This document shows positions 1-64,000 of a stretch of DNA of 64,000 bases, one piece after another. The stretch comes from Bacteroidota bacterium (GTDB lineage Bacteria > Bacteroidota > Bacteroidia > NS11-12g > UBA955). The notes under the pieces were generated by a model. That model worked only from the letters and a program-made list of their open reading frames with translations. It did no database searches and was not told the origin of the DNA. The translations under genes and the position numbers were made by a program. Location: the NCBI GenBank assembly GCA_027621365.1, contig JAQCBH010000002.1:1-64000 (forward strand), given 5' to 3'. Numbering within the stretch: position 1 is the first letter of the stretch; the number at the start of each line of letters is the position of its first letter.

Positions 1-2
1 CT

Positions 3-47
3 AAAATCGTCGCTGACTTGGTGGCCCAAAGGGAGCGCAATAACTAA
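3..47 (+). CDS. C-terminal fragment of an unidentified protein, cut by the window start
   Basis: An open frame runs from base 3 to a TAA at 45-47 and encodes 14 residues ending in VAQRERNN. It stops 4 bp before the stop codon of the convergent mnmE, which is the spacing expected of two genes meeting tail to tail. Fourteen codons are too few to name the protein or to exclude chance. Confidence 0.35.
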   Translation, partial: KIVADLVAQRERNN

Positions 48-51
48 GGGT

Positions 52-1437
52 TTACTTCCCGATACAAAAACTAGAGAATATGGAGCCCAACACTTCATCG
101 GCGTCTATTTCACCGGTGATGCGCCCTAGTTGAGCGATGCCATGGCGCAGGTGAAACACCAACAAATCACCGCTTAATCCGGCTTCCATGCCAGCCAGGA
201 GATCGTCCAATTCAGCTCGGCAGCGAGCCAATGCTTCGGCATGGCGAGCGTTGGTCACGACGGTTTGATCAGCAAAGGGCTGCAGCTCAGCGGCAAAACG
301 CCGGGCCAGGTCTTTGCGCAACTGCAAAAGAGAAACGGCATCTTGAGCCGCGACGCTCAATAACCTAGGCAGGCCATGTCGCTGCAACAACTCTTCCAAT
401 TCTGCCGGTGGCCCTTGAACCAAATCCATTTTAGTGGCCAAGACCCAAATCTGGGCATTCTTGCTTTGCAGAGCCGCCAAGTCTGATTCGAAGTCAACCC
501 GCGACCAGTGAGAGGCATCAACCAAAAACAAGGTGGCTCCGCTTTGGGCCACATGGTTCCAAGTTCGTTCGATGCCCATTTGTTCGATGGTGTCAGTAGC
601 GGCACGTATGCCGGCAGTATCAATCAAACGAATGCGAAACCCATCCACAAAGAATTGGTCTTCAATGGCATCACGGGTAGTACCTTCAATATCAGACACC
701 AAGGCCTTGTCTTCCCGAATCAAGCCATTGAACAAGGTGCTCTTGCCCGCATTGGGTCGGCCAGCCAAAACAAGAGCAAAGCCCTTTTTCAAGGCGTTGC
801 CCAGCTGGTAACTCTCTTCCAACGCGGCCAAGCGAGTTCGCAATTCTTCCACCAGCGATTTCAACTCGGAGCGAGAGGCAAACTCCACGTCTTCTTCGCC
901 AAAATCCAACTCCAACTCCATCAAGGAAACAAAGTGCAAGAGCTTCGCTCTCAATTCGGCAATATCCTGTGAAAAACCACCCCTCAATTGATGAAGCGCT
1001 TGGCTGTGGGCGGCTTCGTGTTCGGAGGCAATGAGGTCAGAAACAGCCTCGGCTTGAGCGAGGTCCAACTTGCCATTCAAAAAGGCTCTTTGGGTAAATT
1101 CTCCGGGTTCAGCCATTCTCGCGCCCAGCTTCAAATACGTCTGAAGTACGCGCTGAACGATGAATTCACTGCCGTGCAGCGACAATTCAACCGTAGGTTC
1201 TCCTGTATAGCTCTTGCTGCCTTGAAACAAGGCCACCAAGGCCTCATCCAACAGATGATCGCCGTCGTACAGGCGCTTCAGGTGCAAGGTATGCGAGGGC
1301 TGATGGCTGATGGGCTTGCGCAACAACCGATCGGTCATCACCAAAGCCTGTGGCCCTGAAATGCGCACCACCGCTACCGCTCCCATTCCAGCAGGAGTAG
1401 CGCGTGCAACGATGGTATCGGAATCCAAGACGGGCAT
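52..1437 (-). CDS. mnmE: tRNA uridine-5-carboxymethylaminomethyl(34) synthesis GTPase MnmE
   Basis: MnmE works with MnmG to modify U34 of certain tRNAs in the cytoplasm. The 461 residues match the family length. The N-terminal folate-binding domain carries ATPAGMGAVAVVRISG near the start. The central GTPase domain shows a P-loop (GRPNAGKS), a DTAG switch motif and a TKMD guanine-specificity motif. The protein ends in the family hallmark CIGK, whose Cys is essential in characterised members. A perfect TAnnTTTG box lies 7 bases before the ATG, so the gene probably has its own promoter although it follows a glycosidase on the same strand. Confidence 0.97.
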   Translation of the reverse strand: MPVLDSDTIVARATPAGMGAVAVVRISGPQALVMTDRLLRKPISHQPSHTLHLKRLYDGDHLLDEALVALFQGSKSYTGEPTVELSLHGSEFIVQRVLQTYLKLGARMAEPGEFTQRAFLNGKLDLAQAEAVSDLIASEHEAAHSQALHQLRGGFSQDIAELRAKLLHFVSLMELELDFGEEDVEFASRSELKSLVEELRTRLAALEESYQLGNALKKGFALVLAGRPNAGKSTLFNGLIREDKALVSDIEGTTRDAIEDQFFVDGFRIRLIDTAGIRAATDTIEQMGIERTWNHVAQSGATLFLVDASHWSRVDFESDLAALQSKNAQIWVLATKMDLVQGPPAELEELLQRHGLPRLLSVAAQDAVSLLQLRKDLARRFAAELQPFADQTVVTNARHAEALARCRAELDDLLAGMEAGLSGDLLVFHLRHGIAQLGRITGEIDADEVLGSIFSSFCIGK

Positions 1438-1444
1438 GAGCCCG

Positions 1445-1452
1445 CAAAGATA
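1445..1452 (-). promoter_or_regulatory. Predicted -7 box of mnmE
   Basis: On the minus strand this reads TATCTTTG, a perfect match to the Bacteroidetes -7 consensus TAnnTTTG. Only 7 bases separate it from the mnmE ATG, so the transcript would begin at or next to the start codon. Confidence 0.6.
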
Positions 1453-1458
1453 CGACCC

Positions 1459-2814
1459 TTAGTAACCTGTGCTAATACCGGCTTCTTTGGGAATGTTGTT
1501 CATCTCTGGGCAAGACATGAACAAGGACCAGAGATAGCCGCTGCGGTAATTCTCCATCATGGCCACTATGGGTCCCTGATCAATGGCCAGGTAGCGAGGA
1601 AGCATCCAATCGTGTTGATCGGAAAAGGCGTCATAGAACCCGTATGGGCCCAATAACTCAGGCTTATCCTTGTACCAATGCATCAGCGCTGCCTTTGATT
1701 GTTGCGGGCTGTAAGGAAAAGAGGACAAGGCGGCCGTCGGGCTGATCACGCCCAAATCGCGGTTGGGACCAGGAGCATGGCCCGCGTAACCCTTGACCGA
1801 ATAGGAAGAGGTCAAACCCCAACTGCTGTCACCATATCCGGCGATCGAATCGCCTTGCCTGCGGCACCAATCCCAGTTGATGAGGGCCATATTTTCAAAT
1901 TCATGACCGTAATGGCCAGCGGCGTCTTTCAGCCCTCTAGGATCCAAACCCAAATAGCTGTAATGCGCCCAAAACAAGGGCCCACCCAATTCTACATCCC
2001 CTTGGTGGTCAAACTGAAGGTGATAGGTTAGGCTCAAACCTTGGTTGGGCCCTGGGTTACTGGGCTGAACCATTTCTCCTTGACGCAACCATCCGCGGGT
2101 GTACAAAGAAGAGGAAACCGGGTGCGTAGGCGACACCATAGCCAAGACATACATGATGTGACACTCGTTGAAGCCGCGAACGGGAAAGTTCATTTGCCAG
2201 GCGTAATTGGGGCTCCAATGCCAGTAAAGAGAATCGGTGCCTTTTGTATACCAATCAAACTCCACACCCCGCCATAGCTGGTCAATGCGCTGAGCCAATT
2301 TTCGCTCCTTTTTATTGCCATCGACATAGGCCTGACGCACGGCCAATAGACCTTGCAGCAAGAAGGCGGTCTCTACCAAGTCGCCCCCATCGTCTTTGAT
2401 CCAAAAGGGCTTTACCCGCCCTGTTTCTCCGTATAGCCAATGCGGCCAAGCCCCGTGAAAACGGTCAGCGGTTTCCAAAAAGCCGACAATGCGCGAAAAT
2501 CGCTCAAAGGCTTGTTTCTCGGTGATATACCCTCGATGTGCCCCCGCCAAAATAGCCATCAATCCAAAGCCGGTTCCTCCGGTGGTGACTATGGTTTGTT
2601 CATTTTCAGGATAGATGCCATCTACGTGAACGCGTTCGCAAGCCATACCGCTGTGGGGTTCTGCCGCGGTCCAAAAGTATTCAAAGGTTCGCCGCATGAC
2701 CGTATCATAAGCCGCTTGTTCTCCTGGGTTCCAGCTCAAAACAGGATCAGTCTGTTGTTGAGCCAAAGGGGCCAAAGGGGCCCATAAAACGGCCATCAGA
2801 ATCATCATTCTCAT
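1459..2814 (-). CDS. GH144-type glucanase (glycoamylase fold), exported
   Basis: A 451-residue enzyme with a cleavable signal peptide (MRMMILMAVLWAPLAPLAQ) and no lipobox, so probably periplasmic. The body belongs to the family long annotated as glycoamylase (Pfam PF10091) and now GH144, whose characterised members cut beta-1,2-glucans. Conserved blocks seen are GGTGFGLMAI, DDGGDLVETAFL, YWHWSPNYAWQMN, GDSSWGL, ISPTAALSSFPYSP and AIDQGPIVAMMENYRSG. It is paralogous to the lipoprotein at 5948-7663. It is separated from the main operon by an opposite-strand esterase and has its own -7-like box (TAGATTTA, 2821-2828). Family membership is well supported; substrate is inferred. Confidence 0.9.
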   Translation of the reverse strand: MRMMILMAVLWAPLAPLAQQQTDPVLSWNPGEQAAYDTVMRRTFEYFWTAAEPHSGMACERVHVDGIYPENEQTIVTTGGTGFGLMAILAGAHRGYITEKQAFERFSRIVGFLETADRFHGAWPHWLYGETGRVKPFWIKDDGGDLVETAFLLQGLLAVRQAYVDGNKKERKLAQRIDQLWRGVEFDWYTKGTDSLYWHWSPNYAWQMNFPVRGFNECHIMYVLAMVSPTHPVSSSLYTRGWLRQGEMVQPSNPGPNQGLSLTYHLQFDHQGDVELGGPLFWAHYSYLGLDPRGLKDAAGHYGHEFENMALINWDWCRRQGDSIAGYGDSSWGLTSSYSVKGYAGHAPGPNRDLGVISPTAALSSFPYSPQQSKAALMHWYKDKPELLGPYGFYDAFSDQHDWMLPRYLAIDQGPIVAMMENYRSGYLWSLFMSCPEMNNIPKEAGISTGY

Positions 2815-2820
2815 CTAAGG

Positions 2821-2869
2821 TAAATCTACGACCCTTCTGACACTGCCCCAAAAAAATGGCCTAAATTCG
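2821..2869. promoter_or_regulatory. Divergent promoter region between the GH144 gene and the esterase
   Basis: Two near-consensus -7 boxes face away from each other in a 59-bp gap. TAGATTTA on the minus strand (2821-2828) is 6 bases before the GH144 ATG. TAAATTCG on the plus strand (2862-2869) is 4 bases before the esterase GTG. Each matches five of the six defined bases of TAnnTTTG. Confidence 0.4.
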
Positions 2870-2873
2870 GTGG

Positions 2874-3617
2874 GTGAAGAAATTGGCTTTTCTCCTTGCG
2901 CTTTGCCTTCCCCTTTTCGGCAAAGCCCAGCTCTCTCAAGTTTACCAAGAAGATAGCTTTCATTGCGAAGGCCGTTACTTGCCCTACCGAGTGAGTCCCG
3001 CTCCTTTTGCACAAGCCCCTATTTTGTTGTTCTTGCACGGCTCTGGAGAGCGCGGCTCAGACAACGCCAAGCAACTCGTTCACGGTGCCTCACCACTAGC
3101 GACTTTGGCTGATTCCTTTTGCATCATCATTCCCCAATGCCCCGAAGACGATTACTGGAGTTCGGTGGTCAAAAGCGTTGACGAGCAGGGCGGTCGGCAT
3201 TTTTCATTCGAATCAGAGCTAGAACCCACTTGGGCCATGCGGGCTTTGACTGGCCTGCTTGATTCTTTGATGGAGGCTGATGATTTCAATGCCAAACGCT
3301 CGGTCATCGGCGGATTGAGCATGGGCGGCATGGGGACCTTTGAATTGGTATCGCGCAGGCCTCAATACTTTCACAAAGCCTTTCCCATTTGCGGAGGGGG
3401 TGACCCCGATATCGCACCGCTGGCCTACCAAACCGAATGGTGGATATTTCACGGCCTGAAAGACGACATCGTCGATCCTGAATTCTCCAAAGCCATGCAC
3501 CAGGCTTTTTTGGAAAACGGTGTGCAAAGCACCCTTACCCTTTACCCTGAAGCCAACCACAATTCTTGGGATTCCTGTTTTGCGGAACCCACCCTTTACT
3601 CATGGATTCGAAACTGA
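2874..3617 (+). CDS. Exported alpha/beta hydrolase (esterase, PHB-depolymerase/CE1-like)
   Basis: A 247-residue serine hydrolase with a signal peptide (MKKLAFLLALCLPLFGKAQ). FLHGSGERG forms the oxyanion-hole region, GLSMGGMG holds the nucleophile Ser, the Asp is probably in LKDDIVDP, and the His is in ANHNSW. The start is GTG; no ATG lies upstream in frame, and the signal peptide begins exactly here. It lies inside the glycan locus but on the opposite strand, between the GH3 and the second GH144 gene, so it could remove acyl or succinyl substituents from the glycan. That role is inferred from location only. Confidence 0.88.
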   Translation: MKKLAFLLALCLPLFGKAQLSQVYQEDSFHCEGRYLPYRVSPAPFAQAPILLFLHGSGERGSDNAKQLVHGASPLATLADSFCIIIPQCPEDDYWSSVVKSVDEQGGRHFSFESELEPTWAMRALTGLLDSLMEADDFNAKRSVIGGLSMGGMGTFELVSRRPQYFHKAFPICGGGDPDIAPLAYQTEWWIFHGLKDDIVDPEFSKAMHQAFLENGVQSTLTLYPEANHNSWDSCFAEPTLYSWIRN

Positions 3618-3677
3618 TGGGTGTCCAAATGGAATTCACCGCATACCCGCATGGAATAGCCGCTATTGGATACGCGA

Positions 3678-5948
3678 TTAATCCAGGACTACAGTAGTCT
3701 GCAAAGGCCTTTGATCGGAGGAGAATCCGACAGAAACTTCGAACTCGCCGGGCTCCATCACCCAGTGGCGATCGCTATTGAAATAGCCCCATTCATTGCG
3801 TGACACCACCAGATGTATGGTCTGTGTTTGACCGGGCATTAGGTCGCGCTTGTCAAAGCCTTTGAGCTCCAAAACGGGTCGGGTCATGTTCGAATTAACG
3901 TCGTGCAGGTACAACTGTGTCACTTGAGAAGCTGGGCCTCCATAGCCTTCGTAAGAGCGTGTCAGATCATACGACACGTGCAACTCTGAACCTACTCGCT
4001 CACAAACCAAATTGGACAAGGAATAATCGGCATAGCTCAAACCATGTCCAAAGGCGTACAAAGGCCTATTGGACACATCCAAGTACTTGCTGGTATACTT
4101 CTGCTGAGCATCAAAAGGACGCCCAGTGTTGCGGTGGTTGTAATAAATGGGAATTTGGCCCTCGTTGCGGGGAAAGGTCATGGTCAAGTGACCTGAGGGA
4201 GATTGTTCACCACTCAGCAATGCAGCAATGGCATCTCCACCCATGGTTCCAGGGAACCAAGCTTCCAAAATGGCATTACAGGAACCATCTGCTTCGCTCA
4301 GACACAGGGGTCGACCGTTCATCAAGACCAAAACCACGGGTTTGCCTGTGGCAGCCATGGCCTCCAGCAAGGCTTGTTGTTGATCATGCAAGGTCAAGGA
4401 ACTGCGAGAAGCCGCTTCTCCACTCATGCCGTAAGGCTCTCCCAAGGCCAGCACCACCACATCAGCCTTCTTAGCCAATTTAACGGCTTCTTTGATCAGG
4501 GCTTCTGAGCTTCTTTCGTCTAGCGACAATTGGGCTCCGTGAGGATTGAGCTGATCCATCATGGCAGCGTCTTGCACCAGATTGCAGCCCAAGGCGTAGC
4601 TCACGTTATCCCAACTCTCAACGGCATCCCACAAACTGCGAGACTGGGTCCAATCACCGGCCCCGCTCCAGTTGCCAATCATGTCTCGACGGCGTTTGAC
4701 TTGAGGGCCTATGAAAGCAATTTTTTGAGCCGAATTCAAGGGCAAAACGCGGTTTTCGTTTTTCAAGAGCACCATAGACTCCATGGCCGACACTTTGGCT
4801 AGTTCTTTGTGCTCAGCCGACATGATCACCTCTGAATCGGCCTCTTTCCAGGCGCGGTAGGGGTCTTCAAACAAGCCCAACCGGAATTTGGCCAATAATA
4901 TGTTGCGGCAAGCCGACTCAATCGCTACTCCAACTTCAGGGTGAACCTTTCGCAAAGAATCGCCATGGGTCAAATACAATTCACCCACCATGTCCATCTC
5001 GGCTCCAGCCAACAAGGCCCTTTTTGCCACTTCGGCCCCATTTCCCATGCCGTGAAACATGAGTTCATTGATAGCGGTGTAATCGGTCACCACCATACCA
5101 TCGAAGCCCCATTCCTTGCGCAAGACATCCTTGAGCAAAAAAGAATTGCAGGTCGCGGGCATTCCATTGACATCATTGAAAGAAGTCATCGCCGTACCCA
5201 CTCCGGCTTGAACAGCTGCTTTGTAGGGAGGGAAATAATCGTTTTCCATGCGGTAGGGACTCATGTCAACCGTATTGTAATCTCTACCTGCCTCTGCTCC
5301 ACCGTACAAGGCAAAATGCTTGACACAGGCCATGATGCTCTGGGGGTAACCCAGTGAGTAATGGGATTGCATTTGGGGCATCTGATAGCCTTTGACCATG
5401 GCCTCGGCAATACGGCTTCCCAACCACGGGTCTTCCCCAGCCCCTTCCGACACCCGGCCCCAACGTGGGTCGCGAGCAATGTCTACCATGGGAGAAAAGG
5501 TCCAGTTCAAACCGTCTGCGGCCGCTTCGCGGGCCGCCATATTCGCACCCAATTCAATCAAATGCAAGTTCCACGAGGCCGCCTGACCCAAAGGGATAGG
5601 CAGAATGGTACGATGCCCATGAATCACATCGTATCCAAACAACAAGGGAATGTGATGAGGATGATGCTCGAGGGCAAAATCTTGCAATTTGCGAACAGCT
5701 ACAGGCGTAAACGTATTGAATACCCCACCAACCAGGCCCTGTTTCATTTTCTCTTCCACGCCTGTGCTCAACATAGGACCCGTGACATCGAATCCGACGG
5801 AAGGCAGGTTCAACTGGCCAATTTTCTCCTCCCAGCTCATTTGAGCCATGAGGGAATCGACGAATCGCTCAGCCGGTGATTGAGCGTAAACAGAAGCAGC
5901 AGCCCATGCTGCCAAACAGGTGGCTATGCGCAAATGCAATTTCATCAT
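3678..5948 (-). CDS. bglX: Beta-glucosidase, glycoside hydrolase family 3 (BglX-like)
   Basis: An exported GH3 enzyme that releases glucose from beta-glucosides. The ATG at 5948 overlaps the stop of the upstream GH144 gene (TGATG), giving a normal signal peptide (MMKLHLRIATCLAAWAAASVYAQ); the longer frame to 6026 would add 26 atypical residues. Two-domain GH3 with a fibronectin III-like C-terminus: DPRWGRVSEGAGEDP, KHFALYGGAEAGRDY, and the nucleophile Asp in MVVTDYTAIN (about residue 289). It shares an operon with a GH144 gene, as in known beta-1,2-glucan loci, and would hydrolyse sophorose or short beta-1,2-glucooligosaccharides in the periplasm. Fold is certain; linkage preference is inferred. 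Confidence 0.95.
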   Translation of the reverse strand: MMKLHLRIATCLAAWAAASVYAQSPAERFVDSLMAQMSWEEKIGQLNLPSVGFDVTGPMLSTGVEEKMKQGLVGGVFNTFTPVAVRKLQDFALEHHPHHIPLLFGYDVIHGHRTILPIPLGQAASWNLHLIELGANMAAREAAADGLNWTFSPMVDIARDPRWGRVSEGAGEDPWLGSRIAEAMVKGYQMPQMQSHYSLGYPQSIMACVKHFALYGGAEAGRDYNTVDMSPYRMENDYFPPYKAAVQAGVGTAMTSFNDVNGMPATCNSFLLKDVLRKEWGFDGMVVTDYTAINELMFHGMGNGAEVAKRALLAGAEMDMVGELYLTHGDSLRKVHPEVGVAIESACRNILLAKFRLGLFEDPYRAWKEADSEVIMSAEHKELAKVSAMESMVLLKNENRVLPLNSAQKIAFIGPQVKRRRDMIGNWSGAGDWTQSRSLWDAVESWDNVSYALGCNLVQDAAMMDQLNPHGAQLSLDERSSEALIKEAVKLAKKADVVVLALGEPYGMSGEAASRSSLTLHDQQQALLEAMAATGKPVVLVLMNGRPLCLSEADGSCNAILEAWFPGTMGGDAIAALLSGEQSPSGHLTMTFPRNEGQIPIYYNHRNTGRPFDAQQKYTSKYLDVSNRPLYAFGHGLSYADYSLSNLVCERVGSELHVSYDLTRSYEGYGGPASQVTQLYLHDVNSNMTRPVLELKGFDKRDLMPGQTQTIHLVVSRNEWGYFNSDRHWVMEPGEFEVSVGFSSDQRPLQTTVVLD

Positions 5949-7663
5949 CAATTCAAATAGGGGGCAGAAAAGCCCAAAAGTTTCAGACCGTCTTTGACTT
6001 CTTGAGCCGAGGTCAACAAGTCCCAAATCAACCCACTGCGGTAATTTTCTATGTTCACCACAATAGGGCCTTGATCAATGGCCAAAAAGGAGTTCGCAAA
6101 CCAACCTTCTCCGATGTGGAAGGCATCAACAAATCCGTATTCCTTGAAAATCTTGTGGCCCATTTTGTAGTAGAAATACTCCAAAGCAGCCAGTGATTCT
6201 TCAGGGGTATATGGCATAGACGACAAGGCCGCTGTGGGCGTAATCACCCCTCTATCATTGGCCGGATCGTGAGCGCTATAGCCCCAAGGGTTATCTGAAG
6301 CCGTCAAGCCCCATGAACTGTCGCTGTAACCTGCGAATTTCTTCGGGTTGGCCTTGCAGTACTCGTAGTTGATCAAGGTATGGTTGCGCACCTGATCCCA
6401 ATAGTTGGCGTACTGATCGCTCAAATCGTGAGGATTGATGCCCAGGTAGGTGTAGTGCTCGAAGAACAAGGGACCGCCTTTGGAACCCGAACTACCCAAG
6501 GGCAGATTGATGCCGTAATGGAGGGTATTGCTCTTGATGCCCCCATTTTGAGCCCATCCGTTTGTGTACGTCTGTTTGTCAATGCCATGGGTGGGTGAAG
6601 CAGCGGCCATGATATAGGTAATCAAACATTCGTTGTAGCCGCGTATTTGCATGTTCATGGCCCATCCATCGCTTGGGCTCCAATGCCAATACAGTACTTT
6701 TTGACCGCGGGTATACCAATCCCATTCAACTCGTCGGTAAATGCTGTCGATCCAACCCCGCAGTTCAGTCTCGTCAGAGCTGGACTGGTCGAAGTACTGG
6801 CGCAAGGTCAGCAAGCCCGCCATGAGGTAAGATGTCTCGACCAAGTCACCCCCGTTGTCGTATGTACTAAAAGGAATGACTTTCCCCGTTGACCCATTCA
6901 ACCAATGCGAATAGGCTCCGTGAAAGGTTTGGGCGGTATTGAGCAAAAATGAGGTCGTCTTGCGCGCACGAGCCAAGGCTTCTCCACGCGAAATGAAGCC
7001 GCGTTTTACCCCGACCGGCAAGGCCATGAGGCCAAAGCCCGAACCACCGCTGGTCACAATTTCTCCTGAACTGTTTCGCTCGCGGGACAAACCGCTAACC
7101 GGATGGCCAAAATCGTAAAAATACCGGAAGGTTCTCTCCTGCACGGTATCGAGCAACTCATCGGTGCTCATTCGGGGGAATTTATCGCTGCTGAAATCAA
7201 AGGCCGTCACAAAGTTGATGGACAACGAATTTGGGAAGGGCTCTTGGCGTTGAGCTTCCAAGCCTTTGATGACAACCAAAGTGTATTGAGTACCTTCCAT
7301 TAAAGGCTCTTTGAACGTGACCGTCACTACGCTATCTCCACGGGTAGGCTCAAATGTGTAAGGAACACTATTTTGGCCGAAACGATAGACCAAAAATTTG
7401 CTCTCAAAGGTGCTGGGCACGATAGCGTCGCTGAAACGCAATTCCAACTTGACGGTTCGAGAAACATTGCGTTTGACGACTCCGGTGTAGGAATCAGAAT
7501 CAAATCGAATGCTGGTTACTTCTAAGGGCGAAGCGGGCAGCGGATCAGGCTCAACCGGATCAGGCTTGCAGGAACCCAAGCCCAATAAAAACAAAGAGAA
7601 GGCTGCTCCTAAGAACAGCCTTCCCAATTGTTCAAGACGATATTTTATCGTTTTAATTTTCAA
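5948..7663 (-). CDS. GH144-type glucanase lipoprotein with N-terminal Ig-like domain
   Basis: A 571-residue lipoprotein: the signal peptide ends in LGSC (Cys32), followed by a Pro/Asp-rich spacer (KPDPVEPDP) typical of surface lipoproteins. A bacterial Ig-like (Big_5-type) domain spans about residues 45-150. The GH144/glycoamylase catalytic region fills residues 160-560, with GGSGFGLMALPVG, YDNGGDLVETSYL, YWHWSPSDGWAMN, YSDSSWGL and AIDQGPIVVNIENYRSG. The start is TTG at 7663, directly after the TAA of the LamG gene with no spacer; no ATG precedes the lipobox. It is the likely surface endo-acting enzyme of the locus. Translation is probably coupled to the gene before it and the GH3 after it. 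Confidence 0.9.
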   Translation of the reverse strand: MKIKTIKYRLEQLGRLFLGAAFSLFLLGLGSCKPDPVEPDPLPASPLEVTSIRFDSDSYTGVVKRNVSRTVKLELRFSDAIVPSTFESKFLVYRFGQNSVPYTFEPTRGDSVVTVTFKEPLMEGTQYTLVVIKGLEAQRQEPFPNSLSINFVTAFDFSSDKFPRMSTDELLDTVQERTFRYFYDFGHPVSGLSRERNSSGEIVTSGGSGFGLMALPVGVKRGFISRGEALARARKTTSFLLNTAQTFHGAYSHWLNGSTGKVIPFSTYDNGGDLVETSYLMAGLLTLRQYFDQSSSDETELRGWIDSIYRRVEWDWYTRGQKVLYWHWSPSDGWAMNMQIRGYNECLITYIMAAASPTHGIDKQTYTNGWAQNGGIKSNTLHYGINLPLGSSGSKGGPLFFEHYTYLGINPHDLSDQYANYWDQVRNHTLINYEYCKANPKKFAGYSDSSWGLTASDNPWGYSAHDPANDRGVITPTAALSSMPYTPEESLAALEYFYYKMGHKIFKEYGFVDAFHIGEGWFANSFLAIDQGPIVVNIENYRSGLIWDLLTSAQEVKDGLKLLGFSAPYLN

Positions 7664-8551
7664 TTATTTACCGCCTTTTTCCAAGTCGTACAAAGCCTTC
7701 ACATCAGCATCAGCCAAAGCTTTGTTGTACATGCGGAATTCATCCAATCCACCGTCGTAGTTCATCATCCAAGCGTCAGGAGTACCACCGGGCAAGCTTT
7801 GCTTGTAGCAACCGAAAACGAAACGAGTAGCATTCTTGAATGACAAAGCACCCAGACCTTCGCCACCTGCGGTGGGGTCAGAACCGTAGCGCTTGGTCAC
7901 GCCGTCAGGCAAATTCATTTTCACACCGTCTACATAGAAAGCAGCCACAGAGCTGGCAGCATCGTAAGAACAGGCTACATGGTGCCACATATCGTCGCCG
8001 ATGACCATGCGGTTTTCGCCGCCCAAGTCCATCCACTGTTCTTTCCAAGCGGGAGCATCCCAGTTGTTCACGGTAAATTTGATACGGGTAGAGTCGTTAC
8101 CAGGAGTTCCTGACTCTTGCAAGATGAACATGTTTCCAATCCAGTTGGAATCGTTCAACAATTGGAACCAAGACTCTGCACCTGAGGTGTGAGCAGAGGT
8201 TTTAACCCAAGTAGAAATGGTCACAGATTGCAAACCAGAAATGGCGCTTGAAACACTGCTGTACAAAGCATAGCCATTGGCTGCCCCTTGGAAAGCCTGA
8301 CCCTTTGCACCCGAACCGAAACTAACGTTCTCAGAAGAGCCGCCTGTAATGTTGCCTTTGGCATCATCCATATTCCCCTCAAAAGAAAACTTAGCCACCA
8401 AATTGTCTTTGGCTACTTCATCTGAACTGGTGTAACCGCCACCACCGATTGGGGGCTCAGGTTCTGGATCGTCTTTGCAAGAGGAAACAAAGGGAATGGC
8501 TAACGCAGCTGCAGCTAAAGTTGCAATAGTCAATAGGTTCTGTTTTTTCAT
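7664..8551 (-). CDS. LamG-domain lipoprotein, candidate surface glycan-binding protein
   Basis: A 295-residue lipoprotein: lipobox VSSC (Cys25), then an acidic Pro-rich linker (KDDPEPEPPIGGGG), then one concanavalin/laminin-G-like domain (Laminin_G_3 type, about residues 48-290). Recognisable parts are LVAKFSFEGNMDDAKGN, VTISTWVKTS, WHHVACSYDA, AFYVDGV and GLDEFRMYNKAL. In its place after susD it occupies the SusE/SusF position and probably helps bind glycan at the cell surface. A 77-bp gap with an operator-like site separates it from susD, so it may also have its own promoter. Confidence 0.85.
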   Translation of the reverse strand: MKKQNLLTIATLAAAALAIPFVSSCKDDPEPEPPIGGGGYTSSDEVAKDNLVAKFSFEGNMDDAKGNITGGSSENVSFGSGAKGQAFQGAANGYALYSSVSSAISGLQSVTISTWVKTSAHTSGAESWFQLLNDSNWIGNMFILQESGTPGNDSTRIKFTVNNWDAPAWKEQWMDLGGENRMVIGDDMWHHVACSYDAASSVAAFYVDGVKMNLPDGVTKRYGSDPTAGGEGLGALSFKNATRFVFGCYKQSLPGGTPDAWMMNYDGGLDEFRMYNKALADADVKALYDLEKGGK

Positions 8552-8574
8552 GGTTTTATGGTTTTGTTAGTAAT

Positions 8575-8587
8575 TGTAATTTTAACA
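8575..8587. promoter_or_regulatory. Operator-like inverted repeat upstream of the LamG gene
   Basis: The sequence TGTAA-TTT-TAACA matches nine of ten defined positions of the perfect TGTAA-N3-TTACA repeat found next to the NUDIX regulator (13248-13260). It lies 23 bp upstream of the LamG ATG in the only sizeable gap inside the operon. Two copies in one locus suggest a shared regulator. Confidence 0.4.
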
Positions 8588-8629
8588 CAAAGTGATCAAA
8601 AAGTCAAGATTAACCTAGGTTTCCAAGCA

Positions 8630-10081
8630 TTAATAACCCGGATTTTGGGTCATCAATCCATTGCTCAGATCAATTTGACGCTGGGGAATGGGAAACAATT
8701 CGTGCTTCCCAATTTCAAAGTTCTTTCCATCGGCCTTGATGGCATCGGCAATTTGACCGGTGCGTCGCAGATCAAACAAGCGATCGTGCTCCATGGCCAA
8801 TTCTAGACGTCGTTCGTCCCAAATGGCCAAACGCACTTCGTCTTGGGTGGCAGCCATGCTATTGCCAATTTTGGCGCGTTGACGCACGGCATTCAATTGT
8901 TGCAAAGCCGCACCTGTCTGGCCTTTCTCATTCAAGGCTTCTGCATAGATCAACAACAAATCAGCATAGCGCAACACGCGCAGGTTTTTATTGGTTTGAT
9001 CACGGTTATTGGCAAAGGTTTCTTGAGACTCAGAAATGTAGCACTTGTAGTTGTAGTATTTATTCGGGGCCGCAGCATTGGTCTGCCAGCCATCCCACAA
9101 TACTTGTCCCGAAGTGATGATGGTTGCGTCACGGCGAACATCACCTGCCTCATAAGCGTCGTACAACTTTTGAGTGGGGGTATTGAAACCCCAACCCAAC
9201 CCGCCGGCGCCACGAGGGGCCTGAACGGAGAAATACTGTTGAATGCCTTTGGCTGGAAAGTCTCCTTTGGCCTGAATCTCCCAAATGCTCTCTGAAGACC
9301 ACTCCCCTACTTCGCGCCAAATTTCTTCGTACTTGGGATGCAATTCAAACAAGCCCGAGTTGATCAAACTCTCGCAATTGATAGCACAGTCATCCCACTT
9401 TTGGCGGTACATCTGAACCTTGGCCAACATACCCACGGCCGCCCATTTGGTGGCACGACCCTTTTCGATCAAATAGTTTTCAGGCAAAGAAGCCGAAGCA
9501 AATTGCAAATCTTCTTCGATTAAATCGTACACCTCATCAGCCGTGTTGCGCACATTGACTTGGCGAATTTCATCTTCGGTAATGGGAACCCGAGAAATGA
9601 CAGGTACGCCGCCAAACATGCGAACCAACTGGAAGTAGTAATAGGCCCGCAAGAAGCGAACCTCCCCTTGGTAACGAGTCTTCAAATTGGGATCAACATT
9701 CAGCTTATCCAACATATCCAAGGCCTTGTTCACCCGAGCAATGCCTTCAAAATTGGCATTCCACACCTCATTGAACGAGGCCGAGGTGGAGGTAAAGGAA
9801 TAATTGTCCAACTGATCTTTGTCGGTTCCGGAATCGCCGGGTTCGCTGCCCTTGTCGGCATTGTCATCGGCAATGGAGCTTACTCCTATCCAAGAGAAAC
9901 AATGTTGATTCCAGTCGTACAGCTTGCTGTAGACCGAAGTCACAATTTCTTCGGGGGCTTTGGTGGAACTGGCGAAATAATCTTCAGGGGTTTGGGCCCT
10001 GGGCTTCTCATCCAAAAAGGATTTTTTGCAGGCACCCAACAAGAGGGTGGCCGAAAGTGAGAATGCTACTATCTTTTTCAT
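8630..10081 (-). CDS. susD: SusD/RagB-family outer-membrane lipoprotein
   Basis: SusD proteins form the lid over the SusC pore and capture oligosaccharide at the surface. The 483 residues start with a lipoprotein signal (MKKIVAFSLSATLLLGACKK, Cys18). The TPR-like fold is recognisable from LNVDPNLKTRYQGEVRFLRA, YYYFQLVRMFGGVPV and VLRYADLLLIYAEALNEKG. The C-terminus (FPIPQRQIDLSNGLMTQNPGY) is the classical SusD ending. It begins 14 bp after the susC stop, so the two are co-transcribed. Confidence 0.97.
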   Translation of the reverse strand: MKKIVAFSLSATLLLGACKKSFLDEKPRAQTPEDYFASSTKAPEEIVTSVYSKLYDWNQHCFSWIGVSSIADDNADKGSEPGDSGTDKDQLDNYSFTSTSASFNEVWNANFEGIARVNKALDMLDKLNVDPNLKTRYQGEVRFLRAYYYFQLVRMFGGVPVISRVPITEDEIRQVNVRNTADEVYDLIEEDLQFASASLPENYLIEKGRATKWAAVGMLAKVQMYRQKWDDCAINCESLINSGLFELHPKYEEIWREVGEWSSESIWEIQAKGDFPAKGIQQYFSVQAPRGAGGLGWGFNTPTQKLYDAYEAGDVRRDATIITSGQVLWDGWQTNAAAPNKYYNYKCYISESQETFANNRDQTNKNLRVLRYADLLLIYAEALNEKGQTGAALQQLNAVRQRAKIGNSMAATQDEVRLAIWDERRLELAMEHDRLFDLRRTGQIADAIKADGKNFEIGKHELFPIPQRQIDLSNGLMTQNPGY

Positions 10082-10095
10082 GGTGAATCTCCGAA

Positions 10096-13086
10096 TTAGA
10101 ATTGAATGGACAAACCGCTCATGATCGTGCGAGAGGTGGGATAAACAGAAATTTCAATACCGGCTTCGGCGGGTGAACCGGGAAGTTCACTGGTGAACCC
10201 GCTGTAGCTCTTCCAAGTAAACAAGTTCTGAGCCGTCACATACACGCGGTAGCCTTTCACTTTGCTCTTCTTTGCCAAAGCCTCGGGCAAGGTGTAACCC
10301 AAACTTAAATTGTTCAATCTCAGGTAGTTTCCTTTTTCGATGTAATAATCAGAGGGCAAGGGAACTCCATTGAAGGCGCGCTTTTCCGTATTCGTGGGGT
10401 TATCAGCTGTCCAGCGGTTCATTCCTACTTCGTATTCCACGTTGTAGTTCCCACCGTAGCGAACGGTCTTTTTGCCATTGAAAATCATGTTTCCAACGTT
10501 GCCAAATAGATCCATGTTGAAATCCCAGCGCTTGTAATTCATCTGCACATTGGTACCGAAGAAACACTTGGGCTGATAAGAACCCACATACTCGCGGTCC
10601 AAGTCAGAAATGATGCCGTCGCCATTGGTATCGACAATTTTCAAGTCACCTTTTACGGTACCGAAAACGTGAGGGCTGTTGTCAATTTCAGCCTGGGTTT
10701 GGTATACCCCATCGGTACGGTACACCCAAAATGCGCCAATGGGTTGACCGGCCGCTACTCGGGTAGCAAAATGCCCATTGTTCAAGCTTCCAAAGTTGGT
10801 AGGCTGACCCAATCCCAAGTTTTCTACTTGGTTTTTGTTGAAGGTCGCATTGCCGTTGATTTGATAGCTCAAACCTTTTTGGGTGATGCCTTTGTAGCCA
10901 ATGGTAAACTCTATGCCTTTGTTGGAAATATCAGCAGCATTGGTCAACATGGAATTGTTGTTGTCACCCAGACCGGCTGAAAGGGGTATGTTGAACAAAG
11001 CTCCATTGGTGTATTTGTGGTACAGGTCAACAATACCGTGCCAATGGCCACCAGCCAATTCCCAATCGAATCCAAGGTCGAATTCGGTGGTCGTTTCCCA
11101 ACGCAAATTGGGATCCTTGATTTCGGCAATCGTCGTACCGTTGTATATGTTGTTTCCAAATACGGCATTCAATCCGCTGGAAAGCAAAGTCACAAACTCT
11201 GAGGGGCTAATGCGATCGTTGCCAACTCGGCCCCAAGAACTGCGCAGTTTGAAGTAATCAAATACCCCCTTGGGCATGAAATCTTCTTCGCTCAAGACCC
11301 AAGCCAAACCGGCCGATGGGAAATTACCCCAACGATTTTGCAGGGGAAACTTGGAAGAGCCATCTCGTCTAAAGGTACCCGTGAACAAAATGCGGTCTTC
11401 AAACGAATAGTTCACGCGACCCAAATAGCTCTCGCGGCGGCCGTAATCACCCAAGGGGCCTTGATAGCCCAAATTGGCTTGAACGGTAGAAGTGCCAATG
11501 TTCAAATAACGGTATTGCTGTTGAGGAGCCACGCCATCACGAGACATCCAATACTGAACTCCATCGTAGCGCTCAGCCGTATGGCCCACTACGTATTTGA
11601 ATGAGTGCTGAGAACCCGCCTGGAAAGACCCATTGAAGGTATTGTCCCAAATCCAGCGGTAGCCCTGATTTTGCGAAACAGACAAGGTGGTCGTATCGTA
11701 GCGCTGTGTAGGGCTCACATAGTACTTGTTTTGAAAATTTTGGCCATTGTTTTCAAACAAATCAGCCCCATAACTCGTGCGGAAACTCAAATTGCGTCCG
11801 AGTGCCACTTCGCCCCATGCACTTCCCTGCAAACGGAATCCCCAAGACTGATCATCGGTAAGCTCTAAGGTCGCCAGCGGATTCCCCACATTGCTTTTCG
11901 TTGTGTAGCCATAGGTCCCATCTGGGTTCTTGGCGTTGTATATGGGAGCGGCGTTGTAGGCCGATGTGAATGCACTGTAGGGCTTGTTGTTGGAGTGGTA
12001 CTTGCTCAAACCCATTGTACTTCCCGCTTTGATGCGGCGGCTAAGATCAAAGGTGTTGTTGCTTCGAACGGCCACTCGCTCGTAATCATTGCCCAACAGA
12101 ATTCCTTCTTCTTTATAGTAGTTGATGGACAGCAAGGAAGTGGAAAATTCATTCCCCCCTGAGAAGGTAAAGGCGTGGTTCATTTGCGAACCCGTGCGGG
12201 TGATGGCATCCATCCAATCGGTTCTACCCGTAATATCATTTTCAGTAATGGCAAAAGTCCCTGCGGCTTCGTTTGAATAAATCGCAAACAAGTTGGGACC
12301 GGCCATACGAACCTTGTTGGTCAAAGCCTTGATGCCGTAACTGCCATTGTAGTCAATTGACAAGGCTCCACGCTTACCCGTCTTAGTAGTAATCAAGATG
12401 ACACCGTTCGAGGCGCGAACTCCGTAGATGGCCGTTGAGGAGGCATCTTTCAAAACATCCACACTGACAATATCAGCAGTATTGATATTTCGAATGTCAT
12501 CGGTGATCACACCGTCAACCACATACAAGGGCTCTACCCCACCAATCACGGAACCCGTTCCTCGAATTCGCACAGTAGGCGTTGTACCAGGGCCACCGTA
12601 ATTGGTGATTTGTACACCGGCCAATTTTCCCTGTATGGCCGACGTTGCGGTCATGACTGGCTGAACGACCAAGTCTTTGGCCTGAACAGAACCCACTGAA
12701 CCCGTTAAATCTTTTTTGCGACTGGTTCCATAACCTACGACCACAACGGGATTGATGGATTCGTCGGTGGCCGTCAATTGAATCGACAATTCCGTGATAT
12801 CGGTCAATAAGGTAGAATACTGCTGGAAATTGGGGTGCGAAAAAACCAATGTTTGACCCGCTTCTGCGGCCACAGTAAAGAAACCTGCTTCGTTGGTGGT
12901 TGCCTCGGCATCACGTGCTTCCACACGGACATTAGAAATGGAAGCCCCAGATAAGTCTGTTACATAGCCGGAATAGGTTTGCGCTTGAACCTGCCAAACG
13001 AGTGCGAGCAGAAGCAACAGCCCCCCAATTCGCTTTTGTGAATTTTTCAGAGTTGCAGATAAAGTGTAAGCCAATATTTTGATCAT
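10096..13086 (-). CDS. susC: SusC/RagA-family TonB-linked outer-membrane transporter
   Basis: Imports oligosaccharides across the outer membrane, powered by TonB-ExbBD. An N-terminal carboxypeptidase-D-like regulatory domain (YSGYVTDLSGASISNVRVEA) follows the signal peptide. The plug has the family signatures PVVVVGYGTSRKKDLTGS, YVVDGVITDDIRNIN and DVLKDASSTAIYGVRASNG. A roughly 800-residue barrel ends in the aromatic-terminated SGLSIQF. I chose the ATG at 13086, giving 996 residues, because it leads directly into a basic then hydrophobic signal sequence; the frame extends to 13149 but the extra 21 residues do not look like a signal. No separate anti-sigma-interacting N-terminal domain is present, so control is more likely by the divergent NUDIX regulator. 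Confidence 0.96.
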   Translation of the reverse strand: MIKILAYTLSATLKNSQKRIGGLLLLLALVWQVQAQTYSGYVTDLSGASISNVRVEARDAEATTNEAGFFTVAAEAGQTLVFSHPNFQQYSTLLTDITELSIQLTATDESINPVVVVGYGTSRKKDLTGSVGSVQAKDLVVQPVMTATSAIQGKLAGVQITNYGGPGTTPTVRIRGTGSVIGGVEPLYVVDGVITDDIRNINTADIVSVDVLKDASSTAIYGVRASNGVILITTKTGKRGALSIDYNGSYGIKALTNKVRMAGPNLFAIYSNEAAGTFAITENDITGRTDWMDAITRTGSQMNHAFTFSGGNEFSTSLLSINYYKEEGILLGNDYERVAVRSNNTFDLSRRIKAGSTMGLSKYHSNNKPYSAFTSAYNAAPIYNAKNPDGTYGYTTKSNVGNPLATLELTDDQSWGFRLQGSAWGEVALGRNLSFRTSYGADLFENNGQNFQNKYYVSPTQRYDTTTLSVSQNQGYRWIWDNTFNGSFQAGSQHSFKYVVGHTAERYDGVQYWMSRDGVAPQQQYRYLNIGTSTVQANLGYQGPLGDYGRRESYLGRVNYSFEDRILFTGTFRRDGSSKFPLQNRWGNFPSAGLAWVLSEEDFMPKGVFDYFKLRSSWGRVGNDRISPSEFVTLLSSGLNAVFGNNIYNGTTIAEIKDPNLRWETTTEFDLGFDWELAGGHWHGIVDLYHKYTNGALFNIPLSAGLGDNNNSMLTNAADISNKGIEFTIGYKGITQKGLSYQINGNATFNKNQVENLGLGQPTNFGSLNNGHFATRVAAGQPIGAFWVYRTDGVYQTQAEIDNSPHVFGTVKGDLKIVDTNGDGIISDLDREYVGSYQPKCFFGTNVQMNYKRWDFNMDLFGNVGNMIFNGKKTVRYGGNYNVEYEVGMNRWTADNPTNTEKRAFNGVPLPSDYYIEKGNYLRLNNLSLGYTLPEALAKKSKVKGYRVYVTAQNLFTWKSYSGFTSELPGSPAEAGIEISVYPTSRTIMSGLSIQF

Positions 13087-13231
13087 GAAATGGGATAATA
13101 TGGTTCCTTGCAATTTATGCATTTGCAAATAATCAAGCATGAACAACAATCCAATATTTCACACCTAATCCCCATTTAATACAATAAGCCAAGTGCAATC
13201 TCTTTGATTTCAGTTGATACCAATTTTTTAA

Positions 13232-13260
13232 ATTACAAAAAGCATATTGTAATATTTACA
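13232..13260. promoter_or_regulatory. Two overlapping inverted repeats between susC and the NUDIX regulator
   Basis: A perfect 7-bp repeat ATTACAA-N8-TTGTAAT spans 13232-13253. A second perfect repeat, TGTAA-N3-TTACA, spans 13248-13260 and shares its left arm. The site overlaps the predicted -33 region of the regulator gene (TTG at 13247-13249) and lies about 146 bp before the chosen susC start. This is the arrangement expected for an autoregulated divergent operator. Confidence 0.55.
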
Positions 13261-13269
13261 GCAAATCAC

Positions 13270-13277
13270 GAATTTTG
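13270..13277 (+). promoter_or_regulatory. Predicted -7 box of the NUDIX regulator gene
   Basis: GAATTTTG matches TAnnTTTG at five of six defined bases, with a TTG 20 bases upstream in the -33 position. It is 8 bases before the ATG. Confidence 0.4.
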
Positions 13278-13285
13278 GAATTGCA

Positions 13286-13981
13286 ATGCAGCAAACAGGG
13301 ACACCCAACCATTTCAAGGCGGCCGTAACGGTTGACAATGTCATTTTTGGCTTTGACGGGAAATCCTTAAAGGTTTTATTGATCTACCGTGGTGCTGAAC
13401 CCTTCAAAGATCGTTGGGCCTTGCCTGGCGATTTTGTGCCCTTAGATGAAAACCTGAACCAGTCGGCCATTCATGTATTGCGCAGTCTGACTGGCTTGGA
13501 CAACATCTACATGGAGCAGGTACACGCGTTTGGCGACGTAAACCGTCACCCCTTTGGTCGGGTATTCACCATTGCTTATTACGCACTGATCAAGGTCGAG
13601 GACTACCAAGTCCAAGCTTCCTCCTGGGCAGAAGAAGCGGCCTGGTTTCCCATCAATGAGATTCCTGAGCTTCCTTTTGACCACATGGAGATCTTGGAAT
13701 TCGCCAAGCAGCAATTGCGCAACAAAATCAGAACCCAACCCATCGGTTTTGAATTGCTACCCAAACACTTTACTCTTACCCAAATTCAGGAATTGTACGA
13801 AGCTGTGTTGGAGCGTGAGTTCGACACTCGCAACTTCCGCAAAAAGTTATTGAGCATGAATCTGATCAGCGAAACAGGCTACCGCCAAACCGATGTTTCG
13901 CACCGCCCGGCCATGTTGTACAAGTATGACACCAAGCGTTACAATCGATTCTTGGAACGCGGGTTTTCATTCGACATCTAA
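13286..13981 (+). CDS. NUDIX-type transcriptional regulator (NrtR/AraR-like)
   Basis: A 231-residue repressor-type protein: an N-terminal NUDIX-hydrolase fold (about residues 8-145) joined to a C-terminal winged helix (about 150-225, with FTLTQIQELYEAVLEREFDTRNFRKKLLSM). The NUDIX box is degenerate. From GDFVPLDENL onward the REUxEE acidic core is replaced by VLRSLTGL, so the domain should bind a ligand and not hydrolyse it, as in regulators of this class. In Bacteroidetes such proteins often control sugar loci. It is divergent from susC with inverted repeats between them, which makes it the probable local regulator. Confidence 0.92.
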   Translation: MQQTGTPNHFKAAVTVDNVIFGFDGKSLKVLLIYRGAEPFKDRWALPGDFVPLDENLNQSAIHVLRSLTGLDNIYMEQVHAFGDVNRHPFGRVFTIAYYALIKVEDYQVQASSWAEEAAWFPINEIPELPFDHMEILEFAKQQLRNKIRTQPIGFELLPKHFTLTQIQELYEAVLEREFDTRNFRKKLLSMNLISETGYRQTDVSHRPAMLYKYDTKRYNRFLERGFSFDI

Positions 13982-14029
13982 GTCTGATTACTTCTGGTCC
14001 AAATGAACCAGAATCGGCCCATTGGGCAT

Positions 14030-14061
14030 AAAAAAAGGCCCCGATTGCTCGGGGCCTTTTT
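14030..14061. terminator. Bidirectional intrinsic terminator
   Basis: A perfect 8-bp GC-rich stem (GGCCCCGA, loop TTGC, TCGGGGCC; 14037-14056) is flanked by seven A on the left and five T on the right. It can end both the NUDIX regulator gene and the convergent T9SS cargo gene. A second 7-bp repeat, TTCTGGT-N8-ACCAGAA (13992-14013), lies between it and the regulator stop. Confidence 0.9.
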
Positions 14062-14080
14062 CATAGTTTCTTTTGAGGGA

Positions 14081-16261
14081 TTACTTCAATACAACCTTTT
14101 GAGTTGTGCTGCGGCCCATGCTGTCGCTGATGCTCACCATGTACAATCCGCGCAATCCGGCAGTTTCAACTACCACGCTCTGGCCTGAACCCGCAACCTG
14201 ACGAACCACACGGCCATCGATGCTCATGACAATCACGTTGGCAATGCGGCTACCGCTCAAGGCAACAGTAAACTGACCTTCTGCAGGGTTGGGGAACAAA
14301 CGAACCTCAGCGGCACCGATGATGTTTTCAGTGTTCAAGGTAACAGTTTCGCAACGGTTCCACTTGTATGTTGGCAAGGTAGTGTCCTGCTTGGCAGTGG
14401 TCACGTCGAACACACGGTCAAATTTGTTGTAACCGTTCAAGCTGCTGCACTCAGCACCCAACCAGTTTTCGCTGGCGGCTTCTGCGCTGTCGTTAGCAAA
14501 ACGGTACTGGTATTTCTGGGCCCACAACTTAACTGTAGTGCTCCAAATGCCATCACCGTTGTCGGTCAACTGAATGGTGTTGTATTTCCACTCACCTTGA
14601 GGAGTTTCCATGTAAGGCTGGAAGTTACCGGCCAACCATACACCTGCCGCATTCACGATCGTATCGCTCATGTCAACAGAGAAGGTTACGTTGATCAAAT
14701 CACCCAAAGCAGCGATGTTCCAAACAGTATCACCAGTTACAGAACCGTCACCGTTCAACGTCACTTTCAAGTTGGGGCCTTTGATGATCCAGTTGCCCAT
14801 ATCAGTAGCACCCCACTCGTAGGTACCGGTGCTCAACTCGTATTCAGCCGTCCAGATACCGTCACCAGCAGTCATGTCACCGTTGGTTCCGTCATCGTAG
14901 GCTTGGAAGTCAGACCAAGAGCTCATTTGACCTTTGAACTTCACATCAGTCAATTTGAAGCTGTTGGCGAAGTTGCCGTCATTCACAAACAATTTGATGG
15001 TCTTTTTGATCTTGGTAATGGTGGCACAAGTATCGGTTTCATTGAAACACACCAACTTGGTTACCACGTCAGAACCGCTAACGGTCAAAGCGCGATTGTT
15101 GGCACTTTCCCATGCGCCGGTACCGTTCACAAATTTGTACTCGTAGCTACCATCAGGCAACCAAGCAACCAAACGGCAGATGGTACCATGCTGTGCAGCC
15201 TTGGGGCAATCAGAAGGACTCCAATCGTTAGCGTGACCCGCAGCAGCCTGGTAGTTACCGGCTACACGAACGCCATCAGCATCGATGTCTTGGTTCTTCA
15301 TCTCCACCTGGAAGGTCACCTTGTGAGTTCCGTTAGCAGGAGCTGAACAATCTACAGTGCTATTCCAGCAACGAACGGCCATAGTGGTATCGGTAGAACT
15401 TACACCGAATTTGGTGTTGCTAGACTCGTCGGGCTGACCCCAAGCATTACCGTTAACGAACTTGTATTCGTACTCGGCATTGGGAGGCAAGAAATAGGTT
15501 ACAGAGTAAATGTATCCTGAGGTATTGCTGGCCAAAACTTTATCAGTAGAAGGATCCCAAGTCATGTTGGGGAACCCACCAGGAGCGTGAACACCGAAGT
15601 GGCTTACAGGCTCATTCTGCATATTTACTTGCAAAACAACCTTTACCCAGCTGTGCTTGCCCAAGTCGGCAGACAAATAGGTTCCATCAGGCTTATCACC
15701 TACGATCCACTCTGAAGTAGCGTCATCCGTACCTGCAGAAGAAGACCAGTTTCCACCGTTGCCTTTGGTTACAGATGACTTACGAACCAAAGTGTGATCC
15801 ATGGTACCGTTGCTTATACCGGCTACATCCCATCCAGATCCAGGATCTGCACCAGACTCACCAATCATATCCACCACAGAAGAATCAGCGCGCCACAAGA
15901 TGGCAAACCAATCGTCTCCGTTAGACATGTAAGTGAAGGTGGTGTCGGCTTTGGCCAAAATGTTGGCTTCAGCAGAAGGGTGAGCGACTACAAAAGTTCC
16001 ACCGGGAGCAATGGTATGCCCGGTGAATACACCTGAGTTGTCGTATTCAAATTCTCCGGTCACGTTGCATCCATTCGAGCAGGATACGTACATGTAGTCT
16101 TCCAAATTCACGGTAGCACCCGTTCCATTGTACAACTCGAAGTACTTGTTGTTGCTTGTTCCTTCGGCATACTCCGAAATGAACAATCCTGTTTGGCCTT
16201 GAGCCGAACCAAAAATGGCCGTCAAACCCAAAGCAAGAGCTAGTTTGTACGTGTTTTTCAT
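14081..16261 (-). CDS. T9SS type A cargo with lamin-tail and glycan-binding-like modules
   Basis: A 726-residue secreted protein. Signal peptide (MKNTYKLALALGLTAIFGSAQG); lamin-tail domain at about 25-150 (LFISEYAEGTSNNKYFELYN). Four beta-sandwich modules follow, recurring as VxFxVxM, GVxVAGNF or similar, and EYKFVNG; these resemble starch-binding/CBM48-type folds. The last 80 residues are a type A sorting domain (VRLFPNPAEGQFTVAL to MGRSTTQKVVLK). It should be exported by the T9SS and attached to or released from the surface. It is convergent with the NUDIX regulator and shares its terminator. A role in binding the glycan of the neighbouring locus is inferred; no catalytic domain is recognised. 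Confidence 0.88.
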   Translation of the reverse strand: MKNTYKLALALGLTAIFGSAQGQTGLFISEYAEGTSNNKYFELYNGTGATVNLEDYMYVSCSNGCNVTGEFEYDNSGVFTGHTIAPGGTFVVAHPSAEANILAKADTTFTYMSNGDDWFAILWRADSSVVDMIGESGADPGSGWDVAGISNGTMDHTLVRKSSVTKGNGGNWSSSAGTDDATSEWIVGDKPDGTYLSADLGKHSWVKVVLQVNMQNEPVSHFGVHAPGGFPNMTWDPSTDKVLASNTSGYIYSVTYFLPPNAEYEYKFVNGNAWGQPDESSNTKFGVSSTDTTMAVRCWNSTVDCSAPANGTHKVTFQVEMKNQDIDADGVRVAGNYQAAAGHANDWSPSDCPKAAQHGTICRLVAWLPDGSYEYKFVNGTGAWESANNRALTVSGSDVVTKLVCFNETDTCATITKIKKTIKLFVNDGNFANSFKLTDVKFKGQMSSWSDFQAYDDGTNGDMTAGDGIWTAEYELSTGTYEWGATDMGNWIIKGPNLKVTLNGDGSVTGDTVWNIAALGDLINVTFSVDMSDTIVNAAGVWLAGNFQPYMETPQGEWKYNTIQLTDNGDGIWSTTVKLWAQKYQYRFANDSAEAASENWLGAECSSLNGYNKFDRVFDVTTAKQDTTLPTYKWNRCETVTLNTENIIGAAEVRLFPNPAEGQFTVALSGSRIANVIVMSIDGRVVRQVAGSGQSVVVETAGLRGLYMVSISDSMGRSTTQKVVLK

Positions 16262-16284
16262 AGGTATAATAATCTAGTTTTGTT

Positions 16285-16292
16285 CAAAAATA
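16285..16292 (-). promoter_or_regulatory. Predicted -7 box of the lamin-tail cargo gene
   Basis: The minus strand reads TATTTTTG, a perfect TAnnTTTG, 23 bases before the ATG at 16261. Confidence 0.5.
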
Positions 16293-16309
16293 GTCCATTC
16301 ATTCCTAAC

Positions 16310-16343
16310 GAAAAAGAAATAAGTGTCAATTGTACAATTTCTT
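16310..16343 (-). terminator. Possible weak terminator of the bcp gene
   Basis: AAGAAAT (16314-16320) and ATTTCTT (16337-16343) pair across a 16-base loop and are followed, on the minus strand, by a short T-run. The loop-side arm overlaps a 12-bp palindrome AATTGTACAATT (16328-16339), which could instead be a protein-binding site. Confidence 0.35.
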
Positions 16344-16362
16344 AATAAAAGAAATCCAAGGC

Positions 16363-16791
16363 TCACTTCAACGCTTGCAAGGCCTCTGCAACATGCTTAT
16401 TCACATTCAATTGAGAAGAGAATCGATGTTTCAATACCCCTTGGGCGTCAAACACCAAGGTCTCCCGGCCGGGCAACAATCCAAATAGGCTTTTCTGCAC
16501 GCCCAAGGCCGTTGAAAGCGAGCCTTTAGGATCAGACAACAATTCGAAGGGCAAGCCAAAATCTTGTTTGAACTTGGCATGTTGCTCAATACCATCAGCA
16601 CTTACACCCACTACGCGGGCGCCGAGAGCTTCAAAATCCGGGAATCGATCGCGAAACGTACAAGCTTCCTTGGTACAACCGGGAGTGTGATCTTTGGGAT
16701 AGAAATACAAGACCAAAGGCTGACCCAAATAGTCCTTTTCGCTGCGCCAATCTCCCGAATCAGACAGGAGTTGAAATTGTGGTAGTTTCAT
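16363..16791 (-). CDS. bcp: Thiol peroxidase of the Bcp/PrxQ peroxiredoxin family
   Basis: Reduces hydrogen peroxide and organic peroxides with thioredoxin as electron donor. The 142 residues have the AhpC/TSA fold; the active site YPKDHTPGCTKEACTFRD carries the peroxidatic Cys39 and resolving Cys44 of the PrxQ type. No signal peptide, so cytoplasmic. It follows the large T9SS cargo gene on the same strand but is separated from it by a strong hairpin. Confidence 0.95.
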   Translation of the reverse strand: MKLPQFQLLSDSGDWRSEKDYLGQPLVLYFYPKDHTPGCTKEACTFRDRFPDFEALGARVVGVSADGIEQHAKFKQDFGLPFELLSDPKGSLSTALGVQKSLFGLLPGRETLVFDAQGVLKHRFSSQLNVNKHVAEALQALK

Positions 16792-16793
16792 AA

Positions 16794-16821
16794 CAAAAGC
16801 GCCGGCCCAGGGGCCGGCGCT
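16794..16821 (-). terminator. Terminator downstream of the large PKD cargo gene
   Basis: A perfect 10-bp stem (AGCGCCGGCC, loop CAGG, GGCCGGCGCT; 16798-16821) is followed on the minus strand by a short T-run (TTTTGTTA). It lies just after the stop of the 1,779-residue cargo gene. Confidence 0.8.
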
Positions 16822-16829
16822 ATAGAATC

Positions 16830-19800
16830 TTAGTTTCCGCGAATCAGGTTCACAGAACCGTTCACTTTGTTGATTTTGTCTTTGCCCTTGAAGCGGTAGG
16901 TCACTTGGTAGAAGTAAGTACCCGATGGAACCTCAGGACCGTCGTTGTTCACACGACCGTTCCACTGAACCTTTGGATCTTCTGAGTAGAACACACGCTC
17001 ACCCCAACGGTTGAAGATGCGAATCTCAAACAGATCCTGACCCTGGATGGGCACTCGATAAGTATCGTTCTTGCCGTTGTTGTCACCAGGAGTAAAGACG
17101 TTGGCCAAGTAGACGAACAAGTCGACGACAACTGGCTTACAAATGGTGTCTTTACATCCCGAAGCATTGGTAACTTCCAAGCAGACATAATACACGTTCG
17201 AGCTATCGTATGACCACTGAACCGTCTTATCACCCGACTTCAAATTCTCAATGAAGACATTGGGCAAGGTCTGAGTGATGTCGTTTTGGTGACCAAAGCC
17301 CCAGCGCCACTGTGTACCATTGATATCGGTGCGGGTGAAGCTAAAGTCTGGCTTACCGGAAGAGTCGATGCTAAAGTCGGCGATCACAGAGTCAACTGTA
17401 AAGAACATATCAGCCATGATGGTGGGACACCAGGGGTTCGGTCTCTGCGGATCATACTCCGCCAAATGAGTCACGCGGTACACACCGGGAGACCAGAACT
17501 GGCGAGTATAGATGGAATCCGTCACTGTGATGGTATCCACCTGACCATTGCTCAAGTTCTCAAAACGCCACTTGTAAGATTTGAAGACCGTGTCAGACAA
17601 ATCTATGAAGGTATTCGAGTCACCAGGACAAATGGCCGGTTTCAAGATCAAACCTCGCACACTGTCACGGGGCAATACATTCACGATGAAGGCAGCCTGT
17701 GATGGGGTGTCAGGATAGGTAGCAGGACAGAACTTGCGAACGTTGGGAGGCACGATCAAGGAATCGTACTGTTCCAAGAACACGAAGAAGCGACCGGCAT
17801 TGTCATAGGTATGACTTACGAACTGATCCTTCACGTTGTCGATGGCACCGTCACCGAAGAACCAAGTCCAGTCAGCGCTGGTGCTGGCTGAGTCAGTCAA
17901 GTTGGTGAACTGAATGCTATCTCCGGCACAAATGGTTACTTCGTTTCCAAACTTGGTTGTGAACTCAAACTTGGGACGAGGACCAGGAATCTTGATCCAA
18001 CGGCTAACGGTGTCTTCACAACCTTGGTCCGTTTTCAACAAGTATTTGACCTGGAACCATCCGTTGCGGGTGTACTTGTGAGCGATACGATCAGGCAAGC
18101 CTAGCTCATCGCTGCTTGAGCGCTTGTACAAGTTGGTAATTCCATCACCCCAATCGATGAACCATTCGCGAATGAAGTCACATTCGGTGGGATTGGTTGT
18201 ACCGTCGCAATTCTTGATGGCCCAGTTGCAGGGATCGTACAAGATGGAGCTATCGAAGAATTCAATGACTGAGTTACAAGAAGGAATGTTCAAACTCAAG
18301 TTGAAGAAGGGATCCAATCGAGTGATGAACAATCGACGCTCGATGGTATCCATACAACCGGTTGAGTCACCAGCTACGTTGCGCATGATGTACACGCCAG
18401 AGTCATTCTTGTAGTAAAGAGCGCTGGCTCCGCCTCCACCCAACTGTTTCCAGGGGTTTAAAGTCGTACCAGGACCGGCTGCACCGTAGGGAGCTCCTCC
18501 AAATGGAATAGACACACCGTCGTCAGCTTTGCTCCAGTCCCAACGAGTGATGGCCTCGCGATTGGGTTTGCCTTGAGCAATGTCTTTCTGACGATCTTGA
18601 TCGCGCCAGTAGTCATAGGTATCCCAGGTTCCGAAGTTGATGGGATCTGGGTGGAACATGCGGTACTTGGGCAAGGCCTGCAAGTTGTTTGCCTGGTCTT
18701 GGCAAATGATCGAATCAGGCAATTCCAACTCCATGGCAAAACCAACCAATACAGGGAAGGCAGCGAAATCGTCACACTTACCGTTGGCTGAGGTCATGCT
18801 CAAGCTGATCAAATGGTAACCCGCCCAATTGGGGTTGAAGGTATAAGCCTTGATGTAAGAGTTACCTTGCTTCCAGCTATCCAGAGGAACAATGTTGGTA
18901 TCGCGAGGGCTCAAAATCTTGGTGTAAGCTGGATCAGGCACATAGTAGTACTTGATGAACTTACCGAAACCAGTGGTATCGATACATCCGTAGGCACCAG
19001 TGCTAGGCTGACCAATGACACCTACGTTGTTCCAAATCATTTTAGCGATGTCGGTAGGCGACAAGGCAAAGGGATCAAATCCACGCTTCTCCGCACGGTC
19101 TTTGATGTTGTCCCAAACCTCAGATACATCAGCAGCGATTTCGTATTTGGTAATCTCAGCGGTAATGATGGTGTCAGGCCCAGTAATTTTATAGGTCTTA
19201 CCGTCATCCCATACATCGGTACAAGGAATCTGGTAGGGATCTTCACCTCCGCGGGTCACCACAATGTAGTTGTAGATGGCCGAGTCATTGCGACCGGGCA
19301 GCTTCTGGTAGTGGAAGTAGTCCTCTTGGATGTAACGGCGCCAGCCTTTTGAATAGTAGGGACTCGCATTACCCGTAGCCAATTCCCAGCGCAATGACTT
19401 CAAGTCACGGGTACGGGTCTTGTTACCAGGAGTGGGGCGAACCACAATATCATCGCCTTTGCAAATCTTGCGAATGTTCAAGGAATTGGGCTTGGGAGTC
19501 ACCACTTCGAAAGCGGGATCGATCAAGGGGAAACAAGCAAAACGGCTGTACCATTGGGTATCAGAACACAAAGGCTTGTTGCCATTCTTATCTACACCGT
19601 TTCCTACAATGATACCTACGGTGATGCATCCGCTGGGATCGCACACTTCAGAGGCCGTGTATTGCTTGGAGTAACGGCTTGGTGGGTTACCGGCAATTTG
19701 ATAACCTGGGAATGGGGGTCCAGGAGGACGACCGCCAGGGCTCAAACCGCTCAAGGGAACAAAGCCGTTGGGGTTACAAGAAGAATCGAAGTTGATGGCC

Positions 19801-22166
19801 ACATGTGAGAAAGTACAACCAGGCTTCAAGTCACTCAAAACAAAGGTGATACCGTATTGGGGACTCTTGGCACCCAAACACTCGATAGCGTCTTTCAACA
19901 GACCAGAACCTACACCGCCGGCATTGGCATGCATCATGGCCAACTGCTTGGTGGCTTCACTTTCACACTGGAAAGGATGACAAGTATCCTTGTGCAACAA
20001 CTTCACGTTCTGACACTGAGGAATCTTGGCATAATACAAATCGCGGTAGCGCTGGTAGTTGATGGACCAGTCAAAATTCTCTTTTCCGTTGGGGAAGCGC
20101 TTAAAGCTATCGAGAATGATGGGGCGCTCACCCTTGTTGTAACGAATCAAATACAGGTTGTACGGGAGCGTGTCTTTTTTCAGGGTTACGGTCAGCAAGA
20201 ATTTGACCGAGTCGGTTTTGCTCCTGAGCTGTACCTCTTCCCTGGCATTTAGTTTCACCGTCTTAGGACCAATGTGCATGGTATTGTAAGGACCACTCAT
20301 GGGGCCAACATACGCCGTATCTCCATTGCCCAACTCCATGTCAACGGGATCTTCGATGTAACGTGTACCCTTGCCCTTCCAATAGATATCTTGCAAATAC
20401 TTCTTGACTGAACCGGAACCATAATCACTAGCGGCCAAATTCAAGAAACCAGGGTCATTCGGAACCGTCACAATAGAATCCTGAATGATGTAGAACATAG
20501 AATCTGGCCACACGTTCAAGATTTTACACAAACCGTTGCTGTCGATAAAGATGGCATCCTGCATGGGCGCATTTTTAAAATCGCTCAGCATCACCAAATC
20601 CCAGCTAGGATAATAGTGCTTCGGCAAGGTATCACGTGAGAAGTTGCAATTCACGAAGACGTTTTTGTTCTCCATGATGTCTGTGGTACACTTGGGAGCA
20701 TAGTTATCTCCGAAATCCCATAAACGAATGGCACAAACACGCTCGCGCTTCTTGTAATCGTTTCCTCCACCGGGTGAAGGGTTGCCTTGATAAACCGAAT
20801 AGGAACTATCAGAGTTCAACTCGTTGCGAATGGGCTTCACCCAAACCTGAGACTTGAATGTATGACCCAAGGTGCCATCGGGCTTGTACCAGGTAGAGTC
20901 ATCATCGGTAAAGTCTTTGTCGTTGTGATAGAAGGTTGAGAAGTTCTTGAAGTGAACCGTATCCATGATATCCTTGGGACACTGGAATACCTCAAACTCC
21001 GCAATTCGGTTGAACGCGACTTCAATGGTGGAAACAGGACCCAAAATAATGACGGTATCAAAAGCAGATTTGTTACCGCAGATGGGGTGTCTGTAAGTCA
21101 GATTGATTTGGAAGGGACCCAAGCCTGAGAACACGTGCTCGGTGGCCCAGTTGCGGTTATCGAAGTTACGAGGACCGGTATTGGGATCACCAAAGTTCCA
21201 CAACAAGCCCGTCGCACCCGAAGGAATTTGATCCACTTTGAAGGCAATCTTTGGATCGCTGATACAGGTTGAATCTTTGTCAGCTATGATGTTCGCTTTA
21301 GAGGCGAAAACCGTCGCTGTCGCTGTTACCTCGAATGAATCTTTACAACCGTCTAAAGTCTCAATGATCATTTTAGAGTTGTAAGTACCTTGACCATAGA
21401 AAGTCTTTTTGATATCAGGACCCCAGTCATTGGTAATAGAGCCATCGCCCCAGTACCAAGTAATGGTTTTCACCTGGCTCTTGTCGATCTGAGAAATATT
21501 CTTGATGATCGCCGTAACCGAGTCACATTGAACAGGCTTGTTTGATGTGAAACGCGCACCGATTTTCTCGCGCACTTTCACGGCAGCCTGAATGGTATCA
21601 GCGCTCACACAACCGTTCTCATCTTCCACTTCGATGTACAAATCGAAGGTACCTCCACGTTGATCTTTGATGGAGAAACAGAAGGTCTGAGGCATGGTTG
21701 GATTCGAATACTCAAACAACTGACCATCACTGACCAGGTATTTGATATTCTTTATCTTAGCCCCGTTAGAGTTGAAGGTGGAATCGTTGAAACAGAACAA
21801 GTTCTTTTCGAAACACTGCTCGTACAAATTCACCAAAGTCAACTTGATTTTTGGGGACTCGCGAATGACCAAGTTAACCGTTGAGGTACACTTGGTACCG
21901 TTGATGGTCGTGATGTACTTGATCTGCTTAGTACCGGCCGTTTTAAAGGCATAATTGACGTTCTTCTGACCCGTCTGGGTGTTTTCACCGTTAAAATCCC
22001 AATCGTGCGTGGTACCAGAATTGGCGCCAAAGAAGCGAATGGGAGTTCCTAGACAGGGAGAACCGTCATAGGTGATTGTGCACTGAGCTTGAACGTCTGA
22101 AGCCCCGTAAAACAAGGCTCCAACGGCCAAAAGTGCCGCTTTTAGTGTCGAGGTAAATCGTTTCAT
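16830..22166 (-). CDS. Giant PKD-repeat surface protein with CHU_C/gliding-type (T9SS type B) sorting domain
   Basis: About 1,778 residues from the ATG at 22166, which opens a normal signal peptide (MKRFTSTLKAALLAVGALF to DVQAQ); the frame continues to 22223 but that part is not signal-like. Many PKD-type Ig folds recur, recognisable from WDFNGENTQ, WYWGDGS, WNFGDPNTGP, WFFGDGAIDN and WRWGFGHQND. The C-terminus (NVFTPGDNNGKNDTYRVP, IFNRWGERVF, VPSGTYFYQVTYRFKGKDK) is the gliding-motility-associated/T9SS type B sorting domain, which usually leads to surface retention. Probably an adhesin or matrix protein; ligand unknown. It is the third gene after an ECF sigma factor and an anti-sigma-like protein, suggesting it is a target of that sigma. 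Confidence 0.92.
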   Translation of the reverse strand: MKRFTSTLKAALLAVGALFYGASDVQAQCTITYDGSPCLGTPIRFFGANSGTTHDWDFNGENTQTGQKNVNYAFKTAGTKQIKYITTINGTKCTSTVNLVIRESPKIKLTLVNLYEQCFEKNLFCFNDSTFNSNGAKIKNIKYLVSDGQLFEYSNPTMPQTFCFSIKDQRGGTFDLYIEVEDENGCVSADTIQAAVKVREKIGARFTSNKPVQCDSVTAIIKNISQIDKSQVKTITWYWGDGSITNDWGPDIKKTFYGQGTYNSKMIIETLDGCKDSFEVTATATVFASKANIIADKDSTCISDPKIAFKVDQIPSGATGLLWNFGDPNTGPRNFDNRNWATEHVFSGLGPFQINLTYRHPICGNKSAFDTVIILGPVSTIEVAFNRIAEFEVFQCPKDIMDTVHFKNFSTFYHNDKDFTDDDSTWYKPDGTLGHTFKSQVWVKPIRNELNSDSSYSVYQGNPSPGGGNDYKKRERVCAIRLWDFGDNYAPKCTTDIMENKNVFVNCNFSRDTLPKHYYPSWDLVMLSDFKNAPMQDAIFIDSNGLCKILNVWPDSMFYIIQDSIVTVPNDPGFLNLAASDYGSGSVKKYLQDIYWKGKGTRYIEDPVDMELGNGDTAYVGPMSGPYNTMHIGPKTVKLNAREEVQLRSKTDSVKFLLTVTLKKDTLPYNLYLIRYNKGERPIILDSFKRFPNGKENFDWSINYQRYRDLYYAKIPQCQNVKLLHKDTCHPFQCESEATKQLAMMHANAGGVGSGLLKDAIECLGAKSPQYGITFVLSDLKPGCTFSHVAINFDSSCNPNGFVPLSGLSPGGRPPGPPFPGYQIAGNPPSRYSKQYTASEVCDPSGCITVGIIVGNGVDKNGNKPLCSDTQWYSRFACFPLIDPAFEVVTPKPNSLNIRKICKGDDIVVRPTPGNKTRTRDLKSLRWELATGNASPYYSKGWRRYIQEDYFHYQKLPGRNDSAIYNYIVVTRGGEDPYQIPCTDVWDDGKTYKITGPDTIITAEITKYEIAADVSEVWDNIKDRAEKRGFDPFALSPTDIAKMIWNNVGVIGQPSTGAYGCIDTTGFGKFIKYYYVPDPAYTKILSPRDTNIVPLDSWKQGNSYIKAYTFNPNWAGYHLISLSMTSANGKCDDFAAFPVLVGFAMELELPDSIICQDQANNLQALPKYRMFHPDPINFGTWDTYDYWRDQDRQKDIAQGKPNREAITRWDWSKADDGVSIPFGGAPYGAAGPGTTLNPWKQLGGGGASALYYKNDSGVYIMRNVAGDSTGCMDTIERRLFITRLDPFFNLSLNIPSCNSVIEFFDSSILYDPCNWAIKNCDGTTNPTECDFIREWFIDWGDGITNLYKRSSSDELGLPDRIAHKYTRNGWFQVKYLLKTDQGCEDTVSRWIKIPGPRPKFEFTTKFGNEVTICAGDSIQFTNLTDSASTSADWTWFFGDGAIDNVKDQFVSHTYDNAGRFFVFLEQYDSLIVPPNVRKFCPATYPDTPSQAAFIVNVLPRDSVRGLILKPAICPGDSNTFIDLSDTVFKSYKWRFENLSNGQVDTITVTDSIYTRQFWSPGVYRVTHLAEYDPQRPNPWCPTIMADMFFTVDSVIADFSIDSSGKPDFSFTRTDINGTQWRWGFGHQNDITQTLPNVFIENLKSGDKTVQWSYDSSNVYYVCLEVTNASGCKDTICKPVVVDLFVYLANVFTPGDNNGKNDTYRVPIQGQDLFEIRIFNRWGERVFYSEDPKVQWNGRVNNDGPEVPSGTYFYQVTYRFKGKDKINKVNGSVNLIRGN

Positions 22167-22195
22167 AAAAGGTGTTTTCACAGTACGTGAATCTT

Positions 22196-22203
22196 CAAAT
22201 TTA
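22196..22203 (-). promoter_or_regulatory. Predicted -7 box of the PKD cargo gene
   Basis: TAAATTTG on the minus strand, a perfect TAnnTTTG, lies 29 bases before the ATG at 22166. It sits in the 62-bp gap after the upstream membrane-protein gene, so the cargo gene may have an additional promoter of its own. Confidence 0.45.
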
Positions 22204-22228
22204 GGCGATTTGGGGGATATCATTGGGA

Positions 22229-23245
22229 CTACTTTTTGATTAGCAAAGGTTGGCGATTCACCTTTGTCTCTGACTGACCTTCAAACTGGGTGGTAAGAAC
22301 CACACGGTAAAGACCGGCCGGACAAGGCGTCTGGTAACAGTGGGCTTTCCAGCTTTCACGAGGATTTTCACTGCGAAAGACCAAACGATTGAGTTGATCG
22401 AAAATCAGCAATTCGTATCTCTCCGGATAACGATCAAATTCCACGTAGAACTGGTCATTCAAACCGTCTCCGTTGGGCGTTATCACATCGGGAATCACAT
22501 AGTTGGGTATCTCCATTTTGGGTGCTTGAACCCAAAATACTTGGGAGTCCACACAGCCCGTCGAATGGCGCAAAATGAGCACAAGCGTAATTCGGTCTCT
22601 TCGCCCAAAATCTGGACAATGGGTTCCACCGCTCACATTCCTCTGCTCCCCATCCAATCTCCACCAGGTTTGGGCATCGGTTTGGGCGGTCGACTCAAAC
22701 TGAATGCAACCACCTGCCAGATCAGACAATCGGCCCTGAGCCGAGCCTTTGCAAGAAACGGTTTTGGAAACTACCGATATGACCGGCTCAGAACGACGAG
22801 AGGGGTTAGCCAGTTCCATGACAGCCTGTGGCGTCACACTGGCAACCGAGGTGCTCTGGCGGGCGGTATCCATTTCAACTTCAGCCAATGCCGTAGAAGC
22901 GCTGGCCGATTCGTCATTCCTGCGGAATGACTCTAGCTCTACCCCATCGTCTTCCATAAAATCATCAGCAGGCTTCACCGGGGCAGCTTCAACGGTTTCT
23001 GTTGCAAGAAGCTGGGGCTCCACTGGAATTTGAGAATCTACATTCCACCAAACCGCAGTAGCCACCGCACCTGCTGCCAAGACCCAAATCGAAGCTTTGG
23101 CCAGCAATCCTGTTCCACTTGCCGTCGCAGCCGTTGCCGCAGGCAGTTGAGATTGAACGGCTTGCAATACCCCATCGGGAGCAGGCACTTCGGCCTCTCG
23201 CAATGCATCGCGAAACAAGGAATCTATGGGGTTTTGGTCGTTCAT
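22229..23245 (-). CDS. Membrane protein with anti-sigma-like N-terminus and CHU_C-type C-terminal domain
   Basis: A 338-residue single-pass protein. The short cytoplasmic N-terminus (NPIDSLFRDALREAEVPAPDGV) resembles the segment seen in many Bacteroidetes anti-sigma proteins; no zinc-binding HxxxCxxC motif is present. One membrane span lies at about 50-68 (ASIWVLAAGAVATAVWW). A low-complexity Thr/Ala/Glu periplasmic linker is followed by an Ig-like segment at about 155-235, and the last 90 residues (VIPDVITPNGDGLNDQFYVE, LIFDQLNRLVF, CPAGLYRVVLTTQF) form a CHU_C/gliding-associated domain. It lies between an ECF sigma gene and a T9SS cargo gene. Inference: a membrane anti-sigma whose periplasmic domain imitates a T9SS cargo signal. 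Confidence 0.85.
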   Translation of the reverse strand: MNDQNPIDSLFRDALREAEVPAPDGVLQAVQSQLPAATAATASGTGLLAKASIWVLAAGAVATAVWWNVDSQIPVEPQLLATETVEAAPVKPADDFMEDDGVELESFRRNDESASASTALAEVEMDTARQSTSVASVTPQAVMELANPSRRSEPVISVVSKTVSCKGSAQGRLSDLAGGCIQFESTAQTDAQTWWRLDGEQRNVSGGTHCPDFGRRDRITLVLILRHSTGCVDSQVFWVQAPKMEIPNYVIPDVITPNGDGLNDQFYVEFDRYPERYELLIFDQLNRLVFRSENPRESWKAHCYQTPCPAGLYRVVLTTQFEGQSETKVNRQPLLIKK

Positions 23246-23305
23246 CCAGTTGGTGACTTAGAGACAAGAAGGAAAAGACCACCCAATGGTTGCCTCTTCT
23301 GTGAA

Positions 23306-23857
23306 TTATTTTTTTTCATCTATCAAACGCTCTTGCAACCACTTGCGCGCTTTGAACAATTGACTTTTGGATGTGTTCTCACTAATACTCAACAGGTCCG
23401 CAATTTCGCTGTGTCCATAGCCTTCAATGGCAAACAGGTTGAATACCACCCTGTATCCCACAGGAAGCTGCTCTATCAATTTGAGCAATCGCCCGGCATC
23501 CATTCTCGAATCCAAACTGGGAGCCTCGTCCTGCAGGGTCGCATGCTCTTCAATATCAGTGGAAAATCGCATGCGATCACTTTTGATGGAATCCAAGCAA
23601 GTGGTGACAGCAATTCTTCTCAGCCAACCTTCAAAGGAACCTTGAGCTTTGAATTCTCCCAATTTGGTAAAGGCTTTGATCCAGGTCTCTTGCAGCATAT
23701 CGCGAGCTGTATCGGGCTCTCCCATGTATCGCAAACAAATGGCGTAGAGTTTGGCCGCGTACCGGTGGTACAATTCTGACTGAGCCTGAGCATCTCCCCT
23801 CAAACATGCCTGAATTCGATGCGAATCAGTTTCAGTATGCAGATTGGTTTCCTTCAT
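23306..23857 (-). CDS. ECF-type RNA polymerase sigma factor
   Basis: A 183-residue group 4 sigma factor. Region 2 spans about 25-95 (ELYHRYAAKLYAICLRYMGE, DMLQETWIKAFTKL, WLRRIAVTTCLD) and region 4 about 125-178 (LPVGYRVVFNLFAIEGYGHS, IADLLSISENTSKSQLFKAR). It directs core polymerase to a small regulon. The downstream gene, 60 bp away, encodes the likely anti-sigma, and the next is a giant T9SS cargo, so the three probably form one response unit. A 6-bp repeat TAGAGG-N10-CCTCTA (23884-23905) sits upstream; its role is unknown. No TAnnTTTG box is visible before the gene, which would fit autoregulation by its own sigma. Confidence 0.93.
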   Translation of the reverse strand: MKETNLHTETDSHRIQACLRGDAQAQSELYHRYAAKLYAICLRYMGEPDTARDMLQETWIKAFTKLGEFKAQGSFEGWLRRIAVTTCLDSIKSDRMRFSTDIEEHATLQDEAPSLDSRMDAGRLLKLIEQLPVGYRVVFNLFAIEGYGHSEIADLLSISENTSKSQLFKARKWLQERLIDEKK

Positions 23858-23922
23858 GCTCTAGATGGCGTGGCTCTGTCCAATAGAGGTTCAAAACCCC
23901 CTCTAGGTTGCCTAAGCAACTT

Positions 23923-25023
23923 TCAATTGCGAATATTTTTGGATATGCCATAGCCCAATGTGGTCAGTATCATTTTGGCATTGCCGTTTCGCTCAATTTC
24001 ATAGATGGCTGATTCCACTTGACCGACCATTCGATCCATGGCATCTATGTCTACATTGAGCTTTAAAAATTTGTCTAGGAACTCGCCTTCTTGAGGGCTC
24101 CACTCAGGCCGCTGATCCACGTATTCGTGCAACAAGGCTGCTCTCAACAAAGCCAATCCATACTGCATGTAGGCCTTAAGTCCTTCGCGTCCCAAAGAGC
24201 CTGCTTCATCGGCCCAAGCGGCCACCTGATCCATTTTTTTGGTATAGGCATTGCCTAAAAACCCTTTCCAGGACTCAAAGTAGGGACTTTGAACTTGGTC
24301 GATCAATTGCAAAGCATGGCGGTAATCACCTTGGCAAAGTTGGGCCGCTCTAGCCGCTGCAGAGGCCTCAATTCCTTTCTGTTCCAATGCCGTATTCACA
24401 TCTGAAATCAGCAGTGGAGGAATTCGCATGGTCTGGGTTCTGGAGAGAATGGTATTCAGGATGCGCTCGGTTTTTTCTGCTACCAGCAGAAATATGGTTC
24501 CCGCCGGCGGCTCTTCGATCATTTTCAGCAGCACATTGCCCTCTTGTCCCAAGAATTCCGGCATCCACAAAATGAGAATCTTTCGCCCCGATTCAAAGGG
24601 CTTCAGTGAGAGCGACTTGATGATCGATCGACATTCCTTGATGGGAATGTTGCCCTGTTTGTTCTCTGAACCCAGGTGCTTCATCCAGTCCTCGTAATTG
24701 AAGTAAAGCGTTTCGCTCAATTGTTCCCTCCAAGGCCCGAGCAAGTCTGAGGCCGTATCACCGCTGCTGCTGGGAAAAGGAAAACTAAAATGAACGTCTG
24801 GGTGCGTGAAGGTTTTGTTTTTTCGGCACGAGGAACATTCGCCACAGGCATCCTGTTCGCCGGGTTGTTGACAGGTCAATAAATTGGCATAGGCCAAAGC
24901 CAGAGCCAAACTTCCGTGGCCCATGTTGCCCAAGATCAATTGCGCATGCGGTACCCGGTTTTGTTGAACCGATCGCAGCATTCGCTGCTTGATGGCCTCT
25001 TGACCGACCACTTCATGAAGCAT
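23923..25023 (-). CDS. holB: DNA polymerase III clamp-loader subunit delta'
   Basis: A 366-residue AAA-type clamp-loader subunit that helps load the sliding clamp. The N-terminus (VVGQEAIKQRMLRSVQQNRVPHA) is typical. The P-loop is degenerate (LGNMGHGSLALA), as expected for delta', which does not hydrolyse ATP. A zinc-binding cluster is present (CQQPGEQDACGECSSC). Later motifs are LILWMPEFLGQEG and LLKMIEEPP, with ILSRTQT in place of the SRC motif. The start overlaps the end of lgt by 11 bp. It is the last gene of the greA-HIT-lgt-holB cluster. Confidence 0.93.
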   Translation of the reverse strand: MLHEVVGQEAIKQRMLRSVQQNRVPHAQLILGNMGHGSLALALAYANLLTCQQPGEQDACGECSSCRKNKTFTHPDVHFSFPFPSSSGDTASDLLGPWREQLSETLYFNYEDWMKHLGSENKQGNIPIKECRSIIKSLSLKPFESGRKILILWMPEFLGQEGNVLLKMIEEPPAGTIFLLVAEKTERILNTILSRTQTMRIPPLLISDVNTALEQKGIEASAAARAAQLCQGDYRHALQLIDQVQSPYFESWKGFLGNAYTKKMDQVAAWADEAGSLGREGLKAYMQYGLALLRAALLHEYVDQRPEWSPQEGEFLDKFLKLNVDIDAMDRMVGQVESAIYEIERNGNAKMILTTLGYGISKNIRN

Positions 25024-25804
25024 CTGAACCTCCCGTTTTGTTCGCGCTGCGTAGACCTTTCCAATACACTATGACCAAGGTGACAAAGACAACCATGGCA
25101 ATGGCCTGGCTGTGCGTCAACCACTTGTCGATGATGTATCCGCGGGCCTCATCGCCTCGGTACATTTCGGTAAAAAAGCGCCCTACGGCGTAGACCAATC
25201 CGTAAATCAAGAACAACTGACCATCAAATTTCTGCCGCTTCTGGGTCCAAAACATGAAGACCAAACAGGTAAATATAATGGCCGAGTCCCACAATTGCAC
25301 CGGATAAAGGGGCACTCCCAAGGGCTCTGCCGAACTGTGAGGATGAGTATAAACGACACCGTATGCGGCATCACAGGTGACTCCATGGCAACAACCCGAT
25401 AGGAAGCATCCGATTTTGCCAAAGGCATGCACAAAGGCACCCCCTATTCCAACCCAATCGAAACCCTTGGCCAAGGGTATTCCGCGCTTGCGAAACCACC
25501 AGACCAGGACGGCTACGGTAAACAGGAAGGAACCGTAGAACACAAATCCACGCCCGAGATTGTCGAGAAATTCCCCCATATGGGAGGCGTAATAGCCCGG
25601 TTTTTCTAGAAAGAAAAAGATTTTACCTCCTACAAATACTCCCAAGAAGCAATACAAAAATAACTCGCTAACGCCATCCAGGTCCAAGCCCAACTCAGCT
25701 CGATTTCGATAGACCACGAAGAAGGCTACCAGCACTCCAATCATGATCATGAATCCATACGAATAGAGCGTAATGGAACCGAAATGAAAGAGTTCTGGAT
25801 GCAT
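25013..25804 (-). CDS. lgt: Prolipoprotein diacylglyceryl transferase
   Basis: Transfers diacylglycerol from phosphatidylglycerol to the lipobox Cys of prolipoproteins in the inner membrane; the window itself encodes several such substrates. The 263 residues form about seven membrane spans, with GGKIFFFLEKPGYY, GRGFVFYGSFL, GKIGCFLSGCCHG and LYPVQLWDS, the Bacteroidetes form of the Lgt signatures. It begins 2 bp after the HIT gene stop and overlaps holB at its end, so it is part of one operon. Confidence 0.95.
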   Translation of the reverse strand: MHPELFHFGSITLYSYGFMIMIGVLVAFFVVYRNRAELGLDLDGVSELFLYCFLGVFVGGKIFFFLEKPGYYASHMGEFLDNLGRGFVFYGSFLFTVAVLVWWFRKRGIPLAKGFDWVGIGGAFVHAFGKIGCFLSGCCHGVTCDAAYGVVYTHPHSSAEPLGVPLYPVQLWDSAIIFTCLVFMFWTQKRQKFDGQLFLIYGLVYAVGRFFTEMYRGDEARGYIIDKWLTHSQAIAMVVFVTLVIVYWKGLRSANKTGGSDAS

Positions 25805-25806
25805 GG

Positions 25807-26205
25807 TTAAGAATGGTAAGCACGTGACAAACGAAGAGCCATCGCCGCCAATTCTTCTTGGCTAGGATGAAGCTTTTCTTTGCTAAAGTTGATGTCTCCT
25901 ACCTGCTGCAAGGGCACCAAGTGTATGTGCGCATGAGGAACCTCCAGCCCAATTACGGCTGTTCCTATGCGCTTGCAGGGCAATTCGCGACCCATGGCCT
26001 GAGCGACCCCTTGGGCAAATTTCCATAGATCAGCCAAGGCCGAAGGCTCAAGGTCAAACATGTAATCAACCTCGTGTTTGGGTATGACCAAAACATGGCC
26101 ATGCACCAAGGGCATGATATCCAAAAAAGCCAAATGCTTCTCGTCTTCCGCCACCTTGTGACAGGGAATCTCACCAGCGACTATTCGAGAAAACAAGCTA
26201 GCCAT
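25807..26205 (-). CDS. HIT-family nucleotide-binding hydrolase
   Basis: A histidine-triad protein of about 132 residues that hydrolyses purine nucleotide phosphoramidates or dinucleotides. The triad motif is VPHAHIHLVP near residue 112, with upstream signatures FSRIVAGEIP and HVLVIPKHEVD. I prefer the ATG at 26205 (MASLFSRIV); an ATG at 26211, which overlaps the greA stop, would add only MI. Housekeeping gene in the greA-lgt operon. Confidence 0.93.
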   Translation of the reverse strand: MASLFSRIVAGEIPCHKVAEDEKHLAFLDIMPLVHGHVLVIPKHEVDYMFDLEPSALADLWKFAQGVAQAMGRELPCKRIGTAVIGLEVPHAHIHLVPLQQVGDINFSKEKLHPSQEELAAMALRLSRAYHS

Positions 26206-26207
26206 GA

Positions 26208-26681
26208 TCAAATGCTGATGCCCAAGATCTCCAATTTAACAACCCCAGCAGGCACTTGGATCTCTACGATCTCACCGACTTTTCGGCCCAGCAATCCAGC
26301 GCCAATGGCGCTCTTTACCGAAATCTTTTTCTCTTTCAAATTGGCTTCAGTTTCAGATACAATCATGTATTGATCTTCCTTGCCGACGTTGTGGTTCTTA
26401 ACCTTCACCTTGCACAAAATGCTGACTTTGCTGGTATCGAGCTGCGAGGAATCGATAACACGTGCGTTGGCCAAAAGGCTGTCCATCTGGGCAATCTTAT
26501 CTTCCAAGTGTCCTTGGGCTTCTTTGGCGGCATCGTATTCCGCATTCTCACTCAAATCACCCTTATCTCGGGCTTCGGCAATGGCTTGAATGATGCGGGG
26601 GCGTTCTACTGATTTCAACTGTTGGAGCTCGGCTTTCAAAGCATCCAATCCTTCTTTGGTAAAATACTGAATCGCACTCAT
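26208..26681 (-). CDS. greA: Transcription elongation factor GreA
   Basis: Rescues backtracked RNA polymerase by stimulating transcript cleavage. The 157 residues match the family: an N-terminal coiled coil with the acidic tip signature GDLSENAEYDAAKEAQG and a C-terminal FKBP-like domain ending SAIGAGLLGRKVGEIVEIQVP. It is the first gene of a four-gene operon. The region upstream contains the strong terminator of the preceding gene, so greA must have its own promoter, although no clear TAnnTTTG box is visible just before it. Confidence 0.97.
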   Translation of the reverse strand: MSAIQYFTKEGLDALKAELQQLKSVERPRIIQAIAEARDKGDLSENAEYDAAKEAQGHLEDKIAQMDSLLANARVIDSSQLDTSKVSILCKVKVKNHNVGKEDQYMIVSETEANLKEKKISVKSAIGAGLLGRKVGEIVEIQVPAGVVKLEILGISI

Positions 26682-26713
26682 GGTGTGTATGTATTAGGGT
26701 TTTGGGTGGGTGT

Positions 26714-26754
26714 TAAAAAAAATGTTGCATCTATGGCCTCCCATAGATGCAACA
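26714..26754 (-). terminator. Strong intrinsic terminator after the PorV-family gene
   Basis: A perfect 14-bp stem (TGTTGCATCTATGG, loop CCTC, CCATAGATGCAACA; 26723-26754) is followed on the minus strand by eight T. It ends the TonB receptor/surface protein/PorV operon before greA. Confidence 0.92.
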
Positions 26755-26776
26755 ATCAAATATAAGTTTTTTCTGC

Positions 26777-27886
26777 TTACTCGGCCGCGCCCAATCCAAT
26801 GCGCACACCAAAACTGTGTACACCGTCGAAGGGGTTTGTGTGGCGGTAGCTGTAATCTAAGGAGACAATGTTGCCACCGTCCATGGTCCAATTGTAGCTC
26901 AAACCAGCCGAAGCGCCTGTAAAGGCAGAGGTGCGGGTATCTTCGTTGAACACTCCTTCTTGGTACACGAAAGCACCGCGAAGAGACAAAAAGTCTTTGT
27001 AGGTATATTCAGCACCCAAGACCGTTTGGTTGGCAGAGAAAGCATAGTTGGTGAAGCCGAAGCCCAAGGTCAACTTGTTGTCGTACATGTTGGCCACCTT
27101 ATCCAAACGAATGTCGTAGGTCGCTGAGATGTTCAACAAGGATGGCATTTTGATGGGATCTACTTTCACCTGAACCGTCTTGTCAAAGGTTCCGTTTTGC
27201 AGCAAGGCCTTGTAGCTCAAACCATCTCCCTTGTGCATCATGTCAGGACCAATGTTCTTGATTGATACTCCAAAGTTGAAGTCATTTCGTTTGATGGCAT
27301 TGGCGGTTGGGCGCAAGGTAGTCGAGTATTGAACACCTGCATCCAAAACAACACCTGAAGCACTCGCATCGGGAATACCTTCGTTGACCATGCGCATGGT
27401 AAAACCTGCTGCGATGGCATTGGAGAAACTCTTGGAATAAGAGACACCAATGTTGGTCATGTTAACGCGGTAAGTACCGATTCCACCATAGGGGTTTTCA
27501 GTCGTTGTGATGTCAATGGGATCGACACCAAACTGCATCACAGTTAAGCCCAATGTTCCACCATCGCCATCAGCCAATTTCTGGGCAAAACCCACATTGT
27601 TCACAGAAATGCCACTACCCACCAACCAAGCGGTTCGAGAGAAGGCCAGCTCTGTCAGAGATGCCATTTTATCCATTCCTGCCACGTTCATAAACGTAGC
27701 TTCTAGACCGGTTACTCCTGCCGCACCTGCCCAGCCAAGAGCACTGCTGCGGGCCCATCCGTTGATGGTCAATTGAGCGGCTCCAGCCTGACCCTGACGC
27801 TCGGGGTTACCCGCCATCAAAGGTTGTACAAGCATGCTGCTACCTAACAAGGCAGCGGCAAAAGCAATATTCAAGCGTTTCTTCAT
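26777..27886 (-). CDS. PorV/PorQ-family outer-membrane protein
   Basis: A 369-residue predicted FadL-like barrel of the family that includes T9SS components PorV and PorQ. Signal peptide (MKKRLNIAFAAALLGSSMLVQPLMA); family motifs SSALGWAGAAGVTGLEATFMNVAGM, an NVGFAQKL strand and a Gly-rich barrel end (HSFGVRIGLGAAE). PorV shuttles cargo from the translocon to the attachment complex in characterised systems. This copy is the last gene after a T9SS surface protein (8-bp gap), so it is probably a dedicated accessory for that cargo and not the housekeeping PorV. That specialisation is inferred from the operon. Confidence 0.85.
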   Translation of the reverse strand: MKKRLNIAFAAALLGSSMLVQPLMAGNPERQGQAGAAQLTINGWARSSALGWAGAAGVTGLEATFMNVAGMDKMASLTELAFSRTAWLVGSGISVNNVGFAQKLADGDGGTLGLTVMQFGVDPIDITTTENPYGGIGTYRVNMTNIGVSYSKSFSNAIAAGFTMRMVNEGIPDASASGVVLDAGVQYSTTLRPTANAIKRNDFNFGVSIKNIGPDMMHKGDGLSYKALLQNGTFDKTVQVKVDPIKMPSLLNISATYDIRLDKVANMYDNKLTLGFGFTNYAFSANQTVLGAEYTYKDFLSLRGAFVYQEGVFNEDTRTSAFTGASAGLSYNWTMDGGNIVSLDYSYRHTNPFDGVHSFGVRIGLGAAE

Positions 27887-27894
27887 GAGTTCTA

Positions 27895-30800
27895 TTAATA
27901 GCTATCCAAGTCAATGGCGTGCATGATGCCGTACCAACGCACGACCTTCTCACCCAAGTCTTTGTTCTTTACATGTATTAAGTACAAACCAGAGGCAATG
28001 GGCACATTGCTTTGGTTCTTCAAGTCCCACTCGACGAAGGTCTGTTCGTCGGCCTTGGTGATGCGGCGAATCTGATTACCTGCCATGTCGTAGATCGTGA
28101 TCGTACATTCAGGAGGCAAGTTGGTGATCTTCACGCGAGAGTCAACGGGGCTGTTCTCGTATTCGCTGTAACCGCGGTAGGGGTTAGGCACCACATTCAC
28201 CAAATCCAAGCTAGCGATTCCTACATCGTTGGAAACTGTTGGAGCAATCTCGCTCGCATCGAATTCGTACATAGGACGATCGTTGTTCGCTGCATTGCCA
28301 GTTTGGAAGGTGGTATACGCCTTGCGAATGTTGATTTTGAACTTCACCTCGGTTGGAGGTACACCGTTGTCCATGTTGTAACCAGGAGCCAGATAAGTAG
28401 GCATTACCCACATTACCTGTGACAAGACGCGTGTCTTTTGCAAGTTATTGGGGTTTCCACCAGGAGCAGAAGCCATCAAACCGTCTTTGAAACGCTGGAA
28501 GTTGGCTTCATCCTCTCCAAAGTAACGATCACCTTTCACGTTGCGGGAAATACCGTTATAACCGGTATTGAATACATAGATGAAGTGCTTACCACCGATA
28601 ACGGGATAGTTACCATTGTCGTTGTACACACGGTCTGTCGGGTTGTAAATCATGTCACGACCGTTGTCACCAGGCAAGTAGCTGTCTTCAGAGAAAGCTA
28701 CGCACAAGCGCTCACCCGTTTCCATGTTGATGGCATAGCCAGGGAACCATCCCAAGCCCATGCTACCGGCGATGGGATTGCCTTCTTTGTCAACTGAATT
28801 GGCGTAACGCATGTTGAATTTTGACTGTTGACCCTCGGTTGAGGTTCTAACCTCGTCATCAGCCATTTCCAATACGGGGCAACGAGTCCACAAATCTTTG
28901 TTGGGAGTCAAGACAATTTCCACGCTGGCCAACTCGGCCATGGGGTTTTGCAAGCCTGTTGCGTTACCCCACCAAGCAAAACCGTAGGTATTCTTACCCA
29001 CTGTTGGGCTGTACTTTTCACGGGCCACCAAACCGTAAGGCGCGATGCGGCCGTTCCATATGCGCTCGTAAGCAGAACCGGGATCAACTGGGGTTCCGTC
29101 CTGATTGAAGAAGTCAGAAGTGTAACCGTCGAAGGTACCACCACGACCATTGCTACCGGCACGAATCCAGTTGGGCCATACGGTTTGTGATTGAGCGTTG
29201 CCGTTGGCGTCGTTATCGGCCACCGCCGTCAACCACTGCTTTCCGTTGTCTTCCCAGGTCACCTCATAAGAAACATATCCGTTAGAAGGATCAGCCTCGG
29301 CGTTCTCACCAGGGTTGTACACCTGCTCTACTTCAATGCTCAGACCCCAATCGGCCAAAGTTTCGGTTGTCGTATTGGCCACAGAGGGTCTACCCTGTAC
29401 ACTTTCAAATTTGACGGCGATGGTTGTATCACTAAATACGGTATCGCCAGTCGTTTGATTGACCAAGAACCACTGGGTATGTTTGGTCATGGAGTCTTTC
29501 AATCCAGATCCCAATGAGGTTTTCAATTCGTTGAACACCAAAGTAAATTTGGCATTGGGAACCTTCAAAGGATCAACCACTTTCACGTTCACAGGACCCA
29601 TACCGGGCATGTATTTTGGATTTGGAGCGTAACCCGTAGAAAGTACTTCATCCAAAGTTTCTTTGGTAAACTCCAACACCTGACCACCGTTTCCGCGACC
29701 CGACAAGCGCACCAATGAAGGACCACTGCCGTATTGGGTATTGAGTTGAGTTCCAAAATTCTCGGGTTCCGTTTTGTGAGGAATGGCGCGAATCACACGA
29801 ATGTTGCGGCGACCGGCCAAGTATTGATTGGGGTCTAGCTGCAAAGAATCATCGGCCAAGATGGCATAACTCAACACCATGTAGTAGTAAGGCTTGAAGT
29901 CAACCAAACGAGTGCTAGCTGAGGTTGCAAACAAATCGTTCTTGATGGAATAGCTGTGCTGTATTCCTTTGTCTGCTCCTTCGACCATGATGACAGGCAC
30001 CAACTGGGACAACTTAGGATCGTACACGCGGTTGATGATCATGTCACGACCGTTTTGAACGTCGGCTTGGAACAACAGACGAGCTTTGTCGATGTTGGTC
30101 AAGTCACCGGTGTTTACGGTTCCGTCTTTCAATTGGTATACCAAGTATCCTTCGAAAGCATAGGTCTTCTCTTGGTTGTTGGCGTCTTTATACTTCTCGC
30201 GGTAGTTCTCCACTTTGGTTGAATTGGTGTTCAAGAACTTCATCACCAATTCAGACTCCAACTCCTGGATTTCAATATCGGGAGCGTTAGGACCGTCCAA
30301 AATTTTGAAGTTGTTATTGAACAAGGTTTGTGCCTTGTCTGAAGCCAATTGCAACAAACGCAAAGACCCTGTGCCCAAGCAAGGTGCACCGGCACCGCCG
30401 CTGGTTGTACGAGCCCAAACAACACCTACGGTAATGCGCTGAACCTGACCGGGGCGCAACAAGAAAGGACCGGTTGACTGAATGAAACGACGGTCACCAG
30501 GACGGTTACCCGCGCTCTTTTCATCCCAGCACTCACCAGCATAGGCAGGATCGGTTGGGCCAGGGAACATGTAGTCGGCAGGTTGGCTACCACCAAAACC
30601 TGTACCACCCCAAGTTACCGTTTGACCACCGAGCCATTTTCCTTGAAGCAAGTTATAGAACTCAGGAGCCTCACCGGGATTACCGCGAATGGGGTCAGAA
30701 TCGTTGTTGTAGTACATGAAGTGACTCATTCCCATTTGATTGCCTGCCGTATCGGTAGGTCCTTCAAAGTAGTCTACACCGATGGTGGGAGGATTCAATC

Positions 30801-31791
30801 CATAACCCAAAACACCTTCGTCGTCGTCATCACCGTTGTAACAGTAACCCAAGCTACGGCCTACGTCACAACCAACATAGTCATCAGCATAGTTACCCAA
30901 ATCAGCATCGACCCATTGGCCCATGTAACAGTCGTTCAAGGTGGTGAAACCACGGTTGATGATTTTGGTTGAATAGAAGGTCATGTTGTTCACCTCGTCA
31001 TTCGTAGTAAACGCAAATGCCGTGGTTTGGCACTCTACACCGATGGGCTGACCCTGTGTCTCAGAGTGAATGTTGCCCTTGTCGTTGTATACCCACCAAA
31101 TGAACATGTCAGGCTGTTTATCGACACCGTTCTCTTCTGTGGGGCGGCGATCATCCAAAACGGGGTGTTCACCCGCAAATGGATCGTATACACCATCGGG
31201 AATGATTTCCTTGTAAGGAGCCAAATAGTGAGCCTCGTTGCCATTCATAACGGCACGGGTGCGACCGGCGGGCCAATCGCGAATACCCACACTTTGGTTG
31301 ACGTATTGACTGGATTCAAAATCTTCCAATTCATCGCGCGTCACCTTCCACATTTTATCGTAGGTCTTGCAACGAACAGGGTCAGTTGCGGCTGTTGTGG
31401 TATCCAAAGGACCGGGCCAGAAGTCTGATCCGCGCTGGCGATAGGTCATCGCAGCCAACTTCAAGCTACCTCCGTTGTCCTTACCGCCGATCCAGATGGC
31501 ACCCGAGAACAAGGAGTGCTTACGAACGGCATTGGGATCACTGATTTTGGGTACCTCATACTTGGGATTGTTCAAATCCCACCACATATCGCCGCCGTTC
31601 AACAACTTGGTTCGGACGTTGTTGATGTCCAAATCCACGCTTTGAGAAGCTGGCTCACAAGTGTTGGCAAATTGGCCACCGCGACGATCTACACTGGGGC
31701 GTGTACCGCGGCCATTGACGTTGACAATGGGGCGAGCGCTCAGTGAGCTTAGCGTTAATGCCGTTAACAAAAGAATGCCAAATCGTTTCAT
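27895..31791 (-). CDS. Large T9SS surface protein with a FlgD-like C-terminal sorting domain
   Basis: A 1,298-residue secreted protein with a signal peptide (MKRFGILLLTALTLSSLSA). No catalytic domain is recognised. The body is rich in Gly, Asp and aromatic residues. The C-terminus has the FlgD-like/T9SS target fold (VVPNPYRGYSEYENS, ITIYDMAGNQIRRI, VPIASGLYLIHVKNKD), followed by an unusual tail (YGIMHAIDLDSY) beyond the normal Lys-Val-Val ending. It lies 25 bp after a TonB-dependent receptor and 8 bp before a PorV-family gene. This triplet seems to make up a surface complex, perhaps for nutrient capture; the ligand is unknown. Confidence 0.85.
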   Translation of the reverse strand: MKRFGILLLTALTLSSLSARPIVNVNGRGTRPSVDRRGGQFANTCEPASQSVDLDINNVRTKLLNGGDMWWDLNNPKYEVPKISDPNAVRKHSLFSGAIWIGGKDNGGSLKLAAMTYRQRGSDFWPGPLDTTTAATDPVRCKTYDKMWKVTRDELEDFESSQYVNQSVGIRDWPAGRTRAVMNGNEAHYLAPYKEIIPDGVYDPFAGEHPVLDDRRPTEENGVDKQPDMFIWWVYNDKGNIHSETQGQPIGVECQTTAFAFTTNDEVNNMTFYSTKIINRGFTTLNDCYMGQWVDADLGNYADDYVGCDVGRSLGYCYNGDDDDEGVLGYGLNPPTIGVDYFEGPTDTAGNQMGMSHFMYYNNDSDPIRGNPGEAPEFYNLLQGKWLGGQTVTWGGTGFGGSQPADYMFPGPTDPAYAGECWDEKSAGNRPGDRRFIQSTGPFLLRPGQVQRITVGVVWARTTSGGAGAPCLGTGSLRLLQLASDKAQTLFNNNFKILDGPNAPDIEIQELESELVMKFLNTNSTKVENYREKYKDANNQEKTYAFEGYLVYQLKDGTVNTGDLTNIDKARLLFQADVQNGRDMIINRVYDPKLSQLVPVIMVEGADKGIQHSYSIKNDLFATSASTRLVDFKPYYYMVLSYAILADDSLQLDPNQYLAGRRNIRVIRAIPHKTEPENFGTQLNTQYGSGPSLVRLSGRGNGGQVLEFTKETLDEVLSTGYAPNPKYMPGMGPVNVKVVDPLKVPNAKFTLVFNELKTSLGSGLKDSMTKHTQWFLVNQTTGDTVFSDTTIAVKFESVQGRPSVANTTTETLADWGLSIEVEQVYNPGENAEADPSNGYVSYEVTWEDNGKQWLTAVADNDANGNAQSQTVWPNWIRAGSNGRGGTFDGYTSDFFNQDGTPVDPGSAYERIWNGRIAPYGLVAREKYSPTVGKNTYGFAWWGNATGLQNPMAELASVEIVLTPNKDLWTRCPVLEMADDEVRTSTEGQQSKFNMRYANSVDKEGNPIAGSMGLGWFPGYAINMETGERLCVAFSEDSYLPGDNGRDMIYNPTDRVYNDNGNYPVIGGKHFIYVFNTGYNGISRNVKGDRYFGEDEANFQRFKDGLMASAPGGNPNNLQKTRVLSQVMWVMPTYLAPGYNMDNGVPPTEVKFKINIRKAYTTFQTGNAANNDRPMYEFDASEIAPTVSNDVGIASLDLVNVVPNPYRGYSEYENSPVDSRVKITNLPPECTITIYDMAGNQIRRITKADEQTFVEWDLKNQSNVPIASGLYLIHVKNKDLGEKVVRWYGIMHAIDLDSY

Positions 31792-31816
31792 ATCTATTTT
31801 CTAGGAGCTGTACAGA

Positions 31817-34800
31817 TTAGTTCAAGTTCATACGCAATCCCAAACGAATGGTGCGGGGGTTGGCGTAGTTACCAGTTTGAGAGTTTAACAAAATGCGATA
31901 CAAATCCACATAACTCTGAGAGTTGATCTGGTTTTGAATCAGCAACTGACCTTGAGGAGAATTCAAGAAACCGTCATCCATGGGCTGACCGGTGTAAGGG
32001 AACACATTCACGACGTTGAAGGTGTTCAGCACATTCTGAATCCAGAAGAAGGCATTCATTTGCAAGTCATTCTTCTCAGTGCGACTAACAGTGAAACCTT
32101 TGGTGATGTTGATGTCGAAGGTATTCTGCCAAGGCAAGCGAGCACCGAAAGGCACACCCTTGATTTGGGCACGGTCAACGGCTCCAATCTGCACAGCGCG
32201 GGTTGTTGGCGTATAGGGAGCACCGCTATAAGAGTTGGCAATGATGTTGAAGCTGGTCAACTTGAAAATTTCCTTGCCATTGATGCGGGGACCGGTATAC
32301 AAATTCTTCTTGCTGCGAGGATCGATACCACCGCCCCATGCCCAAGTAGCCGAAACCTTGAAGTTGTTGCGAATGTCCAATTCACCCAAAGGAATCACGT
32401 TGCGCAAGTTGGGCTGGTTTGACGCAATCAAAGTAGCCTGTGAACTGATGTTTGAACCCGTACCGTCGGCAAACTGCAACATGTAAGAGAATGACAAACT
32501 CAAGGGGCCTGGACGACCGCCAGCGCCTACGTTGTCCATTACGTATTTGGTGCGGAATCCGCTAACAGTAGCGAAGTCGATGTTGCGGTAGGTCGTATAG
32601 GTAACAGGATAGCCTTGGTTGATTTGGTACAAACCAAAGTCATTGCGAATCTCTGAATAAGAAACAGCCAACTCCAAACCGCGGTCACCGCGACGACCAA
32701 ACACCTGCTTGTAACCCGCTTCATAATCGGTTTTCAAACGAGGGCCCAAATCACCGTTGGAGATAGTAGAACCTTGGCGATTCTTTAGGTAATACAACTC
32801 GTCAATTGACAAGAAGGAGGCGCCGCTATTGGGGCGCTGAGCCAACACGTCATAGCTAACGTAGAAGGTTTTGCGCTTGGGTTCCAAGGGGAAACTGAAC
32901 CAAATACGGGGAAGCAAATTCACGTTAGGAGTAAAGTCCTTAAAGGAAGCACTTGACAATTCCTGCTTGCTGGGATCAATCAAATAAGGAGCAATGCGAC
33001 CATTGCTGGTTTGGTTGGCTAAGAATTCAGGGTTGCGCTGCTCAGAACCATCGGCATTGTACCAACGGTCGCCATCGCGGTAACCCAAGATTTTGGTGGG
33101 AGCTTCGATGTCATTAACATATACCTTGAAGTCTTCACCCATGTTGCTGGGATGATCGGCGGCCAATCCATTGATTTCAGTGACTTCACCTACTGTCTTA
33201 ATGGGATACAAACTGTATGCATCGCGCAACACGGACTGGTTGGCATCATAACGCTCCATGCGAAGACCCATGCGGAAGATCAAATCCTTGAACTGGAATT
33301 GGTCTTGCAACCAAGCGGCCATGTATACAGGTTGGAAGGCGCCAATCAAACGCTGATCCTTGTTGTTCAAGAAGTCATCCAATGAAGGCTTTCCTTTGAT
33401 TTTGTTACCCAAGTGATCGTAACCAAAGTAGCTAACCACACCGTTACCATTGTTCAACATCTCATCAGCATTGAACATATCCAGACTGAAATCTTCAGGC
33501 TTATAAGAGTTGATATCGATGAAGGTGCGCTCACCAACGGGACGACCGTAAACGTCAACGGCGCCGTCATTGATCAGTTTGTCACGGAAAGCGCGGTCAA
33601 AGTGCGATTGAGATTCATAATTGATCAAGCGGTTGTAGCGAACGGTATCGGTGAACACCCCGTTGGCATCGTAGCTCAAAATGGGGTTTTCCAAATCCAA
33701 TTCCGCAATGTGGCTGTTCATGTATTGGTTCATGAGGATCCACAATCCGTTGGCTCCCAAACCATAACCACGGCTGATTTGCTGTTCGTAGTAGAAACCG
33801 GCTTGCAAGTCATGGGGAGTACGCTCACGTCCACCCACTGATTTGCCTTGAACCTGCATCTGACCCAAAGCAAACACCGAATAGCGCTCGCTTTGGCTCT
33901 TGCTCCAACCGGCAGTGATTCCACCAGGGGTACCCCACAAAGAATAGACGTTGTTGGGGTTAAAACCGTTCAACAAGCCCTGGTTGGCAATCAAGGTACC
34001 TTGACTGGTCACGTTGAAGCCACGGCTATCGTAGTAATCGTAAACATTCTGAGTGTATTTGGCACGAAGAGGGTTCAAATCGCTGGCTTGGAAGGCCATC
34101 AAGGTATCGCGGTAACCCACCAATTCCCAATAGTTGCGCAACTGTACGTAGTTACCGTATTGGTCACGCACAATTTTGGGCTCTTTGTTGGGGTTCTGCT
34201 GAGCATCGTAATTCGAATAGAAAAACACCTCTTCAGGGTAACGAGTGAAGGTTCCCACGTAACCATAGTCGAAGATGTTGTTCAAGTGCTTGGCATCGCG
34301 GGTTTGGGAAGTTGATGATTGGTATTCACCTCGAATGGTGTAGAACGCCGACTTGATTTGGCTTTCCTTATCCACTTTGAAGTTCTGGGTAAACTGCAAA
34401 TAGCCACGATAGGTCTGGTTGTCGCTACGGGCGTTGTTCTTGAAGTTCATGATGCTGTTGCTAGCCGAACGACCATTGGAATAGAAGTAAGAACCATAAC
34501 CCGTGATGGTAATCAAATCTGTGGGACGGAATTCCAACTTGCCAATGAAATTACCATTGTACAAGGCTGAATTGGGGCGAGCCTTCAACAAATCAAAATC
34601 ATCTTCCGTCAAGTAACTAGCGGCATGAACGAAACCATTGGGTGTGATGATCAAAGGGTTTTCCTCAATCTCAGCCAACTTGTCTTCTTTCACCACATAC
34701 ACACCCGTGCGGGTAGGATTAGGCTCTTTGTAATAGCCTAAGTTTCCGTTCAAGGTGAATCCGAGCTTCACTAATTCCTTGGTGCGACCGCCATCTGTCA

Positions 34801-35581
34801 AGATATTCTTTTTCCAAAGTGGACCAGACACAAACCCTTCGACGGTATTGTAACCGAAGGCATCCAATCCGGTAGAGGTAATGCCCTCAATGGCTGAAAC
34901 CATTTTAGCAGAAGCACTCTTAGAGGTATAACTAAAAGCACCACCAGTCAAATCACCGTACATGGCAGGAATACCGCCGATGTTTACAGCAACAGCTTCC
35001 GTACCCAAGCTGGGCAAGGTACCGCCACCGATGATACGCATTCCGTCAATGTAGGTTCCGTTACCGTCGGCACGAGTTCCGCGAACCGAAGTACCTTGAC
35101 GAGTGGCCAAGATACCCGCGTCTGTAGAAACGGCATAGGCTGCACCACGCTTACCCGCACCCAACAACTTCGCACCCGAAATTTGGGTTTCTCCGTTGTT
35201 CAAGCTTACAGGACCGCGGCGACCGCTTACCACAATTTCTACAGCCGGACCTGATTTTAGGAAACGAACTTCCCAGGGGTCGTTGTAACCGGCAACCAGT
35301 TCCAAATTCTCTTTTTTCTGAAGGGGAAACCCTGCGTACTCGGCGGTGGCCACGTATACCCCTGGATTCAGGGTTTGGAATACTACGTTACCGTCTGAGT
35401 CGGTGGTGTCAGAAGCGACTTCGATGTCGTTCTGGGTCATGACCACTCGAACACCCGAGATTTTCTTTCCATCTTGGTTCAATGCCTTTACACGAAAATC
35501 GGCAAAGTTGATTTGCGCCCAGGCGCTTCCAGCAGCGAACATTGCAAGGGTTAGAGCCCACTTGAGATGCGTATTCTTCAT
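31817..35581 (-). CDS. TonB-dependent receptor with N-terminal carboxypeptidase-like regulatory domain
   Basis: A 1,254-residue outer-membrane transporter. I use the ATG at 35581, which opens a clean signal peptide (MKNTHLKWALTLAMFAAGSAWAQ); the frame extends to 35725 without signal-like residues. A CarboxypepD-regulatory-like domain covers about 25-105 (VKALNQDGKKISGVRVVM), then a plug (VSGRRGPVSLNNGETQ, SVRGTRADGNGTYIDGMRI) and a large barrel ending TIRLGLRMNLN. No SusD partner is nearby, so it is not of the SusC type. It is the first gene of an operon with a T9SS surface protein and a PorV-like protein. Substrate unknown. Confidence 0.9.
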   Translation of the reverse strand: MKNTHLKWALTLAMFAAGSAWAQINFADFRVKALNQDGKKISGVRVVMTQNDIEVASDTTDSDGNVVFQTLNPGVYVATAEYAGFPLQKKENLELVAGYNDPWEVRFLKSGPAVEIVVSGRRGPVSLNNGETQISGAKLLGAGKRGAAYAVSTDAGILATRQGTSVRGTRADGNGTYIDGMRIIGGGTLPSLGTEAVAVNIGGIPAMYGDLTGGAFSYTSKSASAKMVSAIEGITSTGLDAFGYNTVEGFVSGPLWKKNILTDGGRTKELVKLGFTLNGNLGYYKEPNPTRTGVYVVKEDKLAEIEENPLIITPNGFVHAASYLTEDDFDLLKARPNSALYNGNFIGKLEFRPTDLITITGYGSYFYSNGRSASNSIMNFKNNARSDNQTYRGYLQFTQNFKVDKESQIKSAFYTIRGEYQSSTSQTRDAKHLNNIFDYGYVGTFTRYPEEVFFYSNYDAQQNPNKEPKIVRDQYGNYVQLRNYWELVGYRDTLMAFQASDLNPLRAKYTQNVYDYYDSRGFNVTSQGTLIANQGLLNGFNPNNVYSLWGTPGGITAGWSKSQSERYSVFALGQMQVQGKSVGGRERTPHDLQAGFYYEQQISRGYGLGANGLWILMNQYMNSHIAELDLENPILSYDANGVFTDTVRYNRLINYESQSHFDRAFRDKLINDGAVDVYGRPVGERTFIDINSYKPEDFSLDMFNADEMLNNGNGVVSYFGYDHLGNKIKGKPSLDDFLNNKDQRLIGAFQPVYMAAWLQDQFQFKDLIFRMGLRMERYDANQSVLRDAYSLYPIKTVGEVTEINGLAADHPSNMGEDFKVYVNDIEAPTKILGYRDGDRWYNADGSEQRNPEFLANQTSNGRIAPYLIDPSKQELSSASFKDFTPNVNLLPRIWFSFPLEPKRKTFYVSYDVLAQRPNSGASFLSIDELYYLKNRQGSTISNGDLGPRLKTDYEAGYKQVFGRRGDRGLELAVSYSEIRNDFGLYQINQGYPVTYTTYRNIDFATVSGFRTKYVMDNVGAGGRPGPLSLSFSYMLQFADGTGSNISSQATLIASNQPNLRNVIPLGELDIRNNFKVSATWAWGGGIDPRSKKNLYTGPRINGKEIFKLTSFNIIANSYSGAPYTPTTRAVQIGAVDRAQIKGVPFGARLPWQNTFDINITKGFTVSRTEKNDLQMNAFFWIQNVLNTFNVVNVFPYTGQPMDDGFLNSPQGQLLIQNQINSQSYVDLYRILLNSQTGNYANPRTIRLGLRMNLN

Positions 35582-35697
35582 AGATTTTTCTTGGTTCAAT
35601 TCAGTAGATGAGGCGCCGTTGAGCGATTCCATCCGACTAATTGGCAATTTTACCGAAAAATCAAGAGAGTAACAACCCCTTAGGCCTCGAATTAAAG

Positions 35698-35720
35698 GCC
35701 AAATGAGCCTTGTATTTGGC
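35698..35720. other. Stem-loop between serA and the TonB receptor gene
   Basis: GCCAAAT (35698-35704) pairs with ATTTGGC (35714-35720) across a 9-base loop in the 179-bp gap. There is no T-run, so it is not a clear terminator. The rest of this gap has no gene, and the best candidate promoter is TAAAATTG, a one-mismatch -7 box about 60 bases before the receptor ATG. Confidence 0.3.
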
Positions 35721-35760
35721 TGCAATCAACAGCACTGGGTCCATACTGGGCTTCAAGACA

Positions 35761-36699
35761 TCAATCCACCCCCATGACAGCCAAGGTGTTAGCCAGCAAT
35801 TCACGGGAAATCTTTTGGTAACTTTCACGGGTCCATCCGCCGACGTGTGGAGCCAATAAACATCGATAATCTTTTGACATTTCCGCAATCAATTCACGTA
35901 TGGAAGAACCCGCCTGCATCGGGGGTTCACGCTCCAAAACATCAGCTCCAAAACCCAAAATTTTACCGCTCTGAATGCCCCTCCAAACTGCCTGGGTATC
36001 GACCACTTCACCTCGGGACAAATTGAGCAACCAAATGGGCTTGGACAAGGCTGAAACAAAGGCTTCATCGACCCACTTTCTCGTCTCCGAAGTCAAGGGC
36101 ACGTGAAAGCTGAGAATGTCTGATTCTGACACAATCTTTACCCGATCGCAGGCTTCCATGTAGCCATCGCTTTGAACCTCCTTGTACTTGTCGTAGACCA
36201 ATACCCGAACCCCAAATCCAGCCAGTTTTCGAGCTACAGCCGAACCGGTATGACCGTATCCGATGATGCCCACTGTGCGGCCGGCTAACTCTAGTCCGCG
36301 ATTTCCCTCCCGGTCCCAAAGTCCTTGACGAACCTCAGCATCGGCCTTGTGCAACCGGGTAAATAGACTGAGCAACATCGCCATAGTTTGCTCGCCAACA
36401 GCATCGGCATTGGCCCCACCCGCATTGAAGAGTTCAATGCCTTTTTCTCGGCAAGCGTGTTCATCGATGTTGTCCAAACCCGCGCCGCCGCGGCCAATGA
36501 ACTGCAAATGGGGCGCCAGCTCCAACAAAGATCGATCAACCCACATTTTGCTGCGAATCAACAGACCCGAATAGTGGGAAATGCGGCTGCGAATCTCAGA
36601 CTCGGTAATCGTGGGCAGGTAATCGTAATCGATACCATGCTCGCTCAAGCCCTGCATGAGGTCAGAATGAAAATCATCAACCAACAGGACTTTGTTCAT
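35761..36699 (-). CDS. serA: D-isomer-specific 2-hydroxyacid dehydrogenase, D-3-phosphoglycerate dehydrogenase-like
   Basis: Predicted to oxidise D-3-phosphoglycerate to 3-phosphohydroxypyruvate with NAD in serine synthesis. About 312 residues from the ATG at 36699, which lies 4 bp after the accC stop; the longer frame to 36834 overlaps accC and is rejected. The Rossmann motif is VGIIGYGHTGSAVARKL; the substrate-binding Arg region is NLSRGEVVDT and the catalytic His is in APHVGGWT. There is no C-terminal ACT domain, so serine feedback is not expected. No serC or serB is nearby, so other 2-hydroxyacid substrates are possible. Confidence 0.85.
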   Translation of the reverse strand: MNKVLLVDDFHSDLMQGLSEHGIDYDYLPTITESEIRSRISHYSGLLIRSKMWVDRSLLELAPHLQFIGRGGAGLDNIDEHACREKGIELFNAGGANADAVGEQTMAMLLSLFTRLHKADAEVRQGLWDREGNRGLELAGRTVGIIGYGHTGSAVARKLAGFGVRVLVYDKYKEVQSDGYMEACDRVKIVSESDILSFHVPLTSETRKWVDEAFVSALSKPIWLLNLSRGEVVDTQAVWRGIQSGKILGFGADVLEREPPMQAGSSIRELIAEMSKDYRCLLAPHVGGWTRESYQKISRELLANTLAVMGVD

Positions 36700-36703
36700 G
36701 GGG

Positions 36704-38200
36704 CTATCGCAATTGGCGGCGGTTTTGTTGCCAGGCCGATTGGGAAGAGGAGGCCGAAACAGGCTTGGAAGCCTTTTTCCCTTGATCGTACAAGAGGGCT
36801 GCTCCCGCTGCCAATCCAACCAGTTCCTGTTCACTCAAGTTCGGCTTCTGCCCTTCTTCAGGCTTGAAGTACTGAGCGATGAAATGGGTATCAAAATCTC
36901 CCTTCAAAAAGGCCTCGTGAGTCAAGACAAATTCGCCAAAACTCAAGGTCGTTTCAATGCCGACAACCACGTATTCTTCAATGGCTCTGCGCAAGCGTTG
37001 AATGGCCTCTTCCCGGGTGGGAGCCCAGGCGATCAACTTGGCCAGCATATTGTCGTAATAGATGGGAATTTCCATGCCTGACTCCATGCAGTCATCGACG
37101 CGAATGCCGGGGCCTTGGGGCGTCAAATAAGTCAGTACTTGACCTACGTTCGGCAGGAACTGCTGATAGGGATCTTCGGCGCAAACGCGCAGCTCAATGG
37201 CATGACCGTGAATGCGCAAATCTTCTTGGCTGAAGGACAACTTTTCACCAGCGGCTACGCGTATTTGTTCCTTGACCAAGTCCAAACCGGTGATCATTTC
37301 GGTCACGGGGTGTTCCACTTGCAAGCGCGTATTCATCTCCAAGAAATAGAAGTCTTTGTTGTCGCTCAAGAGAAACTCGACAGTACCGGCACCGCTGTAG
37401 TTGCAAGCCTTGGCCACATTCACGGCTGCTTGTCCCATTTGCTCGCGCAATTCAGGGGTCAACACTGCACTGGGAGCTTCTTCCACCAGTTTTTGGTGGC
37501 GTCGCTGTATGGAGCACTCGCGTTCAAACAAGTGGCACACATGGCCATGCGAATCGGCCATGATCTGAATCTCAATATGTCGAGGACGGCCCACATACTT
37601 CTCGATGAAAACGGCGTCATCGCCAAAAGCAGAACGGGCTTCGCTTTGGGCCATTTGCAGGGAAGACAAGAATTCGTTTTCTGATTCCACCACACGCATG
37701 CCCTTTCCTCCCCCACCGGCACTGGCTTTGACCAATACGGGAAAACCAATGCTGCGGGCTACGTCTAATGCTGCTTGAGCATCGACAATGGCCTCGTTGA
37801 TTCCGGGAACCAAGGGCACACCGTATTTCTCAACGGCCTGTTTAGAGGCAATCTTGGAACCCATCATATCCATGGCTTCGGGACTAGGGCCAATCAAAGC
37901 GATGCCTTCTTCGCGCAAACGACGCGCAAAGGTGGCATTCTCACTCAGGAATCCGTAGCCCGGGTGCACCGCTTGGGCACCCGTTTGTTTGCACAGATCG
38001 ATGATGGTTTCCATTTTCAAATAACTTTGGTTGCTAGGTGCAGGACCCACGCAGTAGGCTTCATCAGCCATCCGAACATGGCGGGCCACACGGTCAGCTT
38101 CTGAATAAATGGCTACAGTAGATATGCCCATCTCTTTGCAGGTGCGAATCACCCGAATGGCAATCTCTCCTCGGTTGGCTATGAGAATCTTATTGAACAT
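36704..38200 (-). CDS. accC: Biotin carboxylase (acetyl/propionyl-CoA carboxylase alpha-type)
   Basis: Carboxylates biotin using ATP and bicarbonate. The 498 residues contain the full ATP-grasp enzyme: FNKILIANRGEIAIRVIRT, KASAGGGGKGMRVV, HIEIQIMADSHGHVCHLFERECSIQRR and EMNTRLQVEHPVTE, read here as separate motifs. It exceeds the usual 445-450 residues by about 50, with a tail rich in Gln, Ser and Ala (GKKASKPVSASSS). No biotin carrier or carboxyltransferase gene is adjacent, so it is unclear whether it serves the acetyl-CoA or propionyl-CoA enzyme. It is divergent from ccmB and probably co-transcribed with serA. Confidence 0.92.
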   Translation of the reverse strand: MFNKILIANRGEIAIRVIRTCKEMGISTVAIYSEADRVARHVRMADEAYCVGPAPSNQSYLKMETIIDLCKQTGAQAVHPGYGFLSENATFARRLREEGIALIGPSPEAMDMMGSKIASKQAVEKYGVPLVPGINEAIVDAQAALDVARSIGFPVLVKASAGGGGKGMRVVESENEFLSSLQMAQSEARSAFGDDAVFIEKYVGRPRHIEIQIMADSHGHVCHLFERECSIQRRHQKLVEEAPSAVLTPELREQMGQAAVNVAKACNYSGAGTVEFLLSDNKDFYFLEMNTRLQVEHPVTEMITGLDLVKEQIRVAAGEKLSFSQEDLRIHGHAIELRVCAEDPYQQFLPNVGQVLTYLTPQGPGIRVDDCMESGMEIPIYYDNMLAKLIAWAPTREEAIQRLRRAIEEYVVVGIETTLSFGEFVLTHEAFLKGDFDTHFIAQYFKPEEGQKPNLSEQELVGLAAGAALLYDQGKKASKPVSASSSQSAWQQNRRQLR

Positions 38201-38237
38201 CGCGATTTGAAAATTGGGAAAGCCTGTCTTTCGCCAA

Positions 38238-38253
38238 TACCTTCGCGAAGGTA
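38238..38253. promoter_or_regulatory. 16-bp perfect palindrome between accC and ccmB
   Basis: TACCTTCG-CGAAGGTA is a perfect palindrome in a 68-bp divergent gap. Each arm read outward matches the -7 consensus TAnnTTTG at five of six defined bases, so it could serve as a back-to-back promoter pair or as an operator. It ends 15 bases before the ccmB ATG and 37 bases before the accC ATG. Confidence 0.5.
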
Positions 38254-38268
38254 AGCAAACAAGTCCCT

Positions 38269-38928
38269 ATGCTCAGAACCCGAATTGTCGTACAATTGAT
38301 TCGCGCCGAATGGAGCTTGGACATTCGCCGGCCCGCTGTTTTGGCGGCCGCGGCTTTGCAATTGTTGACCATGGCTCTGTTGAGTTTTTTGACTCAGCCC
38401 GACATTCACGGCAAAACGTGGAACAGCTTGTTTTGGATCACCTTGATCTTCTGCACCCTTCAGGCCATCAGCAAGAATTTCCTGGGCTTGAGCCGGGGCC
38501 GGTGGATATACTGGAACCAACTGGCACACCCTAGCGAATTGCTTTGGTCCAAGATGGTTTACGCTTGGATCAGCATGGCGGCTTTTGCCGTGCTCAACTT
38601 CATTGCCTTTTCTGCCTTCATGGGCATGCCCATAGAACATTTAGCGATCTATTTCTTGTTGGTGATTGGGGTAGCCGGAGGCATTGCTAGCATCTTTACC
38701 TGGGTTGGGGCTTTGGCGACCAAAGCCAACCAATCGGCCTTTTTAGCACCGGTATTGAGCTTGCCCTTGTTGATGCCTCTTATTCTTGTAGGAATGGGGG
38801 CTTCGGCCAAATGTTTGAACCCGATTTTGGTCAGCAGCACGTACAAGGACCTCTACTTGATTGGCGCCTTGGACTTTTTGATTCTGGTCATGGCCGGCAT
38901 ACTCTTTCCTTACTTGTGGAAAGAGTAA
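38269..38928 (+). CDS. ccmB: Heme exporter protein B (CcmB), cytochrome c maturation
   Basis: Membrane subunit of the CcmAB transporter used in system I cytochrome c maturation. The 219 residues give about six membrane spans, with the family features ELRAEW-like start (LIRAEWSLDIRRPAVLAA), GLSRGRWIYWNQL and LLSLPLLMPLILVG-type helix (VLSLPLLMPLILVGMG). No other ccm gene is next to it; the partners must lie elsewhere. The stop codon falls in a 9-bp hairpin that may end transcription. Confidence 0.9.
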   Translation: MLRTRIVVQLIRAEWSLDIRRPAVLAAAALQLLTMALLSFLTQPDIHGKTWNSLFWITLIFCTLQAISKNFLGLSRGRWIYWNQLAHPSELLWSKMVYAWISMAAFAVLNFIAFSAFMGMPIEHLAIYFLLVIGVAGGIASIFTWVGALATKANQSAFLAPVLSLPLLMPLILVGMGASAKCLNPILVSSTYKDLYLIGALDFLILVMAGILFPYLWKE

Positions 38929-38942
38929 TACGGCCTTTTTTT
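38901..38942 (+). terminator. Possible terminator overlapping the ccmB stop codon
   Basis: ACTCTTTCC (38901-38909) and GGAAAGAGT (38918-38926) form a perfect 9-bp stem with an 8-base loop. Seven T follow at 38936-38942, a little farther from the stem than usual. The stem includes the end of the ccmB frame. Confidence 0.45.
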
Positions 38943-39015
38943 CAACTCATTTACTGACCTAGCCAAGTCGGCTACCCTTGACAGGTTGAGGCTGTATGCA
39001 TCAGCCAATCTGTAC

Positions 39016-41169
39016 TTACTGACCCAACCAAGCGCTCAAGATTTGGGCGGCTTCATCGATGCCCACATCCTTTTTGTAGCGTTTGATCCAATCGGTTTTC
39101 AAAGCCAGTTTGGCTTCGTCTCCTTGCGCTGAGGCAATGTCTACTGGCAAAGCGTACAGGCTATCTACCACCGTTTGATAAGGGTAATCGCTGACCTTTT
39201 TGGCTTGAGACTGCCAGTCTTGCTGCAAAGCAGAATAGGCATTCAAATCCAAGGGGTATTCGTATTGAGCCCTTTGAGCACCCAATTGCTTGCTGCGCTC
39301 GCGAATCAACTGATAGTATTCCCCACTGGCAATGCGAGAATTGGCTTGTTCAATGGCAGGTCCTTTGCCTGCGCTGAGTGATCCGGAATACGCACGATAA
39401 GCCGCGGGGCGAATCTTGTCGTACTCCAAATGGAAGTCCATCTCTTTTTCACCTCGCTCGACCTCGTCGTACAAATCGGGCAAAATGACATCAGGCACGA
39501 CACCCACCAATTGGGTTGTACCCCCATTGATTCGGTAGAATTTCTGAATGGTCACCTTGACTTGTCCGAATCCGTCGGGGAAAACAGCATTGCCTGCGCC
39601 TTCCAGCGGAACAAAGGTTTGAACCGTTCCTTTTCCAAAGGTGCTTTTGCTACCCACGATGATGGCTCGACCGTAATCTTGCAGAGCCGCCGCCAAAATT
39701 TCGGAGGCCGAGGCACTGTAGGTATTGGTCAAGATCACCAAGGGATCATCGTAGCGAACCGATGGGTCTGGATCAGCGGCTTGTTGAACCCCGCCATTGG
39801 GGAATCGAACCTGAACAATGGGGCCAGAAGGAATGAACAGACCGCTCATCTCAATGGCATCGGCCAAGCTTCCTCCCCCGTTGTTGCGCAAATCCAACAC
39901 GATGCCTTCGGCACCGGCTTTTTGGAGTTTTTCTATCTCTGCCTGAACGTCACCCGTGCAATTGCGACCACGGCCACGGGCCGAAAAATCGGCGTAAAAG
40001 CTGGGCAGCTGAATCAAGCCCAACTTGTGTCCATTGTATTCGAACACCAAACTGCGGGCATAGCTTTCTTCAATGACAACCACCTCGCGAATGATGGGGA
40101 TTTCCTGGATCAATCCGTCGGGTTTTTTGACCGTCAAACGAACCTCTGTTCCCTTTTTGCCGCGAATCAACTTGATGGCCTCGTCCAGCTTCATGCCGAC
40201 GATATCAACGGCTTCTTCTGTGCCTTGGGCGACCTTTAATATCAGATCACCGGCTTTCAAATCGCCCTGCTTATAGGAAGCCGATCCGGGCACGATGCGC
40301 TCTACTTTTACGTATCCGTCGCGCTCGCTCAAGGTGGCACCAATTCCCTCCAATTTCCCTGTCATGGAAATATCGAAGTTCTCCTTGTCTTCAGGAGCGT
40401 AGTAATTGGTATGTGGGTCGTAAACCTGACACAAGGAATTCAAATAGAAACTCACCTGATCCTTGCGATCCATTCCACGCCAGCGTTTGAACCAGTCGTG
40501 AATGAATTTGGCCGTCTCATTACGGGCCTTCAATTCCAAGCTGTCAAATGGAAGAATGCGCTCGGCTTTGTCTAATGCTGACTCAGGAGTGGCGCCTTCT
40601 GTGGCCTCCAAATCGGGATCTTCTTCTACAGGTTTGATGCCCTTTTGAGACTCCTGCTTGCGGTACAAACGATCAACGGTTTGAAACTGCAACCACAAAT
40701 CCCATTGTTTGTGCAAGGCCGCCTCGTTTTTGACGTATTCAGGCACATCTTCGTACTCGGTCCAGGTGGCTTTGGTTTGGTACACCAAGGGCTTGGACAG
40801 CGTTTGATCAACCCAAGGCTCGATGACATTCAAGCGGCTCTGCAATCGACTCCAAGCAGAGTCAAAGAAGGCAAAAGAGCCCATGCGAACTTGATCGTCA
40901 ATGGCTTTTTCATGAACACTCAAGGCTTTGATGTCTTCAGCCGTAAAGAACTGCTTGTCTCGGTCCAAATTGTCCAGAACAGCGCGGTAAGCATGTTCAG
41001 AAAACTCATCGTTCAGTTCGGGGGCATGGTAGTGCTCCCGGTCCAAGGTTTGAGTCAAATTCAACAACAGCGGATCGGAGCCCTCAGGGCTTCCATTTCC
41101 ACAAAACACCAGCATGCTCACCAAACCGGTGGCGGCCGTCATCAAGACCAATCGGTTCATTCCAATCAT
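39016..41169 (-). CDS. prc: Carboxy-terminal (tail-specific) processing protease, S41 family
   Basis: A 717-residue periplasmic serine protease that trims or degrades proteins from their C-termini. The order is N-terminal helical domain (HAYRAVLDNLDRDKQFFTAE), PDZ domain at about 245-330 (ISMTGKLEGIGATLSERDGY), and the S41 catalytic core with ILTNTYSASASEILAAALQD (nucleophile Ser) and VGSKSTFGKGTVQTF (catalytic Lys), then a DUF3340-type C-terminal region. The N-terminus has a lipobox-like Cys (MLVFCGNG) but Phe at -1 is unusual. The ATG overlaps the stop of the peptidase gene upstream by four bases (ATGA), so both proteases are made together. Confidence 0.94.
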   Translation of the reverse strand: MIGMNRLVLMTAATGLVSMLVFCGNGSPEGSDPLLLNLTQTLDREHYHAPELNDEFSEHAYRAVLDNLDRDKQFFTAEDIKALSVHEKAIDDQVRMGSFAFFDSAWSRLQSRLNVIEPWVDQTLSKPLVYQTKATWTEYEDVPEYVKNEAALHKQWDLWLQFQTVDRLYRKQESQKGIKPVEEDPDLEATEGATPESALDKAERILPFDSLELKARNETAKFIHDWFKRWRGMDRKDQVSFYLNSLCQVYDPHTNYYAPEDKENFDISMTGKLEGIGATLSERDGYVKVERIVPGSASYKQGDLKAGDLILKVAQGTEEAVDIVGMKLDEAIKLIRGKKGTEVRLTVKKPDGLIQEIPIIREVVVIEESYARSLVFEYNGHKLGLIQLPSFYADFSARGRGRNCTGDVQAEIEKLQKAGAEGIVLDLRNNGGGSLADAIEMSGLFIPSGPIVQVRFPNGGVQQAADPDPSVRYDDPLVILTNTYSASASEILAAALQDYGRAIIVGSKSTFGKGTVQTFVPLEGAGNAVFPDGFGQVKVTIQKFYRINGGTTQLVGVVPDVILPDLYDEVERGEKEMDFHLEYDKIRPAAYRAYSGSLSAGKGPAIEQANSRIASGEYYQLIRERSKQLGAQRAQYEYPLDLNAYSALQQDWQSQAKKVSDYPYQTVVDSLYALPVDIASAQGDEAKLALKTDWIKRYKKDVGIDEAAQILSAWLGQ

Positions 41170-43118
41170 GGGCGTTGACCGTTAGAAGGCTGTTGACCGG
41201 GCATTCCGGGCTCGCCGTTTTGAGGCTCTTGGTAATAGTGACCCAAACCAAGGGTATCTAGGCCTTGATCGAAGACCAAATCAACCGGAATATTAGCCTG
41301 TTCCAATCGAGCCAAATCTTGCTTCAAGGCATCGCTGACTTTGGCACGGGTATCGAGCATGGCTTGAACCCCTTGGGCATTTCCATCTCCCTGCAAGGTC
41401 AAGAGCTCAGCCGCCAATTTGTCAATGGCACTGCGCATGGCTTTCATATCAACCGAGTACAATCCTTTGGCGTCGCGAACGATGGCTCCTGAATTCATCA
41501 AGGTATTGAAGGTGATCATGTTGGCCTTTCCATGGGCCGAAGCGGCACCGAAGCGAACCGAACGGAACACAGAAGCGACGAAAGTGATGTAGTAATTCTC
41601 CAAAGAGCCTTCCAACTCGCCTTTCTCCCACAATTGCGTCACCATGTACAAGCCCAAAACATCGGCCTTGCACTCTTCAATAGCGCTGTAATTGGGGCCC
41701 AATGCTTCGCGGCAGGTAATGCTGCTGTCTGTCACCAAATTCTTGACGCCCAAACCGTGAGCCACTTCGTGGAACATCACGTTGGAGAAAAACCCGTTGA
41801 ATTCAATGTATTTGCGCTGCTTGGGGTTGATCAACTCTTTGGAAATGGGCACGACCATGTATTCAAACTTGGCGCGCATGGCATTCTTCAGCTGAGAACG
41901 GCGGGTACCGAAATAGGTCTGCAAGGTTTCATCGTTGGGCAAGTTTACCGCAATGGTTTTACTACCGGCATTGCAATCGCCGCCATAGTAAACCACGTCA
42001 AACACGGCCAACTGACTCATGGGCGACTCAGGGCGAGGTATGGGTGGGAATCCAGGTTTCTCAATGGGTCCCAAATCTTGAGGCGGCAAAGGATTGCCCA
42101 TTTCGTCCAAGCGGGGCTCTGAGGGACCCGCAATGGCAGGTTTGTAAGCCGCATCAACGGGAATGCCCGCTTGTAATTCGGGCAACATGGCCACGAACTT
42201 GTCCAACTTTTTGCCCCACTCTAGGTCGCGAATCAAAACGTAGGCTTCGTAAGAAGTTTTGGCCCCATACAATTTGTCTTCGTAGTTTTCAATGGGCCCG
42301 ATAATGATATCCAAGTGAGAGCGAAGTTCCAACCAGCGCACATCGCTGTGAATGTACTCGTCGCTCATCATGGCTCCGGCGCGTTCGCGAAGGAACATGG
42401 CAAAATCTCGGTCTTCGGCTTCGATGGCTTCAGCGGCCTTGTTGAGCTCATCGACCATTTTGAACACTTCCTTTTCATACAGGGTTCCGAAACGCTGAGT
42501 AGCAATCATGGAACCGCTAGTGGAGGGAATGGGCTGCAATCCAAATCCGAAGCCAGCCGAGCCTTGCAATTCATGATCGGGAGGCATGTTATTCCCCGCT
42601 CCAGGACCTTCGCCTTGTTTGGGCTCCCCTTTACCTTTTTCGCCTTCTGGCTTGGGCATTTGAGGATTGAAGGGCCTTACGACCGTGTAGGGGCTGAAGA
42701 TATCCGTGTAAAAGACCGAATCGATTCCTTCAGTGCTGAATACCGGCGGATAAAAATTCGCTCCCAACGGTTTGTCTCCTACCCCTTTCACGAAAGACTC
42801 GTTGTTGTTCAATCGATCCCAGGGACCGTAGTTCAACTCCATGAAACGCTTTAAGGTGTCATTCTTGATTCCCGACAAGGCCTGGTCTTTGTCCATGTAG
42901 GTCTGCTTCCAGAAAATGCGGTCAGCCTGTTCGGCAGCCTTGATCAAATGAACCAAACAGGTTTTTTCGGCCGTCGTAAAGGCCAGTGTATCGGTGGTCA
43001 GCGTAAAGGTCTTGTAGGAGGCCAAACGCTGCCCAATGGGATAATCTGCTTTGGGTTTTTGAGCCGACAAACCCGCAAAAGAGGCCATCGCACAACCCAA
43101 TAAAATCAAATTTCTCAT
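41166..43118 (-). CDS. Exported zinc peptidase related to dipeptidyl-peptidase III (M49-like)
   Basis: A 650-residue protein with a signal peptide (MRNLILLGCAMASFAGLSAQ). The zinc site is VMFHEVAHGLG (His450, Glu451, His454) with a second motif EECKADVLGLY (Glu481/Glu482) 28 residues on. The second motif is typical of M49 (EECRAE/D), whereas M49 dipeptidyl peptidases usually have HEXXGH with an extra residue; here it is a plain HEXXH. A Gly/Pro/Lys-rich insertion at about 150-200 (EGEKGKGEPKQGEGPGAG) looks disordered. It is co-transcribed with the tail-specific protease. Exact peptidase activity is unknown. Confidence 0.85.
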   Translation of the reverse strand: MRNLILLGCAMASFAGLSAQKPKADYPIGQRLASYKTFTLTTDTLAFTTAEKTCLVHLIKAAEQADRIFWKQTYMDKDQALSGIKNDTLKRFMELNYGPWDRLNNNESFVKGVGDKPLGANFYPPVFSTEGIDSVFYTDIFSPYTVVRPFNPQMPKPEGEKGKGEPKQGEGPGAGNNMPPDHELQGSAGFGFGLQPIPSTSGSMIATQRFGTLYEKEVFKMVDELNKAAEAIEAEDRDFAMFLRERAGAMMSDEYIHSDVRWLELRSHLDIIIGPIENYEDKLYGAKTSYEAYVLIRDLEWGKKLDKFVAMLPELQAGIPVDAAYKPAIAGPSEPRLDEMGNPLPPQDLGPIEKPGFPPIPRPESPMSQLAVFDVVYYGGDCNAGSKTIAVNLPNDETLQTYFGTRRSQLKNAMRAKFEYMVVPISKELINPKQRKYIEFNGFFSNVMFHEVAHGLGVKNLVTDSSITCREALGPNYSAIEECKADVLGLYMVTQLWEKGELEGSLENYYITFVASVFRSVRFGAASAHGKANMITFNTLMNSGAIVRDAKGLYSVDMKAMRSAIDKLAAELLTLQGDGNAQGVQAMLDTRAKVSDALKQDLARLEQANIPVDLVFDQGLDTLGLGHYYQEPQNGEPGMPGQQPSNGQRP

Positions 43119-43143
43119 GCTCTGTCTAAATATCGAATGCTTA

Positions 43144-43151
43144 CAAAAATA
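43144..43151 (-). promoter_or_regulatory. Predicted -7 box of the two-protease operon
   Basis: TATTTTTG on the minus strand, a perfect TAnnTTTG, lies 25 bases before the ATG at 43118. Confidence 0.5.
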
Positions 43152-43243
43152 AGGGCAATGAATGAGCCCATGGCCCGCTTATGCAATAATCGTGCAACAA
43201 CATCTTTTTGACGATAAATTGTTTGGCATGGCTATTTGAAGTC

Positions 43244-43251
43244 GAACTTTG
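43244..43251 (+). promoter_or_regulatory. Predicted -7 box of the GNAT-like gene
   Basis: GAACTTTG matches TAnnTTTG at five of six defined bases and lies 8 bases before the ATG at 43260. Confidence 0.35.
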
Positions 43252-43259
43252 CACCCTCG

Positions 43260-44234
43260 ATGTCTTCTCATCTCCAAGAACAAAGCTCCATTCAAACCTT
43301 GTTTGAGTCCATGCCCAATTATGCGGGAACCTTGACTCAGCAAAACGGAAAACTCCCTCTCAGTTTCTTGGAATTGAGCCGCCCCACAGGCAAATACATT
43401 GCGCGCATCTGGCTGGCAGCCGTCAACTTCTTCTTCAAAAAAGGATTCATTCGTGTCGTAGGAAATACTTGTGCCCCAGGGGTTTATTGGGCTGACGTCG
43501 AACCCAAACTCGGATTTGGTCAATTCGGCAACAGTGAGCAAAGTTGCGGCGCTCTCGTGGTGAACGTCATGAACCATGACACCTATGCCGACGCCGTTGG
43601 TTTTAAGGCTGAACCCTACATGGTCTTTGAGAGCAAACCCGAGTGGAACGATTTGACTGACGCATTGGCCGCCATGAGTTCCAAATACCGCGTGCGCAAT
43701 CAAAAAGCACTCAAGAGCACCGCTGATTTTTCCTGGCGCGAGTTGCAGGACCAACCCGCTTCAGAATGGCTGGCCACTTGCAGTCTGTTTTTGCAGCAAA
43801 CTTTGGCCGAAAAAACGGTGGCTCTGACCGGCAATTTGAATGAGTTGCTATGGCAGTACCACCGCATCCTTAAAAAGAACTTCAAAGTCAGGGGCTATTA
43901 CCTGAACGAGGAATTGATTGGATTTGTTAGTTACATTGAAGACGGCAAAGAATGGCACGCCATGCACATGGGAATGGACCGTTCTACCAGCGAACAATAT
44001 TCGCTGTATCAGCGCATGTTTTTGGACTTGATTGACAGCTCCATTGCCGCAAAAACCCACCGATTGTACATGGGCCGAACGGCCACAGAAATCAAATCTA
44101 CCCTGGGTGCCATTGCTCTGGACAACCAATTTTTGGTTTTTGTCAAATTCGGATGGCTGCGCTACCTCACTCACCTGTACAAGCGCTACATCTACCGCGC
44201 GCCCGCCTACACCCTGAGACGACCGTTCAAATAA
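43260..44234 (+). CDS. Uncharacterised GNAT-like protein
   Basis: A 324-residue cytoplasmic protein of no assigned function. I use the ATG at 43260; the frame opens at a TTG at 43236. The C-terminal half has GNAT/FemX-like features: YYLNEELIGFVSYIEDGKEW (beta4-type strand), SLYQRMFLDLIDSSIAA and LYMGRTATEIKSTLGA, similar to the end of the peptidoglycan-biosynthesis/recognition acyltransferase family. The extreme C-terminus is basic and aromatic (LYKRYIYRAPAYTLRRPFK), possibly membrane-associated. It lies just before a C1 peptidase gene on the same strand but each has its own -7 box. Confidence 0.85.
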   Translation: MSSHLQEQSSIQTLFESMPNYAGTLTQQNGKLPLSFLELSRPTGKYIARIWLAAVNFFFKKGFIRVVGNTCAPGVYWADVEPKLGFGQFGNSEQSCGALVVNVMNHDTYADAVGFKAEPYMVFESKPEWNDLTDALAAMSSKYRVRNQKALKSTADFSWRELQDQPASEWLATCSLFLQQTLAEKTVALTGNLNELLWQYHRILKKNFKVRGYYLNEELIGFVSYIEDGKEWHAMHMGMDRSTSEQYSLYQRMFLDLIDSSIAAKTHRLYMGRTATEIKSTLGAIALDNQFLVFVKFGWLRYLTHLYKRYIYRAPAYTLRRPFK

Positions 44235-44239
44235 TCGGT

Positions 44240-44247
44240 TACATTTG
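44240..44247 (+). promoter_or_regulatory. Predicted -7 box of the C1 peptidase gene
   Basis: TACATTTG, a perfect TAnnTTTG, ends 4 bases before the ATG at 44252. Confidence 0.55.
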
Positions 44248-44251
44248 TGCC

Positions 44252-45448
44252 ATGCAACGCTTTTCTATCAAAGGATGGAGTTTGGTGGCCGCAGGATTGA
44301 CCTTGTCCTTGCAAGCCCAAACCCTAACCAATAAACCCGGTAGTGAATACGCCTTTACCGAGGTGTACAACTTGGAAGAAACCTCTATCAAAGACCAGTG
44401 CAGAACGGGAACTTGCTGGAGCTACAGTACGTTGTCCATGGTCGAAAGCGAACTGATTCGCACCGGCAAAGGCAGCCACGATTTGAGCGAAATGTACATC
44501 GCTCGCTGTGCCTATATCGAAAAGGCCATCACCTACGTGAGAATGGGTGGCAAGCACCAATTTGACGAAGGGGGTGAGTTCCATGACATTCCTTATATCA
44601 TTGAAAAATATGGCATTGTTCCCGAAGAGGTTTACTCCGGGTTGAAGCACGGCAACACGCGTCACAATCACGCGGAAATGGTTTCTGCATTGGGCGCCTT
44701 TGTACAAGCCATCGCCGAACGCCCCAGCGGCAGTTTGAGCGAAGACTGGGTCTTGGCCGTTACACGTGTAGTCGACGCGTATCTGGGCGATGTTCCCTCT
44801 GAATTTACTTACCAAGGAAAGACCTACACGCCGCAAACGTTTGCCGCTTCCTTGAATCTCAACATGCAGGATTACGTACCTATAACTTCCTTCACGCATC
44901 ACCCTTATTACCGTCCTTTTGCCATCGAAGTAGTCGACAACTGGTCCATGCAAACCGCCTACAACGTGCCTTTGCAAACCTTGATTAACGCTAGCAAAGA
45001 GGCCTTGAAAAAGGGATACAGCATTGCCTGGGCCACCGACGTGAGCGAAAAAGGATTCAGTTACCGCGACGGTTTGGCCATCGTGCCTACCCACGACAGT
45101 CTGGTTCAAAAATTGGGCAACGATCCGAAGCATTTCAATTCAGCGGGTGCCGAGCGCCTTTCCAACGCTTTCCAACAGCCCATGCCCGAAAAGAACATTG
45201 ACGCGGCCATGCGTCAATTGGCTTTTGATCGTCAGGAGACCACTGACGATCACGGTATGCACATCACTGGCATGGTCAGCGAGGCCAGCTCTGGCGATTA
45301 CTTCGTAGTCAAAAACAGCTGGGGAGAGGCCAATGCTTGCGGCGGATACCTGTATGCATCTGAAGCCTTCTTTGCGTACAAAACCATCTGCATCATGGTG
45401 CACAAAGACGCTCTAAGCAAAGCTTTGCAGCGAGAACTCGGCCTCTAA
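44252..45448 (+). CDS. Exported C1-family cysteine peptidase (bleomycin hydrolase/PepC-like)
   Basis: A 398-residue papain-type aminopeptidase. The nucleophile Cys is in SIKDQCRTGTCWSYST, the His in DDHGMHITGMV and the Asn in VVKNSWGEAN, the three expected sites. The ATG at 44252 opens a signal peptide (MQRFSIKGWSLVAAGLTLSLQAQ), so unlike cytosolic bleomycin hydrolases it is exported. The open frame continues upstream to 44153 into the preceding gene, but the signal peptide and the -7 box support the later start. Confidence 0.92.
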   Translation: MQRFSIKGWSLVAAGLTLSLQAQTLTNKPGSEYAFTEVYNLEETSIKDQCRTGTCWSYSTLSMVESELIRTGKGSHDLSEMYIARCAYIEKAITYVRMGGKHQFDEGGEFHDIPYIIEKYGIVPEEVYSGLKHGNTRHNHAEMVSALGAFVQAIAERPSGSLSEDWVLAVTRVVDAYLGDVPSEFTYQGKTYTPQTFAASLNLNMQDYVPITSFTHHPYYRPFAIEVVDNWSMQTAYNVPLQTLINASKEALKKGYSIAWATDVSEKGFSYRDGLAIVPTHDSLVQKLGNDPKHFNSAGAERLSNAFQQPMPEKNIDAAMRQLAFDRQETTDDHGMHITGMVSEASSGDYFVVKNSWGEANACGGYLYASEAFFAYKTICIMVHKDALSKALQRELGL

Positions 45449-45480
45449 TTGGAGCCTGTTCAACGCGTTTAAAAAGCACT

Positions 45481-45488
45481 TATCTTTG
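45481..45488 (+). promoter_or_regulatory. Predicted -7 box of ald
   Basis: TATCTTTG, a perfect TAnnTTTG, is 14 bases before the ATG at 45503. Confidence 0.55.
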
Positions 45489-45502
45489 CCCCACTTTTAC
45501 CC

Positions 45503-46618
45503 ATGATCATCGGAGTACCCAAGGAGATTAAGAACAACGAAAACCGGGTGGCGTTGACCCCCGCAGGCGTTGCTGAATTCAAGAAACACGGCCACACCGT
45601 TTACGTACAAGCTAGCGCTGGCGAAGGCAGCGGTTTTAGCGACGAAGAATACGCCGGTGCCGGTGCCGAGTTGTTACCCACCATTGAAGATGTGTACGGC
45701 ATTGCCGACATGATCATCAAAGTAAAAGAGCCCATTGAATCCGAATACAAACTGATCAAAAAGGATCAGTTGTTGTTCACCTATTTCCACTTCGCTTCGT
45801 ATGAGCCATTGACGCATGCGATGATCGAAAGCGGAGCGGTTTGCTTGGCCTATGAAACCGTAGAAAAAGCCGATCGTAGCCTTCCCTTGTTGGTTCCCAT
45901 GAGCGAAGTAGCCGGACGCATGAGCATTCAAGAAGGTGCTAAGTACCTAGAAAAGCCCATGGGCGGACGCGGCATTTTGCTCGGAGGTGTACCCGGCGTT
46001 AAACCCGCAGAGGTATTGGTTCTAGGTGGAGGTATCGTCGGTACCCAGGCCGCCAAAATGGCTGCTGGATTGGGTGCTCGCGTGACCATCATGGATTTGA
46101 GCATTCCCCGTTTGCGCCAGTTGGACGACATCATGCCCGCCAACGTATTTACCCAATACAGCAATGAATACAACATTCGCGAAGCCATCAAAACCGCTGA
46201 CTTGGTCATCGGTGGTGTTTTGATCCCTGGAGCCAAAGCGCCCAAATTGATCACCCGCGACATGCTGCCCAGCATGAAACCTGGTGCTGTATTGGTAGAC
46301 GTAGCCATCGACCAAGGCGGTTGTTTCGAAACAGCCAAACCCACTACCCACGCCGATCCTGTTTACACCGTAGATGGAGTGATTCACTACTGCGTAGCCA
46401 ACATGCCTGGGGCCGTTCCCTATACCTCAACTTTGGCATTGACCAACGCTACTCTGCCTTATGCCATCCAATTGGCAAACAAGGGCTGGAAGAAAGCCTG
46501 TGCGGACAACAACGAGTTGAAATTGGGCTTGAACGTCATCAATGGCAAAGTGGTATACAAAGGAGTAAGCGAGGCCTTCGGCTTGGACTACACTCCTGTA
46601 GATAGCTTTTTGAATTAA
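45503..46618 (+). CDS. ald: Alanine dehydrogenase
   Basis: Interconverts L-alanine and pyruvate plus ammonia with NAD. The 371 residues match the family throughout: MIIGVPKEIKNNENRVALTP, the catalytic-region KVKEPIESEY, the Rossmann motif VLVLGGGIVGTQAAKMAAGLG and VLVDVAIDQGGCFETAKPTTH. The downstream alpha/beta hydrolase gene starts at the base after its stop, so the two are co-transcribed. Confidence 0.97.
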   Translation: MIIGVPKEIKNNENRVALTPAGVAEFKKHGHTVYVQASAGEGSGFSDEEYAGAGAELLPTIEDVYGIADMIIKVKEPIESEYKLIKKDQLLFTYFHFASYEPLTHAMIESGAVCLAYETVEKADRSLPLLVPMSEVAGRMSIQEGAKYLEKPMGGRGILLGGVPGVKPAEVLVLGGGIVGTQAAKMAAGLGARVTIMDLSIPRLRQLDDIMPANVFTQYSNEYNIREAIKTADLVIGGVLIPGAKAPKLITRDMLPSMKPGAVLVDVAIDQGGCFETAKPTTHADPVYTVDGVIHYCVANMPGAVPYTSTLALTNATLPYAIQLANKGWKKACADNNELKLGLNVINGKVVYKGVSEAFGLDYTPVDSFLN

Positions 46619-47392
46619 GTGCAAATCCTCAATCACCGTATATATGGAGATGCAGGTGCTGAACCTGTCTACATACTACACGGAGTTTTTGGCATGTTGG
46701 ACAACTGGCACTTGTTCGCCAGTCAACTATCTGAGCACAAGCGCGTCATCACCTGTGATGCGCGAAACCACGGCAAGAGTTTTCACGACGCAGACGCCAC
46801 CTACAGCGCCATGGCCGACGATTTGTTTCGGCTCATGGACCATTTAGGTGACTCATCGGCTACGGTCATTGGGCATTCCATGGGTGGCAAAACAGCCATG
46901 TGGGCCGCTCATATTGCCCCTGAACGCATCAGCCAATTGATCGTGGTTGACATAGCGCCCAAAGCCTACATTCCCGGTCATTTGCGCTATTTCGAAGCCT
47001 TTAAGAGCATTGATTTCGCCGCTCTCGAATCACGCCGAGAGGCCGACGAAGCATTTAGCCGCTATGCCCCAGAATTGTCTGTTCGTCAGTTCTTGCTCAA
47101 GAACATGGAACCTCTGAGCAGCGGCGGTTACCGACTCAAAGTCAACGTTTCCGCTCTCGAAGCCCACTATCCCAGTATCATCGAAGGCTTGGATTTCACA
47201 GGTACTTACGACCAGCCCTGCCTCTTCGTCAAAGGAGGAAAAAGCGCCTACATACAAGCCGATGACGAGCCTTACATTTTGCAGCACTTTGCGCAAGCCA
47301 TATTTTGCAGCGTAGAAGGGGCGGGACACTGGGTACACGCCGAAAATCCGACCGGGTTTTATTCGTGCATTTCGCCATTCTTACATCTCTAA
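46619..47392 (+). CDS. Alpha/beta hydrolase, YbfF-like esterase
   Basis: A 257-residue cytoplasmic esterase. The start is GTG directly after the ald TAA; no ATG lies in the first 20 codons. Catalytic features are ILHGVFGMLDNWH (oxyanion region), VIGHSMGGKTAMW (nucleophile Ser) and VEGAGHWVHAENP (His). It resembles YbfF, an acyl-CoA/short-chain thioesterase-like enzyme. The true substrate is unknown. Confidence 0.9.
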   Translation: MQILNHRIYGDAGAEPVYILHGVFGMLDNWHLFASQLSEHKRVITCDARNHGKSFHDADATYSAMADDLFRLMDHLGDSSATVIGHSMGGKTAMWAAHIAPERISQLIVVDIAPKAYIPGHLRYFEAFKSIDFAALESRREADEAFSRYAPELSVRQFLLKNMEPLSSGGYRLKVNVSALEAHYPSIIEGLDFTGTYDQPCLFVKGGKSAYIQADDEPYILQHFAQAIFCSVEGAGHWVHAENPTGFYSCISPFLHL

Positions 47393-47397
47393 TTGCC

Positions 47398-47405
47398 TAT
47401 TTTCG
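47398..47405 (+). promoter_or_regulatory. Near-consensus -7 box of the barrel gene
   Basis: TATTTTCG differs from TAnnTTTG at one defined base and ends 4 bases before the ATG at 47410. Confidence 0.35.
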
Positions 47406-47409
47406 CTCT

Positions 47410-48183
47410 ATGCGCAAGGCTTTGTTCCTGCTTTTTTCACTTGCATGGGCTTCCGTTGGACATTCTCAATTCAACGGAAATAACGGGGTATACACTCAAC
47501 CCCCTTTGGTAACCCTGCAGGTGGGTGGCGGCTATTCGGTTAGCGGTGGCGACTGGGCACAACGGTTTCCCTACTTCGCTTCCATGCAGCTGGGCGCTAC
47601 TTATCAACCCGTCAGCAATTGGATCTTGGGCGCCGAATACGAGCCCTATTTGGGTAGCACGGTAAACACAACCGGCATCTTTGACGGCATCAACGGTGAC
47701 TCGGGCGACCTGATTGACATGTTTGGATTTCCAGCGGTCATTCGCGCCTATCAAAGAGGCTATAGCTTGCGCGCATGGGCTGGTAGAGCCATTGATTTCA
47801 AGACCAAAGGAACCGCTACCTGGTCGGTTTACGGCCAACTCGGCTTGGGCAGCACACAGCACTACATTCGGTACCAATTCGACGAGGGGCAGGTACCCCA
47901 ACTCAGCGGCGATTATCTCGGCGGATACGATCGCCTCTCTGCAGGCTGGCAACTATCTCAGAGATTGGGCATTCAGTATTACAACAACGAAGCCATTAGC
48001 TTCCAATTGGCTTTTACGGCGCACCAAGGACATACCCAGCATCTGAGAGCCTGGAATTATGCCGCCAATAGCGCAGACCAAGGACCCAAAACAGACTTGG
48101 CCTTTGGACTTCATGGAGCCGTCATCATTCCCATTAAATTATCCGGCTTTAAGGTCGAAAAAGAGCCGGTTTACTTCGAATGA
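47410..48183 (+). CDS. Predicted outer-membrane beta-barrel protein of unknown function
   Basis: About 257 residues from the ATG at 47410, which opens a signal peptide (MRKALFLLFSLAWASVGHSQ); the frame reaches back to 47305 inside the preceding gene. Alternating hydrophobic/aromatic strands (VTLQVGGGYSVSGGDW, MQLGATYQPVSNWILGAEYE, YSLRAWAGRAIDFKTKG) suggest an eight-strand-like barrel. Its stop overlaps the start of the Kdo transferase gene (ATGA). A link to lipopolysaccharide assembly is only suggested by this coupling. Confidence 0.8.
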   Translation: MRKALFLLFSLAWASVGHSQFNGNNGVYTQPPLVTLQVGGGYSVSGGDWAQRFPYFASMQLGATYQPVSNWILGAEYEPYLGSTVNTTGIFDGINGDSGDLIDMFGFPAVIRAYQRGYSLRAWAGRAIDFKTKGTATWSVYGQLGLGSTQHYIRYQFDEGQVPQLSGDYLGGYDRLSAGWQLSQRLGIQYYNNEAISFQLAFTAHQGHTQHLRAWNYAANSADQGPKTDLAFGLHGAVIIPIKLSGFKVEKEPVYFE

Positions 48184-49394
48184 TCGTTCGGTACTCATAC
48201 CGATTGATTAGCAGTTTGCTAGGTCCCATCCTATCATGGGTACTGGCCATGATTTCATCCAAAGCTCATGAGCGAAGAAAAGGCATTGGTCAAGCGATAG
48301 ATGACTTGCGCCGTTTGCCACAACCCCTGGGCAAACGCATTTGGATTCACTGCGCCTCATGGGGCGAATTCGAGATGGCCTTGCCCCTAGTTGAGGCCTT
48401 GAAAAAACAAGAAAAATCCCCGCAATTTGTCTTCAGCTTCTTCTCGCCTTCAGGCTACAACAACGCCCAACTGCCTGAAGGAACCTACAAAGTGTACTTG
48501 TGTGATGACCAGGTTCGGGCCGTTCGCCGATTTCAAAATGCCATGAAGGCCGATCTGGCCGTTTGGGTCAAATACGAATTCTGGCTGAATCACCTGGAGG
48601 AAATTCACCGGAGAAACACCCCTCTTTGGATTTGGAATGCAAGTTTTCGACCCCAGCAATTTCTATTCAAACCCTGGGCAAAGGCTTGGCTTCGTGCTGT
48701 CAGCCATTCAACCGCCATTTCCGTCCAATACGAAGAACAAGCCAAGCTGATTAGGTCCTTCAATCCCTCCGTGTTTGTTCTAGGAGATGCACGGACCTAC
48801 CAAACCCGCGAACGCCTCAAAGATGTTTATGTTGATCCATCCTTACACGCTTGGGCCCAAAGCCGACCTTGCATCGTAATTGGAAGCTCATGGCCATCAG
48901 AAGAGCAATGGATTCAGCAGTTTTGGACCGAATTCCCAGAGGTAAGCGAACAGTGGAACTGGATCATCGTTCCGCATGAAACCCGACGTCAACCCGCCTT
49001 TTCTTGCCCCTTCCTAAGTCAGGGTATACCCGCTTCAGACAAAAACAAGTTGTGGGTCGATCAAACGGGACAATTGAGAGGCCTGTATACCATAGCGAAG
49101 ATGGCCATAGTTGGCGGCGGATACGGGTCAGGTTTGCACAATGTATATGAACCACTGGCGGCTGGTGCCCCAGTCATGTGCGGCCCAAAAACCGACAAAT
49201 TCCCAGAGGCGGCATTGTTCGAAGAACAGGGATTTTTGTTGCGTGTCGACGCTCGACAATGCTGCGTTGCCCTCTGCGAATGGATGCTTCAACCGGAAGA
49301 GTTGAACCAAAAAGGGGAAAAGGCAAAATCCCATATCCAAGAGAAAGCCCGGTCCTATTCTGAAGAATTGGCAAGGTTCTTAGAGTCAAACTGA
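48180..49394 (+). CDS. waaA: 3-deoxy-D-manno-octulosonic-acid (Kdo) transferase
   Basis: Adds Kdo to lipid A precursor at the inner membrane. The 404 residues form a GT-B glycosyltransferase with an N-terminal membrane anchor (ISSLLGPILSWVLAMISS). Family signatures are WIHCASWGEFEMALPLVEAL, FSFFSPSGYNNA, VWVKYEFWLNHLEEIHRRN and GGGYGSGLHNVYEPLAAGAP. Start overlaps the preceding gene by four bases, so translation is coupled. Confidence 0.93.
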   Translation: MIVRYSYRLISSLLGPILSWVLAMISSKAHERRKGIGQAIDDLRRLPQPLGKRIWIHCASWGEFEMALPLVEALKKQEKSPQFVFSFFSPSGYNNAQLPEGTYKVYLCDDQVRAVRRFQNAMKADLAVWVKYEFWLNHLEEIHRRNTPLWIWNASFRPQQFLFKPWAKAWLRAVSHSTAISVQYEEQAKLIRSFNPSVFVLGDARTYQTRERLKDVYVDPSLHAWAQSRPCIVIGSSWPSEEQWIQQFWTEFPEVSEQWNWIIVPHETRRQPAFSCPFLSQGIPASDKNKLWVDQTGQLRGLYTIAKMAIVGGGYGSGLHNVYEPLAAGAPVMCGPKTDKFPEAALFEEQGFLLRVDARQCCVALCEWMLQPEELNQKGEKAKSHIQEKARSYSEELARFLESN

Positions 49395-49503
49395 CAAGTT
49401 GTCGCACATGATGGCCAATTTCTGCCATTCAGATGCCTCCTGGCTCTGATTTTGGCCTTGGCACGAATTTCTCATAAGTGGCCCCGAACAACTTTTCATT
49501 GAT

Positions 49504-49779
49504 ATGTCAGTAAACGTTAAACCACTGGCCGATCGAGTTCTGATAGAACCCGTTCAGGCCGAGCAGACAACTGCTTCAGGAATCATCATTCCCGACACCG
49601 CTAAAGAAAAGCCACAAAAAGGATCTGTGGTGGCTGTAGGAAACGGCAAGCCCGACGAACCTATGACCGTGAAAAATGGCGATTTGGTATTGTACGGAAA
49701 GTACGCCGGAACTGAAATCAGCATTGAGGGAAAAGACTATTTGATCATGCGCGAAAGCGACATCTTGGCAATTCTCTAA
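49504..49779 (+). CDS. groES: Co-chaperonin GroES
   Basis: The 91-residue heptameric lid of the GroEL folding chamber. [19 protein letters not shown], the mobile-loop region [16 protein letters not shown] and [17 protein letters not shown] are classical. It lies 21 bp before groEL. The 109-bp upstream gap has no CIRCE element and no clear TAnnTTTG box, so its heat-shock control is not evident. Confidence 0.98.
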
Positions 49780-51435
<1,656 letters not shown>

Positions 51436-51457
51436 GCCCTTCATTGTTGTTCACTTC

Positions 51458-51487
51458 AAAAAACCCCGGCCCTGCCGGGGTTTTTTG
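51458..51487 (+). terminator. Intrinsic terminator of groES-groEL
   Basis: CCCCGGC (51464-51470), loop CCT, GCCGGGG (51474-51480), then six T; six A on the left extend the pairing to 13 bp. Confidence 0.93.
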
Positions 51488-51514
51488 TTGCCCCTCTTTG
51501 CCGATTTCCGGCCG

Positions 51515-51522
51515 TACCTTTG
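51515..51522 (+). promoter_or_regulatory. Predicted -7 box of ruvX
   Basis: TACCTTTG, a perfect TAnnTTTG, ends 5 bases before the ATG at 51528, just after the groEL terminator. Confidence 0.58.
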
Positions 51523-51527
51523 CACCA

Positions 51528-51941
51528 ATGGCACGCATTCTAGGCATCGATTACGGACTCAAACGAACAGGCTTGGCCGTGACCGACCCATTGCGCATGT
51601 TTGCCCAACCCATTGGCATGGTCGAGACCAGCACTCTGTTTGGATGGCTGGAACGCTATTGCCAAGAAAATGAAGTCGATAGCGCGGTCATTGGAATGCC
51701 TTTGAATTTGGATGGTTCTGACACGCACAACTCTCAACCTGTTCGGGATTTTGTCATACAAATTCGCAATCGATATCCGCAGTGGCAATTGCACCTGATC
51801 GACGAGAGAATGAGCAGCCGAGAAGCCAAAGCCAGCATTTTGGCCTCGGGAGCTTCAAAATCCAAACGCCGCGAAAAGGGCCTAGTCGATACCGTAAGCG
51901 CAGCCCTAATTTTGCAAACCCATTTGAGTCAACTTTCATGA
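51528..51941 (+). CDS. ruvX: Holliday junction resolvase-like RuvX/YqgF
   Basis: A 137-residue RNase H-fold nuclease acting in pre-16S rRNA processing and/or junction resolution. Motifs ILGIDYGLKRTGLAVTD, IGMPLNLDGSD, IDERMSSREAKA and KGLVDTVSAALILQ match. The frame continues upstream to 51354 inside groEL; the ATG at 51528 is right after a -7 box and gives a standard-length protein. Its stop overlaps the def start (ATGA). Confidence 0.93.
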   Translation: MARILGIDYGLKRTGLAVTDPLRMFAQPIGMVETSTLFGWLERYCQENEVDSAVIGMPLNLDGSDTHNSQPVRDFVIQIRNRYPQWQLHLIDERMSSREAKASILASGASKSKRREKGLVDTVSAALILQTHLSQLS

Positions 51942-52489
51942 TACTTCCGATATACGCCTACGGCACTCCCGTTTTACGCAAAAAAGCCCAAGAAATCGAT
52001 GCCCTATACCCCAACTTGAAAGACCTGTTGGAGAATATGTGGGAGACCATGTACGAATCTGATGGCATTGGCTTGGCCGCTCCCCAAATCGGGTTGGATA
52101 TTCGATTGTTCGTCATTGACGGGGGCGAAATCGAGGGCATTGAACCCGCAGGCTTCAAGCAGGTGTTCATCAATGCTGAAATTATCGAAGAGACGGGAGC
52201 CGAGTGGGAATACGAAGAAGGTTGCTTGAGCATTCCCTTCATTCGCGCCAATGTAAAGCGCCAAAGCGATGTAACCATTCGCTACCAAGACGAAAACTTC
52301 AACACCCATACCCAGACCTTTGGAGGCATGGCTGCGCGCATCATTCAACACGAATACGATCACATCGAGGGAATCTTGTTCACCGACCGCATTGCTCCGC
52401 TCAAGCGTCAAATGCTGAAAAACAAACTCAAATCCTTGTCGGAGGGGCGCGTTAATGCTCCCTATAAAATGAAGTTTGCTAAGCGCTAA
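51938..52489 (+). CDS. def: Peptide deformylase
   Basis: Removes the formyl group from nascent proteins. The 183 residues carry all three metal-site motifs: GIGLAAPQ (43-50), EEGCLSIP and QHEYDHIEG. The ATG at 51938 overlaps the ruvX stop; the frame open to 51782 lies inside ruvX and is rejected. Confidence 0.97.
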   Translation: MILPIYAYGTPVLRKKAQEIDALYPNLKDLLENMWETMYESDGIGLAAPQIGLDIRLFVIDGGEIEGIEPAGFKQVFINAEIIEETGAEWEYEEGCLSIPFIRANVKRQSDVTIRYQDENFNTHTQTFGGMAARIIQHEYDHIEGILFTDRIAPLKRQMLKNKLKSLSEGRVNAPYKMKFAKR

Positions 52490-52498
52490 CTTGCTGCC

Positions 52499-53404
52499 AT
52501 GAAATCTTGGAAATGGTATTGGCTGCTCATGAGGCCCAAGAACTTGGGGCTGACCTTGCTGCTCCAAGCCGTTTTCATGATGGCCAGTTCTCGAGTCAAA
52601 GGCAACTCTGACTCCTTGGCTTCTTTGTTTCGCATCGATTGGTCCAACTTTCGCTGGCCTGAGGCCGGATTGGTGACTCTCTCCTGTTTGCTGACGGCAG
52701 CCGCCGGTTATGTAATCAACGACCTCTATGACGTTGAAACCGATCGCATCAACCGCCCGCGAAAACGCATCATCGCTCAGCACATCAGCCCAGAATCGGC
52801 GAAGCGATTTTACTACGCATTGAGTGTACTCGGACTGGTATTCGCCTTCATGAGCGGATGGGGCATGGGGCTTTTGGTCGCAGCCATAGCCCTGTTGTTG
52901 CATTATTATTCATCTGACTTAAAGGGAACCCCATGGCAAGGCAATGTATTGATTGCTCTGATGGGCGGCATGGTTGTCTATGTGGCCTCACGCGGAGTGC
53001 ATCAGGTACAAAGTGGATACTTCGCTGAATTCGCATTATTGGCCTTTTGGGCCACCTTGGCTCGCGAGATCACTAAAGACGCCGAAGACGTGGAAGGAGA
53101 CACCCATAGTGGGTACCAGACCTTAGCAGTTAGCAAGGGGGTAAAATCAGCCAAACGCCGCGCCCAACTTTCGTATTTCTGTTTGCTGGGCAGCATTGTT
53201 CTTCTTCAATTGTTTGGATTGAAGCTCTCTGGGCTGCACCGAATGCTGTTTTTTGGCTATGCCTGGATAGCGGTCATGGGGCTTTGGTTTTATGGGCTCA
53301 TTCGCCTTACACAAGCTCAGAGCTCGAGCGACTTCAAACAATCGGCCAACCTTCAAAAATGGCTGATGTTGGTGGGCCTGATGTGGGTTTGGTTCCTGCC
53401 TTAA
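52499..53404 (+). CDS. UbiA-family prenyltransferase (geranylgeranylglycerol-phosphate synthase type)
   Basis: A 301-residue membrane enzyme with about eight spans that transfers a prenyl group from a diphosphate. The two Asp-rich motifs are NDLYDVETDRINRPRKRI and REITKDAEDVEGD. Many Bacteroidetes have this UbiA branch, usually annotated geranylgeranylglycerol-phosphate geranylgeranyltransferase; true substrate uncertain. It begins 9 bp after def and ends tail-to-tail with, and overlapping by 4 bp, the minus-strand DUF3109 gene. Confidence 0.88.
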   Translation: MKSWKWYWLLMRPKNLGLTLLLQAVFMMASSRVKGNSDSLASLFRIDWSNFRWPEAGLVTLSCLLTAAAGYVINDLYDVETDRINRPRKRIIAQHISPESAKRFYYALSVLGLVFAFMSGWGMGLLVAAIALLLHYYSSDLKGTPWQGNVLIALMGGMVVYVASRGVHQVQSGYFAEFALLAFWATLAREITKDAEDVEGDTHSGYQTLAVSKGVKSAKRRAQLSYFCLLGSIVLLQLFGLKLSGLHRMLFFGYAWIAVMGLWFYGLIRLTQAQSSSDFKQSANLQKWLMLVGLMWVWFLP

Positions 53405-53976
53405 AATCTCGGCTTCCAAGCAGCGTAGACCTCACACAATTCTTGGTACCACTCTTCCCCCATCTTTCGAATCAAGGCTGATTTGAGGAATTCATGTACG
53501 GGAATGTTCATTTCTGTTCCCGCTTGACAAGCATCGCTGCAAATGTCCCAGTTGTGGTAATTCATGGCGGTATAAGCCCCGTATTTTTTGGCCCGAATGG
53601 GATACAAATGGCAACTAATGGGTTTGAGGAAGTCGCTTTTACCCGCTGCATGGGCTTCTTCGATGGCACAAGAGGCTAGACCATTGTCCTTGTAAACGAC
53701 AAACACGCACTCACCCGTTTCTCGGCAACGAGTCACCGGCTCACCGTCTTCGTCTACTTCTGAAAAATTGCCTTGACCCATGAGCTCCAATCCTTCGGCT
53801 GACATGAAGGGTTTGATGCCCTCTAAATTGGCACTGATGCGCTCTATCTCAGCATTTTCTAAGGGTGCTCCAACATCTCCTTCCACGCAGCAAATGCCTT
53901 TGCACTTGTCAATTTGGCAAGCAAATTTTCGCTCGAATACATCTTCAGACACGAGGGCCTGACCCACTATCACCAT
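53401..53976 (-). CDS. DUF3109-family cysteine-rich protein
   Basis: A 191-residue cytoplasmic protein typical of Bacteroidetes. Nine or so Cys include CQIDKCKGICC, CRETGEC, SCHLYPIRAK and CSDACQAG, suggesting a metal or iron-sulphur site as in the related YkgJ/CxxCxxCC group. Function unknown. It begins 3 bp after purE, so it is in the yicC-pssA-purE run. Confidence 0.88.
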   Translation of the reverse strand: MVIVGQALVSEDVFERKFACQIDKCKGICCVEGDVGAPLENAEIERISANLEGIKPFMSAEGLELMGQGNFSEVDEDGEPVTRCRETGECVFVVYKDNGLASCAIEEAHAAGKSDFLKPISCHLYPIRAKKYGAYTAMNYHNWDICSDACQAGTEMNIPVHEFLKSALIRKMGEEWYQELCEVYAAWKPRF

Positions 53977-53979
53977 GGC

Positions 53980-54489
53980 TTAAGAGCGCTGTTTGAGGTA
54001 TTCTCTCCAGTCAGATTCAACCGATTGAGCTTTGGCCAATACGTCGGTTTCCATTTGCGACTTGTAAGAAGCGACGCGATTAGCCAACTCGGCATCAGCC
54101 GTTGACAAAATCTGCGCGGCCAATATACCAGCATTCATGGCTCCGTTGATGGCCACAGTGGCCACGGGAACGCCTGGAGGCATTTGAACGATGCTGTACA
54201 AACTATCGACACCGCTCATGGTTTTGGATTGAACCGGAACACCGATGACGGGCAAATGCGTAAAGCTGGCAATCATTCCGGGCAAATGGGCAGCGCCCCC
54301 GGCTCCTGCGATGATGCAAGCGATTCCACGACCCGCTGCCTCTTTGGCATAGGCCATCAAACGGTCGGGGGTACGGTGGGCCGAAACAATGCTCACCTCG
54401 TGAGATACCCCTAACTGTTCAAGGATTTTTGCTGCTTCCTGCATGACAGGCAGGTCGCTGTCGCTTCCCATGATGATACCTACTTTCAT
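53980..54489 (-). CDS. purE: 5-(carboxyamino)imidazole ribonucleotide mutase
   Basis: Purine biosynthesis enzyme that rearranges N5-CAIR to CAIR. About 169 residues; the active-site motif is [10 protein letters not shown] near the N-terminus, with [13 protein letters not shown] and [14 protein letters not shown] use the ATG at 54489, which overlaps the pssA stop by four bases; the upstream part of the frame lies in pssA. No purK is adjacent. Confidence 0.96.
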
Positions 54490-55223
54490 GATGTTGAATT
54501 TGATTGCTTGCCTGCAAAGTTCGCCAAAACCGAACAAATGAGGTAACCCAACAGCAATAGAGGCCCTGCGGCATAGGGTAAAACAAGAAGAGCAACCACA
54601 GAATACGCAAGAAATGCGAAGTGCCAAATGCCCAGTTTACCCTTAAATGCGATCATGCGGGTCTCCCCTACCATCAAAAAAGCTGCGCAAAGTGGCATGT
54701 ACAACCAAACGTAAAACTGATTAAAAAATCGCAACAGGTCAGCTTCACAACCCGAGGCAAAAGCTTCTTGCTTCAAGGCGTGCGGCATCAAGGACCAGGC
54801 AGCCAAGGCCAAACCCATCATGGGTGTAGGCACCCCAACAAAACCAGGACCCTCGACCGATTGCACATTGAATCTCGCCAAGCGCCAAGCCGCCGCGAGT
54901 GGAATCAATACCCAGACATATTGGTTGATGCAAAAGCCACTGCTGCTGCAATACCCCAATTCCAACATATAATGCCTCCAAATGAGGCCAGGAACCACAC
55001 CAAAGCTGACCAAATCAGCCAAGCTGTCCAGTTGTTTGCCCATTTCCCCATCAGCTTTCAATAAGCGGGCGACAAAGCCGTCAAGAAAGTCTAGCACAGC
55101 AGCTAGCCCCATAAACGACAAAGCTGCCAAGGGGGCATTGTTGTCTCCAGTAGCCAAAGCGGAAATGGCCATTAACCCGCAAAGCAAGTTGCCCAGGGTG
55201 ATGTAATTCGCAATTTGCTTCAT
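54486..55223 (-). CDS. pssA: CDP-diacylglycerol-serine O-phosphatidyltransferase
   Basis: Makes phosphatidylserine, the precursor of phosphatidylethanolamine, in the inner membrane. The 245 residues have several spans and the CDP-alcohol phosphatidyltransferase motif [20 protein letters not shown] followed by SLAD, matching DGx2ARx8Gx3Dx3D. It starts 9 bp after the EreA/ChaN-like gene and overlaps purE. Confidence 0.94.
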
Positions 55224-55232
55224 GCCTTTGGT

Positions 55233-57245
55233 TTACCAATCATCTTCCCAATCATAGGAGTAATCATTGGGCTCTGCATCAATTAAAAATTCCAAACGGA
55301 ACCCAAAGCCCATTCCGTTCAAAGGATTCCCCAAAGCATCGGGAGCCAAATAGGGAGTTAGGGTTCCTTTGTAGTAGTACTGCAAGCTGCCTGAACGATC
55401 ATTGATATTCAAGGCTTGCTGCATACCGGCGTATGCGCTCAATCGAATCTCATCGACCAGCTGATAGCCCAAAGAAAGAGAAGACATCCAATAATTCTGA
55501 TGGGCGACGACACTAACCATACCTCGAGGATCGGGATTCAAGATGGAACTTGAAATCGGAGACCAGTGCAACTTATCGGTCAACTGACCCACTCCCACAC
55601 TGGGACTTATGACCCATTTCTCACCTACATGAAAATCAGCAAACCCTTGCAAAGAGGTGGTATTGGTACCCATCTTCAGATTACCATCTATGCCGCTGTA
55701 AACGGGCATCGCATACAAACCTTGTTCGAGGCGAAGCCCCAAATGTTCACCCCTGTAAGCAAAGGCAAATTGATAATATATGGGACTCGGCACATTCTCG
55801 AAGGGCTTGCTCAAGCCCTGAAAATGAGCAGCCATGGCAGAATAATCTGCGCCCAAAGTCCCAAAGCCTAAGGGCTCAAAAATGACCCAAGAAGATGATT
55901 CGCTATTCTCGCTGTATTCGTATTCGTCGTCGCCGTAATAAGAAGCATCCAACGTAGTATCAACCTCTAAGCCTTCTACCTGTTCACTGTGCAAAAGAGC
56001 CAGATGAAACTTTTCAGCCAACAAGGGCAATTGAGCCGAAGTGTCGCGAATGTCGAACACAAAGGTCTCGGGTTCTTCGTAACCCGTAATACTTAGAATC
56101 TCATCGCGAATGGCCTGACGTTTCGACGGATCATTGGTCGAAATGGCATCCATCTCATCTCGGTAAAACACCCCAATAGACAAAACCATGCTGTCGCTTT
56201 GGAAATAGCGCTGAGAAATGCGATTGACCACGCTGTGGTACTCGAACCATCCGCAGTCTTGTTGCTGTGGAGTAAGGCCCACGTGACAGCGCCCAAATTG
56301 ACCAAAGAACTTGGACTCAGGTTCAGCTGACAAAGCCCCCTTCAAGGTTTGGTACATGTGCTCTTCGCGCCAAGCGTATTGCTGGGCCAAGTCATCCAAC
56401 TCTTCCCAACGCTCGTATTGCTTGAGCCATCCCATGGCCTCGGCATAGCCGGCATACTCCGAACCCAACCAGTTGCGCATAGCACCATCCAGGCTGTCGG
56501 CATAACGAGTGACCAACTCACTCAAGGTGCATTCGTAATCACCATCTCCCTCAAGCCCCTGAAGGTGAGGCAATTTCTCGGTTCGGTATTCCACCTGACC
56601 TTCATCCAAAGCCATAGCACCCATCTGGTGCAGGGACTCCACGAATGACTTCAATTTATCGGGGATTCCGGTCTTCGGCAACAATTCATGGAGCCGAAGC
56701 ATGGGCAAATCGGTGAAGCGCTCAACGTCTATTCCCACGATTCGAATCTGCTTCTCAGAGGGTATATCCTTCATCCAATTGCGCATAGCACGGAACATGT
56801 CCATGTACCGGTAGCCCGTCATGCTGCGCAACACAGCCAGGGCCATGGTATCACCATCGCAGATGTAGCGGTTCATGTAGTGAGCGCGGGCCGGGCTGAG
56901 CTCAATCAAGAAGCGATTGAAGCCTTTTTGCTCGTACAAGTTTCGCATCATCACGTACTCCAACATGGAGTTGAATTTGGAATAAGAATGATTCTCACCC
57001 GTGAATACCAAGCGCGCATTTCCAACATGGGAGATGATCATATCCATTCCCGGGCTTTTCACCGAATCATCAAATCCCATATCGACCAAATAGGCCTTGG
57101 GGATTACAGGTGCTTTGGCAGCATCATTCTGACTTTCATTGCCTGCCATTTCAACCCCTGAATCTGCGGCAACGGCTGTTGTATCCATTTGGGCCCAAGC
57201 CGAAGGGCTAGCCATAAGGGCTATGGCCAAAAATATCTTTCTCAT
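55233..57245 (-). CDS. EreA/ChaN-like domain fused to an outer-membrane beta-barrel
   Basis: A 670-residue exported protein (signal peptide MRKIFLAIALMASPSAWAQ). Residues 55-425 resemble the erythromycin-esterase/ChaN superfamily: ARLVFTGENHSYSK (Glu84, His86), FNRFLIELSP (Glu115), IVGIDVERF and GRCHVGLTPQQ (His321) correspond to the core strands and active-site positions. A short acidic Tyr-rich linker (YYGDDEYEYSENSES, 436-450) leads to a region of amphipathic strands (about 455-660) ending in VRLEFLIDAEPN-type sequence (GFRLEFLID), which looks like an outer-membrane barrel. It follows a diverged paralog with an ATGA overlap. Activity and substrate unknown; the combination is unusual. Confidence 0.8.
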   Translation of the reverse strand: MRKIFLAIALMASPSAWAQMDTTAVAADSGVEMAGNESQNDAAKAPVIPKAYLVDMGFDDSVKSPGMDMIISHVGNARLVFTGENHSYSKFNSMLEYVMMRNLYEQKGFNRFLIELSPARAHYMNRYICDGDTMALAVLRSMTGYRYMDMFRAMRNWMKDIPSEKQIRIVGIDVERFTDLPMLRLHELLPKTGIPDKLKSFVESLHQMGAMALDEGQVEYRTEKLPHLQGLEGDGDYECTLSELVTRYADSLDGAMRNWLGSEYAGYAEAMGWLKQYERWEELDDLAQQYAWREEHMYQTLKGALSAEPESKFFGQFGRCHVGLTPQQQDCGWFEYHSVVNRISQRYFQSDSMVLSIGVFYRDEMDAISTNDPSKRQAIRDEILSITGYEEPETFVFDIRDTSAQLPLLAEKFHLALLHSEQVEGLEVDTTLDASYYGDDEYEYSENSESSSWVIFEPLGFGTLGADYSAMAAHFQGLSKPFENVPSPIYYQFAFAYRGEHLGLRLEQGLYAMPVYSGIDGNLKMGTNTTSLQGFADFHVGEKWVISPSVGVGQLTDKLHWSPISSSILNPDPRGMVSVVAHQNYWMSSLSLGYQLVDEIRLSAYAGMQQALNINDRSGSLQYYYKGTLTPYLAPDALGNPLNGMGFGFRLEFLIDAEPNDYSYDWEDDW

Positions 57246-59362
57246 TTTTTTACCTCTTTCTCAAACGCGAAGTCAATGACTTCTTCTACTGCTGTTGTAT
57301 CGTAATCAACGCTCTCTCCTACTCCTAAGGGAATCGAATAACTGGCTGAAATCTGATAGTAGACGCTATTGTTCACGAAGCCTGTCTCGCTGTTGATGAA
57401 TGTGCCATTGATTTTCCAACGATCGTCTGAACCATCCCAATTGTAACCCATCGAACCTTTGATTTGAACAGGACCCAATTGCAATCGAACATCGCCACCC
57501 AAGCCGTACAACCAACCGGGATTGACAATAGCGCTGACGCTATTGGCCGTAAAGTCTGGACTGCTAAAACTAGGCAAGGTGATGCGATGATCCACATAAC
57601 CCATGACCCCAGACAAACCGACCCAAAGGCCACCTTGACCACTGCGCAACGGATTTTTGGATTGATAACTGTGCGAAGGACCCAACAATCGAAACTCTCC
57701 ACCACTGCTGAACATCCAATATTGAGAGGCAAATTGAGAGGCCTCAAATTGGAAATTGGTGTAGCCAAACCCAATGGTCTGGCAAGATTTTTGGCCTTGT
57801 GAAAAACTCACCGATGCCTGACCACCCCAAGAGCTCAAGCCGGGCAACTCTTCCAATCCTCGACTGCTCAGCACCGCATTGAGGGAAGTCAAGCTTTTCA
57901 GCATCCCAAAATTCGTGGCTCCCAAACTCAACAAAACACCGGTAGCATCATCTGATTCCCAGTCGTAATATTCCATGTCGTAATCATAGTCTTCTTCATC
58001 AGAAGATTCATATCCTTCGTCTATTTGAGAATCGATGATATCACCGTCAAATAGGATGAGTGAATCTGCTTCTGGAAGGTAAATTCCCCACTGTTGAACA
58101 GCGGGGTTTTCTTTGGGCAACGTCAAGGCAAACCAACGCTGAGCTGGCCAGGCTGACTCTTGGTCAAAGCTATCAGCGTAGGCCTTTGCCATTTGCGGTT
58201 CCAATTGGGGTTTTACCTCAGTGGTATCGTATTTCGCCAACAACTTGCGCTCATAGATTTGCAGTTCAGGCTCATCAAACAAATTCATTCTCACGACGGG
58301 CAGTTTTTCGTCCAACGCACGGTCCATCAACGAGTGAAAATCGGTTTTTTCGGCTTTGGTACGAACCTCTTGACCCAGGGCCCAAGGCCATTCTCCGGCT
58401 ACAACGACTTGATCTCCCAGGTCTCGGCGATCTTTGATGTGCTGCCAAATATGCATTTGCCAATCAATGTTCACCATTGGCTCTTCGCAACCCGGACTTT
58501 CAAATTTGACGCTACTCATCAGTCGCTCCAGTTCCAAGCTATCCATTTTGACGTAAGACGCGTAGGGTCTTCCTCTCTCTGGGTAATATTCCAAAAATGC
58601 TTTCAAGGTACTTTCCATGCTAAACTCCGGATCGGGTTCTTCCATTTCGTAGTCGCTGTAATCGGCGTCTTCCTCTTCCATGCGCATCTCGTACTGCGCA
58701 TACTTCAACTTTTCCTCAAGCACCCTATTCACAGCTTTGAAAGCTTCGTGATGGGCTCTCCATTCCCAATCGCAACTCTCGTCGCTGTCGATGATCTGAA
58801 CAAAAACGAGTGCCAAGGCTTGCCACCACCACTGCCTCAACATGGGGTAAACCCGAACATGACCAGCCGTATCAAATTGGCGAATGCATTTGGCCAATTC
58901 TACCGTCATATCAGGAGCCGTTGAGGAAGGCAGCATCTTCAATCGAGCCATGTCGATAGAATCGCCGGTTTCTAGGTATCGATTGATCAACCAGGTATTG
59001 CTCGGCTGCAAAGGCACAAACAAGGCAATGTTGCGTGGACTTTCCAAGGCATTATTGGCCATAATAGCCGAGACGGCGTGCAACTTCAGCCAGCGCTGTG
59101 GGGGTCGGAAATATGGGTGCACCTGAGGAAACCAAATGGCCCCAGATTCCCAATTCAAATTTGTCGCACCCTTCATATTGGAAGGGTCTGACAGGGCAAA
59201 ATAGGCGGAGAATGGATCCAACTCCATCGAATCGGAAGGTTCAAAGTCTCTAACCTCGACATCCTCCATGACCAACGACTCTTCGGCGACTTGGCCCTGC
59301 GCAAATCCCCAACTGACAAAAGCCAGTAGACCCAGAGCCCAATTTTTATAATTCTTATTCAT
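57242..59362 (-). CDS. Diverged paralog: EreA/ChaN-like region without active-site motif, plus barrel
   Basis: About 706 residues from the ATG at 59362 (MNKNYKNWALGLLAFVSWGF signal; an ATG at 59377 adds five residues). The N-terminal half aligns in pattern with the downstream gene (for example LINRYLETGDSIDMARLKM beside MNRYICDGDTMALAVLRSM), but the GENHS active-site motif is missing, so it is probably inactive. Two very acidic stretches (EEEDADYSDYEMEEPDPEF; SSDEEDYDYDMEYYDWESDD) separate it from a C-terminal barrel-like region (about 480-690). It begins 46 bp after yicC. The pair may act as one active and one pseudo-enzyme subunit. Confidence 0.78.
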   Translation of the reverse strand: MNKNYKNWALGLLAFVSWGFAQGQVAEESLVMEDVEVRDFEPSDSMELDPFSAYFALSDPSNMKGATNLNWESGAIWFPQVHPYFRPPQRWLKLHAVSAIMANNALESPRNIALFVPLQPSNTWLINRYLETGDSIDMARLKMLPSSTAPDMTVELAKCIRQFDTAGHVRVYPMLRQWWWQALALVFVQIIDSDESCDWEWRAHHEAFKAVNRVLEEKLKYAQYEMRMEEEDADYSDYEMEEPDPEFSMESTLKAFLEYYPERGRPYASYVKMDSLELERLMSSVKFESPGCEEPMVNIDWQMHIWQHIKDRRDLGDQVVVAGEWPWALGQEVRTKAEKTDFHSLMDRALDEKLPVVRMNLFDEPELQIYERKLLAKYDTTEVKPQLEPQMAKAYADSFDQESAWPAQRWFALTLPKENPAVQQWGIYLPEADSLILFDGDIIDSQIDEGYESSDEEDYDYDMEYYDWESDDATGVLLSLGATNFGMLKSLTSLNAVLSSRGLEELPGLSSWGGQASVSFSQGQKSCQTIGFGYTNFQFEASQFASQYWMFSSGGEFRLLGPSHSYQSKNPLRSGQGGLWVGLSGVMGYVDHRITLPSFSSPDFTANSVSAIVNPGWLYGLGGDVRLQLGPVQIKGSMGYNWDGSDDRWKINGTFINSETGFVNNSVYYQISASYSIPLGVGESVDYDTTAVEEVIDFAFEKEVKK

Positions 59363-59407
59363 ATTCAAATGCTCCATTCAGAGCGAAACCCAATTGGTTG
59401 TTATAAG

Positions 59408-60292
59408 TTAAACGATATTCAGAACCTGTTCTTTTATCTGTTCCAATTTTTCCTTCATGGCCACAACGGCTTGCTGCATGGGAAAGTGATTGCTTTTCAC
59501 TCCCATGGTATTCATCTCACGTCCCATCTCTTGGGCAATGAAATTCAACTTTCGGCCCTTAGGCTCGCTTTTTAAGCAAGCTTGGAAATAATCCAAATGC
59601 TGACTCAAACGCTGCTTTTCCTCCGCGATATCCCACTTATCGAGATAGACCAACAGTTCTTGCTCAAAACGGGCATCGTCTACACCATTCTGCTTAATGT
59701 GTTCGTGCAAATTGTGGTATACCCGTTCCCGCAACCCCTCTTTCCGAGGAGCTTCTTCACTTTCTACAGTTTGCAGATCTTTCGATATGGAAGAAATCAA
59801 CTGTGCCAATTTTTGACCGGTGGCGGCCCCTTCAGAACGACGAAAATCATCCAAGGCATCGGCGGCTTGAATCAAGCATTCCTGGACTATGCCCGCCAGG
59901 GAATCATCGGCCTCTTTTTCACCTTGTTTGAGCACATCAGGATAGCGGATGACTTCTTTCAAGGGGTCTTGCAAGGGAGCACCCACGGCTGAACCCAAAT
60001 CTTGCAACACCTTCAAGTATTGCTGAGCCAAAATAAGATTGGCTTCCAGACCTTGGGATTCACCAAGTTCCCTTTGTTCCAATTTGATGTGGCAGGTGAT
60101 GGTTCCTCTTTCCAATCGCTCATTCAACAACTTACGCAAGATCGGATCCCATTCATTGAGTATTTTGGGCATGCGCAAATCAGCTTCGAAATAACGTCCA
60201 TTCAAAGCCTTGATTTCACAAAGTACCGACCAATGGTCGTTCTCCACTTTCGCACGGCCAAAGCCCGTCATGCTCTTGATTGGATCACTCAT
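59408..60292 (-). CDS. yicC: YicC-family endoribonuclease
   Basis: A 294-residue cytoplasmic protein; E. coli YicC is a metal-dependent endoribonuclease affecting small RNA stability. The N-terminal KSMTGFGRAKVE and C-terminal LNFIAQEMGREMNTMGVKSN are diagnostic. The ATG at 60292 is preceded, 4 bases away, by TATCTTCG (60297-60304), a one-mismatch -7 box; the open frame to 60706 is rejected. The usual partner gmk is not next to it. Confidence 0.95.
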   Translation of the reverse strand: MSDPIKSMTGFGRAKVENDHWSVLCEIKALNGRYFEADLRMPKILNEWDPILRKLLNERLERGTITCHIKLEQRELGESQGLEANLILAQQYLKVLQDLGSAVGAPLQDPLKEVIRYPDVLKQGEKEADDSLAGIVQECLIQAADALDDFRRSEGAATGQKLAQLISSISKDLQTVESEEAPRKEGLRERVYHNLHEHIKQNGVDDARFEQELLVYLDKWDIAEEKQRLSQHLDYFQACLKSEPKGRKLNFIAQEMGREMNTMGVKSNHFPMQQAVVAMKEKLEQIKEQVLNIV

Positions 60293-60296
60293 GCTT

Positions 60297-60304
60297 CGAA
60301 GATA
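60297..60304 (-). promoter_or_regulatory. Near-consensus -7 box of yicC
   Basis: TATCTTCG on the minus strand differs from TAnnTTTG at one base and ends 4 bases before the yicC ATG. Confidence 0.4.
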
Positions 60305-60324
60305 GGCGTGCGGCTGAAATGGGC

Positions 60325-60332
60325 TACCTTTG
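60325..60332 (+). promoter_or_regulatory. Predicted -7 box of the M28 lipoprotein gene
   Basis: TACCTTTG, a perfect TAnnTTTG, ends 8 bases before the ATG at 60341. Confidence 0.55.
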
Positions 60333-60340
60333 CCATTGCT

Positions 60341-61333
60341 ATGAGGGCCAAAACATTCCCACATTTGACCGGCTTGGTGTTGACAATTCTGGTCGTCACG
60401 GCCAGTTCCTGCTCCAGCCCTGAAACACCCGCAGAAAAAAGCCAAACCCCAACTGAGACAAGTAGCTTCAGGGAGGTCTCGGGCTTTCAAGCTGACTCGG
60501 CTTACCAGTTTGTCGCTGATCAACTCTCTTTTGGCCCTCGCGTACCTGGAACCAAAGCTCAGAAAGCATGTGCCGATTACTTGGAATCCAAGTTGCTGAA
60601 CTATGCCGACACCGTGTTGCGCCAAGATGGAACCGTTCGCACCTATGATGGCAAGCTTCTGCCTGCCATCAACCTCATTGCCAGCTTCAATTGGCAAGCC
60701 GAACACCGAATAGCGCTAGCCTCTCACTGGGACAGTCGTCCCTTTGCCGACCAAGATACCAAAAACCCCGAGGGAGCCATTTTAGGTGCCAACGACGGGG
60801 CCAGTGGTGTGGCCGTTTTGTTGGAAATCGCTCGGAATTTGAAAACCCGTCGACCCGACATCGGCATTGACATTCTCTTGTTCGATGCCGAAGATTACGG
60901 CATGTCTCAAGTAGAAAATTCTTTCTGCTTAGGCTCTCAACTTTGGGCGGCCAACCCGCATAGATCGAATTACAGAGCCGATTTTGGAGTTTTACTCGAC
61001 ATGGTAGGCGCCAAAGATGCACAGTTCTATTGGGAAGACCACAGTTATGCTTGGGGTGGTCGCATTTTGGACCACACGTGGAGAATGGCTAGCCGTTTGG
61101 GTTACGCCAAGCACTTCATCGCCCAACGTATACCTGCCATCATTGACGATCACTACTACGTATACCGAGGCACTGGAATTCCCATGATTGACATCATTCA
61201 ATACAATCCCCAAACTGGATTTGCTCCCTATTGGCACACCCACGATGACAATTTGGACGCCGTGGTTCCAGAAACGTTAAACGCCGTCGGCAACACGCTC
61301 TTTCACCTCTTGTTCAACCCTCCCAACCTCTAA
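60341..61333 (+). CDS. M28-family zinc peptidase lipoprotein (glutaminyl-peptide cyclotransferase-like)
   Basis: A 330-residue lipoprotein (Cys24 in VTASSC). Metal ligands appear in order: ASHWDSRPFAD (His), LGANDGASGVA (Asp), FDAEDYG (Glu/Asp), LLDMVGAKD (Asp) and YWHTHDDNLD (His). The arrangement fits M28 peptidases and especially bacterial glutaminyl cyclases, which convert N-terminal Gln to pyroglutamate on exported proteins. Many T9SS and periplasmic proteins of Bacteroidetes carry N-terminal Gln after signal cleavage, including several in this window. The frame opens at 60002 in yicC antisense; the ATG at 60341 gives the lipoprotein signal. Confidence 0.9.
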   Translation: MRAKTFPHLTGLVLTILVVTASSCSSPETPAEKSQTPTETSSFREVSGFQADSAYQFVADQLSFGPRVPGTKAQKACADYLESKLLNYADTVLRQDGTVRTYDGKLLPAINLIASFNWQAEHRIALASHWDSRPFADQDTKNPEGAILGANDGASGVAVLLEIARNLKTRRPDIGIDILLFDAEDYGMSQVENSFCLGSQLWAANPHRSNYRADFGVLLDMVGAKDAQFYWEDHSYAWGGRILDHTWRMASRLGYAKHFIAQRIPAIIDDHYYVYRGTGIPMIDIIQYNPQTGFAPYWHTHDDNLDAVVPETLNAVGNTLFHLLFNPPNL

Positions 61334-61335
61334 GC

Positions 61336-62055
61336 ATGAAACCCCTGCACATTTTGGCCTTTGGCGCTCACCCTGACGATGTCGAACTTTCTGCTGCTGG
61401 CACCTTGCTCAGCCACAAAGCACAAGGATTCCGCATTGGCATTTGCGACCTGTCTCGTGGAGAATTGGGCACCCGAGGAAGCGCTGATTTGCGCGATGAA
61501 GAAGCGGCCAAAAGCTCGGCTATTCTAGGGTTGGATTTCCGCACCAACTTGAATTTGGGAGATGGGTTTTTTGAAGAAACACAAGAAACACTCCTAGCGC
61601 TGATTCGGGTGATTCGTTATACCCGTCCTCAGGTTGTTTTGGCGAATGCCTTGAGCGACAGACACCCCGATCACGCGAGAGCGGCAGAATTAACCTCGAG
61701 AGCCTGTTTTTTGGCAGGATTACCCAAAATCCAAACTGAGTGGGAGGGTCAAACCCAATACGCCCACAGGCCTCAAACCGTTTACCACTACATCCAAGAT
61801 CGTTATACCGAACCCCATTTGGTCATCGACATTGGTGATCATCTGGAAACCAAGATGCAAAGCATATTGGCTTATTCGTCTCAATTCTACGACCCCAATA
61901 GCCAAGAACCCGAGACTCCCATCAGTGGTGAAGCTTTCTTGGAGGGCATTCGAGCCCGAGCTCAAGCCTTTGGCCGTCTTATTTCCTGTACATATGCCGA
62001 AGGGTTTCACACCCAAAAGCCCATTGGGGCATTGAATTTGCTTGATTTGCACTAA
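61336..62055 (+). CDS. bshB1: N-acetyl-alpha-D-glucosaminyl L-malate deacetylase BshB1
   Basis: Second step of bacillithiol synthesis: removes the acetyl group from GlcNAc-malate. The 239-residue PIG-L/LmbE fold has the zinc motif GAHPDDVELSAAGTL, with SRGELGTRGSADLR and the His-rich SDRHPDHARAAEL. Ends GALNLLDLH, as in other BshB1. The start is 2 bp after the M28 gene. bshA and bshC must be elsewhere. Confidence 0.94.
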   Translation: MKPLHILAFGAHPDDVELSAAGTLLSHKAQGFRIGICDLSRGELGTRGSADLRDEEAAKSSAILGLDFRTNLNLGDGFFEETQETLLALIRVIRYTRPQVVLANALSDRHPDHARAAELTSRACFLAGLPKIQTEWEGQTQYAHRPQTVYHYIQDRYTEPHLVIDIGDHLETKMQSILAYSSQFYDPNSQEPETPISGEAFLEGIRARAQAFGRLISCTYAEGFHTQKPIGALNLLDLH

Positions 62056-62058
62056 GCA

Positions 62059-63420
62059 ATGTCAATCAAACGCATTTTTAACACCTGCTTCATCGCACTG
62101 AGCTTTTTGTCTACAGCCTTTGGCCAAGTCAGCATCAATGAGCTGATGAAGCTCAGGCCCATTTCAGTAGGCATGCACCCCACCCCCAAATCAGCCAACA
62201 TCATTTACTTGGAAATGGGGTTTTCCCGAGCCAAGTTCATCGAAGAACTCACCGCCAATAAGCTACCCGTCGCCAACCAAATCCAGGCCATTCATTTGGT
62301 GTACACTCGGTACCGCCAAGTAGATTCCTTCAATCAGCCTGAGCTCAACCGCAAGCGCTTTGCTGAATTGCAAGCCGTATTCCCCAGCATTTTCGAAGAA
62401 TCCAACATTGAATGGCGCATTTTCGAGCAGCGCAAACCCGTCACCGAAGACGATGCGCGTCAAGCCTTTCACGGCTTTGTGGTGTATTTGAAAAATCCGC
62501 CGAACGAAGCCGAAGTAGAGAAAGAACTCAAGCGCATTGAAGCCGTACTAGAGACCTATCGCGACACCAGCACCTGGGTCCCCGAAAAAATCCTGTACCG
62601 CACCAAGAGACACCTCGAACCCACCGGGTTCTATTTGCCTCACAACAACTCCAAAAAACTGCAAGGCATGCGCTTTGAAAGTGCGGGAATTTGGATGCGC
62701 AAACCCGAGATGAAAGTGGTGGTGGACAGCATCCCATTGAAGAAAATACCGGGCTACTACCGCAAAGATGGCATCTTCGATTCTTCGTTGTTGGCCCGTA
62801 CCACCGAATACCGATCCTTGACCTCCAAGGCATGGAACGGTCGCTGGACCATCATTGCCGATGTAACCGGTTCCATGAGCCCTTACAATGCCCAGGTCAT
62901 GCTTTGGCTTCGCTACTCCACTCAGGCCTTGGAAATGGGTCGATTCTGTTTTTTCAATGATGGCGATTCCAAACCTCAGGAACTCAAATTCGTCGGCAGA
63001 ACAGGTGGTTTGTACTTTGCCGAATCCCAAGACTTCGACTCTGTCTACCGAACCATGGCCATCGCCATGAAGCATGGCATGGGCGGCGACTACCCCGAAA
63101 ACAACATTGAAGCCACGCTCTATTCTCTGAAGCGTTGGCCCGATACCGATTCGGTCTTGATGATTGCTGACAACAATGCCCCCATCAAAGACATTTCCCT
63201 GATGCAACACGTGGACAAACCCGTTTGCATCATGCTCTGCGGCGTGCACGACCAGATTCATCTGGACTACATCGAACTCGCCCGTAAAACGGGAGGCAGC
63301 TTGCTCGTCAATGGAACCGAACTCCGAAACCTGCAGGTGTTGCGTACGGGAAGCAAGGTTAAAATTGGACGGCATTGGTTCATCTACCAAAGCGACGGTC
63401 TCAAACGAATCGGAAGCTGA
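62059..63420 (+). CDS. Exported von Willebrand A-like protein of unknown function
   Basis: A 453-residue protein with a signal peptide (MSIKRIFNTCFIALSFLSTAFGQ). A von Willebrand A-type fold appears from about 262 to 420, with a metal-ion-dependent adhesion site WTIIADVTGSMSPYNAQ (Asp268, Ser272, Ser274) and a second acidic loop MGGDYPENNIEA (Asp344). The N-terminal 260 residues have no recognised domain but are charged and helical. It lies 3 bp after bshB1. Periplasmic or surface location inferred; partner unknown. Confidence 0.85.
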   Translation: MSIKRIFNTCFIALSFLSTAFGQVSINELMKLRPISVGMHPTPKSANIIYLEMGFSRAKFIEELTANKLPVANQIQAIHLVYTRYRQVDSFNQPELNRKRFAELQAVFPSIFEESNIEWRIFEQRKPVTEDDARQAFHGFVVYLKNPPNEAEVEKELKRIEAVLETYRDTSTWVPEKILYRTKRHLEPTGFYLPHNNSKKLQGMRFESAGIWMRKPEMKVVVDSIPLKKIPGYYRKDGIFDSSLLARTTEYRSLTSKAWNGRWTIIADVTGSMSPYNAQVMLWLRYSTQALEMGRFCFFNDGDSKPQELKFVGRTGGLYFAESQDFDSVYRTMAIAMKHGMGGDYPENNIEATLYSLKRWPDTDSVLMIADNNAPIKDISLMQHVDKPVCIMLCGVHDQIHLDYIELARKTGGSLLVNGTELRNLQVLRTGSKVKIGRHWFIYQSDGLKRIGS

Positions 63421-63452
63421 CAAGGCTCATGTTCCGAGACCGTAGCTTGTGT

Positions 63453-63460
63453 TACCTTTG
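63453..63460 (+). promoter_or_regulatory. Predicted -7 box of the terminal flavoprotein gene
   Basis: TACCTTTG, a perfect TAnnTTTG, ends 8 bases before the ATG at 63469. Confidence 0.55.
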
Positions 63461-63468
63461 TACCTGTT

Positions 63469-64000
63469 ATGGTTGAAACGGACATCATCATCATTGGAGC
63501 CGGCCCTGTGGGTCTGTTCACCGTGTTTGAGGCTGGTTTGCTCAAATTGCGTTGCCACTTGATCGATGTGCTCCCCCAGCCAGGAGGTCAATTGACCGAA
63601 ATCTACCCCAAGAAACCCATTTACGACATTCCGGGTTTTCCGGAGGTTCTAGCCGGCGAATTGATCAACAACTTGATGAAGCAAGCCGAGCCCTTCAAAC
63701 CTGGATTCACCTTAGGCGAGAAAGCCGTTTCCATTGAAAAAACCGATAACAACGGGTTCATCGTCACCACCGAATCAGGCTTGCAACACAAGGCACCCAA
63801 CGTGGCAATCGCCGGTGGCCTTGGCGTTTTCGAACCCCGCAAACCACCCATTCCCAACTTGGCCCAGTTCGAGCGAAAAGGCCTTGATTACATGGTCAAA
63901 GACCCCGAAGCTTACCGAGGCAAGCGATTGGTGATTTCAGGCGGAGGCGACAGCGCTCTAGACTGGACCCTCTTTTTGGCCGATGTAGCCGAGCATATTA
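63469..64000 (+). CDS. Ferredoxin-NADP(+) reductase, thioredoxin reductase-like type (3' end cut by window)
   Basis: The first 177 residues of an FAD enzyme that passes electrons between NADPH and ferredoxin. The FAD-binding Rossmann motif is IIIIGAGPVGLFTVFEAGL near the start, followed by LPQPGGQLTEIYPKKPIYDI, which is diagnostic of the thioredoxin-reductase-like FNR (YumC) group. The second motif RLVISGGGDSALDW begins the NADPH domain. No CxxC redox pair is seen between the domains, which argues against thioredoxin reductase. The frame is still open at the window edge. Confidence 0.9.
   Translation, partial: MVETDIIIIGAGPVGLFTVFEAGLLKLRCHLIDVLPQPGGQLTEIYPKKPIYDIPGFPEVLAGELINNLMKQAEPFKPGFTLGEKAVSIEKTDNNGFIVTTESGLQHKAPNVAIAGGLGVFEPRKPPIPNLAQFERKGLDYMVKDPEAYRGKRLVISGGGDSALDWTLFLADVAEHI

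Follow-up and report, generated by a model that had tools for sequence, protein, structure and literature searches.

The window (the whole 64,000-nucleotide stretch analyzed here) encodes two overlapping genes on its minus strand, A and B, each predicted to join an enzyme-like N-terminal domain to a C-terminal barrel. Gene B (55233..57245, minus strand), identified from its open reading frame, Pfam and profile matches, encodes a putative exported hydrolase of the Ere/TIKI superfamily of 670 aa; the frame opens with ATG and has no internal stops. A sequence-only reading of this DNA had placed an erythromycin-esterase/ChaN-type domain in the same frame, at exactly these coordinates, with Glu84 and His86 as key residues, and all three points were borne out. 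Gene A (57242..59377, minus strand; up to 711 aa) lies immediately upstream and is a full-length inactive paralog of B, recognized by hhalign and by its lost catalytic residues; its start is likely at 59362, with GGAG upstream. The stop codon of A and the start codon of B share the sequence ATGA (57242..57245, minus strand), an arrangement that points to translational coupling.

The conserved neighbors, assigned from Pfam matches and synteny, are all on the minus strand: upstream, a gene for a YicC-like endoribonuclease (yicC; 59408..60286, start approximate; PF03755/PF08340), and downstream, a pssA-like CDP-alcohol phosphatidyltransferase gene 9 bp past B (54486..55223; PF01066) and, farther on, purE for AIR carboxylase (53980..54492; PF00731). 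The operon-like order yicC-A-B-pssA-purE-DUF3109 (53404-60286 in the window) recurs across the family, with yicC found at 20 loci, pssA at 26, purE at 23, and DUF3109 at 22. The locus is a vertically inherited housekeeping neighborhood and not a mobile resistance locus. Proximity to pssA offers a lead toward phospholipid metabolism; no pssA relatives lay near homologs from other families among the loci fetched. A scan for promoters and terminators gave matches at chance level.

Elsewhere in the window are a PKD-domain protein of 1,797 aa that carries a CHU_C signal for type IX secretion (16830-22223), which means that the host genome encodes one or more T9SS-type cargo proteins, and two adjoining ORFs of ~1,300 aa (27895-35725), one without a Pfam match at 1e-5 and the other with CarboxypepD_reg alone. 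A 453-aa ORF (62059-63417), also without a Pfam match at 1e-5, is conserved, next to a gene for a PIG-L deacetylase, in ~15 relatives.

The B protein begins with a signal peptide evident in its sequence (residues 1-19, MRKIFLAIALMASPSAWAQ; 57189..57245, minus strand), and a lipobox scan found no lipobox. The Ere/TIKI domain (residues 55-425; 55971..57083, minus strand), delimited by PF05139 and by profile matches to the PDB entries 2qgm, 2rad, and 6xcq, is followed by an acidic linker that was defined from the family alignment (residues 426-451; 55893..55970, minus strand; across the family ~21 aa on average, range 12-32 aa, ~24% Asp/Glu) and by a predicted eight-stranded outer-membrane barrel, placed from profile matches and strand pattern (residues 452-655; 55281..55892, minus strand). 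AlphaFold models built from an input of three near-identical sequences had a mean pLDDT of 30 for full-length B and 37 for the barrel.

Residues 105-310 of B match PF05139 with 32.7 bits (gathering cut-off 26.4; E=8.5e-8), the comparison that the sequence-only reading had proposed for this domain. The same family is detected at E<=0.1 in 20 of 38 B homologs, and B is its sole match in the host genome. A profile of the 38 homologs, searched against PDB sequences, retrieved Bcr135/136-type proteins (2qgm, 2.4e-10; 2rad/3b55, 3.2e-9) and, from the same alignment, EreC (6xcq, 8.2e-6). The domain almost certainly has the Ere/TIKI superfamily fold; the parallel β-sheet core of that fold is predicted here from the profile matches to solved members.

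Nineteen columns are invariant among the 38 homologs: G83, E84, H86, N92, E115, D132, D173, R176, R293, E294, G315, F317, G318, R319, C320, H321, C331, W333, and Y361. The functional residues of EreC, proved or proposed, are E47, H50, E78, R261, and H289 (PMC7979712). E84 and H86 of B, in the GENH motif (residues 83-86; 56988..56999, minus strand), correspond to EreC E47 and H50, and E115 (56901..56903, minus strand) to E78; the intervening intervals are 29 residues in B (H86-E115) and 28 in EreC (H50-E78). R293, next to E294 (56364..56369, minus strand), and H321, in the motif GQFGRCH...C (residues 315-331; 56253..56303, minus strand), are equated with R261 and H289 by spacing and invariance rather than by structure, the interval being 28 residues in both proteins. 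The Glu-His pair has E-x-H spacing in all 38 homologs and in barrel-less relatives; the E-x-x-H of EreC is absent. E84, H86, E115, and H321 therefore fit the E-x-H ... E ... H arrangement (2His/2Glu) of the TIKI superfamily. The RRSP site, E3900/H3902/E3930/H4030, has the same E-x-H spacing and is reported to be metal-independent (PMC6254334).

C320 and C331 are present in the barrel-fused members from the class-level sample as well. Two barrel-less relatives of 393-411 aa from family f3 (L112:464-1696 and L113:511-1689) keep the five catalytic residues; they are without R319, C320, and C331. From these two comparisons the cysteine pair seems to be tied to the barrel-fused form, and it could possibly form a disulfide.

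Gene A, which the sequence-only reading had passed over, is the more distinctive feature of the locus. When a profile of 19 upstream proteins was compared with that of B by hhalign, 563 columns aligned (probability 100, E=3.7e-53). In the window's copy, a degenerate Ere domain (residues 55-450; 58028..59215, minus strand) matches the B N-domain (probability 100, E=2.3e-39), and a C-terminal barrel (residues 470-684; 57326..57970, minus strand) matches the B barrel (99.0) and free-standing barrels (97.5). No Pfam match above cut-off was found in A. At least one catalytic residue is missing from A in all 19 genomes and all five are gone in most, including the window's copy (0/5 retained); three genomes (G010, G031, and G034) retain two of the five, and no A copy has GExH at the active-site position. 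The apparently least decayed A copy, in genome G013 (L035:6247-8121), has Phe in place of His86 and retains E84, E115, R293, H321, and both cysteines. Judged from these alignments, A is a duplicate that has kept fold and barrel and lost catalysis, and it shows the marks of a pseudoenzyme: a homologous fold, absent catalytic residues, and a gene that is maintained. Since the hydrolytic set is complete and unvarying in B, whereas A has lost some or all of it, B is predicted with good confidence to be an active hydrolase.

Of the 18 A-B pairs measured, 13 overlap by exactly 4 bp and the others by -2 to 10 bp. Among the 29 family genomes with a match, a full A lies beside B in 19, B stands alone in seven, and in three A or the upstream region is interrupted by a contig end; the seven genomes with B alone show that B does not require A in every case. 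In genome G017, A and B form one ORF of ~1,494 aa with both heads and both barrels (L049:4287-7580 and L048:9530-11035), assembled across two contigs whose ends agree in 105 out of 106 residues. A tree of 67 sequences separates the A proteins from all others by a branch (SH-aLRT 94), and tandem B copies cluster. The topology is as expected if a single duplication within the family gave rise to A and B, a placement that is not firm given several long A branches.

It is possible to read A as a mere decaying duplicate that hitch-hikes in a stable operon while B works alone. The greater divergence of its N-domain (mean identity 18%, against 36% in B) and the seven genomes that have B without A would fit such a reading. 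However, the A frame is intact in 19 genomes, and its dN/dS against the nearest relative (0.056 by NG86, 0.10 by YN00) is no higher than that of B in the same comparison (0.097 and 0.13, respectively). A is under purifying selection and is not decaying. Its barrel also has its own set of conserved residues, and the conserved coupling and the one A-B fusion likewise speak against decay, so that a decaying A is unlikely. We lean instead toward A as a functional partner of B.

The C-terminal third of B has no direct match to PF13505 (OMP_b-brl), and the barrel profile retrieved no PDB entries. The C-terminal part of the B family profile is matched, however, by free-standing proteins of ~225-290 aa from other Bacteroidia; against free-standing proteins of ~240 aa the B barrel profile reaches an hhalign probability of 99.3 (E=2.7e-20). 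These relatives apparently carry signal peptides, and one of them matches PF13505 above cut-off while others match it weakly. Beyond the free-standing set and A, the highest score of the barrel profile was a weak one (38.6), against ten PF13505 members of the relatives; as negative controls, ten neighboring-gene families scored at most 0.2, or at most 1.7 with N-domains included. The family-averaged alternation of hydrophobicity is strong in the C-terminal third (z=+5.0, against -1.1 in the N-domain), and the strand pattern consists of eight amphipathic strands joined by loops L1-L4 of ~28, 16, 32, and 27 aa and by three turns of ~2, 3, and 3 aa (2-4 aa overall). These profile matches, flat controls, and strand periodicity support the barrel proposed by the sequence-only reading, and the C-terminal region of B is very probably an outer-membrane barrel. 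It differs from the small OMP_b-brl barrels to which it is related in being fused behind an enzyme domain.

In small outer-membrane barrels with an even number of strands, the periplasmic side bears the short turns and the outer side the long loops. Under the predicted topology, both ends of the B barrel are at the short-turn side, and with a linker of the length described above this places the enzyme domain in the periplasm; we consider that the domain probably faces the periplasm. The surface-displayed hydrolase envisaged in the sequence-only reading, its N-domain turned outward by the barrel, is accordingly left without support. Outer-membrane anchoring is plausible in itself and Bacteroidota possess surface export routes, but the barrel N-terminus falls on the periplasmic side, the linker is short, and, to our knowledge, an eight-stranded barrel offers no pore for a folded passenger of ~400 aa. 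Nor does B match an autotransporter family or CHU_C in Pfam: it has no T9SS C-terminal domain, though the genome encodes a CHU_C protein, and its C-terminal domain of ~200 aa is too small for an autotransporter translocator of 12 or more strands. Display at the cell surface is quite unlikely.

The empty Pfam and PDB searches would suit a soluble β domain in the C-terminal third, B then being a soluble periplasmic enzyme. The signal peptides apparent in the free-standing relatives, the PF13505 matches of some of them, the alternation of hydrophobicity, and a spacing of strands and loops typical of an eight-stranded barrel argue against such a domain, which we regard as improbable.

ChaN proteins (PF04187) are heme-binding lipoproteins of the same superfamily, located in the envelope and having the GExH spacing, and on these grounds B might be a ChaN-like, non-enzymatic outer-membrane protein that binds heme. 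PF04187, the second family that the sequence-only reading had suggested for comparison, did not match B at E values up to 10; B is anchored by its predicted barrel, unlike the lipid-anchored ChaN; and the contrast between the complete, unchanging hydrolytic set of B and its breakdown in A points to catalysis, making a ChaN-like role very improbable. That B is an erythromycin esterase conferring macrolide resistance is hardly credible: despite the PF05139 match, a weak match to EreB, and the conserved Ere catalytic residues, the EreB model scores 21.8 bits where its cut-off is 750, the motif is GExH and not the E-x-x-H of EreC, inheritance is vertical within a housekeeping neighborhood, and matches on plasmids are partial. 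Macrolide resistance, ChaN membership, surface display, and A as a simple pseudogene were each rejected on the grounds given.

The plasmid collection yielded just two matches, with 52% and 19% query coverage, neither reaching 80%, and a scan of viral contigs for further homologs yielded none. PADLOC likewise returned no matches, so B is not a known defense gene. In a class-level sample of 295 genomes there are ~17 carriers of full-length enzyme-barrel proteins, from seven families (f1, f2, f12, f13, f21, f40, and f46). Among 248 genomes sampled across the phylum, a set that differs in make-up from the class-level one, the host genome alone matched at E<=1e-20.

Known Ere and TIKI hydrolases are soluble, anchored by lipid, or part of toxins. 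With the erythromycin esterase family (PF05139: EreA/EreB/EreC, Bcr135/136), B shares its fold, by profile, and E/H/E/R/H at corresponding positions; it differs in the GExH motif, the fused barrel, C320/C331, the chromosomal housekeeping context, and the inactive twin. With the TIKI/TraB hydrolases (RRSP and Tiki) it shares E-x-H, a second Glu ~29 residues on, and a distal His; these have other targets and anchoring, and the portions of the literature consulted report no outer-membrane barrel for them. An unrelated Ere homolog has been noted at graspetide loci (PMC8939145). Neither an Ere-barrel fusion nor an enzyme-pseudoenzyme pair was found described in a search of open-access titles and abstracts. 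The "new kind" of hydrolase announced by the sequence-only reading thus holds insofar as no published description was found in the open-access literature, but the architecture is neither unique to this protein nor lineage-specific. B is best read as an enzyme with its own small outer-membrane barrel, a novel architecture and pairing inside a known superfamily.

Taken as a whole, a barrel-anchored, periplasm-facing hydrolase B with a pseudoenzyme partner A is the explanation that we moderately favor. The signal peptide would export B, the eight-stranded barrel would insert in the outer membrane, and the N-domain would be suspended by its short linker at the periplasmic side. The active site would activate water without a metal: H86 may act as the base, held by E84, with E115 and H321 positioning the water and R293 stabilizing the intermediate. 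B may thereby hydrolyze a substrate of the periplasm or outer membrane, at either an ester or a peptide bond. A, presumably made from the same transcript as B, would most likely be its structural or regulatory partner and may contact it directly. More tentatively, A and B could form an obligate outer-membrane enzyme-pseudoenzyme complex in which the inactive subunit controls access to the substrate, a lipid or peptide of the envelope, or presents it.

If such a complex exists, it would be the first pair of its kind found in the superfamily, as far as could be searched, with paired barrels holding an active and a dead head under the outer membrane. The A copies, in which the active site is lost by degrees under selection, from His86 alone to all five residues, offer a clean test case for the evolution of pseudoenzyme partners. 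The barrel-tethered B, in its housekeeping location, suggests a native envelope role for a fold known chiefly for its part in antibiotic resistance.
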